Position numbers and translations under genes: made by a program
Shown here: one piece after another, positions 1-64,000 of the stretch
How positions within the stretch are numbered: the stretch's first letter is position 1
How the letters are laid out: each line of letters opens with the position of its first letter
NCBI GenBank assembly: GCA_030613055.1
Contig: JAUWMR010000009.1
Span: 1-64,000, forward strand
Length of the DNA stretch: 64,000 nucleotides
Direction of reading: 5' to 3'
Source of the DNA: Desulfobacteraceae bacterium
GTDB taxonomy: Bacteria; Desulfobacterota; DSM-4660; Desulfatiglandales; Desulfatiglandaceae
Notes under the pieces: model-generated
Databases searched by the model: none
What the model was told of the DNA's origin: nothing
Seen by the model: only the letters and a program-made list of their open reading frames with translations

Positions 1-613
1 CCGGGTTGATGTCGATCTCCTTGACCTTCTCATTCTCCAGGCCAATCTGTCCAACCTTGATCAGGATGTCCGCTAAAATATCCATGTCCGCTGCTTCCAT
101 ACCACGTATGGCCTCCAGGATTTTATGTCCCTTGATATCATTCATCATTTCTATCGCGTCCCGCTTTTCCAAAGGGGCTACTCGAAATGAGATATCTTTT
201 AATATCTCCGTAAATATTCCGCCAAGGCCAAACATGACACACGGGCCGAACTGAGGATCCCGGGTCAGACCTATGACCAACTCCCGCTGTCCCTTGACCA
301 TCTCCTGGACAAGCACGGTATTCTCATTCCCATCCATTTTGGCCACAATCTCTTTAAAGGCTGCTAAGGCCTCATCTTCATTCCTGATGTCTACCCGGAT
401 CATGCCCTTTTCCGTCTTGTGGGCGATCTCGGATGAACAAGCCTTTAAGACAAGAGGATAACCGATCTGTTCAGTCGCTTTGGCCAGTTCCTCAACATTG
501 ACCACCAGGATCTCTTTAGTAACCGGGATCTCATATGCTGCTAAAACCTGTTTGGCCTCATACTCCGAAAGTGCGGTCCTTCCTTCCTTCAGTGCTTTTT
601 CTATAACTTTCAT
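1..613 (-). CDS. ADP-forming acyl-CoA (acetate-CoA) ligase, beta subunit, ATP-grasp domain (partial)
   Basis: This gene runs off the left edge of the window; 204 codons from its start are present. The translation opens MKVIEKALKEGRTALSEYEA and continues with the ATP-grasp fold typical of ADP-forming acetate-CoA ligase beta subunits (GYPLVLKACSSEIAHKTEKG, then VQEMVKGQRELVIG, FGLGGIFTEILKD, and an EIDINP ending at the edge). The family makes ATP from ADP, phosphate and acyl-CoA. The ATG at 613 follows a strong GGGGGAG Shine-Dalgarno. It is the last visible gene of the minus-strand cluster that also holds two alpha subunits, so it may pair with either. The C-terminal part is outside the window. 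Confidence 0.88.
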   Translation of the reverse strand, partial: MKVIEKALKEGRTALSEYEAKQVLAAYEIPVTKEILVVNVEELAKATEQIGYPLVLKACSSEIAHKTEKGMIRVDIRNEDEALAAFKEIVAKMDGNENTVLVQEMVKGQRELVIGLTRDPQFGPCVMFGLGGIFTEILKDISFRVAPLEKRDAIEMMNDIKGHKILEAIRGMEAADMDILADILIKVGQIGLENEKVKEIDINP

Positions 614-628
614 TAACTCCCCCTCTGA

Positions 629-838
629 TCAATTAGAATTCAGTAATATTTCAAACTTCTGTTCTTTTATCATACCTCCCCACTGTTGCACCTTACGCTC
701 TTCTGCGATTTTGAAACCGTTTTGCTCATAGATCTATTGGACCTGATTCAATCCTGCGAAGTTCCATAGGTATACGCGTTTGTATCCCGCCTCTTTACTG
801 AAATCAATCGCTTTTGCAATGAGCGTCCTCCCTTTTTC
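629..838 (-). pseudogene. Remnant of a GNAT acetyltransferase, 3' part only
   Basis: Read on the minus strand from 838, a 69-codon frame keeps the end of a GNAT fold: EKGRTLIAKAIDFSKEAGYK, then RVYLWNFAGLNQ, then IYEQNGFKIAEE and a C-terminal QQWGGMIKEQKFE. GRTLI resembles the acetyl-CoA-binding loop. An in-frame TAG at 736-734 interrupts it just before IYEQNGF, and no N-terminal half is present because the upstream space is occupied by the M24 peptidase gene. It therefore looks like a decayed fragment. It sits between the M24 peptidase gene and the acyl-CoA ligase beta gene. The family assignment is by motif only. Confidence 0.6.
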
Positions 839-841
839 TTA

Positions 842-2035
842 TTATTTATGAACCTGCATCAATTTCTGGTCTGTCAATGTAAGTCTCTCCAATCCCGATG
901 CGGTAACCAGGTAGTCATCTTCCAGTCCCACTACACCTTTCCCCGGAAAAACAAATTTTGGTTCAATTGCTATAACCATTCCAACTTCTATTTTGTCTTC
1001 AGAGCGTTGCGCAATAATAGGATATTCATCAATCTCCAGGCCTATTCCATGCCCAACGAACCTGGTTTGCCCGTCCCCATGCCCCATAAAAAAATCACTA
1101 TATCCCTTATTTGCAGCCTCCTCCACAGCAAGCTTGTACAGATCAGAACAGCGGACCCCTGGTTTTGCCTCCCTTACTAACAAGCGATGAATATCTCTTG
1201 AACAGTCATGTGCCCTTTCGAGGGTCTTTGATATATTACCTATCACAAAAGTCCGAAATTGGTCGCCAGTATAACCATTTACGGCGACACCGTAGTCTAT
1301 GCCGATGGGCTCATTTTTCCTTATGCTGCGATTTCCGGCGCCCTGCGCCATAGCAGGCGTGTTACCAGTCCCCCCCTGCGGGCTGTTAAGGAACGAAATC
1401 TCCGAGCCGCTTTCGCCAGAAAGCACATGCGCATGCATCATTTCCTGGTTCCATCCACGCATGCGGAGAATTCCCATATGACCTTCTCTGCGTGCAATCA
1501 GCGCAAGCCACCCGTCAATCTCCAATTCGGTCATCCCTTCCCTCATCAATTCCCCTATGTCCGTAAACCCCCTGTTAAGAATAACCACTGCGCGCCTGAC
1601 TTGGTCGATTTCATAGGGAGATTTGATCATACGCAGCTTGCGTATCTCTCCTGAAATATCCACCCAGCGACACTGCGGGAAGTACTTCCTGTATCCAAAG
1701 TATATGTTGACCGGCAAGACGTCCATTTCAAGACCTGCGGTCTCCAACATATTAACGCCAAAATCTCTAAGCACCTGGCCTACCTGGTTATGATTTTTTA
1801 TGCGGACTATTTTTTCAAGAGGAGATTCGTCTTGTGCCCTTTTCCAGGCCTTCTGAACCATCAAAACCGGGCTGCCTTCACGGGGGACAAACAAAATAGA
1901 AGCCTGGATTGTGCCTGAGAAATAAAACATATCCACATTTTGCAGGATAAAGGCCCCATCCAAATCTGCCTCCGCAAGAATAATCTGTAACCTCCTTATT
2001 CGCTGTCCAACTTCTTCTTCAGGTACCTTTTCCAT
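842..2035 (-). CDS. M24 family metallopeptidase (Xaa-Pro aminopeptidase / creatinase fold)
   Basis: A 397-residue pita-bread hydrolase. An N-terminal creatinase-like domain (about residues 1-145) precedes the M24 catalytic domain. The five metal ligands can be seen: D in GIDYG (about 245), D in TGDQF, H in GHGIGLE (about 330), E in IEPKF (about 354) and E in GLEDDY (about 368). Such proteins cleave Xaa-Pro bonds, but several members act on C-N bonds in other small molecules, so the substrate is open. The ATG at 2035 follows GAAGGA; a GTG five codons upstream is less likely. It follows butyrate kinase by about 60 bp on the same strand, an odd neighbour for acyl-phosphate genes. Confidence 0.85.
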   Translation of the reverse strand: MEKVPEEEVGQRIRRLQIILAEADLDGAFILQNVDMFYFSGTIQASILFVPREGSPVLMVQKAWKRAQDESPLEKIVRIKNHNQVGQVLRDFGVNMLETAGLEMDVLPVNIYFGYRKYFPQCRWVDISGEIRKLRMIKSPYEIDQVRRAVVILNRGFTDIGELMREGMTELEIDGWLALIARREGHMGILRMRGWNQEMMHAHVLSGESGSEISFLNSPQGGTGNTPAMAQGAGNRSIRKNEPIGIDYGVAVNGYTGDQFRTFVIGNISKTLERAHDCSRDIHRLLVREAKPGVRCSDLYKLAVEEAANKGYSDFFMGHGDGQTRFVGHGIGLEIDEYPIIAQRSEDKIEVGMVIAIEPKFVFPGKGVVGLEDDYLVTASGLERLTLTDQKLMQVHK

Positions 2036-2096
2036 TTTTCCTTCCTTCACGGACGATATTTCTTTCTTCCTGAACCTTTCTCAAACCAGCTTGCCA

Positions 2097-3164
2097 TCAG
2101 GCATATTCTTTGACTGTTTCCCCGCCCGGAGACATAATCCTTAGTCCAGCCTGTGCCAGGCTCTCTAATTCATCTTCCCCGGGGAAGATCAAGAGCCTCC
2201 CTAAAGAACGAACTCTGTTCCGTATCTCGGTTACAACCGTTTTTGCGCGGCAAAGGTTGCCGGTCAACACAACGGCATCTATTCGCCCTTCGAGCACAGC
2301 GGCCATGGAACATATTTCTTTGCTGGTCTGGTAACCCATGGCCTTTAGCAGAAGTATTGCTTCCTCATCGCCATTGTTAGCACGTTGTTCTATATATTTA
2401 ATATCATGTGTGCCAAGGTAGGAATGAATACCACCCTGGCTGAAGAGTGTACGTCTTAGCTCTTCCTCTGTAAATTTTCCTGAGAAACACAACTTCAAAA
2501 AATCCTGCAGAGGTAACGCCCCTGTGCGCTGGGGGGTAAATGGACCTTCACTAAGGCCGTGCGTCCCATCGATGATCCTGCCGTTTTTGTGGGCACCGAT
2601 CGTAATCCCGCCCCCCAGATGGGCCACGATAAAATTTCCTTGTTCATAGGGAACATTGAGCTTTAGTGCAGCCTTTCGGCCTGCTGACTTCTGGCTCAAT
2701 ACATGAAATGCGGCTCCCCTCTCTATGCCTTTAAGGCCTGAGAAGCGGGCCAATTGAATCAACTCGTCTGACACAGGCGAGTCATAGATAACCGCCTTTA
2801 CTCCGTATCTCTCGGCAATGGTATAGGCAATGCGTGGACCAATATTGCAGGGATGCCATCCATAGTCCCCTGAGCGAAGGTCACGAAGCATTGCATCATT
2901 GATATAGTAAGCGCCACCTTGAACCGGCCTGGTCAGACCTCCCCGGCTTACCACCAGGCCCAGATCACCAAGGTCCCTGGTGCGCTCATGAAATACTCTT
3001 TTCACGGCATCGTTATGGAACCTAAACCATTCCTCATATCCCTGGAGACGGGACAGTTTTTCAGAAGAATGCTCGATACTCTCCCTGAAAAAGGCTTCAT
3101 TATCAAGAAAGAGCGCCAGTTTGGTGGAGGTTGAACCAATATTGATGACCAGTATTTTGAACAT
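2097..3164 (-). CDS. buk: Butyrate kinase
   Basis: An acetokinase-family (ASKHA fold) enzyme of about 355 residues that transfers phosphate from butyryl-phosphate or a similar acyl-phosphate to ADP, making ATP. It begins MFKILVINIGSTSTKLALF, the family's phosphate-1 loop. The central VAHLGGGITIGAHKNGRIID block and the later LTGNLCRAK block are also typical. The ATG at 3164 follows AAGGAT at good spacing; a TTG at 3179 would overlap the upstream stop but has no separate support. It sits directly after two phosphate acyltransferase genes, the usual Ptb-Buk arrangement. The acyl chain length accepted cannot be read from sequence. Confidence 0.92.
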   Translation of the reverse strand: MFKILVINIGSTSTKLALFLDNEAFFRESIEHSSEKLSRLQGYEEWFRFHNDAVKRVFHERTRDLGDLGLVVSRGGLTRPVQGGAYYINDAMLRDLRSGDYGWHPCNIGPRIAYTIAERYGVKAVIYDSPVSDELIQLARFSGLKGIERGAAFHVLSQKSAGRKAALKLNVPYEQGNFIVAHLGGGITIGAHKNGRIIDGTHGLSEGPFTPQRTGALPLQDFLKLCFSGKFTEEELRRTLFSQGGIHSYLGTHDIKYIEQRANNGDEEAILLLKAMGYQTSKEICSMAAVLEGRIDAVVLTGNLCRAKTVVTEIRNRVRSLGRLLIFPGEDELESLAQAGLRIMSPGGETVKEYA

Positions 3165-3175
3165 TAAACGATCCT

Positions 3176-4045
3176 TCAAAGCAAGAGCCCCAGGGCCAGG
3201 TTAACCAGCCACGATTCAGGGCGCTCCAGGATGGAACGTACCACTAAGGGAACTCTGGTGCCTATTAGTACTCCGCATAATTGACGGCGGCCCACCCAGG
3301 CTAAAAACTGGGCTGTCAGGTTGGCCGATTCCAGATCAGGGAAAAGGTAGATATCCACATCTCCAGGCACCGGGCTGTTGATCCCTTTGCGCCTGGCCGC
3401 AGATGCGGATTCGGCATTGTCCATGGCCAAAGGGCCTTCAATGACAGCATTACCGAACTGGCCACGTTCCGACATCTTGGAAAGAATTGCTGCGTCTAAT
3501 GTGGATTCTAAGGCCGGATTGACCAACTCGAGCGCCGAAAGCGCAGCAATCTTGGGTCTCTGAATTCCGAGGGCATTAGCAACCCTAATCGCATTCTCCG
3601 TAACGCCTATCTTTTCCGCAAGCCCGGGTTGATTATTGATAAGTGTATCGGTTAGCAGCGTCAGCCTGCCATCCTTTGGGGCAATCATGATGCTCACGTA
3701 GCTCAATATATGCTCATGATTATGGCCCGCTTTCTTATCTGCGACAAGGGAGAAAAAATTAGTATCTAAAGGACCTGTATCTAAAAGCAGTCCTGACTCT
3801 TCGGCTTGTGCCAGGCTCAGGGCCTCCTGCCTTGCCTCCCGGATACCGGCAGTGGGACAGAGGACCTTCATTTCGGAGGCCATCCCGGTAAAAGCCCTGC
3901 CACATAAAATCGGTTCAACCCATCCCCTTTCGCGTGCCTTGAGAACAGAGTTCAGGGCAATGGGGTCCGGCTGCCCGGAGATGACCAGCCTCTTCCTCTC
4001 CTTTTGATCTGCGGCCCTAATAATTTTTTCAAAATCGCCACTCAT
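3176..4045 (-). CDS. Phosphate acetyl/butyryltransferase family protein (second copy)
   Basis: A 289-residue PTA_PTB-family protein expected to interconvert acyl-CoA plus phosphate with acyl-phosphate plus CoA. Recognisable parts are the early VISGQPDPIALNSVLKARER segment, the VSIMIAPKDGRLTLLTDTL region, and the C-terminal GDVDIYLFPDLESANLTAQF block. It overlaps the stop of the preceding paralogue by ATGA and ends 12 bp before the preferred butyrate kinase start, implying translational coupling. It is quite diverged from its upstream neighbour, so the two may differ in substrate or form a heteromer. Confidence 0.85.
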   Translation of the reverse strand: MSGDFEKIIRAADQKERKRLVISGQPDPIALNSVLKARERGWVEPILCGRAFTGMASEMKVLCPTAGIREARQEALSLAQAEESGLLLDTGPLDTNFFSLVADKKAGHNHEHILSYVSIMIAPKDGRLTLLTDTLINNQPGLAEKIGVTENAIRVANALGIQRPKIAALSALELVNPALESTLDAAILSKMSERGQFGNAVIEGPLAMDNAESASAARRKGINSPVPGDVDIYLFPDLESANLTAQFLAWVGRRQLCGVLIGTRVPLVVRSILERPESWLVNLALGLLL

Positions 4046-4938
4046 CCCATTTCTCCACTGCCTGATGCTGCCAGGACCAGACCAAAGGCCAGATTGGTCA
4101 TGCGCGTCTCATATCCATCCGAGCGGGAAGGGGTCGACAGCACTGACGCGCCGACAGTCATTCCCTGGCGCTTGCCCAAGACAATATGATCAATGGTCTT
4201 TACCAGGATATTTCCGGTCTCAATGTTGGGGACAAGGAAAATGTCAGGGAAATCCTCTGTTTGAACTTTACGGTCGGGAAATGCCTGGTACAGGTTTTGA
4301 GCGGTCAAAACCTCGCATTCACCCAGCCTGCCCTCCCCGGCCAGTTGCCTTAAGGCGACCGCATCCCGGATCGAAGGAGTATTTGAACCGTCTCCATGAT
4401 AGGCAGCCAGAACCATCACCCTGGGTCGAGCACATCCCAACCCATGCAATACATTCACGGCCTTGACCAGTATCTTTTCCTTCAACGTGAGATCAGGCAG
4501 GATGCTCACGCCGGGATCGGTAATGACAAAGATCTTGTCAATACCCGGGGCCTCGTGAAAACATAATGTGCAGGGGGCCTGGTCCGGCGCCAATTGATTT
4601 GTAGTACGGATTAATGCCCTGTAGAGATAGGTCGTCAGGATATTGCCTTTGACAACAAAGGCCACTTTCCCTGTTTTTACCATGTCTAGACAGAGATCGG
4701 CAGCCTCTTGGGGATCTTCTTGATCAAGGATTACCATGTCCTTCAGCGACAGGTTGATTTCATTGGCCACAGATTCGATACGGGTACGATCACCAACCAG
4801 TACGGGCTCTATCAAGCCCTCCTTTATCCCATCTTTTGCAGCGCGCATCACATCAGGGTCATCAGGGAAGAGCACAGCCACTTTGAGAGGGCCGATCTCC
4901 TTTGCTTTGGTCACTATTTCTTGAAAGTTGCAATACAT
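4042..4938 (-). CDS. ptb: Phosphate acetyl/butyryltransferase family protein (first copy)
   Basis: A 298-residue PTA_PTB-family protein, probably the acyl-CoA:phosphate acyltransferase that feeds butyrate kinase. Typical blocks are KVAVLFPDDPDVMRAAKDGI near the N-terminus, VVKGNILTTYLYRAL, KIFVITDPGVSILPDLTLK in the middle and the C-terminal DIFLVPNIETGNILVKTI. It lies 15 bp downstream of a ligase alpha-subunit gene and is coupled to the second copy by a 4-bp stop/start overlap. The Ptb label rests on the neighbouring buk; acetyl or branched acyl substrates remain possible. Confidence 0.87.
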   Translation of the reverse strand: MYCNFQEIVTKAKEIGPLKVAVLFPDDPDVMRAAKDGIKEGLIEPVLVGDRTRIESVANEINLSLKDMVILDQEDPQEAADLCLDMVKTGKVAFVVKGNILTTYLYRALIRTTNQLAPDQAPCTLCFHEAPGIDKIFVITDPGVSILPDLTLKEKILVKAVNVLHGLGCARPRVMVLAAYHGDGSNTPSIRDAVALRQLAGEGRLGECEVLTAQNLYQAFPDRKVQTEDFPDIFLVPNIETGNILVKTIDHIVLGKRQGMTVGASVLSTPSRSDGYETRMTNLAFGLVLAASGSGEMG

Positions 4939-4953
4939 GGATTCCCTGGCTTT

Positions 4954-6396
4954 TTAGGTTAGCGAACTCTTTTGTGAATATCGATACATAGCTGACATGG
5001 CCTTGATTGCCCTTTCTGATGATTGAAATATCGGTAGAGAATGGGACTCCACTAATTCAATCAACTCAGATTCCTGGGTGTCCATCGAGGAACACCACAT
5101 AGCGAATGGCTTCCCGCTTCTTTTCATGTTCAAAATTTGTTTAATATATTGTTCGGTAAGGAAATAAGCTGGCTCTTCTGAGACATGCCCGTTTGACGAT
5201 ATGAAATAAGAGAAATCTGGTGGCATTTGCATAATTGTACAATCCACGTTTTCATCCTTAGGAATGTCACCCAAAGTGTTGAGAAACATATTTAGATCTG
5301 AAAGGTGAAATTCCATACAGACACCGGCATCAAACGGGTTAAGCGGAATCTCCCATGGAGGGAAGATTATTTTAAGCTTTTGATAGGTCTTATCACTCAG
5401 GCGAGCCAGCTTAAGGCCATTCATCTCACAGGCATCCGTGGCCATGACTCCTTCCCCACCTGAGAGCGTAATAATGGCCGTCCTGTTTCCTTCAGGTAAT
5501 TCAAGAAATTCAAATGCCTTGGCAAAGTCAAAAAATTCCTCAATATTCTGTGCCCGAATAGACCCTGTTTGCCTGATAGCGCTATCAAAGATCAGATCGT
5601 TTTCATTAGCCATAGAGCCTGTGTGAGACGCTGCGGCCCGCGAGCCTGCCTGAGTCCGTCCGGATTTTAGAATAATAACCGGCTTTTCCCTGCAGACGGA
5701 TTCGAGGAGATTAAAAAAATCCCGGCCGTTGCCCTGAAGGCTTTCAATATGCATGGCGATGACTCTTGTATCGGGATCCTTTGAAAAATATTCCAGGGCA
5801 TCTACTTCATTGATATCCATCTTGTTACCCATATCCAGCATCTTGTTAATACCCAGATGAGAGAATAGCCAGTTTAGTTTGGGCTCATAAAGACCCGACT
5901 GAAAGGCAAAAGACAGACCTCCCCGTCTCATTTTTTTTATAGGATTAAAGCTAATGATCATATTATTGGCAGTATTGATGGGGCTGAGAGTATTAGGGCC
6001 GAGGGTTCGAATACTTTTTTCTTTAACAAACGAGGCTATTTCTTGATGGAGCTTTTTCCCGTCATCTCCCCCTTCTGAAAACCCGCCCGTGACGATTACA
6101 ACGTGCGTCACTCCAATTGAATCACACTCCCTGATAATATCCAAAGTCTTTGATGCCGGAACAGCCGTAACAACAAGATCAATCCTGTCTTTTATATCCT
6201 GGAGGCATGGGAAAACCTCGATTCCAAGGATTTCTTTAGAATGCCGGTTGACGGGATATATCCGGCCCTTGAAATTCAAATTGACCAGGTTTTCCAAAAT
6301 CCGAAAATTCATCTTAAATGCATTATTGGTAGCCCCCACGATAGCAACTGATTCGGGGCTGAAGAAATGTTCTAAAAAATGATCTACCTTTTTCAT
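4954..6396 (-). CDS. ADP-forming acyl-CoA ligase, alpha subunit (second copy)
   Basis: A protein of about 480 residues with the CoA-binding Rossmann domain (SPESVAIVGATNN, about residues 15-30), two succinyl-CoA-synthetase-like domains and the phospho-histidine motif ASHTGSMANE at about 250. The enzyme pair converts acyl-CoA, ADP and phosphate to acid, CoA and ATP; a beta (ATP-grasp) subunit is required and one lies at the left edge. The ATG at 6396 was chosen over a TTG four codons upstream. Two family blocks are altered: the GPNCLG-type loop reads GPNTLS, and the following S-Q-S-G loop reads FQSGLYEP. The phosphorylated histidine is kept. Confidence 0.85.
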   Translation of the reverse strand: MKKVDHFLEHFFSPESVAIVGATNNAFKMNFRILENLVNLNFKGRIYPVNRHSKEILGIEVFPCLQDIKDRIDLVVTAVPASKTLDIIRECDSIGVTHVVIVTGGFSEGGDDGKKLHQEIASFVKEKSIRTLGPNTLSPINTANNMIISFNPIKKMRRGGLSFAFQSGLYEPKLNWLFSHLGINKMLDMGNKMDINEVDALEYFSKDPDTRVIAMHIESLQGNGRDFFNLLESVCREKPVIILKSGRTQAGSRAAASHTGSMANENDLIFDSAIRQTGSIRAQNIEEFFDFAKAFEFLELPEGNRTAIITLSGGEGVMATDACEMNGLKLARLSDKTYQKLKIIFPPWEIPLNPFDAGVCMEFHLSDLNMFLNTLGDIPKDENVDCTIMQMPPDFSYFISSNGHVSEEPAYFLTEQYIKQILNMKRSGKPFAMWCSSMDTQESELIELVESHSLPIFQSSERAIKAMSAMYRYSQKSSLT

Positions 6397-6464
6397 AGTC
6401 TTCACCAATTATTGTTTTTAGCGGAGTTGACTGCATGATTTCACCCTAAGCTGTTTTAAATATT

Positions 6465-7847
6465 TCAACCCTCTGTCTTCCTCCGCCAGTAGTCCCTCAA
6501 CATGCGCAAGGCCCGGACACTCTCCACCGGATTATTAAAAACCGGAAATGTATTTAACTTTTTAAACTCCTCAATGTATCTTTTCTCTGCGAAAAAACTC
6601 AGGGCTATTGGCTTGTTTGTTTCTTTGCACATCTTTTTTGTAAATTTCAGCATCTGTGCCGGGCTTCCAGTTCCGCTGCCAAACATTCTTGCCATCTCCG
6701 GTTCGTACATGAAGGATAACACAAGACCATCTATATCATTCATGGCCAAACAATGTTCAATAGTAAACACTAATGCCTCGATATCGTGAACATCGCCAAA
6801 ATCCATGGGATTTGACATCCGGATCACCCCTGCCCGCCTAAAACCTTCAATTTTATTCATAAATTCAAATGGGAACGGGGGGCACTTAAATCCGTGTCTT
6901 TCACAAGCATCCCCTAAGATCACAGAATAACCGCCTGATAGAGATATAACCGCCAAACGATTCCCTTTCAAAGGCGGGAGTTGAAGGACCTTAGCAGCTA
7001 CAGTCATGTCGTGGACATCCTGCACACGCACTATCCCGGCCTGACTCAAGGCGCCATCCACAATGCGGTCATCATTTGAAAGTGCTGCCGTATGGGAATA
7101 TGCGATTTCCGATGCCGTTTTGCTTACATTGGACTTAAAAATGACAATCGGCTTTTCCGAACTCTTAGCCAGTCTTATCAGTTCCCTACCATCTTCAATG
7201 CTCTCCAAGTACATATGAATCTGCTCAGTTTCCTCGTCATGGATGAGATATTCTAAGAGGTCAATTTGGTCAATGTTCAGTTTATTACCGACGCTGATTA
7301 TTTTTGAAAATCCAACATATTCTTCAGAGAAATAGTATGCAGATTGAGTAGTTACTCCACCGCTCTGTACAATAATGCTTACAGGCCCTTTTTTAAATCT
7401 TTTTGCTTGCAAGGGATTGAAAGGCGTGCAAAGCCGCGAGCCCGTGCATATAACCCCAATACAGTTCGGGCCTATGAATCGTATACCGTATCGTTTTGCC
7501 ACTTCGAGGACATCCCTCTCGGCCTGGTTGTCTTTAATCTTAAATTCCCTGAAACCGCCCGTAGAGATAATAGCATTTAGGATCCCTTTGCGCCCGCAAA
7601 TGTCTAATGTATCTGCAACAAATCTGGCCGGAACCAATATCACCGCCAGATCAATTCCCCCGGACAATGACTCGGGATTGGTTATGATCTCTTTTCCTTT
7701 TACCTCACCAGGCTCCCTTCCAACTGGATAAATCTCGCCGGCAAAACCCATCTCCAGACAATTGGATACAATATTTTTAGCAAGGTTTCTGGGATTATCA
7801 GCTACGCCAAAAACAGCGATGCTGGAAGGATAAAAAAACTGTCTCAT
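6465..7847 (-). CDS. ADP-forming acyl-CoA ligase, alpha subunit (first copy)
   Basis: A 460-residue alpha subunit of the NDP-forming acyl-CoA ligase family. It begins MRQFFYPSSIAVFGVADNPR (CoA-binding fold) and has the canonical GPNCIGV loop, VQSGGV, and the phospho-histidine block YSHTAALSNDDR. The ATG at 7847 is preferred over TTG at 7853. It is paralogous to the next gene in the cluster but keeps more standard motifs. There is no fused ATP-grasp domain, so it must work with a separate beta subunit. It sits 21 bp after the thioesterase gene in the same transcription unit. Confidence 0.87.
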   Translation of the reverse strand: MRQFFYPSSIAVFGVADNPRNLAKNIVSNCLEMGFAGEIYPVGREPGEVKGKEIITNPESLSGGIDLAVILVPARFVADTLDICGRKGILNAIISTGGFREFKIKDNQAERDVLEVAKRYGIRFIGPNCIGVICTGSRLCTPFNPLQAKRFKKGPVSIIVQSGGVTTQSAYYFSEEYVGFSKIISVGNKLNIDQIDLLEYLIHDEETEQIHMYLESIEDGRELIRLAKSSEKPIVIFKSNVSKTASEIAYSHTAALSNDDRIVDGALSQAGIVRVQDVHDMTVAAKVLQLPPLKGNRLAVISLSGGYSVILGDACERHGFKCPPFPFEFMNKIEGFRRAGVIRMSNPMDFGDVHDIEALVFTIEHCLAMNDIDGLVLSFMYEPEMARMFGSGTGSPAQMLKFTKKMCKETNKPIALSFFAEKRYIEEFKKLNTFPVFNNPVESVRALRMLRDYWRRKTEG

Positions 7848-7868
7848 TTGCAAACCAATTCAGGGTTT

Positions 7869-8282
7869 CTACTCGATGTATTTCGATATCTTCGCCATAA
7901 AATCTTTTGGAATTGTAACCGTTTTGTTTTTCTCATAATTGAAAAACACCTGCACAGATTGGCCCTTAGCGTAAACAATAGATTCATCCCCTGTATCAAC
8001 CAACCTGTATTTCAGATTAAACCTCTTTTCCCCAATGTCACCGACCCATAATTGCAGGGTAATTGAATCCCCTAATTTTAGAGGTCTTAAAAAATCACAA
8101 CTGATGCTTGCCAGGATAAAACTATAATCCCCGGGCTCTACAACGTTAAACAAGCTCCCTATAAATTCCTTCCTGCCTTCCTCAAAATAGGTAAAGAAGA
8201 CAGCATTATTCACGTGTCCCATCGAGTCAACATCTCTAAACCTGACAGTTATATCCGTAGTAATCATTTTATACGCACCCAT
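7869..8282 (-). CDS. Hotdog-fold acyl-CoA thioesterase (4HBT / YbgC family)
   Basis: A 137-residue single hotdog domain. The signature FRDVDSMGHVNNAVFFTYFE at about residues 16-35 contains the catalytic aspartate of the 4-hydroxybenzoyl-CoA thioesterase group. It would hydrolyse an acyl- or aroyl-CoA to free acid and CoA. The ATG at 8282 has a strong upstream GGTGGGGGA. It is the first structural gene after the iclR gene, 36 bp away on the same strand, and precedes the ligase alpha subunits. A thioesterase beside ATP-making acyl-CoA ligases would compete for the same substrate, so it may serve as overflow control. Confidence 0.86.
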   Translation of the reverse strand: MGAYKMITTDITVRFRDVDSMGHVNNAVFFTYFEEGRKEFIGSLFNVVEPGDYSFILASISCDFLRPLKLGDSITLQLWVGDIGEKRFNLKYRLVDTGDESIVYAKGQSVQVFFNYEKNKTVTIPKDFMAKISKYIE

Positions 8283-8318
8283 CAGTTATCCCCCACCTTT
8301 CTATGGCTTTGTATGAAC

Positions 8319-9101
8319 TTATACCTCTTCCCTTTTGCCCATTCCGTAAGAAATTCGGTTGGCCATTTCTTTAACCATTTGTCCTAAATATTCCATGTCT
8401 TCTAATTCCAAACTGAACAGGGTTGCCGCAACCCCTATGCAGCCTACCAGACTATTTCGAAAATCATAAATTGGAGCCACTACTCTACGAACTCCTTTCC
8501 TTAACTCCTGGTCTTCAAAAGCATAGCCATTTTTTTTAACTTTCAACAGCTCTGCTTCCAGCGTATTCATATCGGTAATGGTGTGTTCAGTAACAGAAGG
8601 AAGTCCTATCCTGTCTAACACATTACGTCTTTTTTCCGCATCCATGTGAGCCAGATATATCTTTCCAACAGCAACCGCATGGAAATAAGGGTATGCGCTA
8701 CCGATGCGAGTATAAAGGCGAATCCCCTCGGTTCCCTCAATCTGTTCTATCAGGACAAGTTGATCCCGGTCTAAGGTGGATAGCTCAACGGTCTTAGATG
8801 TTTTTTGCGCTAATTCCTGCATAAAAGGCCTGGCAACTGTACGAAGTCTTATATTATCCTGAAGCCTGTTTCCGAAATACAGAAGCTTCATTCCTAAACG
8901 GTAAAAGCCTCTCTGCCTTGCCCTGTCCAATATTCCCCTGTCACATAAGGTGTTTAATATCCTGACCAACGACTGCCTTGGAATATCAAGCTCTTCCATG
9001 ATCTCCGACAGCGAGAGTTCCTTTTCACTGGCAGCCATAAGCTCGATTACATCAAGCGCCCGGTCCACGGCCGGCGCATGAGCTGATTTTTTTTGTTCCA
9101 T
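8319..9101 (-). CDS. IclR-family transcriptional regulator
   Basis: A 260-residue IclR protein. Residues about 10-70 form the winged helix-turn-helix (VDRALDVIELMAASEKELSL, then LDIPRQSLVRILNTL); about 85-250 form the effector-binding domain, including LDRDQLVLIEQIEG and the C-terminal RRVVAPIYDFRNSLVGCIGV. It heads the minus-strand cluster of acyl-CoA and acyl-phosphate enzymes and is the likely local regulator. A perfect palindrome lies only 9 bp before its ATG, which suggests autoregulation. IclR proteins often sense aromatic or short organic acids, which fits the context; the ligand is unknown. Confidence 0.93.
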   Translation of the reverse strand: MEQKKSAHAPAVDRALDVIELMAASEKELSLSEIMEELDIPRQSLVRILNTLCDRGILDRARQRGFYRLGMKLLYFGNRLQDNIRLRTVARPFMQELAQKTSKTVELSTLDRDQLVLIEQIEGTEGIRLYTRIGSAYPYFHAVAVGKIYLAHMDAEKRRNVLDRIGLPSVTEHTITDMNTLEAELLKVKKNGYAFEDQELRKGVRRVVAPIYDFRNSLVGCIGVAATLFSLELEDMEYLGQMVKEMANRISYGMGKREEV

Positions 9102-9109
9102 AGCTAAGT

Positions 9110-9146
9110 ACCATATATGGTATTTGATATATCTTATTTGGTATTT
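9110..9146. promoter_or_regulatory. Putative IclR operator
   Basis: ACCATATATGGT (9110-9121) is a perfect 12-bp palindrome 9 bp upstream of the iclR ATG. It is followed by an AT-rich stretch with further near-repeats of the half-site (TATTTGGTAT at 9135-9144). It lies where a Shine-Dalgarno would be expected, and no good one is visible, so binding there could block transcription or early elongation. The role is inferred from position. Confidence 0.5.
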
Positions 9147-9245
9147 TATGAGTAGGTGCTAAAAAATGTCAAGAAAAAAATGGGAAATGACGGAATGGAA
9201 TTGTCTGATGCTATCTGGATATGGATATTTTTCTGTCAACCCTCT

Positions 9246-9935
9246 TCATGGTCTTAATCGCTCATATATCCACATAGTGAGATGCTCATAAAAGGCAAGA
9301 AAGTCATCATAATCAAACGCGGTCCTCAAGGGAGGAATCATTTCCGGCGTCTCCTTGATAAACGCCATACCTTCTTCTAACTGAAATGCCGCTGTAGGAG
9401 GGTCATCAAATATTGCGTCTTTTTTCTTCGCCATTGCATAAACTGTCTCGAACTCAATTTCAGGCATTTTTTTATATATGGCATAGAGGTCTACATAGTC
9501 CTTGGGCTCAGTTCGACTGACACAGGCGCATAATTTGTTTGAAACAATATTTCGGATCGTATCGATTCGAACCTGGTGTCCATTTTCAAAAATGACAGAT
9601 GGACGTTGTTCATCTACTGAAAGCGGGACAATAACCATGTCAATCTTTGTTTCACGGATAAGACAGGATAATAATTGGGGACTTTCCCTGAGGGTAACAA
9701 TCTCTCCAGGCCACATGGCCTTTATCCAGAAGCCAATCTCAGAAATATTGACATGCTGCAAAGAGAATAAGTCGAGATCATTAGACGTCCGGTGATGAAG
9801 GTAGAATACGGAAAGAGCGGTGCCTCCTGTTAAAAAAAAATGTTCCTCAATCGTAGGTTCAGTGATAAGTTTCAGAAGCACTTCCCTCTGGCCTTCTGAC
9901 ACATAACATGACTTACTTTCCCTTGGACTGAGCAT
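9246..9935 (-). CDS. AbiEii-type nucleotidyltransferase-fold protein
   Basis: About 229 residues. The block FFLTGGTALSVFYLHHRTSN followed by DLDLFS is the nucleotidyltransferase motif of the AbiEii/AbiGii toxin family (GG-T, then D-D). A later LIRETKIDMVIVPLS could carry the third acidic residue. Family members are the toxin halves of type IV toxin-antitoxin or abortive-infection pairs, though many are uncharacterised. The ATG at 9935 is used; a GTG at 9959 would add eight residues. It overlaps the end of the small upstream gene by at least 64 bp, so the two are probably translated together. Whether it is active or toxic is unknown. Confidence 0.8.
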   Translation of the reverse strand: MLSPRESKSCYVSEGQREVLLKLITEPTIEEHFFLTGGTALSVFYLHHRTSNDLDLFSLQHVNISEIGFWIKAMWPGEIVTLRESPQLLSCLIRETKIDMVIVPLSVDEQRPSVIFENGHQVRIDTIRNIVSNKLCACVSRTEPKDYVDLYAIYKKMPEIEFETVYAMAKKKDAIFDDPPTAAFQLEEGMAFIKETPEMIPPLRTAFDYDDFLAFYEHLTMWIYERLRP

Positions 9936-10180
9936 AGTACTTCTGTAATCCTTTTCCACTTTTTGTATGTGTAAGGCTTCAAGTTTAATTTTGCCAACTC
10001 CTGGGAAATAGTATCAATAGGAAAAAACTGGAGTGTGTCCACAACTCTTCCATGCTCCAAAAACCGTTTCAAGATCCAGCGACGTATTCTCTGATTCCTC
10101 TGGTTCAACAAATGCCGCCGTATTGTGTCCGGATCAGTAAACTCAGGATAGTCCCAGAAAACTGCATTAAGGTAGTTCAT
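9872..10180 (-). CDS. Small partner protein of the AbiEii-like gene (DUF6922-like)
   Basis: A protein of about 102 residues, basic at the C-terminus. It begins MNYLNAVFWDYPEF, followed by the helical IRRWILKRFLEHGRVVDTLQ and ending with a Tyr/Lys/Trp-rich piece. The FWD start and the I-x-R-x-L-E-x-G helix resemble the DUF6922 group from memory, often found before nucleotidyltransferase-fold genes; no search was run. It is likely the antitoxin or accessory partner. The ATG at 10180 has GAGG upstream and is preferred over TTG at 10183. Its 3' end lies inside the next gene. Confidence 0.65.
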   Translation of the reverse strand: MNYLNAVFWDYPEFTDPDTIRRHLLNQRNQRIRRWILKRFLEHGRVVDTLQFFPIDTISQELAKLNLKPYTYKKWKRITEVLCSVQGKVSHVMCQKARGKCF

Positions 10181-10199
10181 CAAAACCTCACTATACCGA

Positions 10200-10241
10200 T
10201 TAATCCCTCATTCCTCCTGAAATTAAAGTAATGAGGATTAA
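10200..10241. promoter_or_regulatory. Inverted repeat upstream of the AbiEii-like pair
   Basis: TTAATCCCTCATT (10200-10212) and AATGAGGATTAA (10230-10241) form a 12-bp inverted repeat with one extra base, separated by 17 bp. It is 20-61 bp upstream of the small partner gene, an operator-like position for an autoregulated toxin-antitoxin pair. Confidence 0.45.
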
Positions 10242-10321
10242 CATATCATAGTTTTTTTGGGTACAAGCATACGGAAATTGGTCATATGTGTCAAGGATAG
10301 AGGTAAGCCTCATTTTTGTCC

Positions 10322-10371
10322 TTGACATCTGTTTTTTTGCTGCTATTTTATACTATAAAACGATTTTAGTC
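10322..10371 (+). promoter_or_regulatory. Promoter and TetR operator, copy 1
   Basis: TTGACA at 10322-10327 is a consensus -35. The -10 is uncertain: TTTTAT at 18-bp spacing, or TATACT further on. The operator-like palindrome at 10351-10371 (TACTA, 11 bases, TAGTC) overlaps or follows the -10 and is 26 bp from the tetR ATG. Apart from its first base it is identical to the copy at 15475-15495 upstream of the second tetR, and TTGACATCT is shared too. Autorepression by one or both TetR proteins is the simplest reading. Confidence 0.65.
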
Positions 10372-10396
10372 CAAAAATAAATATTGAGGTGTCGAA

Positions 10397-10987
10397 ATGA
10401 AACAGGAAAAATTGGAGTCCATCCTGGATACCGCAAAAAAGATGTTTGCGCGTTATGGCCTCCAGAAAACAACACTGGATGAGGTTGCCCGTATGGCCAG
10501 GGTGGCCAAGGCAACCATTTACAATTATTTTGGAAGTAAAGACCAGGTTTACATGGAAGTACTCCGCCGGGAGATGGATGACATAGTGTCAAAGATATCA
10601 TCTTCAGTAGCTCAAGTTACCTTACCATCTGATAAATTGGATGCCTTTGTCAGGGCCAAGTTTCGTTATATGCGCAAGGCCATAAACATATTGAATCTGG
10701 ACAGGGAAGGGATAGAGAAACTCCTGCCAAATGCGGAGAGTATTAGGGACGAACTCTTCGAGCGGGAGGTGGATATCATTTATTCTGTTCTGAAAAAAGG
10801 GGTCGAACAGGGTGTCTTCTATATTAATAATCTCATTTTAACATCCAGGGCCATTGCACATGCCCTGAAGGGTTTTGAGTTAAACTGGCTGGTCCAGGAA
10901 AGTGAAGAAAAGATTGAGCAATATCTCGATGAATTGATGAGCATCCTTTTTTACGGCCTGACGTCTGAAAAGAGAGGGGGAAAATAG
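10397..10987 (+). CDS. TetR-family regulator 1 (upstream of RND pump)
   Basis: A 196-residue TetR protein. The N-terminal DNA-binding domain contains the helix-turn-helix TTLDEVARMARVAKATIYNY (about residues 27-46); the rest is the variable ligand-binding and dimerisation domain. The ATG has GAGGTG upstream. Its TAG stop overlaps the GTG start of the adaptor gene by one base, so it is the first gene of a tetR-adaptor-pump operon. It is paralogous to the regulator downstream of the pump; the first ~120 and last ~95 bp are almost the same in both genes while the middle differs. It probably represses this operon until a ligand binds. Confidence 0.92.
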   Translation: MKQEKLESILDTAKKMFARYGLQKTTLDEVARMARVAKATIYNYFGSKDQVYMEVLRREMDDIVSKISSSVAQVTLPSDKLDAFVRAKFRYMRKAINILNLDREGIEKLLPNAESIRDELFEREVDIIYSVLKKGVEQGVFYINNLILTSRAIAHALKGFELNWLVQESEEKIEQYLDELMSILFYGLTSEKRGGK

Positions 10988-12252
10988 TGAAACCAAATTA
11001 CCTGAATTGGGCGGTCATCTGCCCGACCCTTTTAATTTACCTCGTGTTTATTGCAGGATGCAGGGAAAATACTTCTGCTGAAAGCATGCCACCGGAGCCC
11101 AAGAGACAGGTCACCGTTGCACCGGCCCTAAAAGGCAACCTTGCGGAGACACTCTTGTTAACAGGGACTCTTAAGGCCGCTCAAGAGGTAAATATAACTT
11201 CCAAAATTCCTGGACGGGTGGAGAAGGTCCCTGTAGAGGAAGGCACGCATGTTAAGACAGGAGATATATTGATTCAACTGGAACAAAAGGAACTCGCACT
11301 TGCAGTCGCACAGGCTGAGGCGGCGGTGGCCACTGCAGAGGCTGGCCTTGCCAAGGTGCTGGCCGGGACCCGGAAGGAAAAGATCGAACAGACCCGGGCC
11401 GCCCTGGCCCAGGCCAAGGCTAACGCGGACCTATCCAAAATCACGTTCGAGCGTATGTCTAAGCTCTTGAAAAACAAAACGATCTCCAGGACAAAGTACG
11501 ACGAGGCAAAAATGCGCTATGACGCAGCCATTGCCCAATACAATTCCGCACAGTCACAGCTTGAAATGGCAAAGACCGGAGCGACCCAGGAGGACATCGA
11601 GATTGCCAGGTCCCAGGTTGGGCTTGCCACAGCAGCCTTGGCTACAGCCAGAAGGCAATTTCAAAATGCCACAATTAATTCCCCTATCGACGGAGTTATA
11701 GCCCATAAGAATGTAGAGCCGGGAGAGGTTGTTTCACCACCAATGATACCCGGCAAGGCTCTCCTCGATATCGTGGATATTAAATCCCTCAAGACGATGG
11801 TAAACATCTCGGAAAACCGGATCAAGGACATCAGACTCGGCCAGGAGGCCATTATCACCTTGGACGGCTTTCCAGGTGAGACGTTTCCGGGGAAGGTTTC
11901 CATGATCAGTCCTGTGGTCAACGTAAAAAGCCGCACATTCAAAGCCGAGGTGCTGATTTCAAACCCCGGCAACAGGCTGAAACCCGGTATGTTTGCCAGG
12001 GTACAGCTTATCCTGACAAAGCAAACGGACATTGTAAGGGTGCCCATCAAGGCGATTACTGAGGGTGAGAAAGGCAAGGTTGTATTCTTAGCAGTGAACG
12101 GCATGGCCGAAGTGCGGCCAGTGAAGCTCGGCATTTCAGATGGTGTTGATGTAGAAGTCATCTCCGGCATAAAGCCGGGCGAAAAGGTTATCGTTGAGGG
12201 AAATCTCGGCCTTGAACATGGTGATAAGATCGTTTTAAAGGCTTCCCCATAA
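10987..12252 (+). CDS. RND efflux periplasmic adaptor (membrane fusion lipoprotein)
   Basis: A 421-residue HlyD/AcrA-type adaptor that links the inner-membrane RND pump to an outer-membrane channel. The N-terminus is a lipoprotein signal with lipobox FIAGC at about residue 24. A split biotinyl-lipoyl domain (GRVEKVPVEEGTHVKTGDIL and its later partner) encloses an Ala/Gln-rich alpha hairpin (about residues 90-210). The beta barrel and membrane-proximal domain follow (FPGETFPGKVSMISP). The start is GTG, overlapping the tetR stop by one base. No outer-membrane channel gene is present here, so the pump must borrow one from elsewhere. Confidence 0.92.
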   Translation: MKPNYLNWAVICPTLLIYLVFIAGCRENTSAESMPPEPKRQVTVAPALKGNLAETLLLTGTLKAAQEVNITSKIPGRVEKVPVEEGTHVKTGDILIQLEQKELALAVAQAEAAVATAEAGLAKVLAGTRKEKIEQTRAALAQAKANADLSKITFERMSKLLKNKTISRTKYDEAKMRYDAAIAQYNSAQSQLEMAKTGATQEDIEIARSQVGLATAALATARRQFQNATINSPIDGVIAHKNVEPGEVVSPPMIPGKALLDIVDIKSLKTMVNISENRIKDIRLGQEAIITLDGFPGETFPGKVSMISPVVNVKSRTFKAEVLISNPGNRLKPGMFARVQLILTKQTDIVRVPIKAITEGEKGKVVFLAVNGMAEVRPVKLGISDGVDVEVISGIKPGEKVIVEGNLGLEHGDKIVLKASP

Positions 12253-12284
12253 AGTAAATTAAATAACAGAGGACTAAGATAGAG

Positions 12285-15200
12285 ATGCGAATACCCGAAT
12301 TTTCCGTGCATCGCCCTGTGACGGTGCTGATGTTTATATTAATAATTGTGGTCCTGGGTGCGATTTCCCTTATCCGCCTTCCGATTGAGATCATGCCTGA
12401 CCTCACTTATCCCGTGGCAGCGGTGATCACCAGCTATGAAAGCGCTGCCTCGGAGGATGTGGAAAACCGCGTTACCAAGGTCATTGAAACAGCAGTCAGC
12501 CAGGTCAAGAACGTGAAGACAGTCAATTCCACCTCTATGGAAGGACTTTCCCTTGTTCTGGTAGAATTTGAATGGGGTACGAATATCGACTTTGCGGCCC
12601 AGGACATACGCGACGGGATAGGCATACTGAAAAAATTCCTGCCATCCGAGATCGACGATCCTATAGTCGTCAAGTTCGACCCATCGATGATACCGGTCAT
12701 TGTCTATGGTATCACGGGGAAGAGAGATCTGCGGGACCTTCGCACTCTTATAAAGGATGACATAAAAGACCGCATCGAGATGGTTGACGGCGTGGCAAAC
12801 GCGTTCATTATGGGCGGACGGGAAAGAGAGATACAGGTTCTCATTGATCGTGCCAAGCTCGAATCCCTTGGGATTCCTATTCAGCAAGTAGTTGCCAGGT
12901 TGCGCTACGAGAACCTTAATCTTTCCGGGGGGCATCTTACCCGCGGCCACACGGAATACCTGCTTCGCACTATCGGCGAGTTTGAAAGTCTTCAGGAAAT
13001 CCGGGATACCATTGTATCAGTTCAAAACGGGGCACCGATATATATAAAAGACATAGCTACCGTAAAAGACACCCATAAAGAGATCCGCTGCGACAGCCAT
13101 GTGAACCGGACGAACGGGGTAATGCTTCTCATTATTAAGGAATCCGGCGCCAATACTGCACAGGTTGTTTCCGCCGTGAAGAAGCAGGTCATTGCACTGA
13201 AAAAGGAACTCCCGCCGGACATTAAGTTTTATATCACACTTGATCAGGGTGATCTCACTGAAAAGATTGTTGCCGCCACCGCACAGGATGCCGTGTGGGG
13301 AGGCCTTATAGCCATGATCTTGATTTTGGTAGTGCTGCACAACTGGCGTCCGACTATCACCATAGGGCTTTCCATTCCACTGTCAATCCTGGCTACGTTT
13401 GTTATTATTTATGCCTTTGATTTCACCTTCAACGCGATGACGATGAGTGGGATCGCGCTCGGGGTCGGGATGCTTGTGAGCAACGCCATTATCGTAATCG
13501 AAAATATCTACAGGCATATGGAAGAGAAAAAAGACAGATTCAGGGCTGCTATTGACGGTACAGGTGAGGTGGGGATGGCTATCGCTGCTTCAACATTTAC
13601 AACAATAGCGGTCTTTCTCCCCATGTTTTTTGCAACGGGTATTGCCGGCAAGCTCTCCCGCGGTCTGTCACTTACTGTGGCTGTCTCCCTGTTAGCTTCA
13701 CTTTTTGTCGCCCTCACCCTTGTTCCTATGATGGCCTCTAAGATATTTCGTTTGAAAGACAAGACAAAAAAAGAAGGCATTGGAAAAAAAAGTGAAGAGT
13801 TTATTCGCAAAATTTACGGAAGCTTACTTAGTTGGGCACTTCGAAATCGCTGGAAAGTGACGCTAACGTCATTTGCAATATTTGGAGCGAGCCTTGTGCT
13901 CATCCCTTATGTCGGTAAGGAGTTCATGCCTCCAATTGATACCGGCCTGGTAATCATCAAGGTGGAGATGCCTGTGGGCACGGAACTTGACGAAACAGGC
14001 CACCTGGTTGAACAGATCGAGAACATTATGTCGTCTGAAAAGGAGCTGGATGTCATTGGATCAATTATCGGCGTGGCAGCCGAATCGGAGTTAGGAGCGG
14101 CATTTGGCATGACCAATACCGGTATTAACGAAGCGCAGATCTTCGCCCATGCCGTGGACAAGAACAAGCGAAAGCGCACAACCATGCAGATACAGGAGAG
14201 TATCAGGAAAAGACTTCCCGGGATAAAGGGAATAAAAATAGAATTTATGGACCTTGCGCGGATGATCACAAGCGCCGGTACCGGGCAGATCCCTATTGAG
14301 GTAAAGATCTTTGGGAAAGAAATAGACAAGCTGGGGCAGATGACGGATGCCCTTGCTCTTGACTGTAAAGAAATAAAAGGTCTATACGACGTGGACACCA
14401 CTCTCAGGCGCGGCAAGCCAGAGATTCATTTCAAGATAGATCGTGAAAAAGCCGCAAAGATAGGGCTTTCAGTGGCTCAGGTTGCCTCCACAATTCGCGC
14501 CTCTTTTGAGGGAGAAGTGGCAACTCTATTCCGCACCGCCGGTGATGAGTTTGACCTCAGGGTGAAATATCGTGAGGCCGACAGGATGACCCTAAATAAC
14601 GTCAAGGACATCCTGGTGGCGGCTCCACTCGGCTCACAGCACCGGCTCTCAGACATCGCAAAAATTTCGAAAGGCAAAGGCCCCTCTCGCCTTTTCCGTG
14701 AAAACCAGAAGCGGAAGGCCTCGCTTACCGCCAACTTCAGTGGACGTGATCTGGGCAACATCCTTGCTGACATCAAGACGAAGGTGGCAAAGATAAACTT
14801 TCCCCGGGGCTATTTTGTGGAGTATGGGGGTGAGATAAAGAGAATGCGGGAGACCTTCTTCTCCTTGGGAGCGGCATTCGTGCTCGCCATCCTCCTGGTC
14901 TATATGGTGATGGCGGCACAGTTTGAGTCCCTGCTGCACCCATTTACGGTCATGTTCACTGCGCCTTTAGGACTCATTGGTGTGATCGGAATTTTACTCC
15001 TTACCGGTAACACGCTCTCCATGCCATCTTTGCTGGGCATTATTATCCTGGCCGGGATCGTGGTCAATAACGGCATCGTCCTCGTGGACTATGTCAATCA
15101 GCTCCGTGCCCAAGGCCTGCCAAAAAACGAGGCAATCATACAAGGTAGTATAACCAAGCTCCGTGCTATGCTTCTTACGGCTATAGTCGCCATGCTCGGG

Positions 15201-15395
15201 ATGCTTCCGATGGCCATATCCAAAGGAGTGGGGGCCGAAATGCGTGCCCCTATCGCCCTGTCGGTAATAGGCGGTATGGTGGTCTCTACCTTTCTGATGC
15301 TGGTGATAATCCCAACGCTCTACAGCATTTTTGACGACCTTGGTAAACACACAAAACAGAAGACCAACCAGATGCTCCACGGAAAGGAGGGCTAA
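12285..15395 (+). CDS. RND efflux permease (HAE1/AcrB-type)
   Basis: A 1036-residue inner-membrane transporter with the usual 12-helix, two-half RND plan: MRIPEFSVHRPVTVLMFIL, a large periplasmic domain, the TM2-TM6 block from about residue 335, then a second repeat. AcrB-type pumps carry two acidic residues in TM4 for proton transfer; here that segment reads GMLVSNAIIVIENI, with Ser399-Asn400 where Asp-Asp or Asp-Asn is expected. In TM10 the usual Lys position reads VVNNGIVLV (Asn928-Asn929). The structure otherwise looks complete. It starts 33 bp after the adaptor and ends 50 bp before the next promoter. Substrates are unknown. Confidence 0.93.
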   Translation: MRIPEFSVHRPVTVLMFILIIVVLGAISLIRLPIEIMPDLTYPVAAVITSYESAASEDVENRVTKVIETAVSQVKNVKTVNSTSMEGLSLVLVEFEWGTNIDFAAQDIRDGIGILKKFLPSEIDDPIVVKFDPSMIPVIVYGITGKRDLRDLRTLIKDDIKDRIEMVDGVANAFIMGGREREIQVLIDRAKLESLGIPIQQVVARLRYENLNLSGGHLTRGHTEYLLRTIGEFESLQEIRDTIVSVQNGAPIYIKDIATVKDTHKEIRCDSHVNRTNGVMLLIIKESGANTAQVVSAVKKQVIALKKELPPDIKFYITLDQGDLTEKIVAATAQDAVWGGLIAMILILVVLHNWRPTITIGLSIPLSILATFVIIYAFDFTFNAMTMSGIALGVGMLVSNAIIVIENIYRHMEEKKDRFRAAIDGTGEVGMAIAASTFTTIAVFLPMFFATGIAGKLSRGLSLTVAVSLLASLFVALTLVPMMASKIFRLKDKTKKEGIGKKSEEFIRKIYGSLLSWALRNRWKVTLTSFAIFGASLVLIPYVGKEFMPPIDTGLVIIKVEMPVGTELDETGHLVEQIENIMSSEKELDVIGSIIGVAAESELGAAFGMTNTGINEAQIFAHAVDKNKRKRTTMQIQESIRKRLPGIKGIKIEFMDLARMITSAGTGQIPIEVKIFGKEIDKLGQMTDALALDCKEIKGLYDVDTTLRRGKPEIHFKIDREKAAKIGLSVAQVASTIRASFEGEVATLFRTAGDEFDLRVKYREADRMTLNNVKDILVAAPLGSQHRLSDIAKISKGKGPSRLFRENQKRKASLTANFSGRDLGNILADIKTKVAKINFPRGYFVEYGGEIKRMRETFFSLGAAFVLAILLVYMVMAAQFESLLHPFTVMFTAPLGLIGVIGILLLTGNTLSMPSLLGIIILAGIVVNNGIVLVDYVNQLRAQGLPKNEAIIQGSITKLRAMLLTAIVAMLGMLPMAISKGVGAEMRAPIALSVIGGMVVSTFLMLVIIPTLYSIFDDLGKHTKQKTNQMLHGKEG

Positions 15396-15445
15396 CTTAT
15401 AAATGTATAATATTTCGAGGTACTTGCGATAGCAAACTTTTATTC

Positions 15446-15495
15446 TTGACATCTATTTTTTTGTGATTAATTTAGACTATAAAACGATTTTAGTC
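15446..15495 (+). promoter_or_regulatory. Promoter and TetR operator, copy 2
   Basis: TTGACA (15446-15451) followed by a possible TAATTT -10 (16-bp spacing). A palindrome GACTA, 11 bases, TAGTC at 15475-15495 lies 25 bp before the ATG of the second tetR gene. The copy before the first tetR matches over 20 of 21 positions, and both lie at nearly the same distance from their start codons. The second regulator therefore has its own promoter rather than only reading through from the pump gene. Confidence 0.68.
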
Positions 15496-15519
15496 CAAAA
15501 TAATAACAAGAGGATAACC

Positions 15520-16104
15520 ATGAAACAAGAAAAATTAGAGTCCATCCTGGATACCGCAAAAAAGATGTTTGCGCGTTATGGCCTCCAGAAAACAACACTG
15601 GATGAGGTTGCCCGCATGGCCAGGGTGGCCAAGGCGACCCTTTATAATTATTTCGAGAACAAAGATGAGGTCTATCTGGAGGTCCTTCGCCGTGAAATTG
15701 CTGATGTAATCAAACAAGTATCATTATCTGTTGAGCAGGCGGCATCCCCCGTGGACAAACTCCGCGCCTTTGTACAGGCAAAGTTTCGTTACATGAAGTA
15801 TGCAAGCAACCTCCTGAATCTGGACAGGGAAGGGGTTGATAAATTGCTGCCTAAAACCGCCGAAATACACGACAGCCTTTTCAAAAAGGAGGCGGAGATC
15901 ATTCACTGTATTCTTGATCGGGGTGTAAATGAAGGGGTTTTTAGAATTAAAGATGTTTTTTTGACAGCCCAGGCTATTGGTTACGCCCTGAAGGGGTTCG
16001 AATTAAACTGGCTGGTCCAGGAAAGTGAAGAAAAAATTGAGCAATATCTCGATGAATTGATGAGCATCCTTTTTTACGGCCTTATTCATCGAAAAAGGAG
16101 TTAA
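15520..16104 (+). CDS. TetR-family regulator 2 (downstream of RND pump)
   Basis: A 194-residue TetR protein. The ATG at 15520 was chosen because it matches its paralogue exactly in start position (MKQEKLESILDTAKKMFARY in both) and because an upstream extension would run through the operator. The helix-turn-helix is nearly identical to that of the first regulator, so both should read the same operator; the central ligand region differs, which would let the two respond to different signals. The C-terminal ESEEKIEQYLDELMSILFYG is again nearly identical. Confidence 0.92.
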   Translation: MKQEKLESILDTAKKMFARYGLQKTTLDEVARMARVAKATLYNYFENKDEVYLEVLRREIADVIKQVSLSVEQAASPVDKLRAFVQAKFRYMKYASNLLNLDREGVDKLLPKTAEIHDSLFKKEAEIIHCILDRGVNEGVFRIKDVFLTAQAIGYALKGFELNWLVQESEEKIEQYLDELMSILFYGLIHRKRS

Positions 16105-16179
16105 GTAGTTTATGATCCTTAAGCACGAACAAATAACACAAGGATTTGACAACTCAACTAACAAAAGGAGGGACAAATC

Positions 16180-17322
16180 ATGTCAACAAACAAGATGAAA
16201 GATCGTATTATTGAGGAGTTGAAGAAGGCCAAGGAGGCCGGGCAGGTCACCACGGAGAAGGCATATGATATTGTGAAGGATGCGGTATCTGCTGCCGTGG
16301 CTCAAGCTAAGAGCGGTATTGAGGAACCGCACCCTGTTGTTAAAGACGCCGTATCGGCTGCCGTGGAAGGTTTAAAGGATGCCGGTGCGGATGCAAAAGA
16401 GGCAGTGGAAGGGGCTGTGCGAGGAGCTATCGCCGGTGCTCGTCACCGTGGAGATGAGGCAATTGAGGCCACCCGTGAGGAAATCCGTAAACTCGAGGCC
16501 CGGCTTAAAGATGAGAAGGCCATGTTAGCACAGGAACTCAGGGAAGGTATTGAAGGTGCAAAAGAGGCTGGAGCTGTATTGCCCGAAGAACTCAGAGGAC
16601 GGGTTGAATCTGCTGTAACAGACATCAAACTGAAAAGCACGGAACTATTGGGTTTGACAAAACAAACTGTCAAAGAAGCCGTTAAACAGGCTATCGACTC
16701 CGGCAAAAATGTGAAAGAGATCGTAGCACAGATTGCAAGCAACGCCACTGAAAAGGCCCTAAAGGAAGGCCGGTTCAGCGCGGACAGGGTGAAAGGAATT
16801 GCAGGCAAGGTCATGTCCGGTGCAGTGGAGGCTGCTGAGGAGGCAGGCAAAGAGGTCAAGGATGTTGCGGCCGGTGCATTTGAAGGGGCACAGAAGGGGA
16901 TTGCATCTGCAGTAGAGTCCGTTGGCGATATGACAAAGGCATTTCTCCGTGAGGACCTTGCCAAAACCAAGAAAGACCTTGAGGCAATTGAAGACCTCTT
17001 CATACAGACCACACGTAAAGTGGCAAGGGGTTCCCGGGAAGAGGCTAAGGATGTGTTAAACGACCTTGCTGATCAGACCAAAAGAACGACCTCTGTTTTG
17101 GGAAAAAGGGTTATCAAAGCAACGGAATCAGCCACACAAAGAATGAGGCGAGCTGGAATGGATGCTGCCAAAACGACGGCAGAAGCAACGACTAAGGCCG
17201 CTGATGTCATGGCCACAGAGGCCAGGGAGCTTGGTAAAAGAACTCTTTCTGTAGCCAGAGGAGCTGTCTCCGGAATGTTGAAAGGGGCAAAAAAGGCCTT
17301 TAAAAAGGACAAGGAGGATTAA
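16180..17322 (+). CDS. Ala/Glu/Lys-rich helical repeat protein
   Basis: A 380-residue protein that is almost entirely predicted amphipathic helix, rich in Ala, Glu, Lys and Val, with no signal peptide or membrane segment. The N-terminal part holds two close repeats (KDAVSAAVAQAKSG and KDAVSAAVEGLKDA), followed by EGAVRGAIAGARHR and similar A-x-x-G units. The C-terminus is very basic (KGAKKAFKKDKED). Composition resembles LEA, apolipoprotein-like or phasin-like surface-binding proteins; I cannot name a family with confidence. The start has AGGAGGGA upstream. It lies 75 bp after the second tetR and is immediately followed by the small gene below, so all may be co-transcribed. Confidence 0.7.
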   Translation: MSTNKMKDRIIEELKKAKEAGQVTTEKAYDIVKDAVSAAVAQAKSGIEEPHPVVKDAVSAAVEGLKDAGADAKEAVEGAVRGAIAGARHRGDEAIEATREEIRKLEARLKDEKAMLAQELREGIEGAKEAGAVLPEELRGRVESAVTDIKLKSTELLGLTKQTVKEAVKQAIDSGKNVKEIVAQIASNATEKALKEGRFSADRVKGIAGKVMSGAVEAAEEAGKEVKDVAAGAFEGAQKGIASAVESVGDMTKAFLREDLAKTKKDLEAIEDLFIQTTRKVARGSREEAKDVLNDLADQTKRTTSVLGKRVIKATESATQRMRRAGMDAAKTTAEATTKAADVMATEARELGKRTLSVARGAVSGMLKGAKKAFKKDKED

Positions 17323-17754
17323 ATGCCTAAATCAGAATCCTTTTCACATTTAGAAGAAACACTGGAAAAAGCTCAGGGACTTATGGCAAAGGTCATTGAG
17401 CAAAACAAACAATGGTCGGGAGGAGGCGCCTTTGAAGAGGACATTGCCAAGGCCGGCAACCTCCAGAAAGAGGCCCAAATAGCGTTGGTTGAGGTTTCTG
17501 AGGGTGTTATTCTACACCTGTGTAAATCTATGGATATTAGTGTGAAATCCGCTAATGATAGGTTTGACCAGGCCTATCACATCATGAATCTTATGTATCA
17601 CGACACAAAACAGATCCAAATTTCCTTAGAAAAAGGTGAAAGCCAAACAAAGGATATAAAAAACCTCGAAGTGCATTTGAAGAAGTTTACCAAGCACTGT
17701 GAGGAAACACGGAGCTATCTATTTAATGCAGTAAGCAAAAAAAAGAGAGGATAA
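17323..17754 (+). CDS. Small helical protein of unknown function
   Basis: A 143-residue soluble, mainly helical protein with no recognised motif, signal peptide or membrane segment. It has a heptad-like pattern at the start (SHLEETLEKAQGLMAKVIEQ), a Gly-rich break (WSGGGAFEED), and a C-terminal helix ending KKKRG. It directly abuts the helical repeat protein gene (zero spacing, GGAGG in the preceding codons), so the two are very likely made together and may interact. No function can be given. Confidence 0.7.
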   Translation: MPKSESFSHLEETLEKAQGLMAKVIEQNKQWSGGGAFEEDIAKAGNLQKEAQIALVEVSEGVILHLCKSMDISVKSANDRFDQAYHIMNLMYHDTKQIQISLEKGESQTKDIKNLEVHLKKFTKHCEETRSYLFNAVSKKKRG

Positions 17755-17951
17755 ATACGGGATGAAAAAGATGATTTAACAAATTAGTATCTTTTCGACA
17801 TAAAAAGAATGTATACAAAAATATTGAGTAATGATGCCTTGCATCTAATTAACAGCACAATATTAATTATATGTTCATCAATAGGAGTATTAGATAAGAT
17901 CCTTGAAATCATAGAACAACATATCAAACGAACAGTAAAATGAGGAGAAAC

Positions 17952-18269
17952 ATGTTTGATCTTATCAAAAAAACCATGTTGACAGGGGTAGGGTTAGCGG
18001 CCATGACCAGGGACAAGGTCGAGGAACTGGCTAAGGAATTAACCGAAAAGGGCGAGATGACTGAGAAGGAAGGAAAAGAGCTGGTCGATGAGTTGGTGAA
18101 AAAGTCCGAGAAGGCAAGAAAAGACTTAGAGAAAAGTGTGGAAAAGACGGTTCGTAAGGTACTGAGAAAAATGGATGTGGCCACTAAAAAAGATATTGAC
18201 AGACTTAAAAAAAAGATAAGGCAGCTGGAACAAAAGGATGCCGCAGAAAAAAAAGAGAGGACCCTCTAA
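17952..18269 (+). CDS. Phasin-like protein (polyhydroxyalkanoate-regulator phasin type), copy 1
   Basis: A 105-residue helical protein: a short hydrophobic-amphipathic head (MFDLIKKTMLTGVGLAAMTR) followed by a highly charged coiled coil. This matches the group annotated as 'polyhydroxyalkanoate synthesis regulator phasin'. No PHA synthase is in the window, so a granule role is not shown. The ATG at 17952 is chosen because the copy at 25460 begins at the same residue; GAGGAG precedes it. It abuts the patatin gene with no gap. Central DNA is almost the same as in copy 2, indicating recent duplication or conversion. Confidence 0.8.
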   Translation: MFDLIKKTMLTGVGLAAMTRDKVEELAKELTEKGEMTEKEGKELVDELVKKSEKARKDLEKSVEKTVRKVLRKMDVATKKDIDRLKKKIRQLEQKDAAEKKERTL

Positions 18270-19244
18270 ATGTTTAATATCTTTCGCAAGAAAAAAAGAG
18301 TCCCTTCAGGAAAAGTAGGTCTTGCCCTTGGCAGCGGCTCTGCCCGCGGGTGGGCGCATATCGGGGTGATTCAGGCCCTTTCTGAAGCAGGCATCACTAT
18401 CGATTATATTGCTGGCACCAGCATAGGCGCGCTGGTTGGGGCGGTGCATGCATCCTCCAAGGTTGATACTCTGGCAGATGTTGTGCTCCAATTCGACTGG
18501 AAAAAGGTTGTTTCTTTAATTGATGTGGTATTCCCCAAATCAGGGATGATTGACGGCAACAAGATCGCTGAATTCATCCGCGGTCAGGTGGGAGAAAAAC
18601 TAATCGAAGATCTACCTCTCCCATTTGCCTCAGTATCCACTGATCTTGAGACCGGCAGGGAGGTGGTTATTAAGGAAGGCGATATTATTGAAGCGGTAAG
18701 GGCCAGTATATCTGTGCCAGGTATATTCACACCGGTCAGAATAAATGACATGTTCTTAGTGGATGGCGGTCTGGTCAACCCGGTCCCTGTAAGTGTGGTG
18801 AGGGAAATGGGGGCTGATTTTGTCATAGCGGTCGACCTCAACCATGATATTGTTGGCAAGAAAATAATTAGAAAGAGTTCCATTCCTGATTCCGGCGCAT
18901 TAGATCTGAACACAAAGACCGGTCAAAACTTCCTAAAAAGAAACAAGGTACTGGATGCTTTGAACAAAAAATTCAAGGCCCTGGATCTTCCCGTCTTCTC
19001 CCAGCTAAAACAATGGATGCCTGGAGATTCATCGCCTAATATCTTTCAAGTCATGATGACTTCAATTAATATCATGGAAACTCAAATTACTGTCACACGA
19101 TTGAAAGCCGATCCCCCGGATATCTTGATTCAGCCTAACCTGGGTCATCTCAAATTTCTTGAATTCAATCGCGCCAAAGAGGCCCTTGCCGAGGGATATA
19201 AGGAGACTCAATCACGGATTAATCTATTGCTCGGAAAAGGATAG
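18270..19244 (+). CDS. Patatin-like phospholipase (RssA/NTE type), copy 1
   Basis: A 324-residue lipid acyl hydrolase. The oxyanion-hole loop GSGSARGWAHIG (about residues 21-32), the nucleophile elbow GTSIG (about 50-54) and the catalytic aspartate in DGG (about 166-168) are all present, so it should be active on phospholipids or lysophospholipids. There is no signal peptide; the N-terminus is basic (FRKKKRV). It starts at the base after the phasin-like gene ends and is followed 5 bp later by pgsA. A more diverged second copy lies at 28944-29915 in a similar setting. Confidence 0.9.
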   Translation: MFNIFRKKKRVPSGKVGLALGSGSARGWAHIGVIQALSEAGITIDYIAGTSIGALVGAVHASSKVDTLADVVLQFDWKKVVSLIDVVFPKSGMIDGNKIAEFIRGQVGEKLIEDLPLPFASVSTDLETGREVVIKEGDIIEAVRASISVPGIFTPVRINDMFLVDGGLVNPVPVSVVREMGADFVIAVDLNHDIVGKKIIRKSSIPDSGALDLNTKTGQNFLKRNKVLDALNKKFKALDLPVFSQLKQWMPGDSSPNIFQVMMTSINIMETQITVTRLKADPPDILIQPNLGHLKFLEFNRAKEALAEGYKETQSRINLLLGKG

Positions 19245-19248
19245 AAAC

Positions 19249-19980
19249 ATGCCGAATTTGCTGACTATCTTTCGGGTGATCTTTCTTCCGTTTTTCATCT
19301 ACCTGGTCTTGCAGCCCTCACAGATCAGTCGCATGATCGCTTTTGCGGTGTTTGTTTTTGCATCCCTTACGGATTTATTGGACGGCTATCTTGCCCGTCG
19401 TCTGAATCAAGAAACTGAATTTGGCAAATTCCTGGACCCGCTGGCGGATAAGTGTCTGGTGTTAGGGGCTTTTATTGTCTTTGTTTTTCTTTCTGAGCAA
19501 ATCCAGGTCTGGATGGTCCTCTGCATTTTGGGACGTGACATTATGATCACGAGTTTCCGTTACTTAGCGATTTATCAGGGTTTGAGTTTGCAGACTTCCC
19601 GTCTTGCCAAGGTTAAGACGGCTTTCCAGATGTTCAGTATAATTATTATACTAATAAGTTTTGTGGTACTCACCGTCCCTGAATACAATCTCATCAACCA
19701 GCAGTATCATAGAGCTTTGGAAGCCGGCCTTTCCCACTGGGACATTGCAGGGTCAAATGTCCAGAGATTTCTGCATGGTCAGTATGACAATTTCTTATTC
19801 TGCCTGAGTTCTTTCCTGCCTTACTATCTGATGATATTGACCACAATCATCACGCTTGGCTCCCTTTTGCGCTATCTTTTTACTAATTATAGACTTCTCC
19901 AGGGACCAATTCCTGTGATACGACCCAGGGGTGAAAAAACAGGTGGGAGAGGGTCAGGACGAGGTGGTTTAACGGCATGA
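19249..19980 (+). CDS. pgsA: CDP-diacylglycerol-glycerol-3-phosphate 3-phosphatidyltransferase
   Basis: A 243-residue integral membrane CDP-alcohol phosphatidyltransferase, the first committed step of phosphatidylglycerol synthesis. The family signature D-G-x2-A-R-x8-G-x3-D-x3-D is complete in DGYLARRLNQETEFGKFLDP plus LADK (about residues 44-67). The ATG at 19249 gives the usual MPNLLTIFRV start; an upstream start would lie inside the patatin gene. It is longer than typical PgsA by about 50 residues, with an extra loop after about residue 150 and a basic Arg/Gly-rich tail. Its stop overlaps the next start (ATGA). Confidence 0.88.
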   Translation: MPNLLTIFRVIFLPFFIYLVLQPSQISRMIAFAVFVFASLTDLLDGYLARRLNQETEFGKFLDPLADKCLVLGAFIVFVFLSEQIQVWMVLCILGRDIMITSFRYLAIYQGLSLQTSRLAKVKTAFQMFSIIIILISFVVLTVPEYNLINQQYHRALEAGLSHWDIAGSNVQRFLHGQYDNFLFCLSSFLPYYLMILTTIITLGSLLRYLFTNYRLLQGPIPVIRPRGEKTGGRGSGRGGLTA

Positions 19981-20957
19981 CCCTGATTATCTTTGATATA
20001 CTTTTTTCTTTCACCTTTTTTTCCGTGCTGGGTTGGGTAATTGAGGTAGTCTATCGTTCCACTCGTGACGGGCGCTTTGTAAACCCCGGGCTTTTGAAAG
20101 GCCCTTATCTTATCCTTTATGGAACGGCCGCTCTTATACTCATGGGATCTATCTCACTGATCCATGGGTACAATATATTTATCAAAATCTTGTATTATTT
20201 TTTGATAACAACCGGTCTTGAACTCATTTCCGGTTTGAATGCGCAGCATTTTTTCAATGTTCGGTTATGGGATTATTCTGACCAGCGTTTCCAGTTTAAG
20301 GGTCATATCTGCCTGAAGTTCTCCGTCTACTGGATATTGCTTGCCTTTGCCTTTGAGTACCTTTTACTGCCCTCGTATCAGTCCCTAATAAACCGGCTGC
20401 CTTCATCCGCCATAGTGGGATCCAGCACCCTGCTGTTAGCCCTGATGATTGTGGATTTTGCCATGGCCGTGAGGAGAAAAAGATATCAGGGGAGAGTCGG
20501 GGGTGCAGGTGAAATGGAAGAGGCTTTCTTGAAAATAGCAGGACCGGTTCTTGAATGCCCGGCAGTGGCAAGGCTCTCACAATACAACCACCATAACGGC
20601 AAGACCCGCCTTGATCACGTGAAAGAGGTGGCATGGGTGAGCTTTATTTGGGGCAAACGATTTTCACTCGACTGCCGGGCCATAGTGAGGGGAGCCCTGT
20701 TGCATGATCTTTTTTTTTATGACTGGTTGCGCGAAGGACCAAGGCTTCACGGCTTCAGGCACCATAATATTGCCCTCGAAAATGCCAGGCAGGTAATAGC
20801 GCTAAGGCCAAAAGAGATTGATATTATCAAAAAACATATGTGGCCCTTGACTCTAATACCACCTCGTTATCCTGAATCGTTTATTGTATGCATAGTGGAT
20901 ACATTTTGCTCCCTAACTGATTATATGAGAGCCCGTGGTAAGGATAAAAAAATATGA
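19977..20957 (+). CDS. Fusion of a CmpB-type membrane domain with an HD hydrolase domain
   Basis: A 326-residue protein with two parts. Residues about 1-165 form four or five membrane helices of the 'putative ABC transporter permease' CmpB group (FSVLGWVIEVVYRSTRDGRF, NPGLLKGPYLILYG, WDYSDQRFQFKGHICLKFSV). Residues about 190-320 form a soluble HD domain: H in TRLDHVKEVAW, HD in GALLHDLFFYDW, H in GFRHHNIALENA and D in CIVDTF. It may be a membrane-anchored phosphohydrolase. It overlaps pgsA and the next gene by 4 bp each. Bacterial homologues of the two halves are usually separate as far as I know. Confidence 0.78.
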   Translation: MTLIIFDILFSFTFFSVLGWVIEVVYRSTRDGRFVNPGLLKGPYLILYGTAALILMGSISLIHGYNIFIKILYYFLITTGLELISGLNAQHFFNVRLWDYSDQRFQFKGHICLKFSVYWILLAFAFEYLLLPSYQSLINRLPSSAIVGSSTLLLALMIVDFAMAVRRKRYQGRVGGAGEMEEAFLKIAGPVLECPAVARLSQYNHHNGKTRLDHVKEVAWVSFIWGKRFSLDCRAIVRGALLHDLFFYDWLREGPRLHGFRHHNIALENARQVIALRPKEIDIIKKHMWPLTLIPPRYPESFIVCIVDTFCSLTDYMRARGKDKKI

Positions 20958-23900
20958 AAAAGGCTTATCTATCAGGTGTTGATATTGGTTCTACGACAGC
21001 CAAAGTGGTAATATGTGATGAGGCAGGCAGTGTGATTTTCTCACGCTACCTTCGTCATAAGGCCAGAACCGAGGAAACAGCACAAAAAATTTTCAAGGAA
21101 GCATTACATGAATTGGGTAATATTGAGATTGATCTGGTGGTCACCGGATCTGCAGGCATGGGAACTGCCGAGACCTTCGGGCTTCCGTTTATCCAGGAGG
21201 TTGTGGCCTCTGCCCAGTTCATAAGGAGAAACTATCCTGAAGTAAGGACCTTCATAGAGATTGGCGGTGAGGACTCGAAGATAATATTCTTTGATGACCA
21301 TTTTCGTCCTGACATCAGGATGAACGGCAGTTGTGCGGGGGGCACCGGCGCCTTTATTGATCAAATGGCCCTGCTTTTGGATGTGCCGCTATCTGAATTT
21401 AATGCCCTGGCTGAAAAGGCCGTTTCAATCTATCCTATCGCGTCCCGTTGTGGCGTCTTTGCAAAAACAGACATACAGGCATTGTTGAGTCAGGACGTGT
21501 CAAAAGAGGATATTGCAGCTTCGGTGTTTCATGCTGTGGCCCTTCAGGTATTGAGCGCCCTCTCACGTGGACGAGATATTGAGAACAAGATATTAATTGG
21601 CGGCGGCCCTTTAACATTTTATCCTGCACTGCGTAAGGCATTGATCAATATACTCGGATTAGACGACCCCAATGGTCTGATCATACCGGAAAATCCGCAT
21701 CTCATTCCCGCCATGGGGGCCGCTTTTGCCCGCAATGGGCAGCCACCACACTTAGCCAGGATCAGGGACCTTCTGGCCCTGCCAGGGACAGGTGTCCGTC
21801 AAAAAGCGGGCATGGCAACCAGGAGGCTGCCCCCCCTGTTTGAGACCAGGGCGAAATTTGAGTCGTGGCAGGATGGGCACTCAAAGGACAGGGTGTCCCG
21901 GGTCAGGCTGGCGCAGGTAAAAGACAGGGACCTTTTCTTTGGCATAGATTCAGGCTCCACGACCACCAAACTGGTGATTATTGACGAACAAGGTAGATTT
22001 ATCCTGGGCCATTATGGTCCCAATAAGGGCGATCCTATCGAAGCGGTAAAAGAGGGCCTTTCCCTGTTCAGGCAAAAATTCAAAGAGGCAGGCTTCCGGC
22101 CCCGCATTATCCGTACCGCCGCCACCGGGTATGGTGAAGAACTGATCAGGGCAGCCTTCGGTCTAAATGACGGTGTGGTTGAGACCATGGCACACTACCG
22201 GGCGGCCAGGCGCTTTGATAAAGAGGTATCCTTTATTTTAGACATAGGCGGCCAGGACATGAAAGCGATCCATATCCGCGACCATGCAGTATCGGATATC
22301 CAGGTAAACGAGGCATGCTCATCAGGGTGCGGATCATTCATAGAGACCTTTGCCCGCTCTTTGGGATACGACATCTCCGAATTTGCCGAACTTGCCTGTG
22401 AAAAAAACGCTCCCTTTGACCTGGGAACCAGATGCACCGTTTTTATGAACTCCAAGGTCAAGCAGGCCCTTCGCGAGGGAGCGAGTATCTCCGACATCTC
22501 AGCAGGACTCGCGTATTCGGTCATAAAGAATTCTATTTATAAGGTCCTGAAATTGAGAGACATCCGGAGTCTTGGAGACAGAATAGTCGTCCAGGGGGGA
22601 ACTTTCCGGAACCCGGCAGTATTGCGCGCCTTTGAACTCCTCCTTAATAAAGATGTCATCCGCTCCGATATCCCGGAACTGATGGGGGCATACGGCGCGG
22701 CACTGACTGCCCTTGCCAACCATCGGGAAAGACCTGTCGAATCAAACCGCTTTGATGCCATTGGCGGTCCTGACATAAGTGTTGATTTCACCAAAAAAGA
22801 ACTCAACTGCGGTGGCTGCGAAAACCGGTGCCCCGTGGTAAGACTTACCTTTGCCAATGGAAACCGGTTCTATACGGGCAACCGGTGCGAGCGGTATTTC
22901 AGCAACAGGCCCGAAGCGTCAAACAGGGGAGCTAACCTGATAGCGGAACAGATAGACATCCTGTTTAATCGAAACACTGAGCCTGAAAAGGAATCGATAC
23001 TGACACTGGGTATCCCCCGGTGTCTGAATATGTATGAGAACTTCCCATTCTGGTCCGCTTTCCTGGTGACATGCGGCTTTAGGGTAGTCCTTTCTTCTCC
23101 TTCAGATTCCAGGCTCTTTGAAAAGGGGGCCTCTACAGTGATGTCTGAAAATATCTGCTTTCCGGCAAAGCTGGCCCATGGACATATTTTCGATCTGATG
23201 GAAAAAGGGGTGGACAGGATATTTTATCCCACCGTGGTTCATGAAAAAAGGGAATACACAGGGGTCCTGAACAGCTTCAACTGCCCGGTTGTTACCGGTT
23301 ATCCAGATCTTTTGAAAAGCGCGGTTGACCCAAAACGAAGACAGGGGATACCCCTTGACAATCCGGCGGTCAGCTTCCGTGATAAGGAATTGATGAAAAG
23401 GCAGCTACACCTGTATGTCAGACAATTCGGCGTGGATTACCGGACCGTGGCAAGAGGTGTGGAGACCGGTCTTGCGGCACAGGAGGAATACAAAAAAGAA
23501 CTGGTAAGCAGGGCCCGTGCCATCATAGAAAGGGCGGGAAATAAAGGGCGGATGGTCGTAGTCCTGGCGGGCAGGCCCTACCATATCGACCCTCTCATTA
23601 ACCACGGGGTGCCAGAGCTCTTAGCGGGTCTGGGTGTGGACGTTATCAGCGAAAACGCGGTGCCGGCAGAAAAAAACCAGTCTCTGTCAGACATAAATGT
23701 ACTCACCCAGTGGACCTATGTTAACAGGCTGTATACCGCTGCCAGGTGGGTTTGTAAAAATCGACAGACACAACTGGTACAACTGATTTCTTTTGGATGC
23801 GGTCCGGACGCTGTGTCCGCAGATGAGGTAAAAGAGATCATCAGGGAATCAGGGAAGATATACACCCTGATCAAGATGGATGAGATAGCCAACTTAGGCG

Positions 23901-25387
23901 CTGTCAAGATCAGGTTACGCTCTATGCTGGAGGCGGTAAAGGAAAATCAGAACAGGGCTCAAAAAGTAAAAGAAGATGTCAAGATAGTAAACCGTGTTTT
24001 TATGGCAAAGGACAGGAGGAGGACCCTTATTGCCCCTTATTTTTCTCCTTTCTACTCCCCGCTGGTCCCGGCAGTGTTCAGGCCATTAGGCTACCGGGTA
24101 GATGTGCTGCCGCCTCAGGATAAGTCCTCGGTGGAATTGGGTCTAAAAAATATTAATAACGATATGTGTTACCCTGCTGTCCTTGTGGCAGGGGACATTA
24201 TCAAGGCATTTGAATCCGGCAGGTACGATCCGAAAAACACATCTGTAATCCTGACCCAGACGGGAGGTCAATGCAGGGCCTCCTCCTACGTTTCTCTGAT
24301 CAAAAAAGGGTTGGCTGCTGCGGGCCTGGATAATGTGCCGGTCGTGGCGCTTTCCACTAAAGACATAAACCCCCAGCCCGGATTTATCATCAATGAAAAA
24401 GAATTGGTTAAACGGATGACATTAGGCGTCATTTTCACCGATCCTCTTGCCCAGATGTATCTGGCCACAGTGGCGAGGGAGGAAATGCCGGGGACCTCAA
24501 AGGCATTGCATACCAAATATCTCTCGGAAATGGAGCCAGGCATTGAACTGGCCGATTATCATTATCTCCTTAAAGTACTGGAAAACGCAGTGGCAGATTT
24601 TAATAAGGCTAACATTATCAATCGGCCTGTTCCAAAGATCGGTGTTGTTGGAGAGATATTTGTGAAATATAACTTCTTCTCTAACGCAAATATCATCCAG
24701 TGGTTCTCTGAGCGGGGTGTGGAAGTGACCCTGCCTTACTTGCAGAACTTTTTCACACAGCGGTTTGTTAATGAAACCTTCGATCAAAAGGCATTCTTTA
24801 AGCATTCTATTGTTGACAGCCTTAAACATAAGCTGTTGGATATTTATGTGAGGTATCACCTTTCCCAGATTGACAAAGTCATGCAAGAATTTCGCTTTTA
24901 CAGAAAGCCCTTTGACCTCAAAGACCTGGCTGAGATCACGAGCGAGGTAGTTAGTCTGGCCAACCAGTTTGGTGAGGGGTGGCTCCTTACTGCTGAGATG
25001 ATTGCCATGCTCAATGAAGGGACCGGCAACATTGTCTGCCTCCAGCCATTTGGCTGTATTGCCAACCACATTACGGGAAGGGGTCTTGAGAGAAAACTTA
25101 AGGAGATGTTCCCTCATTTAAACCTGCTTTCTTTAGATATGGATGCCGGAGCAAGTGAGGTAAATATATTAAACAGGCTGCATTTCATGATCGTTGCGGC
25201 AAAAGAGGAGATGGAGTGCGGGACAGAAGTGGCGGCCAGACCCTTAACGGCCCTGCCTTTCTCTGTTCCCCACATTTGGCCGGGATATCTGGCCAGATTT
25301 GACAGTTACGTATCGCCGGAAATAGAAAAATGGAAATCATGGGCATCAGGATTGGGGTTGTGGAAAAAAGACCAAAGCTTGAAATAA
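20954..25387 (+). CDS. Giant acyl-CoA dehydratase activase-related protein (two BcrAD/BadFG ATPase domains plus DUF2229 and dehydratase-like region)
   Basis: A 1477-residue protein. Two ASKHA ATPase domains in tandem (about 5-270, starting GVDIGSTTAK, and about 325-590, starting GIDSGSTTTK) each have the two cysteines that in HgdC-type activators hold a shared [4Fe-4S] cluster: C in GSCAGGTGAF (about 127) and in SRCGVFAKTD; C in EACSSGCGSF (about 455) and in GTRCTVFMNS. A Cys motif CGGCENRC follows (about 618-625), then DUF2229 (ENICFPAKLAHGH) and a 2-hydroxyacyl-CoA-dehydratase-D-like region (NNDMCYPAVLVAGD; QPFGCIANHITGRG). Known activators donate ATP-energised electrons; the partner of this long type is unknown to me. 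It is coupled to CmpB-HD by ATGA. Confidence 0.88.
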   Translation: MKKAYLSGVDIGSTTAKVVICDEAGSVIFSRYLRHKARTEETAQKIFKEALHELGNIEIDLVVTGSAGMGTAETFGLPFIQEVVASAQFIRRNYPEVRTFIEIGGEDSKIIFFDDHFRPDIRMNGSCAGGTGAFIDQMALLLDVPLSEFNALAEKAVSIYPIASRCGVFAKTDIQALLSQDVSKEDIAASVFHAVALQVLSALSRGRDIENKILIGGGPLTFYPALRKALINILGLDDPNGLIIPENPHLIPAMGAAFARNGQPPHLARIRDLLALPGTGVRQKAGMATRRLPPLFETRAKFESWQDGHSKDRVSRVRLAQVKDRDLFFGIDSGSTTTKLVIIDEQGRFILGHYGPNKGDPIEAVKEGLSLFRQKFKEAGFRPRIIRTAATGYGEELIRAAFGLNDGVVETMAHYRAARRFDKEVSFILDIGGQDMKAIHIRDHAVSDIQVNEACSSGCGSFIETFARSLGYDISEFAELACEKNAPFDLGTRCTVFMNSKVKQALREGASISDISAGLAYSVIKNSIYKVLKLRDIRSLGDRIVVQGGTFRNPAVLRAFELLLNKDVIRSDIPELMGAYGAALTALANHRERPVESNRFDAIGGPDISVDFTKKELNCGGCENRCPVVRLTFANGNRFYTGNRCERYFSNRPEASNRGANLIAEQIDILFNRNTEPEKESILTLGIPRCLNMYENFPFWSAFLVTCGFRVVLSSPSDSRLFEKGASTVMSENICFPAKLAHGHIFDLMEKGVDRIFYPTVVHEKREYTGVLNSFNCPVVTGYPDLLKSAVDPKRRQGIPLDNPAVSFRDKELMKRQLHLYVRQFGVDYRTVARGVETGLAAQEEYKKELVSRARAIIERAGNKGRMVVVLAGRPYHIDPLINHGVPELLAGLGVDVISENAVPAEKNQSLSDINVLTQWTYVNRLYTAARWVCKNRQTQLVQLISFGCGPDAVSADEVKEIIRESGKIYTLIKMDEIANLGAVKIRLRSMLEAVKENQNRAQKVKEDVKIVNRVFMAKDRRRTLIAPYFSPFYSPLVPAVFRPLGYRVDVLPPQDKSSVELGLKNINNDMCYPAVLVAGDIIKAFESGRYDPKNTSVILTQTGGQCRASSYVSLIKKGLAAAGLDNVPVVALSTKDINPQPGFIINEKELVKRMTLGVIFTDPLAQMYLATVAREEMPGTSKALHTKYLSEMEPGIELADYHYLLKVLENAVADFNKANIINRPVPKIGVVGEIFVKYNFFSNANIIQWFSERGVEVTLPYLQNFFTQRFVNETFDQKAFFKHSIVDSLKHKLLDIYVRYHLSQIDKVMQEFRFYRKPFDLKDLAEITSEVVSLANQFGEGWLLTAEMIAMLNEGTGNIVCLQPFGCIANHITGRGLERKLKEMFPHLNLLSLDMDAGASEVNILNRLHFMIVAAKEEMECGTEVAARPLTALPFSVPHIWPGYLARFDSYVSPEIEKWKSWASGLGLWKKDQSLK

Positions 25388-25459
25388 ATTGGTCTATAAT
25401 TATTAAATTATTAATAGACAGCATAATCAATGAAATATCACTTTGAAAGGAGGAAAATC

Positions 25460-25762
25460 ATGTTTGAACTTATTAAAAAGACGATGTTGACAGGGGTAGG
25501 GTTGGCTGCCATGACCAGGGACAAGGTCGAGGAACTGGCCAAGGAATTAACGGAAAAGGGCGAGATGACTGAGAAGGAAGGGGAAGAGCTGGTCGATGAG
25601 TTGGTGAAAAAGTCCGAGAAGGCAAGAAAAGACTTAGAGAAAAAGGTGGAAAAGACGGTTCGCAAGGTACTTGAAAAAATGGATATTGCCACCAAGAAAG
25701 ATATTGACAAGATTAAGAAAAGGCTGAAACATCTGGAACAAAAGGAAACAGCGGACAAATAA
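25460..25762 (+). CDS. Phasin-like protein, copy 2
   Basis: A 100-residue near-twin of the protein at 17952. The head reads MFELIKKTMLTGVGLAAMTR and the coiled coil differs at only a few residues, mainly near the C-terminus (KKVEKTVRKVLEKMDIATKK). The ATG at 25460 has AGGAGG upstream. It lies 72 bp after the giant activase gene. Copies of this family often stand next to UbiB/ABC1 kinase genes as I recall, and here such a gene follows, after a 400-bp gap filled by a repeat element. Confidence 0.8.
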   Translation: MFELIKKTMLTGVGLAAMTRDKVEELAKELTEKGEMTEKEGEELVDELVKKSEKARKDLEKKVEKTVRKVLEKMDIATKKDIDKIKKRLKHLEQKETADK

Positions 25763-25903
25763 ATTATTTAAGCCCGTCCTCCCCATCCCTAGACCGGGAC
25801 GGGATCGGGAGGCGCGACTTGTATGGAAAATTCTGCTGTCACTGGTATAATTCGGAAGCGGAAGTTATCAATTTCAATTTTTGTAAGCCAGGTCTGAGCC
25901 AGG

Positions 25904-26108
25904 GATTGAAGATTTAAGTGAGCCTTGTTCAATAGTCAATCTTGACAATCTCGTAAAAAGTCGGGTTTTTCTTGACCTGTCATTCCTGCCCCGCATCAAG
26001 TGCGGGATAAACTACAGCAGGAATCCAGTGATTTCAGATAATTATGGACTCCCGCTTTCGCGGGAGTGACGTGATTTTGACTTTTTACTAAGTCATCAAT
26101 CTTCAATC
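25904..26108. repeat. MITE-like foldback repeat in the gap between phasin-like copy 2 and the UbiB kinase gene
   Basis: The 25763-26163 gap has no gene. Nested inverted repeats occur: GATTGAAGATT (25904-25914) with AATCTTCAATC (26098-26108), and GTAAAAAGTC (25953-25962) with GACTTTTTAC (26079-26088). Between them lie two hairpins, CCGCATCAAGTGCGG and CTCCCGCTTTCGCGGGAG. The inner GTCATTCCTG...GGAGTGAC edges resemble the elements at 28.8, 43.0 and 55.5 kb. It splits what could otherwise be an operon. Confidence 0.65.
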
Positions 26109-26163
26109 GACAATATTCAATTAGTTGTTCCCTGTTTGTTCAGGTTAGGAAAAGGAGGATGAT

Positions 26164-27858
26164 TTGGTAATCCGCAAGATTGGCATTATTGGGCGTACTT
26201 ACCGGCATATCCAGCGCTACCGCCAGATTCTCATGGTACTTTTTAAGTATGGTTTTGGCGACCTGGTGGACACCCTGAAGATAGAACAATACTTAGAGAT
26301 CGGCCTCCAGATGGTCTCCCGCAAACGCAGGGAGAAAATAGAGACGCTCTCCCGAGCGGAGAGGGTGAGGATGGCATTGGAGGAACTCGGACCCACCTTT
26401 GTAAAAATGGGCCAGATCCTCTCCACGCGTCCGGACCTCCTGCCTGTACAGTTCATCACGGAGTTAGGGAAACTGCAGGATCATGTGCCGCCATTTGCCT
26501 ATGACCAGGTGAAAAAAATCATTGAAACAGAACTTGGCGCCCCTGTTGAAGAGATCTTCAAAGATTTTGAGGAAACCCCTTTAGCCTCCGCCTCACTCGG
26601 GCAGGTCCATCGGGCCCGATTTGCCGACGGGGAGGATGTGGTTGTCAAGGTTCAGAGGCCGGACATCCGGAAGACCATTGAAGTGGACATGGAGATCATG
26701 CTGCATATAGCCACACTCACAGAGAGACATCTGGAAGGCTGGGATATCCAGCGTCCTACTAAAATCGTGGAGGAATTTTCCCGCACACTGGAAAAAGAAC
26801 TGGACTACAGACTCGAAGCAGCCCACGTGGAGCGTTTTGCCATGCAGTTCACAAGTGATTCTACCGTTTACGTCCCTAAAATATATCGGGAGGCCACAAC
26901 TACCCGGGTTCTTACCATGGAATATATTAAGGGCATTAAGGGCTCCGATATAGAGAAACTGGAAAAAGAAGGTCTTGACCGGTGCATGCTCGCCAAAACA
27001 GGCTTTGATCTGATTATGAAGCAGGTCTTTGTTCATGGTTTCTTTCACGCCGACCCCCATCCGGGCAATATTTTCATCCTCCCCAATAACGTCATCTGCT
27101 ATCTGGATTTTGGCATGATGGGCCGAATTGGGCGCGATAGCAGGGAGCACTTTGCCGACCTGATCACGAGTATTGTTCGCCGGGATGAATCAAAAGCCAC
27201 AGAGGCCCTGATCAGACTCACTATTTCGGATGAGGAACCTGACCGTAAAACCCTGGAGAGGGATATTGCCGAGTTTATAGACCGGCATTTTTATCGATCG
27301 TTGAAGGAACTGGAACTCGGGAAACTGCTGCACCAGCTCCTTGAGATGGTGGCAAGACATCGCCTCCGCGTTCCACCGGATCAATTTCTTATGATCAAGG
27401 CCCTCAGTACTGCTGAAGGACTTGGCAGGATGCTGGATCCCGATCTCGATGCTGTGGAGCAGGCTGCCCCATTTGTTAAGCGCATTCAGTTGGAAAGGCT
27501 TCATCCCAGGAGAATCGCAGGAGATATGGCGGAATCCGGAGCCGAATTTATTCATTTACTGAGAGAAATCCCTGGCGAGGTCCGCGAAATTCTCAGGCAG
27601 GCCAGGCACGGCAGGGTCAAAATGGAGTTCGAGCATCGCGGCCTTGAACCCATGCTTTCCTCCCATGACCGGATAAGCAACCGGATCGCCTTTGCCATTG
27701 TCCTGGCATCTCTCGTAATCGGCTCCTCTCTTATCGTCCTTTCCGGCATTCCGCCCAAATGGTACGGGATACCGGTTATCGGTCTGGCCGGTTTTTTAAT
27801 TGCCGGCGTAATGGGATTCTGGCTGCTTGTAACGATCCTGAGACGCGGGAGGATGTAA
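26164..27858 (+). CDS. UbiB/ABC1 (AarF) family atypical kinase
   Basis: A 564-residue ABC1/UbiB protein. The KxGQ signature (FVKMGQILSTRPDLLP, about residues 80-95), the A-rich loop ASLGQVHRA, the lysine in VVVKVQRP, FHADPHPGNIFILP and DFG in CYLDFGMMG are present, so nucleotide binding should be intact. Two C-terminal membrane helices follow. Family members affect quinone or isoprenoid lipid handling and are ATPases more than protein kinases. The start is TTG: AGGAGG lies 5 bp upstream, and the ATG at 26159 is out of frame and stops after three codons. Confidence 0.9.
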   Translation: MVIRKIGIIGRTYRHIQRYRQILMVLFKYGFGDLVDTLKIEQYLEIGLQMVSRKRREKIETLSRAERVRMALEELGPTFVKMGQILSTRPDLLPVQFITELGKLQDHVPPFAYDQVKKIIETELGAPVEEIFKDFEETPLASASLGQVHRARFADGEDVVVKVQRPDIRKTIEVDMEIMLHIATLTERHLEGWDIQRPTKIVEEFSRTLEKELDYRLEAAHVERFAMQFTSDSTVYVPKIYREATTTRVLTMEYIKGIKGSDIEKLEKEGLDRCMLAKTGFDLIMKQVFVHGFFHADPHPGNIFILPNNVICYLDFGMMGRIGRDSREHFADLITSIVRRDESKATEALIRLTISDEEPDRKTLERDIAEFIDRHFYRSLKELELGKLLHQLLEMVARHRLRVPPDQFLMIKALSTAEGLGRMLDPDLDAVEQAAPFVKRIQLERLHPRRIAGDMAESGAEFIHLLREIPGEVREILRQARHGRVKMEFEHRGLEPMLSSHDRISNRIAFAIVLASLVIGSSLIVLSGIPPKWYGIPVIGLAGFLIAGVMGFWLLVTILRRGRM

Positions 27859-27883
27859 AAAAAATGTTTAGAAGGAGATTATA

Positions 27884-28759
27884 ATGTCAGCATGGTCCTG
27901 GAAATCAGCGGCAGGGTCCACGATACATGTTGTGCGGAACCTGGCCCTCATCTCTCTGGGCAGCGCGCTTTGTGCCGTGGCAATCAACGGCATCCTGCTT
28001 CCTCACCAGTTTTTTGGCGCGGGCTTTGCCGGAGTATCCCTTGTCATTCATTACCAGTTTCCATCCCTGCCCGTAGCAGCGCTTTATTTCATTCTGAATA
28101 TTCCTGTTTTTTCCCTGGGCTGGATGTATGTAGGTCGCCGCTTTTTCCTTTACAGCATCGGTGGGATGTTGATTTTTACCAGTGCTCTGGCATGGGTCCA
28201 TGTTTCATTGCCTATCCATGATAAAATTCTGAGCGCACTTTTAGCAGGCATCATTGTAGGCGCGGGATCAGGTATCATCTTGAGGTCCCTGGGGTCATCC
28301 GGAGGATTAGACATCCTATCGGTTATTCTCCTGAAACGATTCTCAATCCGCCTGGGCACCACCATCCTTGCTTTCAACACTCTTATACTTGGAGCAGGGG
28401 CTATTCTTTTTTCACTTGACGCGGCTCTTTATACTTTGATTTACATATTTGTCAGTTCCTACATGATAAATTTTGTAGTTATGGGGCTAAGCCAGAGGAA
28501 GGCCGTCTTCATCATCTCACCCCAATGGGAGAAGATCTCCCACGAGATTATGGAGAAAATCCACCGTGGGGTAACGATTATCGGTGGTCGTGGAGGATAC
28601 ACAGATCGGGAGGAGCAAATCCTGTACACTGTCGTCACCTTCAGGGATCTATCACAACTGAAACAACTTGTACGCGGGTTTGACTCCGATGCATTCGTTG
28701 TGGTTACTGACACCCTGGAGGTGATAGGACATCGTATTGGAAACCAGCCTCACTGGTAA
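27884..28759 (+). CDS. YitT family membrane protein
   Basis: A 291-residue protein with five or six membrane helices (DUF161/YitT part, about 15-205; GSALCAVAINGILLPHQFFG and GAGSGIILRSLGSSGGLDIL are family blocks) and a C-terminal soluble DUF2179 domain (VTIIGGRGGYTDREEQILYT). Transport or signalling roles have been proposed but none is firm. AGAAGGAG precedes the ATG. It is 25 bp after the UbiB kinase gene on the same strand, so both are probably co-transcribed. Confidence 0.87.
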   Translation: MSAWSWKSAAGSTIHVVRNLALISLGSALCAVAINGILLPHQFFGAGFAGVSLVIHYQFPSLPVAALYFILNIPVFSLGWMYVGRRFFLYSIGGMLIFTSALAWVHVSLPIHDKILSALLAGIIVGAGSGIILRSLGSSGGLDILSVILLKRFSIRLGTTILAFNTLILGAGAILFSLDAALYTLIYIFVSSYMINFVVMGLSQRKAVFIISPQWEKISHEIMEKIHRGVTIIGGRGGYTDREEQILYTVVTFRDLSQLKQLVRGFDSDAFVVVTDTLEVIGHRIGNQPHW

Positions 28760-28798
28760 AGACATGTAATCCATCTGACATTCACAAAAGCCCTAATA

Positions 28799-28933
28799 TG
28801 AGACCTTTGCAAAATACCGAAATTGTCATTGCGAGCGCAGCGAAGCAATCTCGCTTTTGCAACAAATTAAATGAGATTGCCGCGTCGCTTAGCTCCTCGC
28901 AATGACCCAAAGGGCAAATTTTCAAAGGTCTCA
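28799..28933. repeat. MITE-like palindromic element, 135 bp
   Basis: Terminal inverted repeats TGAGACCTTTG (28799-28809) and CAAAGGTCTCA (28923-28933), and inner inverted GTCATTGCGAG / CTCGCAATGAC, make the whole 135 bp a long imperfect foldback with no coding capacity. It ends 10 bp before the patatin start codon, so the element supplies that gene's leader; a false upstream ATG at 28902 lies within it. Confidence 0.75.
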
Positions 28934-28943
28934 ATATATAACC

Positions 28944-29915
28944 ATGAAATTCTTCAAAAAGAAACTAAAACGCCCAAAAAGAATTGGGCTGGCCCTTGGC
29001 AGCGGCTCCGCCCGGGGATGGGCACACATCGGGGTGATTGAGGCCCTGAGCGAAGCCGGTATACAAATTGATTATGTCGCCGGTACAAGTGTCGGAGCGG
29101 TGGTGGGGGCTGTCTATGCTTCCGGCAAGATTTCATCCTTTGAAGACATTGTCCTCCGGTTTGACTGGAAAAAAATTGTCTCTTTCCTTGACATCATCTT
29201 TCCCAGGTCAGGGCTGATAGATGGCAACAGGATCGCTGATTTCGTACGTACTTATGTTGAAGAAAAAAACATCGAGGATATTCCTCTACCCTTCCGTGCC
29301 GTATCTGCCGATCTTGCCACCGGAAAGGAGGTGGTCTTTCAAGAAGGAGACATCATTGAGGCGGTAAGGGCCAGCATATCCATACCCGGCATATTCACAC
29401 CGGTCAGGAAAGATGGCATGATCCTTGTTGATGGTGGCCTTGTCAATCCTGTCCCCGTAAGTGTGGTAAGGGAAATGGGTGCCGATTATGTCATAGCGGT
29501 TGATCTTAACCATGACACAATTGGATTGAAAGGCTCCGTTAAAATCCCTCTCCAAAATCAGATCAACGGGCATTCGGAGAAAGAAGGCGGGCTGAATCTG
29601 GAAAAGAGAATTAATGTATTAGAGGCATTGAACAAAAGGATCAGGTCGCTTGATTTTCCTGCTTTGAACCGGATAAGGCATTGGGCGACAAGGGATCCGC
29701 TGCCAAACATTTTTGACGTGTTAACTACCTCCAGCCAAATCATGGAAGCACAGATTACCGCCACATTATTGAAAACTAACCCGCCGGACCTCCTGATCCA
29801 GCCTAAGTTGGGACACCTTGGATTTTTAGATTACCACAGGGCCAAAGAAGCTATTTTTGAAGGGTATAAGGAAACAAAACTCCGTATTGGCTTTTTTTCA
29901 AAAGATAGATCGTAA
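28944..29915 (+). CDS. Patatin-like phospholipase (RssA/NTE type), copy 2
   Basis: A 323-residue paralogue of the protein at 18270. The oxyanion loop GSGSARGWAHIG, nucleophile GTSVG and DGG aspartate are all kept. The ATG at 28944 matches the start of the other copy (a basic FKKKLKRPKR stretch); an upstream ATG lies in the repeat element. The two proteins align along their full length but differ at many sites, unlike the nearly identical phasin-like copies. No Shine-Dalgarno is obvious because the leader is the repeat. It is the last plus-strand gene before the Liv cluster, convergent with it. Confidence 0.88.
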   Translation: MKFFKKKLKRPKRIGLALGSGSARGWAHIGVIEALSEAGIQIDYVAGTSVGAVVGAVYASGKISSFEDIVLRFDWKKIVSFLDIIFPRSGLIDGNRIADFVRTYVEEKNIEDIPLPFRAVSADLATGKEVVFQEGDIIEAVRASISIPGIFTPVRKDGMILVDGGLVNPVPVSVVREMGADYVIAVDLNHDTIGLKGSVKIPLQNQINGHSEKEGGLNLEKRINVLEALNKRIRSLDFPALNRIRHWATRDPLPNIFDVLTTSSQIMEAQITATLLKTNPPDLLIQPKLGHLGFLDYHRAKEAIFEGYKETKLRIGFFSKDRS

Positions 29916-29963
29916 CTCAGGTATATTTTAGGCAGGATAACAGGATTTTCGTTCAGGCATTAA

Positions 29964-31208
29964 CTACCACCCGAGCCATTCATTTGCCCACTTGTCCGGC
30001 CAACGTTTTTTAAGGTCTACCCGTTCCACTTCATGAAATCCGCCATTCCTCCACTCCTGTACAAGAGAGCCCGTGGTAGGGCGATGATCTGAAGACGTAA
30101 ATGTAATTGGTGAGGCACCGAGACCGATGTCAAAATTTCGCATGGTCTCAAAGCCCTTTTTCATTATCCCCGGCCCGGTCAAATCACCGGCATTTTCCGC
30201 CCGCTTCATGGCCTCCCACAGCAGCAGGGCGGCACACCAGGCCTGAACCGTCCTGATCGTTCTTTTCTTTCTGGGGATAGCGGGATTATATTTCTTTGCT
30301 GAAGCAACAACTTTATCCATATTTTTGTAATCCTGTCCAAAAAAGGCACACGGTGTAGCCCCCATCACACCCTCGGCCGCTTTACCGGCCAGGCGAGGAA
30401 GATTTTCATCAAAGCCCCATATGTTGACGATATGGTCGGACCTGAGCCCAAAGGCACGGGCGTCCCGGATGGTGGCCGATACAGATATGGTGGTATTGCC
30501 GTGCCAGATCAGGTCCGGTTTGATTTTTTTCAGGGCAATAACCTGGCTTCTGGCATCTACGGAAGACAATGAGATACTTACGTCTTCGCCTGTTACAAAT
30601 CCTAAGAGTCTGGCTTGATCCTTTATAGCCCTTATGGGCGCGTTGCAATAAGGATGGGCAAAGTGATAGCAGCATGCAAATCGGGGCTTTCTTTTCCCGT
30701 AATCCGGGTGTTTAGGCCATTTCCTGTCAAACCAGGCCGTGATGCAGGCCCTTGCATTTGTGGAATAGTCCGATGAAAAGAAGAGGTTATAAGGTGTCTT
30801 CTTGGGGACGGTCAGGTGTGCTGAATAAGAACCTGACAAATAGGGAATCTTGTGTTTGTTTGCAGAGGGTGAAAGTGCCTCAGTATCACCAGTGCCCCAT
30901 CCCATGATGGCAACACATTCAAGCCTCCTCAGCTTTTTAAATTTTTCGATGGCATTGAGAATGCGATACCCATAATCAAACCAGATATACTTGATCTTCC
31001 TGCCGTTTACTCCACCCTGTTCATTAATGCATTTCAAGGCATCACTCATCCCGAGCGCATAATCCTTTCCAACATCAGAGGTAACGCCGGTGGTATCCAT
31101 TAGCCCCCCGATCATAATCTGTCCGGCCACTGCTGTCGCAAAAAGCCCCGTCAGGAGAATAACTGAAAGCCATAGTGTAAAAACTGTAAGAAAAATGTTC
31201 TTTTTCAT
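29964..31208 (-). CDS. ABC transporter periplasmic substrate-binding protein (LivK-like), copy 2
   Basis: A 414-residue type I periplasmic binding protein with a cleavable signal peptide (MKKNIFLTVFTLWLSVILLT, cleaved near AVAG). The mature part begins QIMIGGLMDTTGVTSDVGKD and shows the two-lobed LivK fold. It is a close paralogue of the protein at 34649 (shared IKYIWFDYGYRI, AIMGWGTGDTEALSP, LPRLAGKAAEGVMGATPCAF). A terminator-like hairpin separates it from the ligase gene upstream, so it probably has its own promoter. The substrate is unknown; an aromatic or fatty acid is suggested by the ligase genes. Confidence 0.88.
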   Translation of the reverse strand: MKKNIFLTVFTLWLSVILLTGLFATAVAGQIMIGGLMDTTGVTSDVGKDYALGMSDALKCINEQGGVNGRKIKYIWFDYGYRILNAIEKFKKLRRLECVAIMGWGTGDTEALSPSANKHKIPYLSGSYSAHLTVPKKTPYNLFFSSDYSTNARACITAWFDRKWPKHPDYGKRKPRFACCYHFAHPYCNAPIRAIKDQARLLGFVTGEDVSISLSSVDARSQVIALKKIKPDLIWHGNTTISVSATIRDARAFGLRSDHIVNIWGFDENLPRLAGKAAEGVMGATPCAFFGQDYKNMDKVVASAKKYNPAIPRKKRTIRTVQAWCAALLLWEAMKRAENAGDLTGPGIMKKGFETMRNFDIGLGASPITFTSSDHRPTTGSLVQEWRNGGFHEVERVDLKKRWPDKWANEWLGW

Positions 31209-31323
31209 GAGTTATCCCCCTGTCCTTATGAAAACAGGATGTTTATTTTTAATAGGCGTTCACAGGTTCAGGGTTCATGGTTCAGGGTTATTTGTTGTTT
31301 TATTATATAAACGGCCGAAGGTC

Positions 31324-31358
31324 AAAAAAAAGCCCTGCTTTTAAAGCAGAGCTTTTAT
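31324..31358 (-). terminator. Rho-independent terminator of the Liv/ligase transcript
   Basis: Read on the minus strand, an A-rich lead is followed by a stem AAAGCTCTGCTTT / AAAGCAGGGCTTT with one mismatch and an almost absent loop, then a run of eight T. It sits 14 bp after the ligase stop at 31372, so it should end the long minus-strand transcript before the second binding-protein gene. Confidence 0.75.
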
Positions 31359-31371
31359 TTAACTATTATTA

Positions 31372-32895
31372 TTACTTCTCACCCCCGTACAATTCCTTGA
31401 CCCTGACCCTGTCGGGCGAACCATCTTCAAGGAGCGGAAGATCTGTGACGAACTCCACGTATTGAGGCTTTTTGTATCTGGCAATACGTTCTCCCACAAA
31501 ATCGGTCAACGCCTGCGCCTCAAGGGTCTGCCCCTCTTTCAACTGGCAGACCGCCTTGATTCCCTCTTTCCACTTGGGATCAGGCACACCGAATACAACG
31601 GTTCTTTCTACAGCAGGATGTTCAAGTATAACTTTTTCCACCTCAGCAGGATAGACGTTTTCTCCTCCCGGCTTGATAAGCTCTTTATCCGGCTTGCGTC
31701 CGGCATACCACATGAATCCGTCCTCGTCAAAACGGCCCATATCTCCTGTGTGATGCCATCCATCCCTGAAAGTATTTTCATTATCTTCAGGAAGATTCCA
31801 GTAACCCTTAAAGATCATTGGGCCCTTCATGGTAATCTCGCCCACCTGTCCAACAGGGACCGGTTGGTCATAATCATCCACAAGTCTTACTTCCGCTAAA
31901 GGCAGCATCCTCCCGGCTGAACCGGGTTTTTCATCATAGCGGCTAAAGGTCGCTAAGCAGGAAGTCTCGGTCTGCCCGTACATACACCAGAAGGTCCCGC
32001 CAGTGACCGTTTGATATTTTTCTATGGTTTCAGGCGCTTCCAGACCAGTCACTGCCCTTAATGAGCTGATATCTTTCCCTGTCTTTTCATGTTGCTCAAG
32101 AATAGAGGAAAGGATTGGCGAAAAATCCATCATAAAGGAGACCTTTTTCTCCTCAATTAGCTCTACTGCCTTTACCGCATCAAAAGTAATCATATTGACA
32201 TTCAAGGCCCCTGCATGAAAGCTTGCCGTGGCCATGAAAAGCCCGCCCACATGGAAGAGAGGAAGAAAATTCAGATGCACATCGTCATTGGTAACATTGA
32301 AGAAATAATCAAAATGCATATCAGCATAGAGGATATTTCCGTGGCTCAATAAAGCGCCCCTGGGTCTGCCTGCTACAGCGGCCGTATGGATTATAACAAA
32401 ACCATCATCACTTGCCACATCTTCAGGTTTAAAATCACCCCCGGCAGCTAATAAAGACTCAAAGTCTAAATACTTGCCACCCTTCTGGCACAGATTGAAA
32501 AATTTTTCAGCAGACGGCAGCTTCTCCTTCACACTGTCAACAATTTCCTGAAACTCCTGGTCCACAAATACGAATCTGGCTTCGCAGTCATTCAGATTAT
32601 ATGCCACCTCATCGGCAGAAAGCCTCCAGTTGATGGGCAGCATAATGGCGCCTAAACCCGCCGCAGCCCCATAAAGCACGAAGTATTCAAGGCTGTTTTT
32701 TCCCAGAACACCAATACGATCGCCCTTTTTGATCCCGGATTCCCTGAGACCGCAGGCCAGGCGGTCCACCTTCTCCTTGTATTGAATGAAAGTCAGGGTC
32801 CTGTTATCATCCACCTCAAACCACGCGTCTTTATCCCTGAAGGAGACGGCGTTTCGGTTTATGAGATCGTAAAAGGTAAAATCATAAAGTCCCAT
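31372..32895 (-). CDS. AMP-dependent acyl-CoA ligase-like protein with altered active-site motifs
   Basis: A 507-residue ANL-superfamily protein. The A5 motif YGQTETS, the A7 motif HHTGDMGRFDEDGF and the hinge GRKPDKELIKPGGENVYPAE are present. The ATP-loop, normally TSGTTGxPKG, reads TAAVAGRPRG, and the C-terminal catalytic lysine motif (usually GK in PxTxxGKxxR) reads SPDRVRVKEL, so Arg may stand where Lys is expected. It may have weak adenylation, a special substrate or another role. It follows the small lipoprotein gene in the Liv cluster and is the last gene before the terminator. Confidence 0.85.
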   Translation of the reverse strand: MGLYDFTFYDLINRNAVSFRDKDAWFEVDDNRTLTFIQYKEKVDRLACGLRESGIKKGDRIGVLGKNSLEYFVLYGAAAGLGAIMLPINWRLSADEVAYNLNDCEARFVFVDQEFQEIVDSVKEKLPSAEKFFNLCQKGGKYLDFESLLAAGGDFKPEDVASDDGFVIIHTAAVAGRPRGALLSHGNILYADMHFDYFFNVTNDDVHLNFLPLFHVGGLFMATASFHAGALNVNMITFDAVKAVELIEEKKVSFMMDFSPILSSILEQHEKTGKDISSLRAVTGLEAPETIEKYQTVTGGTFWCMYGQTETSCLATFSRYDEKPGSAGRMLPLAEVRLVDDYDQPVPVGQVGEITMKGPMIFKGYWNLPEDNENTFRDGWHHTGDMGRFDEDGFMWYAGRKPDKELIKPGGENVYPAEVEKVILEHPAVERTVVFGVPDPKWKEGIKAVCQLKEGQTLEAQALTDFVGERIARYKKPQYVEFVTDLPLLEDGSPDRVRVKELYGGEK

Positions 32896-32915
32896 AATTT
32901 TCCTCTTTAATGAAG

Positions 32916-33001
32916 TGAACTAAAGTAAATTAAAGTGCCTAAAGTGATCTAAAGTTAATTGCTTTTTCCCAATAATTTTAGGCATTTTAGGCACTTTAAT
33001 A
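32916..33001. repeat. AGTGCCTAAAGT-type inverted repeat
   Basis: Between the ligase and lipoprotein genes, TTAAAGTGCCTAAAGT (32930-32945) and ATTTTAGGCATTTTAGGCAC (32975-32994) form imperfect inverted repeats rich in a CTAAAGT unit. The same unit recurs in the same head-to-head form at 60159-60340. The rest of the 184-bp gap has no gene. Confidence 0.55.
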
Positions 33002-33079
33002 ACTTGTTTTAAAGTAGGGGGCATTGAGGCTCCACATTTATGGAAGCCAAAATACGCCCCTACCAAAACTATAGACTAA

Positions 33080-33670
33080 CTATTTAAACGTAGCCGCAAA
33101 AGGCAGCACTTTTGTCACACCGTCTGCCTTAAACACAAAAGCGCCCTCATGCACGGTAACCGGAAGCGTGTAATCAGTAACACCGGTCCACCATCTCTCA
33201 AGGGCCTTCCATGGGCTCCAGCCCCTGGCCTTCAATTTATACCCGCCCGTAACCAGCAAGGACAGCAGGCCGGAACGGACCGTGATAAGGGTGGAAGCCC
33301 TTACCTGGGTTGTCTTGCCCGCGGGGATCCATATTGTATCCTGGCTGTTCACGGTCACCACGTCAAATTCCTTATCAAAGGCCACGGTAAACTTAATACT
33401 CTCTAAGAGTATCGGATACTTGTTGGGGTTCTCAATATTAAAGAGAAAGTTCATGGGCAGAGGTGCGCCATGATTTCCTGCCTTACCCTTTGCGGGTTTT
33501 GTCTTGCTACCATAATACCAGTAGCCGTCATATTGCGGGACCTCAAAAGACTCGAGCGTGATCGCAGGTGCCTTAAAATTGGTCTCGGTCGGTTTTACGG
33601 TGACACAGGATGTCAGTACAACACCCACACCGAAAAGTAACACGGTCATTAAAACCAGCTTTTTCTTCAT
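33080..33670 (-). CDS. LEA-type-2-like lipoprotein
   Basis: A 196-residue putative lipoprotein: signal with lipobox VVLTSC at about residue 22, then a beta-sandwich like the LEA-2/WHy group (PLPMNFLFNIENPNKYPILL, then IKFTVAFDKEFDVVTVNSQD and IPAGKTTQV). The N-P-x-x-x-P-I pattern after FNIEN is typical of that fold. It lies between livF and the altered ligase in the transport cluster, which suggests an envelope role linked to the importer, such as substrate capture. The function is not known. Confidence 0.72.
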   Translation of the reverse strand: MKKKLVLMTVLLFGVGVVLTSCVTVKPTETNFKAPAITLESFEVPQYDGYWYYGSKTKPAKGKAGNHGAPLPMNFLFNIENPNKYPILLESIKFTVAFDKEFDVVTVNSQDTIWIPAGKTTQVRASTLITVRSGLLSLLVTGGYKLKARGWSPWKALERWWTGVTDYTLPVTVHEGAFVFKADGVTKVLPFAATFK

Positions 33671-33736
33671 AGTATAACCTCCCTTTTCAAATTCGGAATT
33701 CTATCTTACATCTTCCGATTTATAACAGATTTCCGG

Positions 33737-34546
33737 TCAGGTTAACCACCTCTTTCTTCTCTTGTAATGCTTTACCTCGGCAAAACTCTTTGTCTTCCCT
33801 TTTTCAGAAAGCCCGAGGTAAAAGTCCTTGATATCTTCATTTTCTTTAAGTTTCTCGGACGTATCATCCATGACAATACGTCCGGTTTCCATTACATACG
33901 CGTATGGGGCCACATTAAGGGCAAGTTTTACATTCTGTTCTACCAGAAGGATTGATATCCTCTCCTCCTTGTTGAGCTTCATCAAGATATTGAATATCTC
34001 GTGAATCAACATGGGAGCAAGGCCCATTGACGGCTCATCCAAAAGGACCAGCTTTGGCTCTGTCATCAAGGCCCTGCCAACCACGGTCATCTGCTGCTCT
34101 CCCCCGCTCACAAAGCCTGCAACTTCACTCCTCTTTTGCAACAGCCGGGGGAAATAATGGTAGACAAGATCCAATCCATCCCTGACAGACCCTGTTTTTC
34201 TCAAATGCGCCCCAACCTTGAGGTTCTCCTCAACCGTGAGATGCTCAAATACCCTGCGGCCCTCGATTACCTGGATAATACCCATCTTTGCAATCTCAAC
34301 CGCGGTCTTTTTGTGTATCCTCACACCCTCAAACTCAATGGCCCCGTCAGTGACCTCTCCGACCTCAACCTTGAGGAGGCCGGAGATAGATTTCAGGGTT
34401 GTGCTTTTTCCTGCCCCGTTGGCGCCAAGGAGCGCCACTATCCCACCTCTGGGCACCTCAATGGATACACCCTTAAGGACTAAGATGACCTCATGGTATT
34501 TGACCTCAATATTATTTATACTTAAGATATTTTCTACTGCTTCCAA
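33737..34546 (-). CDS. livF: Branched-chain-type ABC transporter ATP-binding protein
   Basis: A 269-residue ATPase of the LivF type. Walker A is GANGAGKST (about residues 38-46), the signature is VSGGEQQM and Walker B LVLLDEPSMGLAP. It pairs with the LivG-type ATPase encoded at the head of the cluster. The C-terminus carries an added basic tail (KHYKRRKRW). It follows the binding-protein gene, separated by a small hairpin (34586-34628). Confidence 0.92.
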   Translation of the reverse strand: MEAVENILSINNIEVKYHEVILVLKGVSIEVPRGGIVALLGANGAGKSTTLKSISGLLKVEVGEVTDGAIEFEGVRIHKKTAVEIAKMGIIQVIEGRRVFEHLTVEENLKVGAHLRKTGSVRDGLDLVYHYFPRLLQKRSEVAGFVSGGEQQMTVVGRALMTEPKLVLLDEPSMGLAPMLIHEIFNILMKLNKEERISILLVEQNVKLALNVAPYAYVMETGRIVMDDTSEKLKENEDIKDFYLGLSEKGKTKSFAEVKHYKRRKRWLT

Positions 34547-34585
34547 AAGTCGAACCTCCAGGAGCGTTTAATCGAAATCCGCGTT

Positions 34586-34628
34586 CCCTGCCTGCCAGTC
34601 GCTTTCGTTCGATACAATGGCAGGCGGG
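34586..34628. repeat. Short palindromic repeat between the binding-protein gene and livF
   Basis: CCCTGCCTGCCA and TGGCAGGCGGG form an imperfect 10-11 bp stem around a 20-bp loop. Similar CCTGCC/GGCAGG motifs recur at 48.2, 55.5 and 59.2 kb. It may trim or stabilise the transcript between the abundant binding-protein message and livF. Confidence 0.5.
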
Positions 34629-34648
34629 CGAATTCCGAAATCAATTAA

Positions 34649-35944
34649 TTACCATCCAAACCATTCGGATGCCCACTGCTTCGGCCATCGCTTTTTTATA
34701 TCTACAAATTGCACTTTGATAAACTTGCCATTTTTATATTCCTGGACCCAGCAACCCGTCGCGGCCCTGTGGTCGGTAGGCAAATATGTAACATCACCTG
34801 CACCCAAACCAATATGGAAGTTTCTCATGGTCTCAAAGCCCTTTTTCATGATCCCTACCCTGGTCAGATCACCTGCCTTGTCAGCACGCTTCATGGCCTC
34901 CCAGAGGACAAGACCGTTGCACCAACCCTGAACGGTCCTGTTAAGGCGCTTTTCCTGGGGTACGCCAGGATTGTATTTCTTGGCATACTTTACAACTTCA
35001 TCCATCATATCGGTTTTCTGACCGTAAAAAGCACAGGGAGTGGCGCCCATAACAGACAGTCCATCCGCTGCCTTCATGGCGGCTCCGGCAAGGCGCGGGA
35101 GGTTTTCATCATAACCCCAGTTATTCACTATATGATTCGCTTTTAAACCTAATGCATAGCAATCCCTGAGAGTAGCGGATACTGACATGGTGGTATTTCC
35201 GTGCCATATTACATCTGGTTTAAACTTCTGAAGCGCCATGATCTGGCTCTTGGTATCCAGGGCAAAGAGACTCACGTCCTGATCAGGACCTACATCCATA
35301 CCAAGCGTCTTGGCATGATTTTTTATAGCTGCAATCGGAGCGCTTGCATATGGAGAAGGAAACATATAGCAACATGCAAGACGGGCCTTCCTCTTTCCGT
35401 AAGCAGGATTCTTTTTCCACTTGTTATCATACCAGGCAGTTAAACAGGCCCTTGCGTTAGTGGAGTAATCCGAGGAAAAGAAGAGGTTATAGCCAGTGCC
35501 TATGTGTTTTTTCCCATCTTTATCTACCCAGTCTACCGGTCGTGTCAGATGGGCAGAGTAAGAATCCGAGACATAGGGCAATTTATCCTTATTTACGGTG
35601 GGCGAAAGCGCCTCTGTATCGCCGGTGCCCCATCCCATGATTGCGAGGACCCCCATCCTCTTTAAGAGTTTGTATTTTGTCAGGGCCTCCGGAATCCGGT
35701 AGCCATAGTCAAACCAGATATACTTTACCTTTTTCCCATTGATTCCACCATGATCGTTTACATAATACTGCCAGAACTCAGCCTGACCAAGGGCCGCGTC
35801 TTTTCCCACATCAGATGTCGCGCCTGTGGTGTCCTTTAAACCGCCAACCTTAATCGTCTTGGCCACCGCGGCAGTGGAAAATCCCACCAGGAAAACTACT
35901 GCTAAAAACGGTACCAAAAGTTTCAAAACAATGCCTTTTTTCAT
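34649..35944 (-). CDS. ABC transporter periplasmic substrate-binding protein (LivK-like), copy 1
   Basis: A 431-residue LivK-type protein with a clear signal peptide (MKKGIVLKLLVPFLAVVFLV, cleaved near AVAK) and a mature part starting TIKVGGLKDTTGATSDVGKD. It is closely related to copy 2, with a few insertions (for example VDWVDKDGKKHIG at about residue 145). It lies inside the cluster between livM and livF, so it is the main binding protein of this importer. The residues lining the pocket cannot be assigned from sequence alone. Confidence 0.9.
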   Translation of the reverse strand: MKKGIVLKLLVPFLAVVFLVGFSTAAVAKTIKVGGLKDTTGATSDVGKDAALGQAEFWQYYVNDHGGINGKKVKYIWFDYGYRIPEALTKYKLLKRMGVLAIMGWGTGDTEALSPTVNKDKLPYVSDSYSAHLTRPVDWVDKDGKKHIGTGYNLFFSSDYSTNARACLTAWYDNKWKKNPAYGKRKARLACCYMFPSPYASAPIAAIKNHAKTLGMDVGPDQDVSLFALDTKSQIMALQKFKPDVIWHGNTTMSVSATLRDCYALGLKANHIVNNWGYDENLPRLAGAAMKAADGLSVMGATPCAFYGQKTDMMDEVVKYAKKYNPGVPQEKRLNRTVQGWCNGLVLWEAMKRADKAGDLTRVGIMKKGFETMRNFHIGLGAGDVTYLPTDHRAATGCWVQEYKNGKFIKVQFVDIKKRWPKQWASEWFGW

Positions 35945-36170
35945 AAGTTCTTCCCCCTTTGCTCTAATAAAAGACAGATATTAACCCTATTACTAAAAAA
36001 CAATTTAGATACGAAAGACCTGTTCACCTCCTTTCTGCATTTAGTTAAGTTGTTTATTCGTTAAATGGTTGATTGGTTGATTCGTCAAATGGTCAGCATT
36101 ATAAATCCCATTCCGCCATCGGAGGGACCGGCTTACCATAAAAAAAGCTAAATTTCCTCAACCCCCTAAT

Positions 36171-36223
36171 GAGCGACGAAGTCGCGTTTTATAAAATCAT
36201 CGAACTAAGTTAGATGATTTTAT
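36171..36223. repeat. Repeat and hairpin downstream of livM
   Basis: Two structures fill part of the 280-bp gap 35945-36224. A GCGACGAAGTCGC-containing 27-bp unit (36171-36197) is repeated exactly in inverted form at 37347-37373. A perfect 11-bp stem ATAAAATCATC / GATGATTTTAT (36191-36201 and 36213-36223) begins one base after the livM stop and could act as a terminator or 3'-end stabiliser. The remainder is AT-rich with short GGTTGATT repeats and no gene. Confidence 0.6.
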
Positions 36224-36224
36224 G

Positions 36225-37322
36225 TTAGTACGAAAAGGGCCACAGGTTAAAATAATTCTTGATCTGCCACCACCTATAGGATAGCCCGCGCGGCTCATAG
36301 ATCAAAAAGGCGCATATCGCAAGGCCAAATGCCATCTCCTTTATAAAGGCAAAATCAAAAAGGATCCTGGGATAATGCTCACCAAGCGGTATAGACGCCA
36401 TTTGCAAAAGTTCCATAATCACGACCATAAATATTGACCCGAATATGGCCCCGTCTATGCCCGCGCCGCCAATCAGTATGACACCCACTAACCACAGCGA
36501 CAGGAACCAGGGAAAGTGTTCCGGGCTTAAGGCCGCACAGTTACATACCCAGAATGCCCCTGCAATACCCCCGATGAATCCTGCCACAAAGAAATTAAGA
36601 AGCTTGTACCATATAATATTTATTCCAAGGGTCTCGGCGGCGATATCATTGTCCCTGATTGCGATCCACGCCCTTCCGACCCTGGATCTTAAGAGATTAG
36701 CCATCATAATAATCGTAAGGGTCAGCAGGGTAATCATCACAAAATATACCTGCAGATCCGTTTCCATAGCCCACGGCCCTATCTTAATGGTTCCGGGTGG
36801 GAGAGAAAACGCCTGCCCCCGGCCGCCGATCTTACTCACGTACTGGGTCAGGATAAAATCAACAGTGATAAACTGTGCCGCCATGGTGGTCAGGATAAGG
36901 TAAAACCCTTTGACCCTGGCAGAAGGAAGTCCAAAGAGGACACTCCACAGCCCGGCAACAATCGCAGCGACTAAGATGCTTATGGGATAGGCAAGGCCCA
37001 AATTGAGAATAAATTCAGGCCACGGGAATTTCAGGATCAACAGGGTGCTGGTATAGGCGCCAACGGCGATAAAGGCGGCATGGCCAAGCGTTATTAGACC
37101 CGCATAACCAATAAGAAGCTGCACACCCAGGGCCCCGAGGGCAGTGTAGCCAACCATATTGGCCACGCCGATCCAGTATTCATCCAGGATCAGGGGAAAT
37201 ACGACAAAAACTATCAAAAGGAGAAAGATCATCTTCCCCTTTATCACATTGGTCTGCCACCAGCCCTGATCCTCGGTATAGCGTTGATGATAATCACCGC
37301 AAGGAAGCCAAACTCTGGACAT
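36225..37322 (-). CDS. livM: Branched-chain-type ABC transporter permease
   Basis: A 365-residue permease of the LivM type with about ten membrane helices. The N-terminus has a 30-residue soluble lead before the first helix (KMIFLLLIVFVVFPLILDEY). Family blocks include LLIGYAGLITLGHAAFIAVG, a loop with GLPSARVKGFYLILTTMAAQ and the EAA-like RVGRAWIAIRDNDIAAETLG. AGAGG lies before the ATG. It is flanked on both sides by the same 27-bp repeat in opposite orientation. Confidence 0.92.
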   Translation of the reverse strand: MSRVWLPCGDYHQRYTEDQGWWQTNVIKGKMIFLLLIVFVVFPLILDEYWIGVANMVGYTALGALGVQLLIGYAGLITLGHAAFIAVGAYTSTLLILKFPWPEFILNLGLAYPISILVAAIVAGLWSVLFGLPSARVKGFYLILTTMAAQFITVDFILTQYVSKIGGRGQAFSLPPGTIKIGPWAMETDLQVYFVMITLLTLTIIMMANLLRSRVGRAWIAIRDNDIAAETLGINIIWYKLLNFFVAGFIGGIAGAFWVCNCAALSPEHFPWFLSLWLVGVILIGGAGIDGAIFGSIFMVVIMELLQMASIPLGEHYPRILFDFAFIKEMAFGLAICAFLIYEPRGLSYRWWQIKNYFNLWPFSY

Positions 37323-37346
37323 AAAATAACCTCTCTTCGTTCGCTT

Positions 37347-37373
37347 ATTTTATAAAACGCGACTTCGTCGCTC
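37347..37373. repeat. 27-bp inverted copy of the repeat at 36171
   Basis: This unit, read on the opposite strand, equals 36171-36197 base for base, with the palindromic core GCGACTTCGTCGC. It lies in the 125-bp gap between livH and livM. The rest of that gap is a run of CTTACTTCTCACTCC-like short repeats (37381-37440). Confidence 0.7.
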
Positions 37374-37447
37374 TAACCTCTTGTCTTACTCTGCTTACTT
37401 CTCACTCCTTACTTCTCACTTCTCACTCCTAACTGCATACTGTTCTC

Positions 37448-38332
37448 TTACATTCTCTCAATCTTTATCCAACCCCATAACCCATAAGGTTTAAAGAGCA
37501 AAAAGACGGCCATAAACGCAAAGGGGAAGATCTCCTTTACCCCTCCGGGGAAAAACCCGTCTAAATAAGTTCCTGCAAAATTTTGTAAAATCCCGATGGT
37601 TAACCCCCCGACAATGGCCCCGGGGACGGAGTTAAGCCCCCCTAAGACCACGGCAGGCAGCACAAGAAGGCCTAAATAACCGATTGATATATTAACCCCG
37701 TTGATATTCCCCAAAAGTGCCCCGCCAACACCGGCAGCCATAAAGGCAATGGCCCAGGACGCGGCATATACAAAACGGGCGCTCACCCCAAGGGACAGGG
37801 CCGCTGTTTCATCATCTGCCGTGGCCTGCATGGAGAGCCCCCAGCGGGTATATTTAAAAAAGGCTACAAAAACGAGAAAGAGGACAATGGCCAATACAAA
37901 TGACCAGAAATAGACTATTGAAATCTTTAAAAAACCGATGGTAAACGGTTTAAGAGAAAAGATAGCAGGCTCAAAAACCCTGGTGTCTGTCCCCCAGATA
38001 AATCCAACCAATCCCTTCAGGAAAAATGAGAGGCCCACGGTGACCATGATTACGGCCAGGATGGGCTCTCCGATGAGCTTATCAAGGAAAATCCTCTCAA
38101 TTAAGATACCGAGGACAATGCCAATGATCAGGGTACACAGGATACTCAAGACGAAGGGGACGCCCATTGAATAAAACGAAAGCGTGACATAGGCTCCGAT
38201 AAGTGTCAGTTCTCCCATTGCCAGGTTCAGGACACCGGAACACTTGAAAATCAAAACCCAACCCAGGGCAACCAGGGCATATATCCCCCCCACCATAATT
38301 CCTGTGGTTAAGGTCATAAAAAATAATTCCAT
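37448..38332 (-). CDS. livH: Branched-chain-type ABC transporter permease
   Basis: A 294-residue permease of the LivH type with about eight helices (TTGIMVGGIYALVALGWVLI near the start, then SGVLNLAMGELTLIGAYVTL, and the cytoplasmic loop TRWGLSMQATADDETAALSL). The C-terminal GGLNSVPGAIVGGLTIGIL is also typical. It forms the membrane channel with LivM. It is 37 bp downstream of the acyl-CoA ligase gene and 125 bp before livM. Confidence 0.93.
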   Translation of the reverse strand: MELFFMTLTTGIMVGGIYALVALGWVLIFKCSGVLNLAMGELTLIGAYVTLSFYSMGVPFVLSILCTLIIGIVLGILIERIFLDKLIGEPILAVIMVTVGLSFFLKGLVGFIWGTDTRVFEPAIFSLKPFTIGFLKISIVYFWSFVLAIVLFLVFVAFFKYTRWGLSMQATADDETAALSLGVSARFVYAASWAIAFMAAGVGGALLGNINGVNISIGYLGLLVLPAVVLGGLNSVPGAIVGGLTIGILQNFAGTYLDGFFPGGVKEIFPFAFMAVFLLFKPYGLWGWIKIERM

Positions 38333-38369
38333 TTATTACCCCCTTTGTTTAGTAGGCAGTATGCACTCC

Positions 38370-40298
38370 TTACTTCCCGCTGCCTGCTTCCTGAATACGA
38401 ATGTCCGTCTTGATGCGCTGTGTTCTTCCATCCTCATAGGTAATGGTCATATCCAGAGGTACATTATCTTCATCTTTGTAAAGGGCCTCTACAATGTCCT
38501 TATATCTGTCTCCCATAAATCCCCTTCTCAGCTTACTGGTCCTTGTCAATTCATCATCATCCGCATCAAATGCCTTGAAGAGATTTACGAATTTCCTTAT
38601 CCTGGCCGGTTCCGGGAGATCATTATTGGCCTGCTCTATCTGTGCCTGAATCAGATCGTAAATCTTTGGACTTTGAGAAAGTTCGGGATAGCTTGTATAG
38701 TTGATCCTGTTCTCATCCGCCCACTTTCCTACCACGGAATAGTCAATGCACATGACAGCGGTTACATAGGGACGTTTATCCCCGATGACCCAGGCATCCT
38801 GCACATATGGACTGAACTTGAGCCTGCTTTCCAGATATTGAGGGGCGAAGGGTCTTTCATCATTGAGGATCATAACGTCTTTTGACCTGTCAAACACAAC
38901 CAGATGCCCGTCTTCATCAATAAAACCGGTATCACCGGAAAAAAGCCACCTGTCCTTTAATGTCTTTGCGGTTGCCTCGTCATTTTTGTAGTAGCCTATA
39001 AAGACCGATGGGCTTTTTGAAAGTATCTCTCCGTCTTCAGTGATCTTTACCTCGGTCTCCGGAAGAGGGGTCCCGACCGTGTCAAATTTAATGTCCCCGT
39101 CCCTGTGTACGACAGATATTCCGGCTATTTCTGTCTGTCCATATATCTGTTTCAGGTTTACGCCCAGGGCATGGAAAAACCGAAAGTGGTCAGGACCCAT
39201 GGCCGCGCCGCCGGTGTAACAGTGTCTCAGCCGGGACATGCCAAGGTGATCTTTGAGCTTTTTCTGCATAATTATGTGAGCAAAATATTTCAATGCCTTC
39301 CAGTGCCATGGAACGGGCTTCTTCTTAAACTTAAGCTCTGCCACATAATATCCAATCTTGGTCGCTACTTCGTAGGCCTTCCTCTTTATCCAGGTAGAAT
39401 CCAGATATTTTACCTGAACCTGCCGGGTCAGGCCCTCATAAAGCCTTGGGGCGGCAAACATGACATGTGGCCCTACTTCTCGAATATTATGCTGGGCCGT
39501 TTCAGGTTCCTCCGGAAAATTGAGGGTATAACCGATCTGAAGCCCGCAGGATATGGACATCATCTGCTCGCCGATCCACGCAAAAGGGAGATAGGATACA
39601 AAGTCGTCAGTATCATAACAGGGATCAACGGCCATGAGATTCCTTCCCATGCTCAACATATTCCAGTGGGTCAAAAGCGCGCCTTTTGGCAGGGCCGTTG
39701 TCCCGGATGTATAGAACAGGAGGCAGATATCATCACCTTTACCTTCATTAATTATCTTCTCAAAAAAGTCCGGTTCTTTTTTATCAAGCTCCCTTCCAAG
39801 CTCCTGCACCTTTATTATGCTGTGCAGAAATTCCTGTTGGTATCGCCTCATCCCCTTTGGGTCATCCCATATGACATGTTCCAGTTTCGGGCAGTCAGGC
39901 ATAATGGCCAATGCCTTATCAACCTCCTCCTGGGTCTCTCCCACAAAGAACTTGCTGTCCGAGTGATCGATGATATATTTTACCTCCTCCATCATACAAT
40001 CCTGGAAGAGCCAGACGGGTATTGCACCGGCACACATGGCCGCCATCTCAGCCCAGACACCCTCCGGCCTGTTATCGCCGATCATGGCCACCTTGTCTCC
40101 CTTTTTCAGGCCAAGGCTGACCATCCCCAGACACAGATATTTTACATTATCAAGATAGTCCTGCCAGGTGTAAGGCAGCCATATACCAAACTCCTTCTCT
40201 CTCATGGCCACCTTTCTTCTGCCGTATCTCTTGCATTGATGCAAAAACAGCTGGGGAATAGTCAGGTCTTCCGTTATCTCTAAGTTTTCCACACCCAT
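38370..40298 (-). CDS. Long-chain-type AMP-dependent acyl-CoA ligase
   Basis: A 642-residue ANL ligase of the long form (ACSL-like). It has a standard ATP loop LLFYTSGTTALPKGALLTHW, the A5 block IYGQTEIAG, LFSGDTGFIDEDGHLVVFDR, and a C-terminal LTRTSKLRRGFM that could hold the catalytic lysine. It activates a carboxylic acid with CoA and ATP. Its Shine-Dalgarno (AAGGAG) is formed by the last codons of livG (AGG AGA). Placement inside the importer operon, between livG and livH, suggests it traps the imported acid as a CoA ester. Confidence 0.9.
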   Translation of the reverse strand: MGVENLEITEDLTIPQLFLHQCKRYGRRKVAMREKEFGIWLPYTWQDYLDNVKYLCLGMVSLGLKKGDKVAMIGDNRPEGVWAEMAAMCAGAIPVWLFQDCMMEEVKYIIDHSDSKFFVGETQEEVDKALAIMPDCPKLEHVIWDDPKGMRRYQQEFLHSIIKVQELGRELDKKEPDFFEKIINEGKGDDICLLFYTSGTTALPKGALLTHWNMLSMGRNLMAVDPCYDTDDFVSYLPFAWIGEQMMSISCGLQIGYTLNFPEEPETAQHNIREVGPHVMFAAPRLYEGLTRQVQVKYLDSTWIKRKAYEVATKIGYYVAELKFKKKPVPWHWKALKYFAHIIMQKKLKDHLGMSRLRHCYTGGAAMGPDHFRFFHALGVNLKQIYGQTEIAGISVVHRDGDIKFDTVGTPLPETEVKITEDGEILSKSPSVFIGYYKNDEATAKTLKDRWLFSGDTGFIDEDGHLVVFDRSKDVMILNDERPFAPQYLESRLKFSPYVQDAWVIGDKRPYVTAVMCIDYSVVGKWADENRINYTSYPELSQSPKIYDLIQAQIEQANNDLPEPARIRKFVNLFKAFDADDDELTRTSKLRRGFMGDRYKDIVEALYKDEDNVPLDMTITYEDGRTQRIKTDIRIQEAGSGK

Positions 40299-40299
40299 T

Positions 40300-41121
40300 T
40301 TATCTCCTTGAAATATAAAGGTCCTCTTCTCCTAAATATGCCTTCATAACCTCGGGGTTCTTGCCAACCTCCTCCGGGGGTCCGTCAGTAATGACATTAC
40401 CAAAATTAAGCACAAGGATATTGTGGGAGATATCCATGACCACTCCCATGTCGTGCTCGACCAACACACAGGTTGTCTTCCACTGCTCCTCTTCATTAAT
40501 GTCGAGGATAAACCTGGCCATATCCTCCACTTCTTCCAGGTTCAACCCTGCCATGGGTTCATCTAAAAGAATTATTTCCGGCCTGAGCGCCAGTGCCCTT
40601 CCGAGCTCAACCCTCTTCTGTAAACCATATGGGAGCATATGTGCCACCTGATCACGGATACTCTCAATCTCCAAAAGATCAATGATGTCCTCTTCAATAT
40701 ATTTCCTCTCTTTAATTTCTTCCTGTTTTGTCCTGCCTGCATAAATGGATCCGCTCAGGATGCCGGATTTGAGATGTATATGGGAACCCATCCTGATATT
40801 ATCAAGCACGGTCATACCCCCGTATAGCTCAAGTTTTTGAAAGGTCCTGCCAATTCCAAGCTCGGCCCTCTTATGAGGAGAGACCTTATTAATCACCTGC
40901 CCTTTATAATAGATATTTCCCTTCTGGGGACGATAAAGACCATTGATGCAGTTCATCATCACTGTTTTGCCGGCGCCGTTGGGCCCGATAATCGAGTGTA
41001 TCTCGCCCTTTTTTACTTCCAGGCTCACACCGGCTAAAGCGGCCACTTTACCGAAATACATATGTATATCTTCGACCTTTAAAATAGTATCGCCGTCCTT
41101 AATCTCCCCACCCTGACCCAT
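40300..41121 (-). CDS. livG: Branched-chain-type ABC transporter ATP-binding protein
   Basis: A 273-residue ATPase of the LivG type. Walker A is GPNGAGKT (about residues 47-54) and Walker B IILLDEPMAGLN. The signature loop is unusual, reading LPYGLQKRVELG in place of LSGGQQ-type sequence, as in many LivG proteins. It is the first gene of the minus-strand transport operon, with a 222-bp upstream region containing two TTGACA boxes. Confidence 0.92.
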   Translation of the reverse strand: MGQGGEIKDGDTILKVEDIHMYFGKVAALAGVSLEVKKGEIHSIIGPNGAGKTVMMNCINGLYRPQKGNIYYKGQVINKVSPHKRAELGIGRTFQKLELYGGMTVLDNIRMGSHIHLKSGILSGSIYAGRTKQEEIKERKYIEEDIIDLLEIESIRDQVAHMLPYGLQKRVELGRALALRPEIILLDEPMAGLNLEEVEDMARFILDINEEEQWKTTCVLVEHDMGVVMDISHNILVLNFGNVITDGPPEEVGKNPEVMKAYLGEEDLYISRR

Positions 41122-41231
41122 ATCGCTGGCCTCCGTTCTTTTTAATACTTGTTTGCTTATTAATATATCTCAGTCGAGAAAAAATCCGGCTGGTAAAAAT
41201 CGGTTTTCCAGGCAATCTCAATAGGATTCTA

Positions 41232-41273
41232 CACTTACTCACTCGTTTAATTTTTGTCAACCCGTTTTGTCAA
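41232..41273 (-). promoter_or_regulatory. Possible promoter region of the Liv operon
   Basis: On the minus strand, two TTGACA boxes lie 13 bp apart (41268-41273 and 41255-41260), about 110-150 bp before the livG start. Candidate -10 elements downstream (TTAAAC, TAGAAT) are not at ideal spacing, so the exact start is unclear. Confidence 0.35.
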
Positions 41274-41343
41274 TAAATGTGGGATAAAAGGAAGTTATGT
41301 CTCTAATAAGCTACATTTTAGCTACTATAGCGCTACTTTTTAG

Positions 41344-42513
41344 CTAAAGAAGGCTGGTTTTTATCTGGGGAATAAGATTTTTTTGACACTGATTCATAAA
41401 ATAATCATCGGTCATGCCGGCGATAAAATCTCGCACGATTCCCGCGGCAGGAGTCTTATCCCTGTATTTCGAGGACATCCCATCCAAGAATTCTTTATGA
41501 ATATCAGAATCCTGATTTTCCGCTTCAAGATCCTGCATGTACATCTCAAACAGCAGTTCAAACATCAGCTTAATCTTATGAGTCTGATCCTTGACACTGC
41601 GATTTTTGTAAATATACTCTTCATTAAATTCCTTTAATTTTTTCAGGGCCTCTCCCACCTCGCTGCTGAAACATACAGAGGGTTGATCCAGGCTGTTGAT
41701 AACTACGTCCTCAACAAGCGTATATACGATGGTTCCGTTTGTATCGCCTAAAACAGCCTTGCAGTCTCCGGGAATGTCATCCCTTTCTATCAAACCGAGC
41801 CTTATGGCGTCTTCGATATCCCGCCCAACATAGCTTATGGTGTCTGCCATTCTGACCACACAGCCCTCCAGGGTCATGGGCCAGATATCCAGCGACAGAT
41901 TTTCCTTTTTTTGACTCATTTCATTATATAAGATTTTAAAATCCTTATCTCTTTGGGGTTCTAAGGCCTGATTGTACATTTCTCCATCATGGCAAAATAT
42001 TCCATCCAGGACCTGCAGGCTTAAATTCCAGCCTCGCCCCTTCCGCTCTATGTCTTGAAGAAACCTGACGCCCTGAATATTATGGAGAAATCGCCCTATG
42101 CTATGGGATTCACACAGCGCGGAAAGGAGTTTTTCACCATCGTGACCAAATGGTGTATGCCCTATATCATGTCCGAGGGCAATAGCCTCAATCAAATCCT
42201 CGTTAAGACGGAGAAGCCTGCCGATGGTTCTTGCAATCTTGGACACAAGTTGCACGTGTAAGACCCTGTGTGTAATATGATCGTTTTTTAACAGGTAAAA
42301 GACCTGAGTTTTATCTATGTAGCGGGAATAAGCCAGTGAATGAAGTATGCGGTCCGCATCAATAGAAAAACTCTGTCTGTGTCCCCGCTCTTCTTTGTCA
42401 TCCGCTTTCTTTCTCAAGGCATGACGGCTCAGACAGGCAAACGGCGAAAGCCTGTTTCCCTCATTTAAGTCAAGATCATTTTTTATCCTGAACAAAAGCC
42501 CGTTGTCTTTCAC
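41344..42513 (-). CDS. dGTPase-like HD-domain phosphohydrolase
   Basis: A 389-residue HD protein of the deoxyguanosinetriphosphate triphosphohydrolase-like family. The block RILHSLAYSRYIDKTQVF, the metal ligands H in HRVLHVQLVSKIA, HD in LGHDIGHTPFGHDGE and a later D in RMADTISYVGRDIEDA are present. Family members remove triphosphate from dNTPs or serve other nucleotides. It stands alone, 222 bp before the Liv cluster on the same strand. Its own upstream space is the rpsB-proximal gap. Confidence 0.88.
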   Translation of the reverse strand: MKDNGLLFRIKNDLDLNEGNRLSPFACLSRHALRKKADDKEERGHRQSFSIDADRILHSLAYSRYIDKTQVFYLLKNDHITHRVLHVQLVSKIARTIGRLLRLNEDLIEAIALGHDIGHTPFGHDGEKLLSALCESHSIGRFLHNIQGVRFLQDIERKGRGWNLSLQVLDGIFCHDGEMYNQALEPQRDKDFKILYNEMSQKKENLSLDIWPMTLEGCVVRMADTISYVGRDIEDAIRLGLIERDDIPGDCKAVLGDTNGTIVYTLVEDVVINSLDQPSVCFSSEVGEALKKLKEFNEEYIYKNRSVKDQTHKIKLMFELLFEMYMQDLEAENQDSDIHKEFLDGMSSKYRDKTPAAGIVRDFIAGMTDDYFMNQCQKNLIPQIKTSLL

Positions 42514-42864
42514 TTGATTATGCCCCCTTTTTCCTGTTGCCCGTCCATTTCTTGCCTCTTACAGCAGGATCTGGGCCAGGGATTAACTCCTGTTTTGGAA
42601 TTTAGGAGTAAGCCTTTTATGCTGACCCTGGTTATTAAAAAGATACCTTACTTTTTACTTGCAAAAAAAAATAAGACTGCTATATTTAATAGTTTGTAAA
42701 TTTTTATCATATCATTTTAATAAAATTTCGTAACTACACAGGTATTGGATCAACTTACGACTGTATGGTTTCTACGGGTTAGCCGTAACATTTAGTTCAA
42801 AATAGAAATCCACGTCCTCTGAGGCTGTGTCATAATACTGGTTTTGGCTCTTTATGTCATTTGA

Positions 42865-42979
42865 GTGTAACCTTTTTGAGTGCATTCTCTCTCATAGTGT
42901 AGCGCAGGGCTTTAGCCCTGCATCAAAATGGCCCCGCTAAAGCGGGACTAAAGCTCTGCACTACGAAAAAAGGTTACAC
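42865..42979. repeat. MITE-like element with perfect 13-bp ends
   Basis: GTGTAACCTTTTT (42865-42877) and AAAAAGGTTACAC (42967-42979) are exact inverted ends of a 115-bp element containing two hairpins, GCAGGGCTTTAGCCCTGC and CCCGCTAAAGCGGG. It has no coding content. It lies in the 42514-43267 gap, whose first 350 bp are AT-rich with nothing recognised. Confidence 0.72.
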
Positions 42980-42981
42980 TG

Positions 42982-43076
42982 ATGTCATTTCGACCCCGCC
43001 AGCGGCGGGGGAGAAATCTTTTAATAATAACCAGTTGTGAATATAAGATTCCTCGGCTATCGCCTCGGAATGACAT
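42982..43076. repeat. GTCATT-type palindromic repeat
   Basis: ATGTCATTTCGA at the left and TCGGAATGACAT at the right (one mismatch) enclose CCCCGCCAGCGGCGGGG and CCTCGGCTATCGCCTCGG-like hairpins. It directly abuts the previous element. Similar GTCATT ends occur at 25.98 and 28.83 kb, suggesting one dispersed family. Confidence 0.6.
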
Positions 43077-43160
43077 TGCGACACAGTCTCTCCGGTTGTG
43101 GATTCTTTACTATATCAGGCTGGACCGTCAAGCTCAAGGTCCTATTTGTTTAAATCACAT

Positions 43161-43251
43161 GTTCAGATTCTGCCCGGTGCCCGGCATGCTCGGGGCGCGA
43201 GATATTCTGAACAGAGGAAAAACCGTGGCAAAGAGATCTGACAGGATCTCT
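43161..43251 (+). promoter_or_regulatory. Structured rpsB leader, possible autoregulatory element
   Basis: Two hairpins precede rpsB. The first is closed by GTTCAGA / TCTGAAC (43161-43167 and 43206-43212) with a GC-rich interior (CCCGG...CGGG). The second, AGAGATC-TGACAG-GATCTCT (43232-43251), is perfect and ends 3 bp before the Shine-Dalgarno AAAGGAG. S2 is known to control its own message in some bacteria; whether this leader does so is inference. Confidence 0.45.
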
Positions 43252-43267
43252 GAGAAAGGAGAATTGA

Positions 43268-44152
43268 ATGGCAGCACTTATTAACATGAAAGAACTTCTG
43301 GAAGCCGGTGTCCATTTTGGACACCAAACAAGACGCTGGAATCCCAAGATGAAGGCTTATATATTTGGGGCACGTAACGGGATACACATCATTGATCTTC
43401 AAAAAACTGTAAGGCTCTTTAAATCAACCTACGATTTCATTGTCAAGATTGTTTCTGAGGGGTATTCTGTGATGTTTGTGGGTACAAAAAAGCAGGCCCA
43501 TGACTCCATTGTCGAAGAAAGCGAACGTTGTGGGATGTTTTATGTAATAAACCGCTGGTTAGGAGGCACGATGACCAACTTCCAGACTATCAGAAAGAGC
43601 ATAGACCGCCTCAAAGAGCTTGAAACCATGAAAGAGGATGGCTCAATCAATAGATACACAAAAAAGGAAATCCTGAAAATAGAAAAGGATCTTTTCAAAC
43701 TGGAAAAAAATTTAGGCGGCATTAAGAATATGGACGAATTGCCCGGAGCCATTTTCGTGGTTGACCCCAAAAGGGAAAAGATTGCCGTCAGAGAAGCCAG
43801 GAATCTTAAAATACCGGTCATCGCAATCGCTGATTCGAACTGTGACCCTGATGAGATAGATTTTATTATCCCCGGCAATGATGACGCCATTCGCGCCATA
43901 AGACTGATATGCTCTAAGATTGCCGATGCATGCATCGAAGGCCATAATCTGGCTGAAGAGCGACTAAAAGCTGAGGCAAAACTGCGCGAGGAACAAGAAT
44001 CAGTTGAAGCGGAAATAACTCCTTCCCCGGCAGGTGAAGAGGGTGGCCCCGAAGTTATCATCCTTCCTAAGAAAGAAGAAGACGGGGTCGGGGAGGAAAT
44101 AAGCTCACAGGAATCAACCATCATAAATCCAATAGCGGAGGAGAAAATATAA
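43268..44152 (+). CDS. rpsB: 30S ribosomal protein S2
   Basis: A 294-residue S2. The family opening [20 protein letters not shown] and [14 protein letters not shown], the block [20 protein letters not shown], and [20 protein letters not shown] are all clear. It is about 50 residues longer than most S2 proteins owing to an acidic low-complexity tail (from about residue 236, rich in Glu, Pro and Ser). The ATG follows AAAGGAG. It is one base from tsf, the standard rpsB-tsf arrangement. Confidence 0.97.
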
Positions 44153-44153
44153 A

Positions 44154-44753
44154 TTGGAACTTTCAACTTCCTTGATAAAAGAACTGAGAGAGAAAACCGG
44201 TGTGGGCATGATGGACTGTAAAACTGCCCTTAAAGAATCTGATGGGGATATCGACAAATCTATTGATTATTTAAGAAAAAAAGGAATCGCCACAGCCAAA
44301 AAGAGAGGTGGCAGGACTACCTCTCAGGGCCAGGTACAATCTTATATCCATGCCGGAGGCAAAATCGGTGTCCTTTTGGAAGTAAATTGTGAAACCGACT
44401 TTGCTGGAAAAACCGAAGATTTCACCAGTATGGTTAAAGATGTGGCGATTCAGATTGCAGCAACTAATCCGATTGCTATTGATCGCGAAAGGGTGGCTGA
44501 AGATATAATAGAAAAAGAAAAAGAAATTTATGCCACCCAGGCAAAGGAGTCAGGGAAACCGGAAAAGATTATTGAAAAGATAGTTGACGGGAAGCTTAAG
44601 AAATTCTTTTCCGAAGTCTGCCTTTTGGAACAACCTTTTGTTAAGAATCCGGACATAACGGTTAAGGATTTGATAAACGAAATAATGGCCAAAACAGGTG
44701 AAAATATTGTTATCAGGCGATTTGTCCGGTTTCAGCTCGGGGAGGCCGATTAG
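44154..44753 (+). CDS. tsf: Elongation factor Ts
   Basis: A 199-residue EF-Ts, the nucleotide-exchange factor of EF-Tu. The N-terminal block [20 protein letters not shown] and the core signature [20 protein letters not shown] are complete. It has the short form with a single core subdomain, as in many bacteria. The start is TTG, one base after the rpsB stop; GGAGGAG lies 14-20 bp upstream inside the end of rpsB. Confidence 0.96.
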
Positions 44754-44774
44754 CTCCGCTCCGCTGAAGTAAGT

Positions 44775-44848
<74 letters not shown>

Positions 44849-45001
44849 TTATAGATAATAAGGAATATTATGTGATGTGCTTAGTACCTACTGCTTACTC
44901 CATACTCGGGAGTACCAAAATTATAGTATAGTCTGCTGATAGCTTTAGCAAATTTTATAAGCCCCTAAACATTCAATTACTATCAGACCTGGAGTTTGCG
45001 A

Positions 45002-45724
45002 ATGGACGCTAACCAACCCCGGTTCAGGCGAATCCTGCTTAAACTGAGTGGAGAGGCCCTTGTAGGGGAACACTCTTTTGGGATTGATCCGTCCGTGCTT
45101 GAAAGCGTGTCATCCGAGATATCCGCCATCCATAAGCTTGGCGTGCAAATTGGTATTGTGATCGGAGGTGGCAATATTTTCAGAGGACTTCAGTCCGACA
45201 CATACGGTATGGGAAGAGTTGCGGCCGACCATATTGGCATGCTGGCCACTGTCATCAACGCGCTTGCCCTGGGTGAAGCACTTCAGCGCACCGGCTCCGA
45301 GATAAGAATCATGACCGCGATTGACATGATCAAAATTGCCGAGCCTTATATAAGGAACCGCGCTATCAGCCACCTGTCAAAGAATCGCATTGTCCTCTTT
45401 GGCGCTGGAACAGGGAACCCTTATTTCACGACCGATACTGCCGCGACACTGAGGGCCATGGAAATCGATGCGGAGGTGCTTTTAAAAGCCACAAAAGTGG
45501 ATGGTGTTTATGACTCTGATCCTGAAAAAAATACTTCCGCCAGGCCGTTTACTGAGATGACTTATACGGATATTCTCAAGAAAAATCTGAAAGTTATGGA
45601 TCTGACCGCTGTATCCTTAGCCATGGACAGGGAATTGCCTATTATTGTCTTCAATCTCAAGAAAAAAGGAAATATTATTAGAGTCATCAAAGGCGAAAAA
45701 ATCGGGACGGTAATTAGTGCCTGA
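45002..45724 (+). CDS. pyrH: Uridylate kinase
   Basis: A 240-residue UMP kinase of the amino-acid kinase fold, phosphorylating UMP to UDP. Signatures include RILLKLSGEALVGEHSFGID, IGIVIGGGNIFRGLQ, and FGAGTGNPYFTTDTAATLRA. The ATG at 45002 follows GGAG by 7 bp; a TTG two codons earlier is in frame but unneeded. It is in the usual rpsB-tsf-pyrH-frr order, with a repeat-filled 248-bp gap before it that may hold a separate promoter. Confidence 0.96.
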   Translation: MDANQPRFRRILLKLSGEALVGEHSFGIDPSVLESVSSEISAIHKLGVQIGIVIGGGNIFRGLQSDTYGMGRVAADHIGMLATVINALALGEALQRTGSEIRIMTAIDMIKIAEPYIRNRAISHLSKNRIVLFGAGTGNPYFTTDTAATLRAMEIDAEVLLKATKVDGVYDSDPEKNTSARPFTEMTYTDILKKNLKVMDLTAVSLAMDRELPIIVFNLKKKGNIIRVIKGEKIGTVISA

Positions 45725-45802
45725 ACAAAACCGCGTTCAGGAACGATTTTGGATTTTGCCCGCGGGCGGGCGTGGGGCAGGAATCCAAACAGGAGGAAAA
45801 TA

Positions 45803-46360
45803 ATGAAGGATGACATTCTTTCCGAACTACACGAAAACATGACCGGTTCCACTGAGGCTCTTAAAAAAGAATTTAAAAGGATAAGGACGGGCAGAGCGTC
45901 CACAGCGTTATTAGATGGCATTAAGGTCGATTGCTATGATACCAGGATGCCGCTTGAACAGGTTGCCTCAATCTCTGTCCCGGAAAGCCGCCTTATTATC
46001 ATCCAGCCATGGGATCAAAGCATTATCGGGAATATAGAAAAAGGCATATTGAAATCCGAACTGGGTTTGACGCCCATGAATGATGGAAAAATCATCAGAA
46101 TATCCATTCCCCCGCTGACCGAAGAAAGGCGCAAAGAATTAGCCAAACTGGCAAGAAAAACGGCTGAGGAGAACAAAATCGCAATTCGTAACCACAGGCG
46201 TGAAGCCAATGAAATGTTCAAAGAACTGAAAAACGATAAAGAAATCTCCGAGGATGAACTTTATAAGTGCTTAGACGAAGTGCAAAAAATAACAGACGAA
46301 TTCATAAAAAAGATTGATGAAATTACCTCCCAAAAGGAAAAGGAAATTATAGAATTCTAA
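45803..46360 (+). CDS. frr: Ribosome recycling factor
   Basis: A 185-residue RRF that splits post-termination ribosomes with EF-G. The pattern EFKRIRTGRASTALLDGIKV, the segment VPESRLIIIQPWDQSIIGNI and IRISIPPLTEERRKELAK are diagnostic. The ATG at 45803 follows AGGAGG; a longer frame starting at 45749 runs back into untranslated sequence. It is followed by a strong hairpin. Confidence 0.97.
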   Translation: MKDDILSELHENMTGSTEALKKEFKRIRTGRASTALLDGIKVDCYDTRMPLEQVASISVPESRLIIIQPWDQSIIGNIEKGILKSELGLTPMNDGKIIRISIPPLTEERRKELAKLARKTAEENKIAIRNHRREANEMFKELKNDKEISEDELYKCLDEVQKITDEFIKKIDEITSQKEKEIIEF

Positions 46361-46389
46361 ATAAAATCCCGCCTGTGGCGGGATTTTAT
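46361..46389. terminator. Hairpin terminator after frr
   Basis: A perfect 13-bp stem ATAAAATCCCGCC / GGCGGGATTTTAT with a TGT loop begins at the base after the frr stop codon. The T-rich stretch is inside the 3' arm, so termination may be partial. A second small hairpin GCGGCTTCGCCGC follows. Confidence 0.55.
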
Positions 46390-46513
46390 GAAGCGCGGCT
46401 TCGCCGCTTGTTAGAACTAAGGGCTTAGCCCTATTTTGCCCCCGTTCTCCAATACTCCCATCGGGATAAAATCCCTAATTCTCCCTTTGGTTTAGTAATT
46501 ATTAAGTCAACCA

Positions 46514-47242
46514 ATGCCCAATATTGATCCTAAAAAATTACCACAACATGTTGCCGTTATCATGGATGGTAATGGCAGATGGGCCAAAATGAGAGGTATG
46601 CACAGGGTCAGGGGGCATGAGAAGGGAGCAGAGGTAGTAAGGGAAATTGTAAGGACCAGCCGTGAAATTGGAATTTCATGGCTCACGCTCTACGCCTTTT
46701 CCGAAGAAAACTGGAAGCGACCCAAAACCGAGGTCACAGCCCTTATGAAACTCCTAAAGCGCTTTTTGAAGGATGAGCTGAAAGAAATGCAGGAAAATGG
46801 CATACGCCTGAATGCCATTGGGAGAATTGATAAGCTTCCAGAAGACACGAGGAGTACACTTTTTGAAATTATAGAAAAAACCGCTTCCAACAAGGATATG
46901 GTCTTGACACTGGCCCTCAGCTACGGCGGCAGGCAGGAGATCATTGATGCCATTCGTAAAATCGCCATAAAAATCGAGAAACACTCGATGGCCCCCTTTG
47001 ATATCACGGAAGAGCTTGTATCAGCCTTTCTTTATACGGCAGACATGCCAGACCCTGATTTACTCATAAGAACAAGTGGTGAATATCGAATCAGCAATTT
47101 CCTTTTATGGCAGGTTGCATACACTGAAATATATGTCACCACTGCCCTCTGGCCGGACTTCGGCAGAGACGAATATCTGGCTGCCATCCAGGATTTCCAA
47201 AAAAGGGAGAGAAGGTTTGGGGCCACTAACAGTAGGGAGTAG
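46514..47242 (+). CDS. uppS: Undecaprenyl diphosphate synthase
   Basis: A 242-residue cis-prenyltransferase that makes undecaprenyl diphosphate for cell-wall synthesis. The catalytic loop VIMDGNGRWAKMRGMHRVRG, followed by the helix GHEKGAEVVREIV, and the late signature DLLIRTSGEYRISNFLLWQ with YTEIY are all standard. The Shine-Dalgarno is weak. It is the first of the uppS-cdsA-dxr-rseP group, the order seen in many proteobacteria. Confidence 0.96.
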   Translation: MPNIDPKKLPQHVAVIMDGNGRWAKMRGMHRVRGHEKGAEVVREIVRTSREIGISWLTLYAFSEENWKRPKTEVTALMKLLKRFLKDELKEMQENGIRLNAIGRIDKLPEDTRSTLFEIIEKTASNKDMVLTLALSYGGRQEIIDAIRKIAIKIEKHSMAPFDITEELVSAFLYTADMPDPDLLIRTSGEYRISNFLLWQVAYTEIYVTTALWPDFGRDEYLAAIQDFQKRERRFGATNSRE

Positions 47243-47271
47243 GGAGTAAAAAGTGCGGAGCTAAATGTAAT

Positions 47272-48075
47272 ATGCATCTGAAGCGATGGATTACGGGTTT
47301 AATCGCCCTGCCGATTTTGATCTACATTATTGGATTCGGTCCGAGATGGATTTTTTGTTTGCTGCTTTATCTTGTTTCACTGGCAGGCTTGATAGAATTC
47401 TACAGGATGAGCGGCCAGAACATACCCGGGATTGTCAGGTTATCCGGGCATTTGCTTTGCCTGCTCCTCTTCATTTCTGTCTATATAGGGAAAATTTATT
47501 TTTTGCCCGCAATCATAGTATTCTGGTTGTTTGTCCCCATGACACTCCTCGTTTTTGGTCTTTTTTCACCCGGCAGGAATTCAACTGGAGATCTCGGCAA
47601 AGCCCTGTTGGGGCCGGTTTATGTCAGCCTCCCCCTTGCAATGCTCATGGTTATTGACCGGTACCCAGGGGGGAATATCTGGATTTTTTTTCTGCTGACC
47701 GTCATCTTTTCAAGCGACACGGGGGCATTTTATTGCGGAAGGCTTTTCGGGAAGCATAAACTTCATGAAACCGTCAGCCCCAAAAAAACATGGGAAGGCG
47801 CAATCGGTGGACTTGTTACCAGTATCATCGTTGCGCTCTGGTTCTTACGCATACTGCATATTCACCGGATTGATGCAAGTATTATTATTCTCGTGCTGGC
47901 CCTTTCCGTAACGGGTCAAATCGGGGATCTGGCCGAATCTGTTATAAAAAGAAGCCATGGAGTAAAAGACTCGGGCCAAATCCTACCTGGACATGGGGGA
48001 ATCTTAGACAGGATAGACGGTCTTTTGTTTGCTATTCCTGTTCTTTATATATACTTGCATATTTGTATAGTGTAA
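47272..48075 (+). CDS. cdsA: Phosphatidate cytidylyltransferase
   Basis: A 267-residue polytopic membrane enzyme making CDP-diacylglycerol from phosphatidate and CTP, which supplies both PgsA and PssA encoded elsewhere in the window. The signature S-x-x-K-R-x4-K-D-x2-x-x-PGHGG-x2-D-R-x-D is complete (SVIKRSHGVKDSGQILPGHG, then ILDRIDGL). It follows uppS by 29 bp. Confidence 0.95.
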   Translation: MHLKRWITGLIALPILIYIIGFGPRWIFCLLLYLVSLAGLIEFYRMSGQNIPGIVRLSGHLLCLLLFISVYIGKIYFLPAIIVFWLFVPMTLLVFGLFSPGRNSTGDLGKALLGPVYVSLPLAMLMVIDRYPGGNIWIFFLLTVIFSSDTGAFYCGRLFGKHKLHETVSPKKTWEGAIGGLVTSIIVALWFLRILHIHRIDASIIILVLALSVTGQIGDLAESVIKRSHGVKDSGQILPGHGGILDRIDGLLFAIPVLYIYLHICIV

Positions 48076-48198
48076 GTATGATGCGCTTTATCTTATTTTC
48101 GCTTTTTCGTAACAGTTTACCTCTTTGAAAAAATCGATCACGCATTGTAAGGCCCGCCTGCCGCCCGTCTGCCGTACTGCGGGCAAGTACTGCGGGCA

Positions 48199-48450
48199 GG
48201 ACATGGGGATCTCTTTTTTAAAAGCCGCATATGCTTACATCATTACATGGCACGGCAGTTAGGACCTGAGATTCAAGCAACGGACAGCCCCATGTAAGAA
48301 TCTTTATCATTAAGACCGCCATCCCTGCGTTTCGGAGCGTAGCGTAGATCCCGCTATCGGGGCTCCGAGCCCATGGTCAAAGCCCTGGGGCGTGTTGCTG
48401 GCATTAGGTGAATTTGTGATGCGGCTTTTAAAAAAGAAATCCCCACGTCC
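48199..48450. repeat. Foldback element with long inverted ends, possible structured RNA
   Basis: In the 450-bp gap before dxr, the ends at 48199-48230 and 48419-48450 are inverted copies 32 bp long with two mismatches (GGGGAT-CTC-TTTTTTAAAA pairing with TTTTAAAAAAGAAATCCCC). Inside are TTACATGG / CCATGTAA (48243-48250, 48290-48297) and CGGAGC / GCTCCG (48333-48338, 48362-48367). No frame is long enough for a protein. It could be a non-autonomous mobile element or a multi-stem RNA; no match to a known RNA was recognised. Confidence 0.55.
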
Positions 48451-48526
48451 CGGCACTGTTTTCAAAGTGTTTTCAAAGAGCTAAACTATTACGCTTTTTC
48501 CACTTATTTGCATAGATGCACCTATC

Positions 48527-49681
48527 ATGAAAAAAATAACCATATTAGGTTCAACCGGCTCCATTGGTGTCACCGCCCTGAATGTTATCCAGGCGAACCC
48601 GGAAAAATACCAGGTCGTCGCGTTAGGGGCGGGAAAAAACATCGAACTCCTCTCAAAACAGATTGAAAAATTCAGGCCGAAGGCCGTAGCAGTATTAAAG
48701 GAAAACCTGGTATCGAACCTTATTGACCGACTGAGTAAAGATGCCAGGCCTGAGGTTTTCTTTGATGCCGAAGGGTTCAAACACTTAGTCACGCTGGATG
48801 AAGTGGACACTGTCATATCTGCTGTGACAGGCGCTGCAGGCCTGCTCCCAACCTACGATGCTATCAGGGCGGGTAAAAATATTGCCTTAGCCAATAAGGA
48901 GACAATGGTAATGGCAGGCGGTCTTGTCATGGCGGAAGCAAAGAGGCAGGGTATTTCAATTCTTCCAATTGACAGCGAGCACGGCGCCATCCTCCAGTCC
49001 CTGAGAGGTCACGAGAAGGAAGATTTAAGACGCGTGATTCTCACCGCATCGGGTGGTCCATTCAGGAATTCTACCATCGAGGAAATGGGTAAGATAACAC
49101 GTGCCCAGGCACTGGATCATCCCAACTGGAAGATGGGGCCAAAAATCAGTGTGGATTCCGCAACCATGATGAATAAGGGACTCGAAGCCATTGAAGCCAA
49201 ATGGTTATTTGATCTTGAAATGGACCAGATCGACATTCTAATCCACCCGCAGAGCATTGTTCATTCAATGGTAGAATACAAAGATGGGGCTATCATTGCA
49301 CAATTAGGTATTCCTGATATGATGATACCCATATCTTATGCCCTCTCTTACCCGCGTCATGTGAAAAACAGGCTCCCTCGTCTTGAGCTTGAAGATATGA
49401 GCCAGCTCAGTTTTGAAAGACCGGACATAGAAAAATTCAGGTGCCTCGACCTTGCCCTGAAGGCGGCGAAAACCGGGGACAGTATGCCCGCCGTGCTAAA
49501 TGCCGCCAACGAGATAGCGGTTGAAGGTTTTCTGAAGGGCAAAATCGGATTTCTCAAGATCCCCGATCTCATAGAAAACGTAATGGGTATGCATCAGCCA
49601 CACCCGATCGACAGTATTGAAACTGTCAGCGGGGTTGATAGATGGGCCCGGGATGCTGCCCGTGAGTTTTTGAGTGGTTGA
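48527..49681 (+). CDS. dxr: 1-deoxy-D-xylulose 5-phosphate reductoisomerase
   Basis: A 384-residue Dxr/IspC of the MEP isoprenoid pathway, NADPH-dependent. The nucleotide loop GSTGSIGVTALNVI, ALANKETMVMAGG, the metal and substrate motif DSEHGAILQSL, and SVDSATMMNKGLE are intact. It provides the isoprenoid units used by UppS. It sits 450 bp after cdsA, beyond the foldback element, so it may have its own promoter. Confidence 0.96.
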   Translation: MKKITILGSTGSIGVTALNVIQANPEKYQVVALGAGKNIELLSKQIEKFRPKAVAVLKENLVSNLIDRLSKDARPEVFFDAEGFKHLVTLDEVDTVISAVTGAAGLLPTYDAIRAGKNIALANKETMVMAGGLVMAEAKRQGISILPIDSEHGAILQSLRGHEKEDLRRVILTASGGPFRNSTIEEMGKITRAQALDHPNWKMGPKISVDSATMMNKGLEAIEAKWLFDLEMDQIDILIHPQSIVHSMVEYKDGAIIAQLGIPDMMIPISYALSYPRHVKNRLPRLELEDMSQLSFERPDIEKFRCLDLALKAAKTGDSMPAVLNAANEIAVEGFLKGKIGFLKIPDLIENVMGMHQPHPIDSIETVSGVDRWARDAAREFLSG

Positions 49682-49762
49682 CAATAGTCAGTAATCAGTA
49701 GACAGTAAGGGGTAACCGGGAAGCAGCTTTCCGTAACCCGTAAAATTGATTGGGATTAAATT

Positions 49763-50872
49763 ATGAATTTTTTTCTCTATTACATACTCCCTTTTGTTTT
49801 TGTTCTCGGTATCCTTATTTTCTTCCATGAATTAGGGCATTTTCTCGTTGCCAAATACTTTGGGGTTAAAGTCCTTAAATTCGCACTTGGTTTTGGCCCC
49901 AAATTAGTTGGAAAGACATTTGGTGAGACCGAATACTCAATCCGCTACTTCCCATTGGGCGGTTTTGTCAAAATGTTAGGTGAAGACATTGAAGATGAAA
50001 AATCCCAGGCCCTTACCCAGGAAGATGCCGAAAGGGCCTTTAGCAATAAACATGTATTAAAGAGAATTGCCATCGTTGCGGCCGGCCCGGTATTTAATCT
50101 TCTTCTGGCATTCGGTCTGTTCTGCGGTCTTTATGTGATTTCCGGCGTCCATGTAATGACCCCTGAAATAGGACAGGTAACCCCGGGCTCTCCGGCCGAG
50201 AAAGCAGAACTCAAAAAGGGAGACGTCATCATATCCATTGAGGGAAAAGCCATTGGAACATGGACGGATATGAAAGATATTATCCAGCCTAATGCCGGAA
50301 AACCCCTTGAGGTTACGATACGGAGGGGTGAAACATTTTCCACTTTAACCATAATACCGGAAGAGTCCACAGGAAAAAATATCTTTGGGCAGGAAATCAA
50401 ATCTGGACTGATCGGAATCGTTTCATCCGGAAAAATCAAGAAAATAGAGTTCGGGCCATGGGAGGCCACAAAAAAGGCCGCGGGCGAAACGTGGAGATGG
50501 ATGAAATTGACCTGTCTGGTCATTGTAAAAATGTTTCAGGGTGTTGTGCCGTTAAAAAGCGTGGGGGGGCCTATCCTCATCGGGCAGATGACAGGGCAGA
50601 TAGCCCAGGAGAGCATAGCCAACCTTTTTCCATTTATGGCCATTATCAGCGTTAATTTAGGCATATTAAACCTTCTTCCCATCCCAATACTTGACGGCGG
50701 GCTCATCATATTTCTTCTGTTCGAGCTTTTTCTCGGAAAACCCTTAAGCATTAAGAAACGTGAAATGGCAATGAAAATCGGGCTTTCCATACTGGTCCTT
50801 CTGATGGCAATTGTGACCATTAATGATCTTAATAGAATTAAAGTCTTTGAAAAAATTCTCGGGATTTTTTAA
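49763..50872 (+). CDS. rseP: Site-2 metalloprotease RseP
   Basis: A 369-residue intramembrane zinc protease of the RseP/S2P group. HExxH is in FFHELGHFLVAKYFG (about residues 22-36), a single PDZ domain follows (QVTPGSPAEKAELKKGDVII, about 130-200) and the second zinc-site motif is NLLPIPILDGGLIIF near residue 300. It usually trims anti-sigma factors or other transmembrane peptides. It follows dxr by 81 bp; the gap carries AGTCAGTAATCAGT-type short repeats. Confidence 0.95.
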   Translation: MNFFLYYILPFVFVLGILIFFHELGHFLVAKYFGVKVLKFALGFGPKLVGKTFGETEYSIRYFPLGGFVKMLGEDIEDEKSQALTQEDAERAFSNKHVLKRIAIVAAGPVFNLLLAFGLFCGLYVISGVHVMTPEIGQVTPGSPAEKAELKKGDVIISIEGKAIGTWTDMKDIIQPNAGKPLEVTIRRGETFSTLTIIPEESTGKNIFGQEIKSGLIGIVSSGKIKKIEFGPWEATKKAAGETWRWMKLTCLVIVKMFQGVVPLKSVGGPILIGQMTGQIAQESIANLFPFMAIISVNLGILNLLPIPILDGGLIIFLLFELFLGKPLSIKKREMAMKIGLSILVLLMAIVTINDLNRIKVFEKILGIF

Positions 50873-50895
50873 AACCTTTTCGGATAAATCCTGCA

Positions 50896-51597
50896 ATGCT
50901 TTTGGCGATAAATACCACAACCCTCCAGTTCTCTCTGGCCCTCTTGGAAGAGCGCGGAACAATCCGGGCCGAGTATTCAATGTCTAAAGGGAAAGGTCAT
51001 TTTGGAAGCCTTATGCCCGCCCTGGATTTTCTTCTGACTTCATCGAAATTAGATATTCACAAGATAAAAGGTCTTGTTGTTGCAATAGGGCCAGGCAGCT
51101 TTACCGGATTGAGGGTCGGGCTTTCTGCGGCAAAAGGGCTGTGTCACGGTCTTGACATCCCTATTATCGGCATATCCAGCCTCGAATGCCTGGCAAGCCA
51201 GATTCCCTATTCGGACCTTCCCGTTACTCCAATTCTTGATTCCAGAAAAGGGGAGGTTTTTGCAGCGCAGTTTACACTGGACCGTAAACATAATCTCGTC
51301 AGGATTAAGAAAGATACAGCCATGAGGATTGATGATCTTCCCTCCCGTTTCAATGAACCCACGATCTTTATTGGAAATGATTTTATCGGCCAGGGAGATA
51401 GGATAAAAAAAATGCTTAGCCCTCGAGCCTTGCTTGCCCCTCCTCACTTCTGGAATCTCTGGGCATCCGCGGTTGGCTCCCTTGGTATCAAGCGCTTTAA
51501 CGCAGGTGACTTTGACGAAGCGCAATCTCTGAGTCCCATCTATTTGCGACCGCCTGACATTCGACCTAATCCCGTCCAAGTCACAAATGACAGCTAA
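50896..51597 (+). CDS. tsaB: tRNA threonylcarbamoyladenosine biosynthesis protein TsaB
   Basis: A 233-residue TsaB, the inactive ASKHA-fold scaffold that works with TsaD and TsaE in making t6A37 in ANN-decoding tRNAs. The N-terminal MLLAINTTTLQFSLALLEE and the block VVAIGPGSFTGLRVGLSAAK are diagnostic. No Shine-Dalgarno is obvious. It lies 23 bp downstream of rseP. Confidence 0.93.
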   Translation: MLLAINTTTLQFSLALLEERGTIRAEYSMSKGKGHFGSLMPALDFLLTSSKLDIHKIKGLVVAIGPGSFTGLRVGLSAAKGLCHGLDIPIIGISSLECLASQIPYSDLPVTPILDSRKGEVFAAQFTLDRKHNLVRIKKDTAMRIDDLPSRFNEPTIFIGNDFIGQGDRIKKMLSPRALLAPPHFWNLWASAVGSLGIKRFNAGDFDEAQSLSPIYLRPPDIRPNPVQVTNDS

Positions 51598-51689
51598 CAG
51601 TCCTCCAAATTCTTTTCCTGTTGGTGTATATCTGTCAAAGCAACAAGAACATTGACAAAAATAGCAAATAAGATAATAGTAAAAATAAA

Positions 51690-52349
51690 TTGGAAACGTC
51701 ACGCATCAATAATAAATGGTTGTTTGCAAGGGAAGGCCTGCCTTTTATATTCACAGGCTGTGCTCTTACCTCCCTGCTTATATATATGGGGTTCTTAATT
51801 GCGTCTGTTGCGGCAGGCATCGCCAGCGCCTTTGTTCTCTTCTTTTTCAGAGATCCAGAACGCAGAAATAACGCCGGACCTGATGCAGTGCTGACCCCTG
51901 CCGATGGCACAATCCTGAAAATTGAACATCTTGAGGACAGTAACAACCCCTTAGGCGAACCTGCAATGAAAATCAGTATCTTCATGTCCATCTTCAATGT
52001 ACATGTAAACCGGCTCCCTGTTACGGGCACTATAAAAAAGATTATTTATCAACCTGGCAAATTTTTTTCCGCGAACCTGGATAAAGCATCAAAATACAAT
52101 GAAAACAACAGGATCCAATTGGAGATCCATGATTCACGGAAAATTGTTGTCATTCAAATTGCCGGTCTTATCGCAAGGCGTATCGCCTGCTGGGTCAAGG
52201 AGGGGGACAATATGATTGCAGGCCAGCGGTTCGGGCTTATTCGTTTTGGCTCAAGACTTGAGGTTTATGTCCCTGATAACATCCGAATAACCGCTCACCC
52301 GCGACAAAAAGTAAAAGCCGGCAAAACCATTATAGGATATCTATCATGA
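51690..52349 (+). CDS. psd: Phosphatidylserine decarboxylase (short form)
   Basis: A 219-residue Psd of the short type, which converts phosphatidylserine to phosphatidylethanolamine. An N-terminal membrane hairpin is followed by LTPADGTILKIEHLED, FMSIFNVHVNRLPVTGTIKK, and the self-cleavage region IRFGSRLEVYVP, in which Gly-Ser would give the pyruvoyl group. The start is TTG at 51690, chosen because it gives the usual opening just before LFAREGLPFIF; no good Shine-Dalgarno is visible. It overlaps pssA by 4 bp. Confidence 0.93.
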   Translation: METSRINNKWLFAREGLPFIFTGCALTSLLIYMGFLIASVAAGIASAFVLFFFRDPERRNNAGPDAVLTPADGTILKIEHLEDSNNPLGEPAMKISIFMSIFNVHVNRLPVTGTIKKIIYQPGKFFSANLDKASKYNENNRIQLEIHDSRKIVVIQIAGLIARRIACWVKEGDNMIAGQRFGLIRFGSRLEVYVPDNIRITAHPRQKVKAGKTIIGYLS

Positions 52350-53173
52350 AACCAAGACGAGAAAAAAGACTCAAAAAAACTAAAAAAAAGGGTATATATG
52401 TCCTGCCTAACCTGTTCACATCGGCCAGCCTGTTTTGCGGCTTTTTCGCCATAATTGCTGCCATACAGGGCAGGTATGAAACAGCCGCCATTGCGATCCT
52501 TATCTCATGCCTTTTAGATGGCCTTGACGGCAAGATAGCTCGTTTCACCAACACTACAAGCCAGTTCGGGACTGAATATGATTCCCTGTCGGATCTTGTC
52601 GCTTTTGGTGTTGCTCCCGGCATACTGTCTTATCAATGGGCGTTAGCCCCGTTTGGACGGTTTGGCTGGCTGGCCTGTTTCATGTTCGTGATTTGCGGCG
52701 CATTGCGGTTAGCTCGATTCAATGTTCAAAAAAGCAGCCTGGAGCCAAATTTTTTCAAAGGGCTGCCTATCCCGGCCGCAGCCGGCTTTGTGGCCTCTCT
52801 GGTTCTTTTCACGGCCGCCCTGGGCGTATTACCAGAATCAAAAAGTATTATGATTATTGTAACAATCTACGTCTTGTCCTTCCTGATGGTGAGCAACTTA
52901 GACTATCCGAGTTTTAAGGAGCTGGATCTGAAAAAGCGAAAGCCCTTTAACGCGCTGGTAACGATTATCCTGATACTTTTGGTGATTGCCTACAAACCAA
53001 AAATTATGCTCTTTTTTGTCCTTATTATTTATGTCCTGTCTGGCCCCGTTATCACCACGTATAGATCGCAGAAAAAACTGGCTAAGGCCAACCGCCATCT
53101 AAAAGTAAGAGAAGGGCTCCCGGAAGAGACAGATGATATCAACGAGACAAATGCCCGTGGGACAGATTGGTAA
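52346..53173 (+). CDS. pssA: CDP-diacylglycerol-serine O-phosphatidyltransferase
   Basis: A 275-residue membrane enzyme making phosphatidylserine from CDP-diacylglycerol and serine. The CDP-alcohol phosphatidyltransferase signature is clear in DGLDGKIARFTNTTSQFGTE plus YDSLSDLVAFG (about residues 57-87). It has a basic N-terminus (KPRREKRLKKTKKK). Its start overlaps the psd stop, so serine-phospholipid synthesis and decarboxylation are co-expressed. Confidence 0.95.
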   Translation: MKPRREKRLKKTKKKGIYVLPNLFTSASLFCGFFAIIAAIQGRYETAAIAILISCLLDGLDGKIARFTNTTSQFGTEYDSLSDLVAFGVAPGILSYQWALAPFGRFGWLACFMFVICGALRLARFNVQKSSLEPNFFKGLPIPAAAGFVASLVLFTAALGVLPESKSIMIIVTIYVLSFLMVSNLDYPSFKELDLKKRKPFNALVTIILILLVIAYKPKIMLFFVLIIYVLSGPVITTYRSQKKLAKANRHLKVREGLPEETDDINETNARGTDW

Positions 53174-53179
53174 TCGTTT

Positions 53180-53743
53180 ATGAGAATAACTGGCGGTCAA
53201 GCGAGAGGCCGTCTCCTAATATCTCCAAAAGGACTGGACATCCGGCCCACCTCAGACCATGTGAGGGAAGCGATTTTCAATATAATCGGGCAGGACTTAT
53301 CAGGACTAATTGTGCTTGATCTTTTTGCGGGCACGGGAAGTTTAGGAATAGAGTCCCTGAGCAGGGGGGCATTACGTGCCCTTTTTATTGATAAATCACA
53401 AAAAGCTATCAATTTAATTAAGAAAAACCTTGCCTTATTGGGATATGATGGTATTTCTGCCATATTAAAAAGGGATTTGAGTAACGGCATCCCCAGTAAT
53501 CACGCACTGCTGAATGATGCCTTTGATCTTGTTTTTCTTGATCCGCCATACGGGAAAGGTCTTTTGCCCGTTCTGCTTGAGGGGCTCTCAAAGAAAGGCT
53601 CCCTTTCACCCAAATCGCTGGTTATTGCCGAATCATCGAAAAAAGACAGTATACTGTTATCTTTCAGTAATCTTCAAATGGTAGATACCCGATCTTACGG
53701 GGACACAAAAATCAGTGTGTACGCTTACGAGGCTGAGCAATGA
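53180..53743 (+). CDS. rsmD: 16S rRNA (guanine(966)-N(2))-methyltransferase RsmD
   Basis: A 187-residue Rossmann methyltransferase. MRITGGQARGRLLISPKGLD is the family start, VLDLFAGTGSLGIESLSRGA binds AdoMet, and DLVFLDPPYGKGLL holds the catalytic DPPY. It methylates G966 of 16S rRNA during small-subunit assembly. It lies 6 bp after pssA and overlaps coaD by 4 bp, the common rsmD-coaD pairing. Confidence 0.95.
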   Translation: MRITGGQARGRLLISPKGLDIRPTSDHVREAIFNIIGQDLSGLIVLDLFAGTGSLGIESLSRGALRALFIDKSQKAINLIKKNLALLGYDGISAILKRDLSNGIPSNHALLNDAFDLVFLDPPYGKGLLPVLLEGLSKKGSLSPKSLVIAESSKKDSILLSFSNLQMVDTRSYGDTKISVYAYEAEQ

Positions 53744-54237
53744 GTCAACAAACGGCAATTTATCCCGGCTTCTTTGACCCTGTAACCAATGGACATTTGA
53801 GCGTTGTTGCCCGGGCATTAAAAATATTTGACAAACTTATTGTCGGCATTCTGAATAATCCTCATAAGGAACCCCTTTTTTCAATTGATGAGAGGATGCA
53901 CATGATAAGGCAGGCCCTTAGAGGGAATGCAAATATAGAGATAGACTCATTTGACGGGTTATTGGTGGATTATGCGATCAAGAAAAACTCAAACGTGGTT
54001 GTGAGGGGACTCAGGGCTCTTTCCGATTTTGAATACGAATTCCAATTGGCGCTCATGAACCGGAAACTGAATAGAGATGTACAGTCAATATTCCTGATGA
54101 CCGATTATAAATGGTTTTATACCAGTTCCACAATCATCAAGGAGGCCGCGAGCTTTGGTGGTGACATAAGCGGGCTTGTTCCCGCAGTGGTTAACCGGAA
54201 ATTGAAAGAAAAATTCGGTTATGCAAAAAAAACTTGA
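53740..54237 (+). CDS. coaD: Phosphopantetheine adenylyltransferase
   Basis: A 165-residue CoaD, the penultimate step of CoA synthesis. The nucleotidyltransferase motif is in YPGFFDPVTNGHLSVVARA, followed by VVRGLRALSDFEYEFQLALM. The late motif, usually ISSTxxR, reads TSSTIIKEAA, with Lys in place of Arg, a conservative change. Its end overlaps the -35 box of the ihfA promoter. Confidence 0.95.
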   Translation: MSQQTAIYPGFFDPVTNGHLSVVARALKIFDKLIVGILNNPHKEPLFSIDERMHMIRQALRGNANIEIDSFDGLLVDYAIKKNSNVVVRGLRALSDFEYEFQLALMNRKLNRDVQSIFLMTDYKWFYTSSTIIKEAASFGGDISGLVPAVVNRKLKEKFGYAKKT

Positions 54238-54264
54238 CACCTCTTTTGGCATAAGCCATATTTA
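54234..54264 (+). promoter_or_regulatory. Promoter of ihfA
   Basis: TTGACA (54234-54239) overlaps the coaD stop codon. A CATATT at 17-bp spacing (54257-54262) or TATTTA two bases on could be the -10. The gene starts 66 bp downstream behind GAGGAGG. Confidence 0.55.
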
Positions 54265-54329
54265 TTGCTTAAAAAATAGGCTATTATGCAGTTATCCATG
54301 TAAAGCGTCTTAAATGAGGAGGAACAAAG

Positions 54330-54629
54330 GTGGCCTTAACCAAAGAAAATATTATAGACAGCATCTACCATCAGATCGGACTCAGTAAAAGCCAGTCTCG
54401 TATTGTCGTGGAGAGGCTTCTTGAACTCATAAAGCAACGCCTGGAAACGGGAGAAGATCTGTTAATCAGTGGTTTTGGTAAATTCGTTGTAAATCGAAAA
54501 TCTGCACGGAGAGGCAGGAATCCGCAAACAACGGAAGATCTCCAGTTAAGGGCACGGAGAGTTGTTGTCTTCAAGACATCGGGAGTTCTTCGCGATAAAA
54601 TAAATTCTGACACTAAAGACTCACAATAA
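54330..54629 (+). CDS. ihfA: Integration host factor alpha-type DNA-bending protein
   Basis: A 99-residue HU/IHF protein. The arm sequence FGKFVVNRKSARRGRNPQTT includes the family motif GRNPxT with an IHF-like pattern; the helical N-terminal part (MALTKENIIDSIYHQIGLSK) resembles IHF alpha. The beta partner is not here. The start is GTG, behind GAGGAGG (54316-54322). Its last 17 bp overlap the convergent rlpA gene. Confidence 0.9.
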   Translation: MALTKENIIDSIYHQIGLSKSQSRIVVERLLELIKQRLETGEDLLISGFGKFVVNRKSARRGRNPQTTEDLQLRARRVVVFKTSGVLRDKINSDTKDSQ

Positions 54630-55398
54630 ACGCCTCTTCAAAGCCCATACCTTCCAGTTTTTTTTCTATTTTTCCGGCTTTACTCAAGGTCTTGGATCTT
54701 GAAACCCGCACCCTGTAAAGTGTCCCCTTTTCATCGTCATCGCAGGCTATAGTATCTACATAATCGAATATCACTTTCAGACGATCAGCGAGTATGAGCG
54801 CGTTTTCCCTGATTTTGAAGGCACCCACCTGTACGGTGAATTCACCCTTTCTTAAATCTGTGATTTCTACAACAGGTTTTTCACCCTGAGATGATTTTTG
54901 TTTCCCCACTTGCCTGCCAAGGGCTACTATTTTAACCCGGATAGTGCCCGGACCGACTAAGTCTATTTCTTTCGCAGCAGCATACGACAAATCAATAATC
55001 CTTCCCTTTACAAAGGGTCCACGATCATTTATCCTCACTACAATCTCTTTATTATTGGAAAGATTCAAGATACTTACGTAAGTACCCATTGGAAGTGTTT
55101 TATGTGCCCCGCTTTTTTTAAACATGTTAAACCTTTCACCACAGGCAGTCGGCCGTCCATGAAACTTTCTCCCATACCAGGATGCCTTGCCAAATTGCAC
55201 AAAACCATCAGAATCGGGTAAAGGATAGTATGTCTCTCCATTGATCATGTATGGTCTGAATGTAGGGTCTTTACTCTTGTCTGGTATAATAATGACCTTC
55301 TTGTGGGGATATTTTGAAGACCTTACGTAATGTCTCTCCCTTGAACACGAAACAAGCAACAAAAGGAAGCTTAAACTAAAAATGATGAATTTTTTCAT
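54613..55398 (-). CDS. rlpA: RlpA-like septal/rare lipoprotein A with SPOR domain
   Basis: A 261-residue lipoprotein. The signal ends with lipobox LLVSCS at about residue 18. The double-psi beta-barrel domain (about 80-170) has FGKASWYGRKFHGRPTACGE and VVRINDRGPFVKGRIIDLSY, which include the residues used by RlpA-type peptidoglycan lytic transglycosylases. A SPOR domain follows (FTVQVGAFKIRENALILADR) that binds denuded glycan at the septum. The ATG at 55398 was chosen; an apparent 63-residue extension runs into a repeat and lacks signal-peptide logic. It converges on ihfA. Confidence 0.92.
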   Translation of the reverse strand: MKKFIIFSLSFLLLLVSCSRERHYVRSSKYPHKKVIIIPDKSKDPTFRPYMINGETYYPLPDSDGFVQFGKASWYGRKFHGRPTACGERFNMFKKSGAHKTLPMGTYVSILNLSNNKEIVVRINDRGPFVKGRIIDLSYAAAKEIDLVGPGTIRVKIVALGRQVGKQKSSQGEKPVVEITDLRKGEFTVQVGAFKIRENALILADRLKVIFDYVDTIACDDDEKGTLYRVRVSRSKTLSKAGKIEKKLEGMGFEEAFIVSL

Positions 55399-55465
55399 TG
55401 TATAATCCAATATTCCGTATCTGCTCAATAAGTTGGGGTAACTCCTTTGGTTCACCGACTCCTCT

Positions 55466-55570
55466 GGATTCCTGCCCTGCCTGCCGACCTGCGGGCAGGC
55501 TTCGCGGGGATATGTTTCGTCATTTCCGCCTGTCTGCCATCCCTGCACAGGCAGGCGAAGGCGGGAATCC
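55466..55570. repeat. Palindromic repeat upstream of rlpA
   Basis: GGATTCCTGCC (55466-55476) and GGCGGGAATCC (55560-55570) are near-perfect inverted ends around CCTGCGGGCAGGC- and CAGGCAGGCG-type hairpins. The gap 55399-55925 between divergent rlpA and the SDR gene holds this element, then a promoter with direct repeats. A TGGCCCAATTTATTGAGC segment just after it recurs at 57959-57977 with one extra C. Confidence 0.6.
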
Positions 55571-55776
55571 AGTACCCAATGGCCCAATTTATTGAGCTAT
55601 TACAATATTCCTAACAACAGGCCGGGAAATTTTGAATAAATATTATGAAAAAAAAATATATAAATCAACTCCAATTTCCTATAACAGTTCACGGGTTCAG
55701 GGTTAGCCGAAAATCAGAACCCGGGAACGATTACAAAGCTATCGACCCAAAAGAACAATCCCTTTTTCGATTTCGC

Positions 55777-55843
55777 TTGACATGAGAATCTGTTTTATTT
55801 AAATTCACTTTGTAACTATAATGTAACTATAATGTAACCACAA
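55777..55843 (+). promoter_or_regulatory. Promoter and three 11-bp direct repeats before the benzoyl-CoA pathway genes
   Basis: TTGACA (55777-55782), 17-bp spacer, TAAATT (55800-55805). Just after the -10, three contiguous 11-mers occur: TGTAACTATAA (55811-55821), TGTAACTATAA (55822-55832) and TGTAACCACAA (55833-55843). One-helical-turn spacing puts all copies on one face of the DNA, as for OmpR/PhoB-type response regulators. Position after the -10 suggests repression, or activation of a second start further on. A related array lies at 62676-62708. Confidence 0.6.
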
Positions 55844-55925
55844 ATATTCTTTACTTAAACAGAATTGTACAACTCAAGGCAGTTATTAATAATATCACCG
55901 ATCAAATCCATGAAAGGAATAACTT

Positions 55926-56678
55926 ATGAGACTTAAAGGCAAAATTGCTTTAGTTACAGGAAGCAGCCGGGGTGTTGGCAGGGCTGTTGCTCTCGGATTT
56001 GCAAAAGAAGGGGCTAATGTCGTTGTCAACTACACCTCCAACGAAACGGCCGCCAATGAAGTCGTTAAAGCCATTGAGTCTTTGGGATGTAAAGCCATTG
56101 CTTTTAAGGCAGACGTGGCACAAAAATCGGATGCTGAACATCTTGTTAAAATGGCTGTTGAGACATTCGGAAGACTCGATATCCTGGTCAACAACGCCGG
56201 ATTTACCCGGCCTGCCCTGATGATTAAAATGTCAGAAGATCAATGGGATCAGGTGGTTGATATTCATCTCAAAGGGGCTTTTCTCTGCTCCCAGGCAGCC
56301 GCACTTTACATGAAGGAGCAAAACAGCGGTAAAATTATAAACGTGACGTCAGTGGCCGGTCTGGTTGGAACGGTCGGGCAAATCAACTACAGCGCGGCAA
56401 AAGGTGGCATCATTAGCATGACAAAATCGATTGCCCGTGAACTTGCCCGCTATAACATATGTGCCAATGTAATATCCTTAGGTATTGTGGCCACTGACAT
56501 GACGGAAAAAATAAGGTCAGATGAGAAACTCAAAGAAATCTATATGAATAGAATTCTCCTGAAGCGCTTTGCCGAACCGGACGATATTTCACCGGCCTTT
56601 GCATTCTTAGCTTCCGATGAGAGCAATTACATCACAGGCCAACTCCTGTGTGTGGATGGGGGTTACGGAATGATATAA
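55926..56678 (+). CDS. SDR-family oxidoreductase (FabG-like)
   Basis: A 250-residue short-chain dehydrogenase. The NAD(P) loop TGSSRGVGRAVALGFAKEG, NNAG, the catalytic serine in INVTSVAG and YSAAKGG (Tyr-x3-Lys) are all present. Similar proteins reduce 3-oxoacyl-ACP or oxidise 3-hydroxyacyl-CoA. It is 73 bp before the had gene and is probably co-transcribed, so a role in oxidising a 3-hydroxyacyl-CoA intermediate such as 3-hydroxypimeloyl-CoA is plausible, but an ordinary fatty-acid role cannot be ruled out. Confidence 0.88.
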   Translation: MRLKGKIALVTGSSRGVGRAVALGFAKEGANVVVNYTSNETAANEVVKAIESLGCKAIAFKADVAQKSDAEHLVKMAVETFGRLDILVNNAGFTRPALMIKMSEDQWDQVVDIHLKGAFLCSQAAALYMKEQNSGKIINVTSVAGLVGTVGQINYSAAKGGIISMTKSIARELARYNICANVISLGIVATDMTEKIRSDEKLKEIYMNRILLKRFAEPDDISPAFAFLASDESNYITGQLLCVDGGYGMI

Positions 56679-56750
56679 ATGACGGTTGAGTGGTTAACAA
56701 CTCAACTATTCAACAATTTAACAACTCAACTAAGAAAAAGGAGGAATAAA

Positions 56751-57857
56751 ATGGCAGCAGTACCGGATAAAATCCAGACCTGGCAGATGGTTCAACCTAC
56801 CTCGAAGGACAGAGAGACAGGGGAGGTAACTCAGGGTAAACTGGAAAAGACGGAAGTACCTGTACCGGAACTGGCACCCGGCGATGTGCTGGTGGAAGTT
56901 GCAGGTTGTGGCGTATGTCACACGGACTTAGGTTATTTTTATGATGGCGTCCCCACGGTTTCAAAACCACCCCTGACATTGGGTCATGAGATTTCAGGAA
57001 CCGTAGTGGCCGGAGATGAGTCCTGGATGGGAAAAGAGGTTATCATCCCGGCAGTCATGCCCTGTCGCAAGTGCATGCTTTGCAAAACGGGTCGAGGCAA
57101 CCGATGCCTTGCCCAGAAGATGCCGGGCAACAGCCTTGGTCTTTATGGCGGTTTTTCAAGCCATATCCCTGTCCCGAGTGTTGATCTATGCGAGATAAAA
57201 GACCGGGGAGATATACCGCTTTCCCACTTTGCCGTTGTAGCTGATGCGGCCACGACACCTTACCAGGCTGCCAAGAGGGCCGATTTGCAGCCAGGAGATA
57301 ACGTAGTAGTGGTAGGTATCACAGGAGGAGTGGGCCAGTACATGGGACAAACAGTCAAGGCCCTGGGCGCAAAGACCGTTATCGGGATTGCCCGTAATCA
57401 GGAAAAACTGGACAGGGCACTGAAATTCGGCGCCGATTTCTGCATCAACTCCACGGACAAGGATGCAAGGGCGGTCTCCAAGGAATTCAGGGGATACTGC
57501 AAGGAAAACGGGCTCCCTAACACCGGTTGGAAGATCTTCGAGGTAACAGGCGTCAAGCCGGGCCAGGAAATTGCCTTAGCCCTGCTCGGCTTTACCGGGA
57601 AACTGATCGTGGTCGGATTCGGACTTGCCAAGACTGAATATGGTATTGGTCGTCTGATGGCCTTTGACGCGGAGATAATTGGCACATGGGGATGCCTGCC
57701 CGAATACTATCCCATTGTCCTGGGTATGGTATTAAGCGGGAGTATAAACATGGAAGAATTTGTTGAGATCCGGCCCATGAGCACTATAGCCGACACCTTT
57801 GCAGAGGCCCACAAAACGCCCCCAATGAAGCGTATTGTGCTGACGCCTGATTTCTAA
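56751..57857 (+). CDS. had: 6-hydroxycyclohex-1-ene-1-carbonyl-CoA dehydrogenase
   Basis: A 368-residue zinc alcohol dehydrogenase. Catalytic-zinc residues are in GCGVCHTDLGYFYDG and LTLGHE; the structural-zinc block is PCRKCMLCKTGRGNRC; the nucleotide loop is GITGGVGQY. Its length and context (directly before oah and dch) identify it as Had/BamQ, which oxidises the hydroxyl formed after diene hydration to give 6-oxocyclohex-1-ene-1-carbonyl-CoA. The ATG at 56751 follows AGGAGG; an in-frame upstream ATG at 56679 only adds repeat-like sequence. Confidence 0.9.
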   Translation: MAAVPDKIQTWQMVQPTSKDRETGEVTQGKLEKTEVPVPELAPGDVLVEVAGCGVCHTDLGYFYDGVPTVSKPPLTLGHEISGTVVAGDESWMGKEVIIPAVMPCRKCMLCKTGRGNRCLAQKMPGNSLGLYGGFSSHIPVPSVDLCEIKDRGDIPLSHFAVVADAATTPYQAAKRADLQPGDNVVVVGITGGVGQYMGQTVKALGAKTVIGIARNQEKLDRALKFGADFCINSTDKDARAVSKEFRGYCKENGLPNTGWKIFEVTGVKPGQEIALALLGFTGKLIVVGFGLAKTEYGIGRLMAFDAEIIGTWGCLPEYYPIVLGMVLSGSINMEEFVEIRPMSTIADTFAEAHKTPPMKRIVLTPDF

Positions 57858-57885
57858 ACCGATTAATAGTCTTCACCCCAAATCC

Positions 57886-57939
57886 AGCACTCTCCCCCGA
57901 GGGGAGAGTGCTAGAGCCTGCCCCGTACTTGATACGGGG
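57886..57939. repeat. Two hairpins between had and oah
   Basis: A perfect 12-bp stem AGCACTCTCCCC / GGGGAGAGTGCT with a CGA loop (57886-57912) is followed by CCCCGTA-CTTGA-TACGGGG (57921-57939). No T-run follows, so these are better read as repeat or RNA-processing structures than as a terminator. The gap 57858-58024 has no gene. Confidence 0.6.
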
Positions 57940-58024
57940 GCGAGGGGAGATCAAACAATGGCCCCAATTTATTGAGCAATTATCAACTAACAATACAATA
58001 CTAATTTAAAAGGAGGAATACACT

Positions 58025-59161
58025 ATGGCTTTAGAATGGATGCCAAGAGACGACGAAGAGAAGGATCATTTGTTGCACACCGAGGTTCACTGGGGTACGG
58101 AAGCCCCATGCGTGGTTCATGAAAAGCGTCCTCTGACTGATCCCAAGGGGAATGTTGTGGACGGGCTTTATGTATCATGGATCCGTCTTAACAACCCCAA
58201 ACAATACAACTCTTATACCACTGAAATGGTCAAGGGAGTAATCGCCGGTTTTGAAAACGCCTCCCTGGACAGAAGCGTTGTGGCGACCGTTTTCACGGGC
58301 ACCGGTCCTTATGCCTTTTGCACCGGAGGCAATACCAAGGAATACAGTGAGTTCTACAGCATGAGACCGGATGAATACGGCCAGTACATGGAACTTTTCA
58401 ACCACATGGTGGATTCCATCCTCGCATGCAAAAAGCCTGTCATCTGCAGGGTCAATGGAATGAGAGTGGCAGGCGGCCAGGAAATCGGAATGGCCTGCGA
58501 CCTCGCAATCTCATCTGATCTGGCTATTTTCGGACAGGCCGGCCCCAGGCACGGTTCCGCCCCTGACGGAGGCTCATCCGATTTCCTCCCCTGGTTTCTC
58601 GGAATGGAGGATGCCATGTGGAACTGCGTCTCCTGTGAGATGTGGTCCGCCTATAAGATGAAGGCCAAGACCCTGATCAGCAAATGTATCCCGGTCCTGA
58701 AGGTGGACGACAAATGGGTCCGAAACCCCATGATCATCACAGACAAATACGTCGAGGATGGGGAAATTGTTTATGGCGAGTTCAAAAGAGGAGACGAGGC
58801 TAAAGAGGCCAGGGCCTTTGTAAAAGAGCATCAGGCCAATGCGGACTTTGAGCTCTTAGACAAGGAAGTGGACAGGATTATATGGACCTTTGCCAATCTT
58901 TTCCCCGGATGCCTGATCAAATCCATTGACAGTGTCCGCGCAAAGAAAAAGTTTTTCTGGGATTATTCCAAGAACTATAACAGGCACTGGCTGGCAGCCA
59001 ACATGGGCGGCGAGGCATTCTTGGGCTTTGGGGCCTTCAACACTAAGAAGATCACCGGGCAGGATACCATCGACTTTATAAAATTCCGAAAGAACATCGC
59101 GGAATGCAAGCCATGGGATTATGATATGTTCGCGGAAGTGCTCGGAAAGCCTCAGGAATAA
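58025..59161 (+). CDS. oah: 6-oxocyclohex-1-ene-1-carbonyl-CoA hydrolase
   Basis: A 378-residue crotonase-family ring-opening hydrolase (Oah/BamA), which adds two waters and cleaves the ring to 3-hydroxypimeloyl-CoA. The block RHGSAPDGGSSDFLPWFLGM matches the segment used as a marker for anaerobic aromatic degraders. NGMRVAGGQEIGMACDLAIS is the crotonase oxyanion region. Length equals the known enzyme, and it is longer than ordinary enoyl-CoA hydratases. AGGAGG precedes the ATG. It strongly implies a benzoyl-CoA route. Confidence 0.95.
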   Translation: MALEWMPRDDEEKDHLLHTEVHWGTEAPCVVHEKRPLTDPKGNVVDGLYVSWIRLNNPKQYNSYTTEMVKGVIAGFENASLDRSVVATVFTGTGPYAFCTGGNTKEYSEFYSMRPDEYGQYMELFNHMVDSILACKKPVICRVNGMRVAGGQEIGMACDLAISSDLAIFGQAGPRHGSAPDGGSSDFLPWFLGMEDAMWNCVSCEMWSAYKMKAKTLISKCIPVLKVDDKWVRNPMIITDKYVEDGEIVYGEFKRGDEAKEARAFVKEHQANADFELLDKEVDRIIWTFANLFPGCLIKSIDSVRAKKKFFWDYSKNYNRHWLAANMGGEAFLGFGAFNTKKITGQDTIDFIKFRKNIAECKPWDYDMFAEVLGKPQE

Positions 59162-59191
59162 TCGATTTATTCATACATGACTTACCCATAT

Positions 59192-59234
59192 GGCAGGTGG
59201 GGCTGCAAAGCAGGCCTGCCTGCCTTTTGGTTTT
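59192..59234 (+). terminator. Hairpin with T-rich tail between oah and dch
   Basis: GGCAGG(TGG)GGCTGC and GCAGGCC(TG)CCTGCC form an imperfect stem with an AAA loop, followed by TTTTGGTTTT. It may partly terminate the transcript after oah so that dch is made at a lower level or from its own start. The CCTGCC motif is also seen in dispersed repeats, so it could be a repeat remnant. Confidence 0.45.
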
Positions 59235-59290
59235 AAGGGCCGGTTTCCAAGACAAAATGGCAAATGACAATACATTGAAAGGAGTACATC

Positions 59291-60058
59291 ATGAGTTACG
59301 AACATATCGAGACCGAATTTAAGGACGGGCTTGGCACCATCACCCTGAACAGGCCCCCTGTAAACATCCTGAATATTGCAATGATGGAAGAGATCAATGA
59401 TGTATTGAGATCATGGCAGGGCGAGAAAGACTTAAAGGCAGCGCTTTTTGACGCTAAGGGCAAATGTTTTTCCGCGGGCGTTGACGTAGGAGAACATATG
59501 GGAGGTCTTGCCCCAAAGATGATCGAGGTGTTTCATGGCATGTTTCGCCTGATGGATGCCCTTGAAATACCAACGATAGCCTCGGTCTACAGCTCGTGTT
59601 TGGGCGGGGGCTGTGAATTAGCCATCTTCTGCGACCTCGTCATTGCCTCCCGGGACGCTAAGTTCGGCCAGCCTGAGATCCTGGTCGGCGTTTTCCCGCC
59701 CATTGCCGCACAAATCATGCCGCGTATCATGGGACGCAAGTCCGCTATGGAACTGATACTATCGGGAAGAATTATATCCGCCGAAGAGGCCATGTCCATG
59801 GGATTGGTAAACAAGGTAGTGGCGGATGATGAATTACAATCGGCCACTACTGACTTTGCAAAACCCTACCTTAAGATGAGCGCTGAAGTGTTAAGAAAAA
59901 CCAAAAAAGCCGTTATGGCCGGGTTGAGGGACGATTTTGAGCCCTCGCTAAAACTCATAGAAGACATCTACCTTAACGAACTTATGAAGACCGCGGATGC
60001 CCAGGAAGGCTTAAAGGCATTTTTAGAGAAGCGAAAACCTGAGTGGAAAAATGAATAG
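59291..60058 (+). CDS. dch: Cyclohexa-1,5-diene-1-carbonyl-CoA hydratase
   Basis: A 255-residue crotonase-family protein. Its family blocks are TITLNRPPVNILNIAMMEEI, KGKCFSAGVDVGEHMGG and SSCLGGGCELAIFCDLVIAS. Generic enoyl-CoA hydratase is the alternative, but its place behind had and oah and its length support Dch/BamR, which hydrates the diene produced by benzoyl-CoA reduction. AAAGGAG lies 5 bp before the ATG. No ring reductase genes (bcr or bamB-I) are in view. Confidence 0.87.
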   Translation: MSYEHIETEFKDGLGTITLNRPPVNILNIAMMEEINDVLRSWQGEKDLKAALFDAKGKCFSAGVDVGEHMGGLAPKMIEVFHGMFRLMDALEIPTIASVYSSCLGGGCELAIFCDLVIASRDAKFGQPEILVGVFPPIAAQIMPRIMGRKSAMELILSGRIISAEEAMSMGLVNKVVADDELQSATTDFAKPYLKMSAEVLRKTKKAVMAGLRDDFEPSLKLIEDIYLNELMKTADAQEGLKAFLEKRKPEWKNE

Positions 60059-60158
60059 GAAAACCAAAGAATCCACGCCCATCGAAGATCCCGCTATGCG
60101 GGCAAGGACGTGGCCTTGATTTGCCCCTGGAAGGGGCTAAAGAGCTATGAATAAAAAA

Positions 60159-60340
60159 ATGCCTAAAGTTTAAAGTGCCTAAAGTTGTGGTACGCCTTCG
60201 GCGTGCTATTTAATAAAACAACACCTCAGGGGTTTGCCCCCTTTTGCCGGCTAATTGGTGTCATAGAGTAATTTTTTTTAAAATAGCAGAATTCATTAAC
60301 TTTAGGCATTTTAGGCACTTTAGTTCACTTTAGGCACTTA
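60159..60340. repeat. Inverted CTAAAGT-rich repeat after dch
   Basis: ATGCCTAAAGTTTAAAGTGC (from 60159) and ACTTTAGGCATTTTAGGCAC (from 60299) face each other across about 110 bp. The interior holds a GCCTTCGGCGTGC hairpin. Related sequence lies at 32916-33001. The wider gap 60059-60436 also has hairpins at 60075-60113 (CCACG...CGTGG) and GCCCCTGGAAGGGGC. No gene is present in it. Confidence 0.6.
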
Positions 60341-60436
60341 TGGCCCACCGTGGCGGGATTAAAGGCAGAGCCGATTGGCTCTGACCCCCGCAATACGGGA
60401 TCTTCGACATTCCAATTGGGGCGAAGCCCCTAAATA

Positions 60437-60838
60437 TTACCTTTCAACATTATTTTTAATAAAGTCTATAATTTCCCCGGTATTCGTTCCTGGACCAAAG
60501 ATTTCTGCGATACCCGCATCTTTCAAAGCGGGAATATCTTCATCGGGTATGATACCTCCACCCAAAACCAGCATGTTGTCTATTTCTTTTTCTTTCAACA
60601 ATTCCATTATCCTGGGAAACAGGAAGTCATGGGCACCGGATAGGATACTCAAGGCAATTACATCCACATCCTCCTGGATGGACGTCTCCACAATCTGCTC
60701 AGGGCTTTGTCTTAAACCAGTGTAGACTACCTCCATCCCTGCATCCATTAGCGCACTGGCAATGACTTTTATTCCCCTGTCATGGCCGTCTAAACCAGGT
60801 TTGGCGGCCAGAACTCTAATCTTCCGTTTTTTATCCAT
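60437..60838 (-). CDS. mcmB: Acyl-CoA (methylmalonyl-CoA) mutase small subunit, cobalamin-binding
   Basis: A 133-residue B12-binding domain. [20 protein letters not shown] contains the D-x-H-x-x-G motif whose histidine ligates cobalt; [20 protein letters not shown] and [13 protein letters not shown] match the rest of the fold. It is separate from the catalytic chain, as in archaeal and many anaerobic bacterial mutases. It lies 6 bp after the large-subunit gene. Confidence 0.92.
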
Positions 60839-60844
60839 TTTAAA

Positions 60845-62527
60845 TCAACCTCCAATTGTGCTTACTGGCTGATATTCACCGAAGACATCCCTCAACGCAT
60901 CACAGATTTCTCCCAGGGTGGCATAAGCCCTCACTGCATCTAAAATAACGGGCATCAGATTATCAGTTCCCTCCGCAGTCTTTCTTAATTCGCCTAATAA
61001 ATCCTTCACTCTTCCGTTGTCTCGTTCTGACCTTAGTTTTTTCAACCCCTCTATCTGAGAGATCCTTACAGAAGGATCTACTCTCAAAAGGCCCTTTGGG
61101 GCTTCCTCTTCTATCTGGAATCTATTAACGCCAACTACCACTCTCTCCTCCTTCTCAATCTCTCTCTGGTAGCGATAGGCACTGTCCTGGATCTCCCTCT
61201 GTATAAATCCCTGCTCAATAGCGGAAGCAGCGCCACCAAGCTCGTCGATTTTCTCAATATATTTTTGAGACCGATAAAAAATCTCTTTTGTCAACTCTTC
61301 AATATAATACGAACCTGCCAACGGGTCTACGGTGTCGGTAACACCGGATTCATAGGCAATAAGCTGCTGGGTCCTCAGGGCAATCTGGACCGCCTCCTCT
61401 CCAGGTAAGGCAAATGCCTCATCCATGGAATTGGTATGCAGCGATTGTGTCCCGCCCAAAACCGCAGAAAGCGCCTGAAAGGCAACCCTCACAATATTAT
61501 TCATAGGCTGCCGTGCGGTCAGCGTACAGCCGGCAGTCTGTGTATGAAACCTTATCATCAATGACCTTGGATCCTTGGCCTTGAATCTGTCCCGCATAAT
61601 TATTGCCCACAGCCTCCTTGCTGCCCTGAACTTGGCAATCTCCTCAAAAAAATCAAGATGGGCGTTAAAAAAGAATGACAGACGTGGAGCAAACTTGTCC
61701 ACATCCAATCCGGCATTAATGGCTGCCTCCACATAGGCAATCCCATCGGCTAAAGTAAAAGCCACCTCCTGGACCGCTGTAGAACCTGCCTCTCTTATGT
61801 GATATCCGCTGATACTGATCGTATTCCACTGGGGAATCTCTCGCGAACAGAAAGAAAAAATGTCAGTAATAATCCTCATGGAAGGTTTAGGAGGGAAGAT
61901 ATAAGTACCCCTGGCAGAATACTCCTTTAATATATCATTCTGAACGGTTCCCTTCAGATCCCTTGAAGATACGCCCTGTTTTTCAGCCACAGCCATGTAC
62001 ATGGCCAACAGGACAGCGGCAGGGGAATTTATGGTCATTGAGGTGCTCACCTTATCCAGTGGGATCTGGTCAAAAAGTATCTCCATATCTTTTAATGAAT
62101 CAATAGTCACCCCGACCTTACCAACCTCCCCTTGAGCCAGAGAGTGATCTGAATCATATCCTATCTGGGTGGGGAGATCAAAGGCTACTGACAGGCCCGT
62201 CTGGCCCTGTTCCAACAGGAATCTGTATCGCCTGTTTGTGTCCTTTGCCGTGGCAAAACCGGCGTACTGCCTCATGGTCCAGTACCGACCCCTGTACATT
62301 GTAGGCTGAACCCCCCTCGTGAAGGGGTATTCCCCGGGTAAACCGATTTCTGCCAGATAATCGGCTCCGGTTTGATCAATGGGGGAATAAAGCCTATTCA
62401 CGGGGATCCCTGATGTATTTACAAACTCATCCTTCCTTTCCGGGCGTTTACGAAGCTTCTGTTCCACATTTTCTGACCATTCCTCGAATGCCGCTAAAAG
62501 TCTATCCTCGCCTTTTTGTACAGGCAT
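60845..62527 (-). CDS. mcmA: Acyl-CoA (methylmalonyl-CoA) mutase large subunit
   Basis: A 560-residue catalytic subunit lacking the B12 domain. [34 protein letters not shown] and [16 protein letters not shown] with [12 protein letters not shown] are present. The arginine in PSMRI and the histidine in SGYH match residues that in methylmalonyl-CoA mutase bind the substrate carboxylate and aid catalysis, which favours this substrate over isobutyryl-CoA. It would link succinyl-CoA and methylmalonyl-CoA, as in propionate or odd-chain metabolism. The nearby decarboxylase subunit makes a sodium-pumping methylmalonyl-CoA route possible. Confidence 0.9.
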
Positions 62528-62663
62528 ATTAACCCTCCATAAACATTTTGGATTTTAGATTACAGATTGCGGATTTGAAAAGATACTATGATTACTAATT
62601 AAATTAGGAATATTTCAATGACCTAAGGCATGTCAAACATTTTTTTTATATTCACTTTTCGAC

Positions 62664-62708
62664 TTGACAACGTTTCATAGCCATATTATAGCCACAATGT
62701 AATTATCA
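62664..62708 (+). promoter_or_regulatory. Promoter with 11-bp direct repeats before the decarboxylase gene
   Basis: TTGACA (62664-62669), 17-bp spacer, TATAGC (62687-62692): a good sigma-70-type promoter. Three contiguous 11-mers cover and follow the -10: CATAGCCATAT (62676-62686), TATAGCCACAA (62687-62697), TGTAATTATCA (62698-62708). They are related to those at 55811-55843 (9 of 11 matches for two of the units). The start codon is about 107 bp downstream. Confidence 0.6.
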
Positions 62709-62814
62709 GGAAATCTGCATTTTCTGATATATCTGCACGATGGGTTACAACGCCCCATGGCGGAGGAACCCTTTATTCAGCATATTTTTAAAAAAAAATG
62801 GAGATCTACTTATT

Positions 62815-63957
62815 ATGACTCTAAATGAAATAATGGACATGTTATATGGCACACTTCACACAACCGGGCTATTTCATTTTCAGTGGAATATTATTATTAT
62901 GTGGGTTGTGGGCTGCATGTTTATCTACTTAGCCATTGCAAAGAAGTATGAACCTCTTTTACTTCTACCAATTGGTTTTGGGATATTTATTGTGAATTTC
63001 CCGCTTGTGCCTCTCATGGGTCATTCCCACGGTCATGCCCAGTTACTCCAGGTATTTTACCACTACGGTCTGGAATGGGAGGTGATACCCTGTATTATTT
63101 TCTTAGGGCTTGGTGCCATGACGGATTTTGGTCCCCTGATTTCCAATCCCAAGACCCTGCTTATAGGCGCTGGCGCGCAATTAGGTGTTTTTATTACGTT
63201 TACGGGCACGGTTTTAGTGGGTTTTACGCTTAAGGAGGCGGCCTCTGTGAGCATTATCGGGGGTGCTGACGGTCCCACGACCATATATTTGACCCAGCAC
63301 TTAGCGCCTCAACTTTTAGGGCCTAATGCCTTAGCCGCGTACTCCTACATGGCGATGGTGCCGCTTATCCAGCCTCCGCTCATGCGATTAATGACCAATG
63401 AAAAGGAGAGGAGTATTCGCATGCGCCAGTTGAGGCCGGTATCCCAGCAGGAGAAGATTCTGTTTCCCATGGTCACGGTTGGTATCATTGCCCTTCTTGT
63501 CCCCTCGGTTATTCCATTAATGGGAATGTTTATGTTAGGCAATCTGATGAAGGAAAGCGGCGTTGTGGAGAGGCTGACCGACACGGCCCAGGGTTCGCTG
63601 ATGAACATTGTGACGATATTTTTAGGTATTTCAGTGGGTGCTACCATGCATGCGGACAAGTTTTTGAGCTGGAAACCTCTTTTTATATTCAGCTTAGGTC
63701 TTGTTGATTTTGCGGTGTGTACGATTGGTGGCATATTGACGGTCAAGATCATGAATCTTTTCTTAGAGGAGAAGATCAATCCGCTTATCGGCTCTGCTGG
63801 TGTATCGGCGGTACCTATGGCGGCGAGGGTCTCCCAGGTGCAGGGGCTGAAATATGACAAGACCAATCATCTTCTGATGCATGCGATGGGGCCGAATCTT
63901 GCGGGCGTGATTGGTTCTGCGGCGGCGGCAGGCATGTTTATCGCCATGTTTGATTGA
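62815..63957 (+). CDS. Sodium-translocating decarboxylase beta subunit (OadB/GcdB/MmdB family)
   Basis: A 380-residue integral membrane protein, the Na+ channel part of biotin-dependent decarboxylases. The signature [20 protein letters not shown] contains the key aspartate, and the C-terminal [18 protein letters not shown] is typical. The decarboxylation substrate (glutaconyl-, methylmalonyl-CoA or oxaloacetate) is set by other subunits not in view; the neighbouring benzoyl-CoA and mutase genes point to glutaconyl- or methylmalonyl-CoA. The ATG at 62815 gives the family start; a longer frame from 62740 lacks support. Confidence 0.9.
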
Positions 63958-63979
63958 TAAAATCGCCGCGCGATTTTAT
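63957..63979. repeat. Small palindrome after the decarboxylase gene
   Basis: ATAAAATCGC-CGC-GCGATTTTAT is a perfect 10-bp stem that begins at the last base of the stop codon. It is too close to the next Shine-Dalgarno (AGAGG) to be an obvious terminator and may only shape the message between two genes. Confidence 0.45.
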
Positions 63980-63993
63980 AAGAGGATTAAAAA

Positions 63994-64000
63994 ATGAAAA
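63994..64000 (+). CDS. Start of a further gene at the window edge (partial)
   Basis: An ATGAAAA behind AGAGG, 37 bp after the decarboxylase gene. Only two codons are visible, so the product is unknown; another decarboxylase subunit would be usual at this place. Confidence 0.3.

Follow-up and report, generated by a model that had tools for sequence, protein, structure and literature searches.

Plasmalogens are made anaerobically by the reductase PlsA, which is encoded by the gene pair plsA-plsR in Clostridium perfringens and by a single gene in Enterococcus faecalis, Lactococcus and Bifidobacterium (PMC12838417, PMC9702350); in Enterococcus relatives of E. avium, plasmalogens are made by PlsA (PMC12838417). 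For the family, the proposed route from the sn-1 ester to a vinyl ether, or to an alkyl ether in the case of the glycerol ester reductase Ger, comprises two sequential electron reductions, a protonation and a dehydration (PMC8788747). Ger is known from Desulfatibacillum alkenivorans and Thermotoga maritima, and E. coli expressing family members with two activase domains served to demonstrate that these reduce esters (PMC11150832, PMC13274423). The same reports state that Ger expressed alone in E. coli was found mostly in inclusion bodies (PMC11150832), and put forward the two activase domains as a discriminator for Ger (PMC13274423).

We analyzed a window of 64,000 nucleotides from a Desulfobacteraceae bacterium, in which five ORFs, all on the + strand, occupy positions 17952-25387 with gaps of 0, +4, -4 and -4 bp, so that the tight packing described in an earlier sequence-only reading is borne out by the ORF coordinates. 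In order, they encode a phasin-like amphipathic protein (copy 1, 17952..18269), a patatin-like phospholipase (copy 1, 18270..19244), a PgsA-type CDP-alcohol phosphatidyltransferase (19249..19980), a protein in which a CmpB membrane domain is fused to an HD-fold metal phosphohydrolase domain (CmpB-HD, 19977..20957), and a reductase of 1477 aa (20954..25387). Pfam backs the naming of all five, with reservations for the phasin score and the HD half. Since a scan for promoters and terminators returned no more sites than in shuffled sequence, it has no bearing on separate promoters, and the case for an operon is made by gene spacing and by conservation. The CmpB-HD/reductase pair and several of its neighbors are found repeatedly across many families, which argues that the operon is more than a chance arrangement. 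The cluster also reaches past the five genes, to about 10397-29915.

We consider it probable that the five genes form a module for the anaerobic biosynthesis of ether lipids, and the best reading of the whole cluster is that of a TetR-controlled ether-lipid island. The sequence-only reading had suggested phospholipid remodeling with a low-potential electron step, which agrees with the reduction of phospholipid acyl esters by the PlsA/Ger family. However, it also knew of no described pathway that uses all of these genes, and the central enzyme turns out to have been described already as PlsA/Ger. Thus, the core enzyme is known, and what appears to be new is its Desulfobacterota gene setting and its CmpB-HD partner.

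The assignment of the 1477-aa protein to the PlsA/Ger family (plasmalogen synthase / glycerol ester reductase) draws on its domains, its cysteines, a tree, and a full-length match (7-1421, 42% identity) to the only PlsA-type protein in the E. avium genome. By Pfam, a single chain holds two activase domains of the BadF/BcrA type (BcrAD_BadFG), DUF2229 (3e-79) and the C-terminal half. A second, weak DUF2229-like match lies further downstream, and homologues from Enterococcus, Clostridium and Bacteroides have the same domain set. In a scan of named genomes, full-length homologues were found in Desulfobulbus rhabdoformis (67% identity), Desulfosarcina widdelii (66%), Bacteroidota (41-48%) and Bacillota including E. 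avium (39-42%); identity to the full-length homologues of Enterococcus, Vagococcus, Clostridium and Bacteroides is 40-48%. Fourteen cysteines are common to every group compared, including a CxxCxxxC...C set at 619-645 as well as C735, C949, C1072, C1107 and C1368, and all cluster-type cysteines are present in the C-terminal half of the window protein. In a tree built by a quick method without bootstrap, the protein falls inside the PlsA family in a 16-member Desulfobacterota clade (support value 100), whose neighbors are a group made up mainly of Bacteroidota and then Bacillota; a second family of paralogues of ~30% identity, widespread in the phylum, falls outside.

The window reductase therefore shares with the single-gene PlsA enzymes the one-chain arrangement of two activase domains, DUF2229 and C-terminal half, together with the conserved cysteines, but differs from PlsA systems in its ~42% identity and in lying inside a multi-gene lipid cluster in which it is preceded by CmpB-HD. 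By description, it also resembles Ger, reported to reduce esters to alkyl ethers, as a PlsA homologue with two activase domains that occurs in sulfate-reducing bacteria. The window protein has the two domains put forward as a discriminator for Ger, but they are also present in Enterococcus and Clostridium homologues of the plasmalogen clade, and we set them aside as a marker. The product may be either a vinyl or an alkyl ether, a choice that sequence does not decide according to earlier work (PMC13274423, PMC11868695) and does not decide for this protein.

A gene-neighborhood survey for linked occurrence, which had been proposed as a check on the sequence-only reading, finds the CmpB-HD gene immediately before that of the reductase in 17 genomes with readable upstream DNA, all of one Desulfobacterota clade (the window, G001, G010, G036, which is partial, G070, G074, G289, G164, G149, G210, G436, G086, G369, D. 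rhabdoformis, D. widdelii, Desulfobulbus Tol-SR and a Syntrophaceae MAG), so that the linkage is not a peculiarity of a single genome. G251 appears to be of the same species as D. rhabdoformis. Across 395 genomes of the phylum, 11 out of 13 with a window-type reductase encode CmpB-HD, versus 10 out of the 382 others (Fisher p 3e-14, uncorrected for phylogeny; ten families). CmpB and HD are separate overlapping ORFs in G001, G070, G074, G289 and G013, and in the last of these CmpB-HD and the reductase lie at two contig ends. The partnership is strong, but it is not obligate. One genome (G264) has the reductase without CmpB-HD, two (G097 and G169) have CmpB-HD without any full-length PlsA-type protein, and in another (G454) both are present but unlinked, CmpB-HD having its own TetR gene; the latter three cases indicate that CmpB-HD is not strictly tied to the reductase reaction. 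In addition, PlsA from elsewhere is functional in E. coli without CmpB-HD (PMC12838417), a point against our reading of the operon. The Ger descriptions, in the available portions of PMC11150832 and PMC13274423, mention no such partner. Near Firmicutes PlsA genes, we found three CmpB-type or HD proteins (L084, L098 and L103), too few for linkage.

The reductase gene is patchy within the window's own family, and in G018 both CmpB-HD and the reductase are reduced to fragments. Because D. widdelii and D. rhabdoformis belong to different families and yet have close reductases and similar layouts, their likeness suggests horizontal transfer of the cluster.

By Pfam score, CmpB-HD belongs with its N-terminal half to PF06541 (ABC_trans_CmpB, 6.5e-38), and what sets it apart from that family is that CmpB here has an HD domain either in the same chain or encoded just after it. 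The "ABC-transporter" label is a Pfam name only, and no ABC ATPase was found among the window neighbors scanned with Pfam and NCBIfam. The HD half does not reach the cut-off of the Pfam HD model, and a sequence search of the PDB with CmpB-HD gave no match; an HD fold is nevertheless predicted from AlphaFold2, Foldseek and VIA-align. Foldseek assigned a probability of 1.00, yet returned no match with E below 0.001, and VIA-align, which covered the HD half only, the CmpB half of the model being of low confidence, gave Z 12.7 to 2pq7 over 130 residues. H214, H243-D244, H287 and D308 are invariant in 10 orthologues, and with the predicted fold and the H...HD...D metal ligands (H214, H243-D244, D308) the protein qualifies as an HD metal-dependent phosphohydrolase. 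The HD domain need not be a PGP phosphatase, since the genome encodes PgpA, and we discarded a missing PGP phosphatase as an explanation for it. Our literature search found no experimentally tested function for the PF06541 family and, in open-access papers, no link between CmpB or CmpB-HD and ether lipids.

The pair lies within a wider lipid gene cluster. Upstream lie genes for a TetR-family regulator (10397..10987, + strand; TetR_N 1.2e-14), whose top NCBIfam match is FadR-like but below cut-off, an RND efflux periplasmic adaptor (10987..12252, +; TIGR01730, 239 bits, over cut-off), an RND transporter permease (12285..15395, +), named from synteny and from top NCBIfam models that are RND permeases, though it is below the subfamily cut-offs, a second TetR-family regulator (15463..16104, +) 71% identical to the first, and an apolipoprotein-like amphipathic helical protein of DUF6781 (16180..17322, +; PF20572, 1.3e-18). 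Downstream are a second phasin-like protein (25460..25762, +; Pfam Phasin 30.1 bits), a UbiB/ABC1 (AarF) atypical kinase (26164..27858, +; ABC1 1.4e-87) and a second patatin-like phospholipase (28902..29915, +; Patatin 8e-33). The two phasin copies are 86% identical in amino acids and 88% in DNA, and copy 1 is barely over its Pfam cut-off (PF05597, 32.6 bits against 28.8) and below that of NCBIfam PHA_granule_1. The patatins are 63% identical in amino acids, and copy 1 (Patatin 6e-32) has a visible GTSIG nucleophile motif and DGG.

Among 22 clade loci, the window excluded, patatin occurs at 10, TetR at 9, UbiB, DUF6781 and LpxR at 5 each, phasin at 4, RND at 3 and PgsA at 2. The 70 homologous loci from outside the clade, although longer on average than the clade loci, gave a single RND match and a single PgsA match, and patatin, phasin, UbiB, DUF6781, LpxR and close TetR genes were all missing from them. 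UbiB is linked in D. widdelii, Desulfobulbus Tol-SR, G013, G018 and G289, and DUF6781 in D. widdelii, Tol-SR, G013, G074 and G079; the phasin gene follows the reductase in G001 and G018, and TetR orthologues stand directly upstream of CmpB-HD in G010, G149, G436, G086, G097 and G169. The order of the genes varies from lineage to lineage, so that what is conserved is the set of genes rather than a fixed operon. While CmpB-HD, patatin, UbiB, phasin and TetR genes come back at other loci, PgsA is a local addition, found beside CmpB-HD only at three loci (the window, G018 and G074). The operon PgsA (CDP-OH_P_transf 6e-43; TIGR00560, 137.9 bits against a cut-off of 109.1) has the motif DGxxAR...GxxxDxxxD, visible in the sequence as DGYLARRLNQETEFGKFLDPLAD, and is an extra copy, since another PgsA is encoded elsewhere in the genome (G000:C11). 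A radical SAM gene seen in the relatives is absent from the window; it was considered as a synthase of membrane-spanning lipids and set aside, as it matched many radical SAM structures and the tetraether synthase Tes weakly (8e-4).

Desulfobacterota are mostly strict anaerobes. The TetR genes beside the cluster in this phylum therefore conflict with the account in which a TetR gene lies upstream of plsA in facultative anaerobes and is stated to be absent in strict anaerobes (PMC9702350). In our orthology check, the DNA immediately before the E. avium gene contained no TetR ORF of at least 120 aa on the same strand.

The activase domains of the giant protein match TIGR00241 as well as structures solved for dehydratase activators and for subunits of benzoyl-CoA reductase, and the gene is carried by hydrocarbon or aromatic degraders. 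It might accordingly be supposed that the protein activates a CoA-substrate enzyme of the 2-hydroxyacyl-CoA dehydratase or benzoyl-CoA reductase type in aromatic or amino-acid degradation, with the lipid genes incidental. We regard this as improbable: the protein does not fit a stand-alone HgdC/HadI-type activase, which has ~260 aa, a single domain and a separate dehydratase alongside, but holds all its parts in a single ORF and aligns over its full length with the sole PlsA-type protein of E. avium, and its lipid-gene neighbors are consistent. An even slighter chance attaches to a storage-granule operon for PHA or neutral lipid, of the kind raised in the sequence-only reading, in which phasin would coat the granule, patatin mobilize it and the reductase be auxiliary. 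Two phasin copies, the apolipoprotein-like DUF6781 protein and patatin would suit such an operon, but no PHA synthase (PhaC_N) was found in the 96% complete genome with a working control search, which makes it unlikely that the phasins coat PHA; furthermore, the phasin score is marginal and PgsA and PlsA/Ger have phospholipid substrates.

A third proposal concerns physiological purpose and is compatible with ether-lipid synthesis, namely that the wider island is a response to solvent or hydrophobe stress, in which TetR senses the compound, the RND pump exports it and ether lipids harden the membrane. D. widdelii degrades aromatic hydrocarbons. In the window, the RND permease and adaptor are flanked by TetR genes, in D. 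rhabdoformis and D. widdelii the permease and CmpB-HD genes share 4 bp, and Desulfobulbus Tol-SR is a toluene degrader (PMC4299903). However, RND genes occur at only 3 of the 22 other clade loci and the window permease misses the NCBIfam subfamily cut-offs, and we think such a purpose possible but rather unlikely.

In the proposed ether-lipid module, by analogy with family members elsewhere, the activase domains of the reductase, driven by ATP, would push low-potential electrons via [4Fe-4S] clusters into the C-terminal half, which would reduce a phospholipid acyl ester to a vinyl or alkyl ether. The second PgsA may supply phosphatidylglycerol as substrate, the patatins may remove or recycle leftover ester acyl chains, the phasin and DUF6781 proteins could coat lipid surfaces, and the FadR-like TetR repressors probably control the gene set. 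CmpB-HD would be a membrane-bound HD phosphohydrolase dedicated to this reductase clade, and we speculate that its most likely role is to anchor the reductase and to act on either the head group of a phospholipid or a regulatory nucleotide. More tentatively, and with doubts of our own, we propose that CmpB-HD is an undescribed, dedicated ether-lipid component that feeds or gates PlsA/Ger, within a mobile Desulfobacterota island with its own phosphatidylglycerol synthase, deacylases, lipid-binding proteins and exporter.

A conserved membrane partner encoded beside the reductase bears on how anaerobic bacteria synthesize ether lipids and on which accessory proteins serve the oxygen-sensitive enzyme, and allows a direct test by co-expression. 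The cluster predicts that vinyl or alkyl ethers would be present among the lipids of cultured D. widdelii and D. rhabdoformis, which would have a bearing on bacterial ether lipids as sediment biomarkers.

The block of genes for patatin, PgsA, CmpB-HD (a membrane CmpB domain fused to an HD-fold domain) and the reductase is bracketed in the window by two phasin copies (17952-18269 and 25460-25762), which share 88% DNA identity. This pair is a recent duplication, and it could mediate recombination of the block. At L039, a relative's locus (G018:C51), intact PgsA and phasin enclose a short CmpB-HD piece and only the C-terminal ~160 aa of the reductase, remnants that reflect either an internal deletion or a misassembly.

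The window's own genome also encodes a two-gene homologue of the reductase, of 1026 + 454 aa (L139:5544-9993, about 23543-27992 of G000:C97), with 28-29% identity to it; in similar pairs of relatives, a single in-frame stop divides the two genes. In a Lachnospiraceae MAG, a stand-alone HD protein (L084:12621-13091), which clearly resembles the HD portion of CmpB-HD, adjoins PlsA in convergent orientation.

Between UbiB and the second patatin, the window encodes a YitT-family membrane protein (27884-28759), of which no counterpart was seen near the clade loci. Five clade loci carry an LpxR-type outer-membrane deacylase (L043:15815-16870 in one of them), which is a second acyl-removing enzyme alongside patatin.

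CmpB-HD and a B12-binding radical SAM protein form one 802-aa chain in G238 (L210:169-2577), and a B12 radical SAM gene resembling this fusion partner lies immediately downstream of TetR in G074 (L133). The interval between TetR and PgsA/CmpB holds a radical SAM protein of 465-487 aa in three relatives (L131:7720-9159, L133:5398-6861 and L039:4059-5456); the window lacks this protein, which could be a lipid-modifying enzyme.
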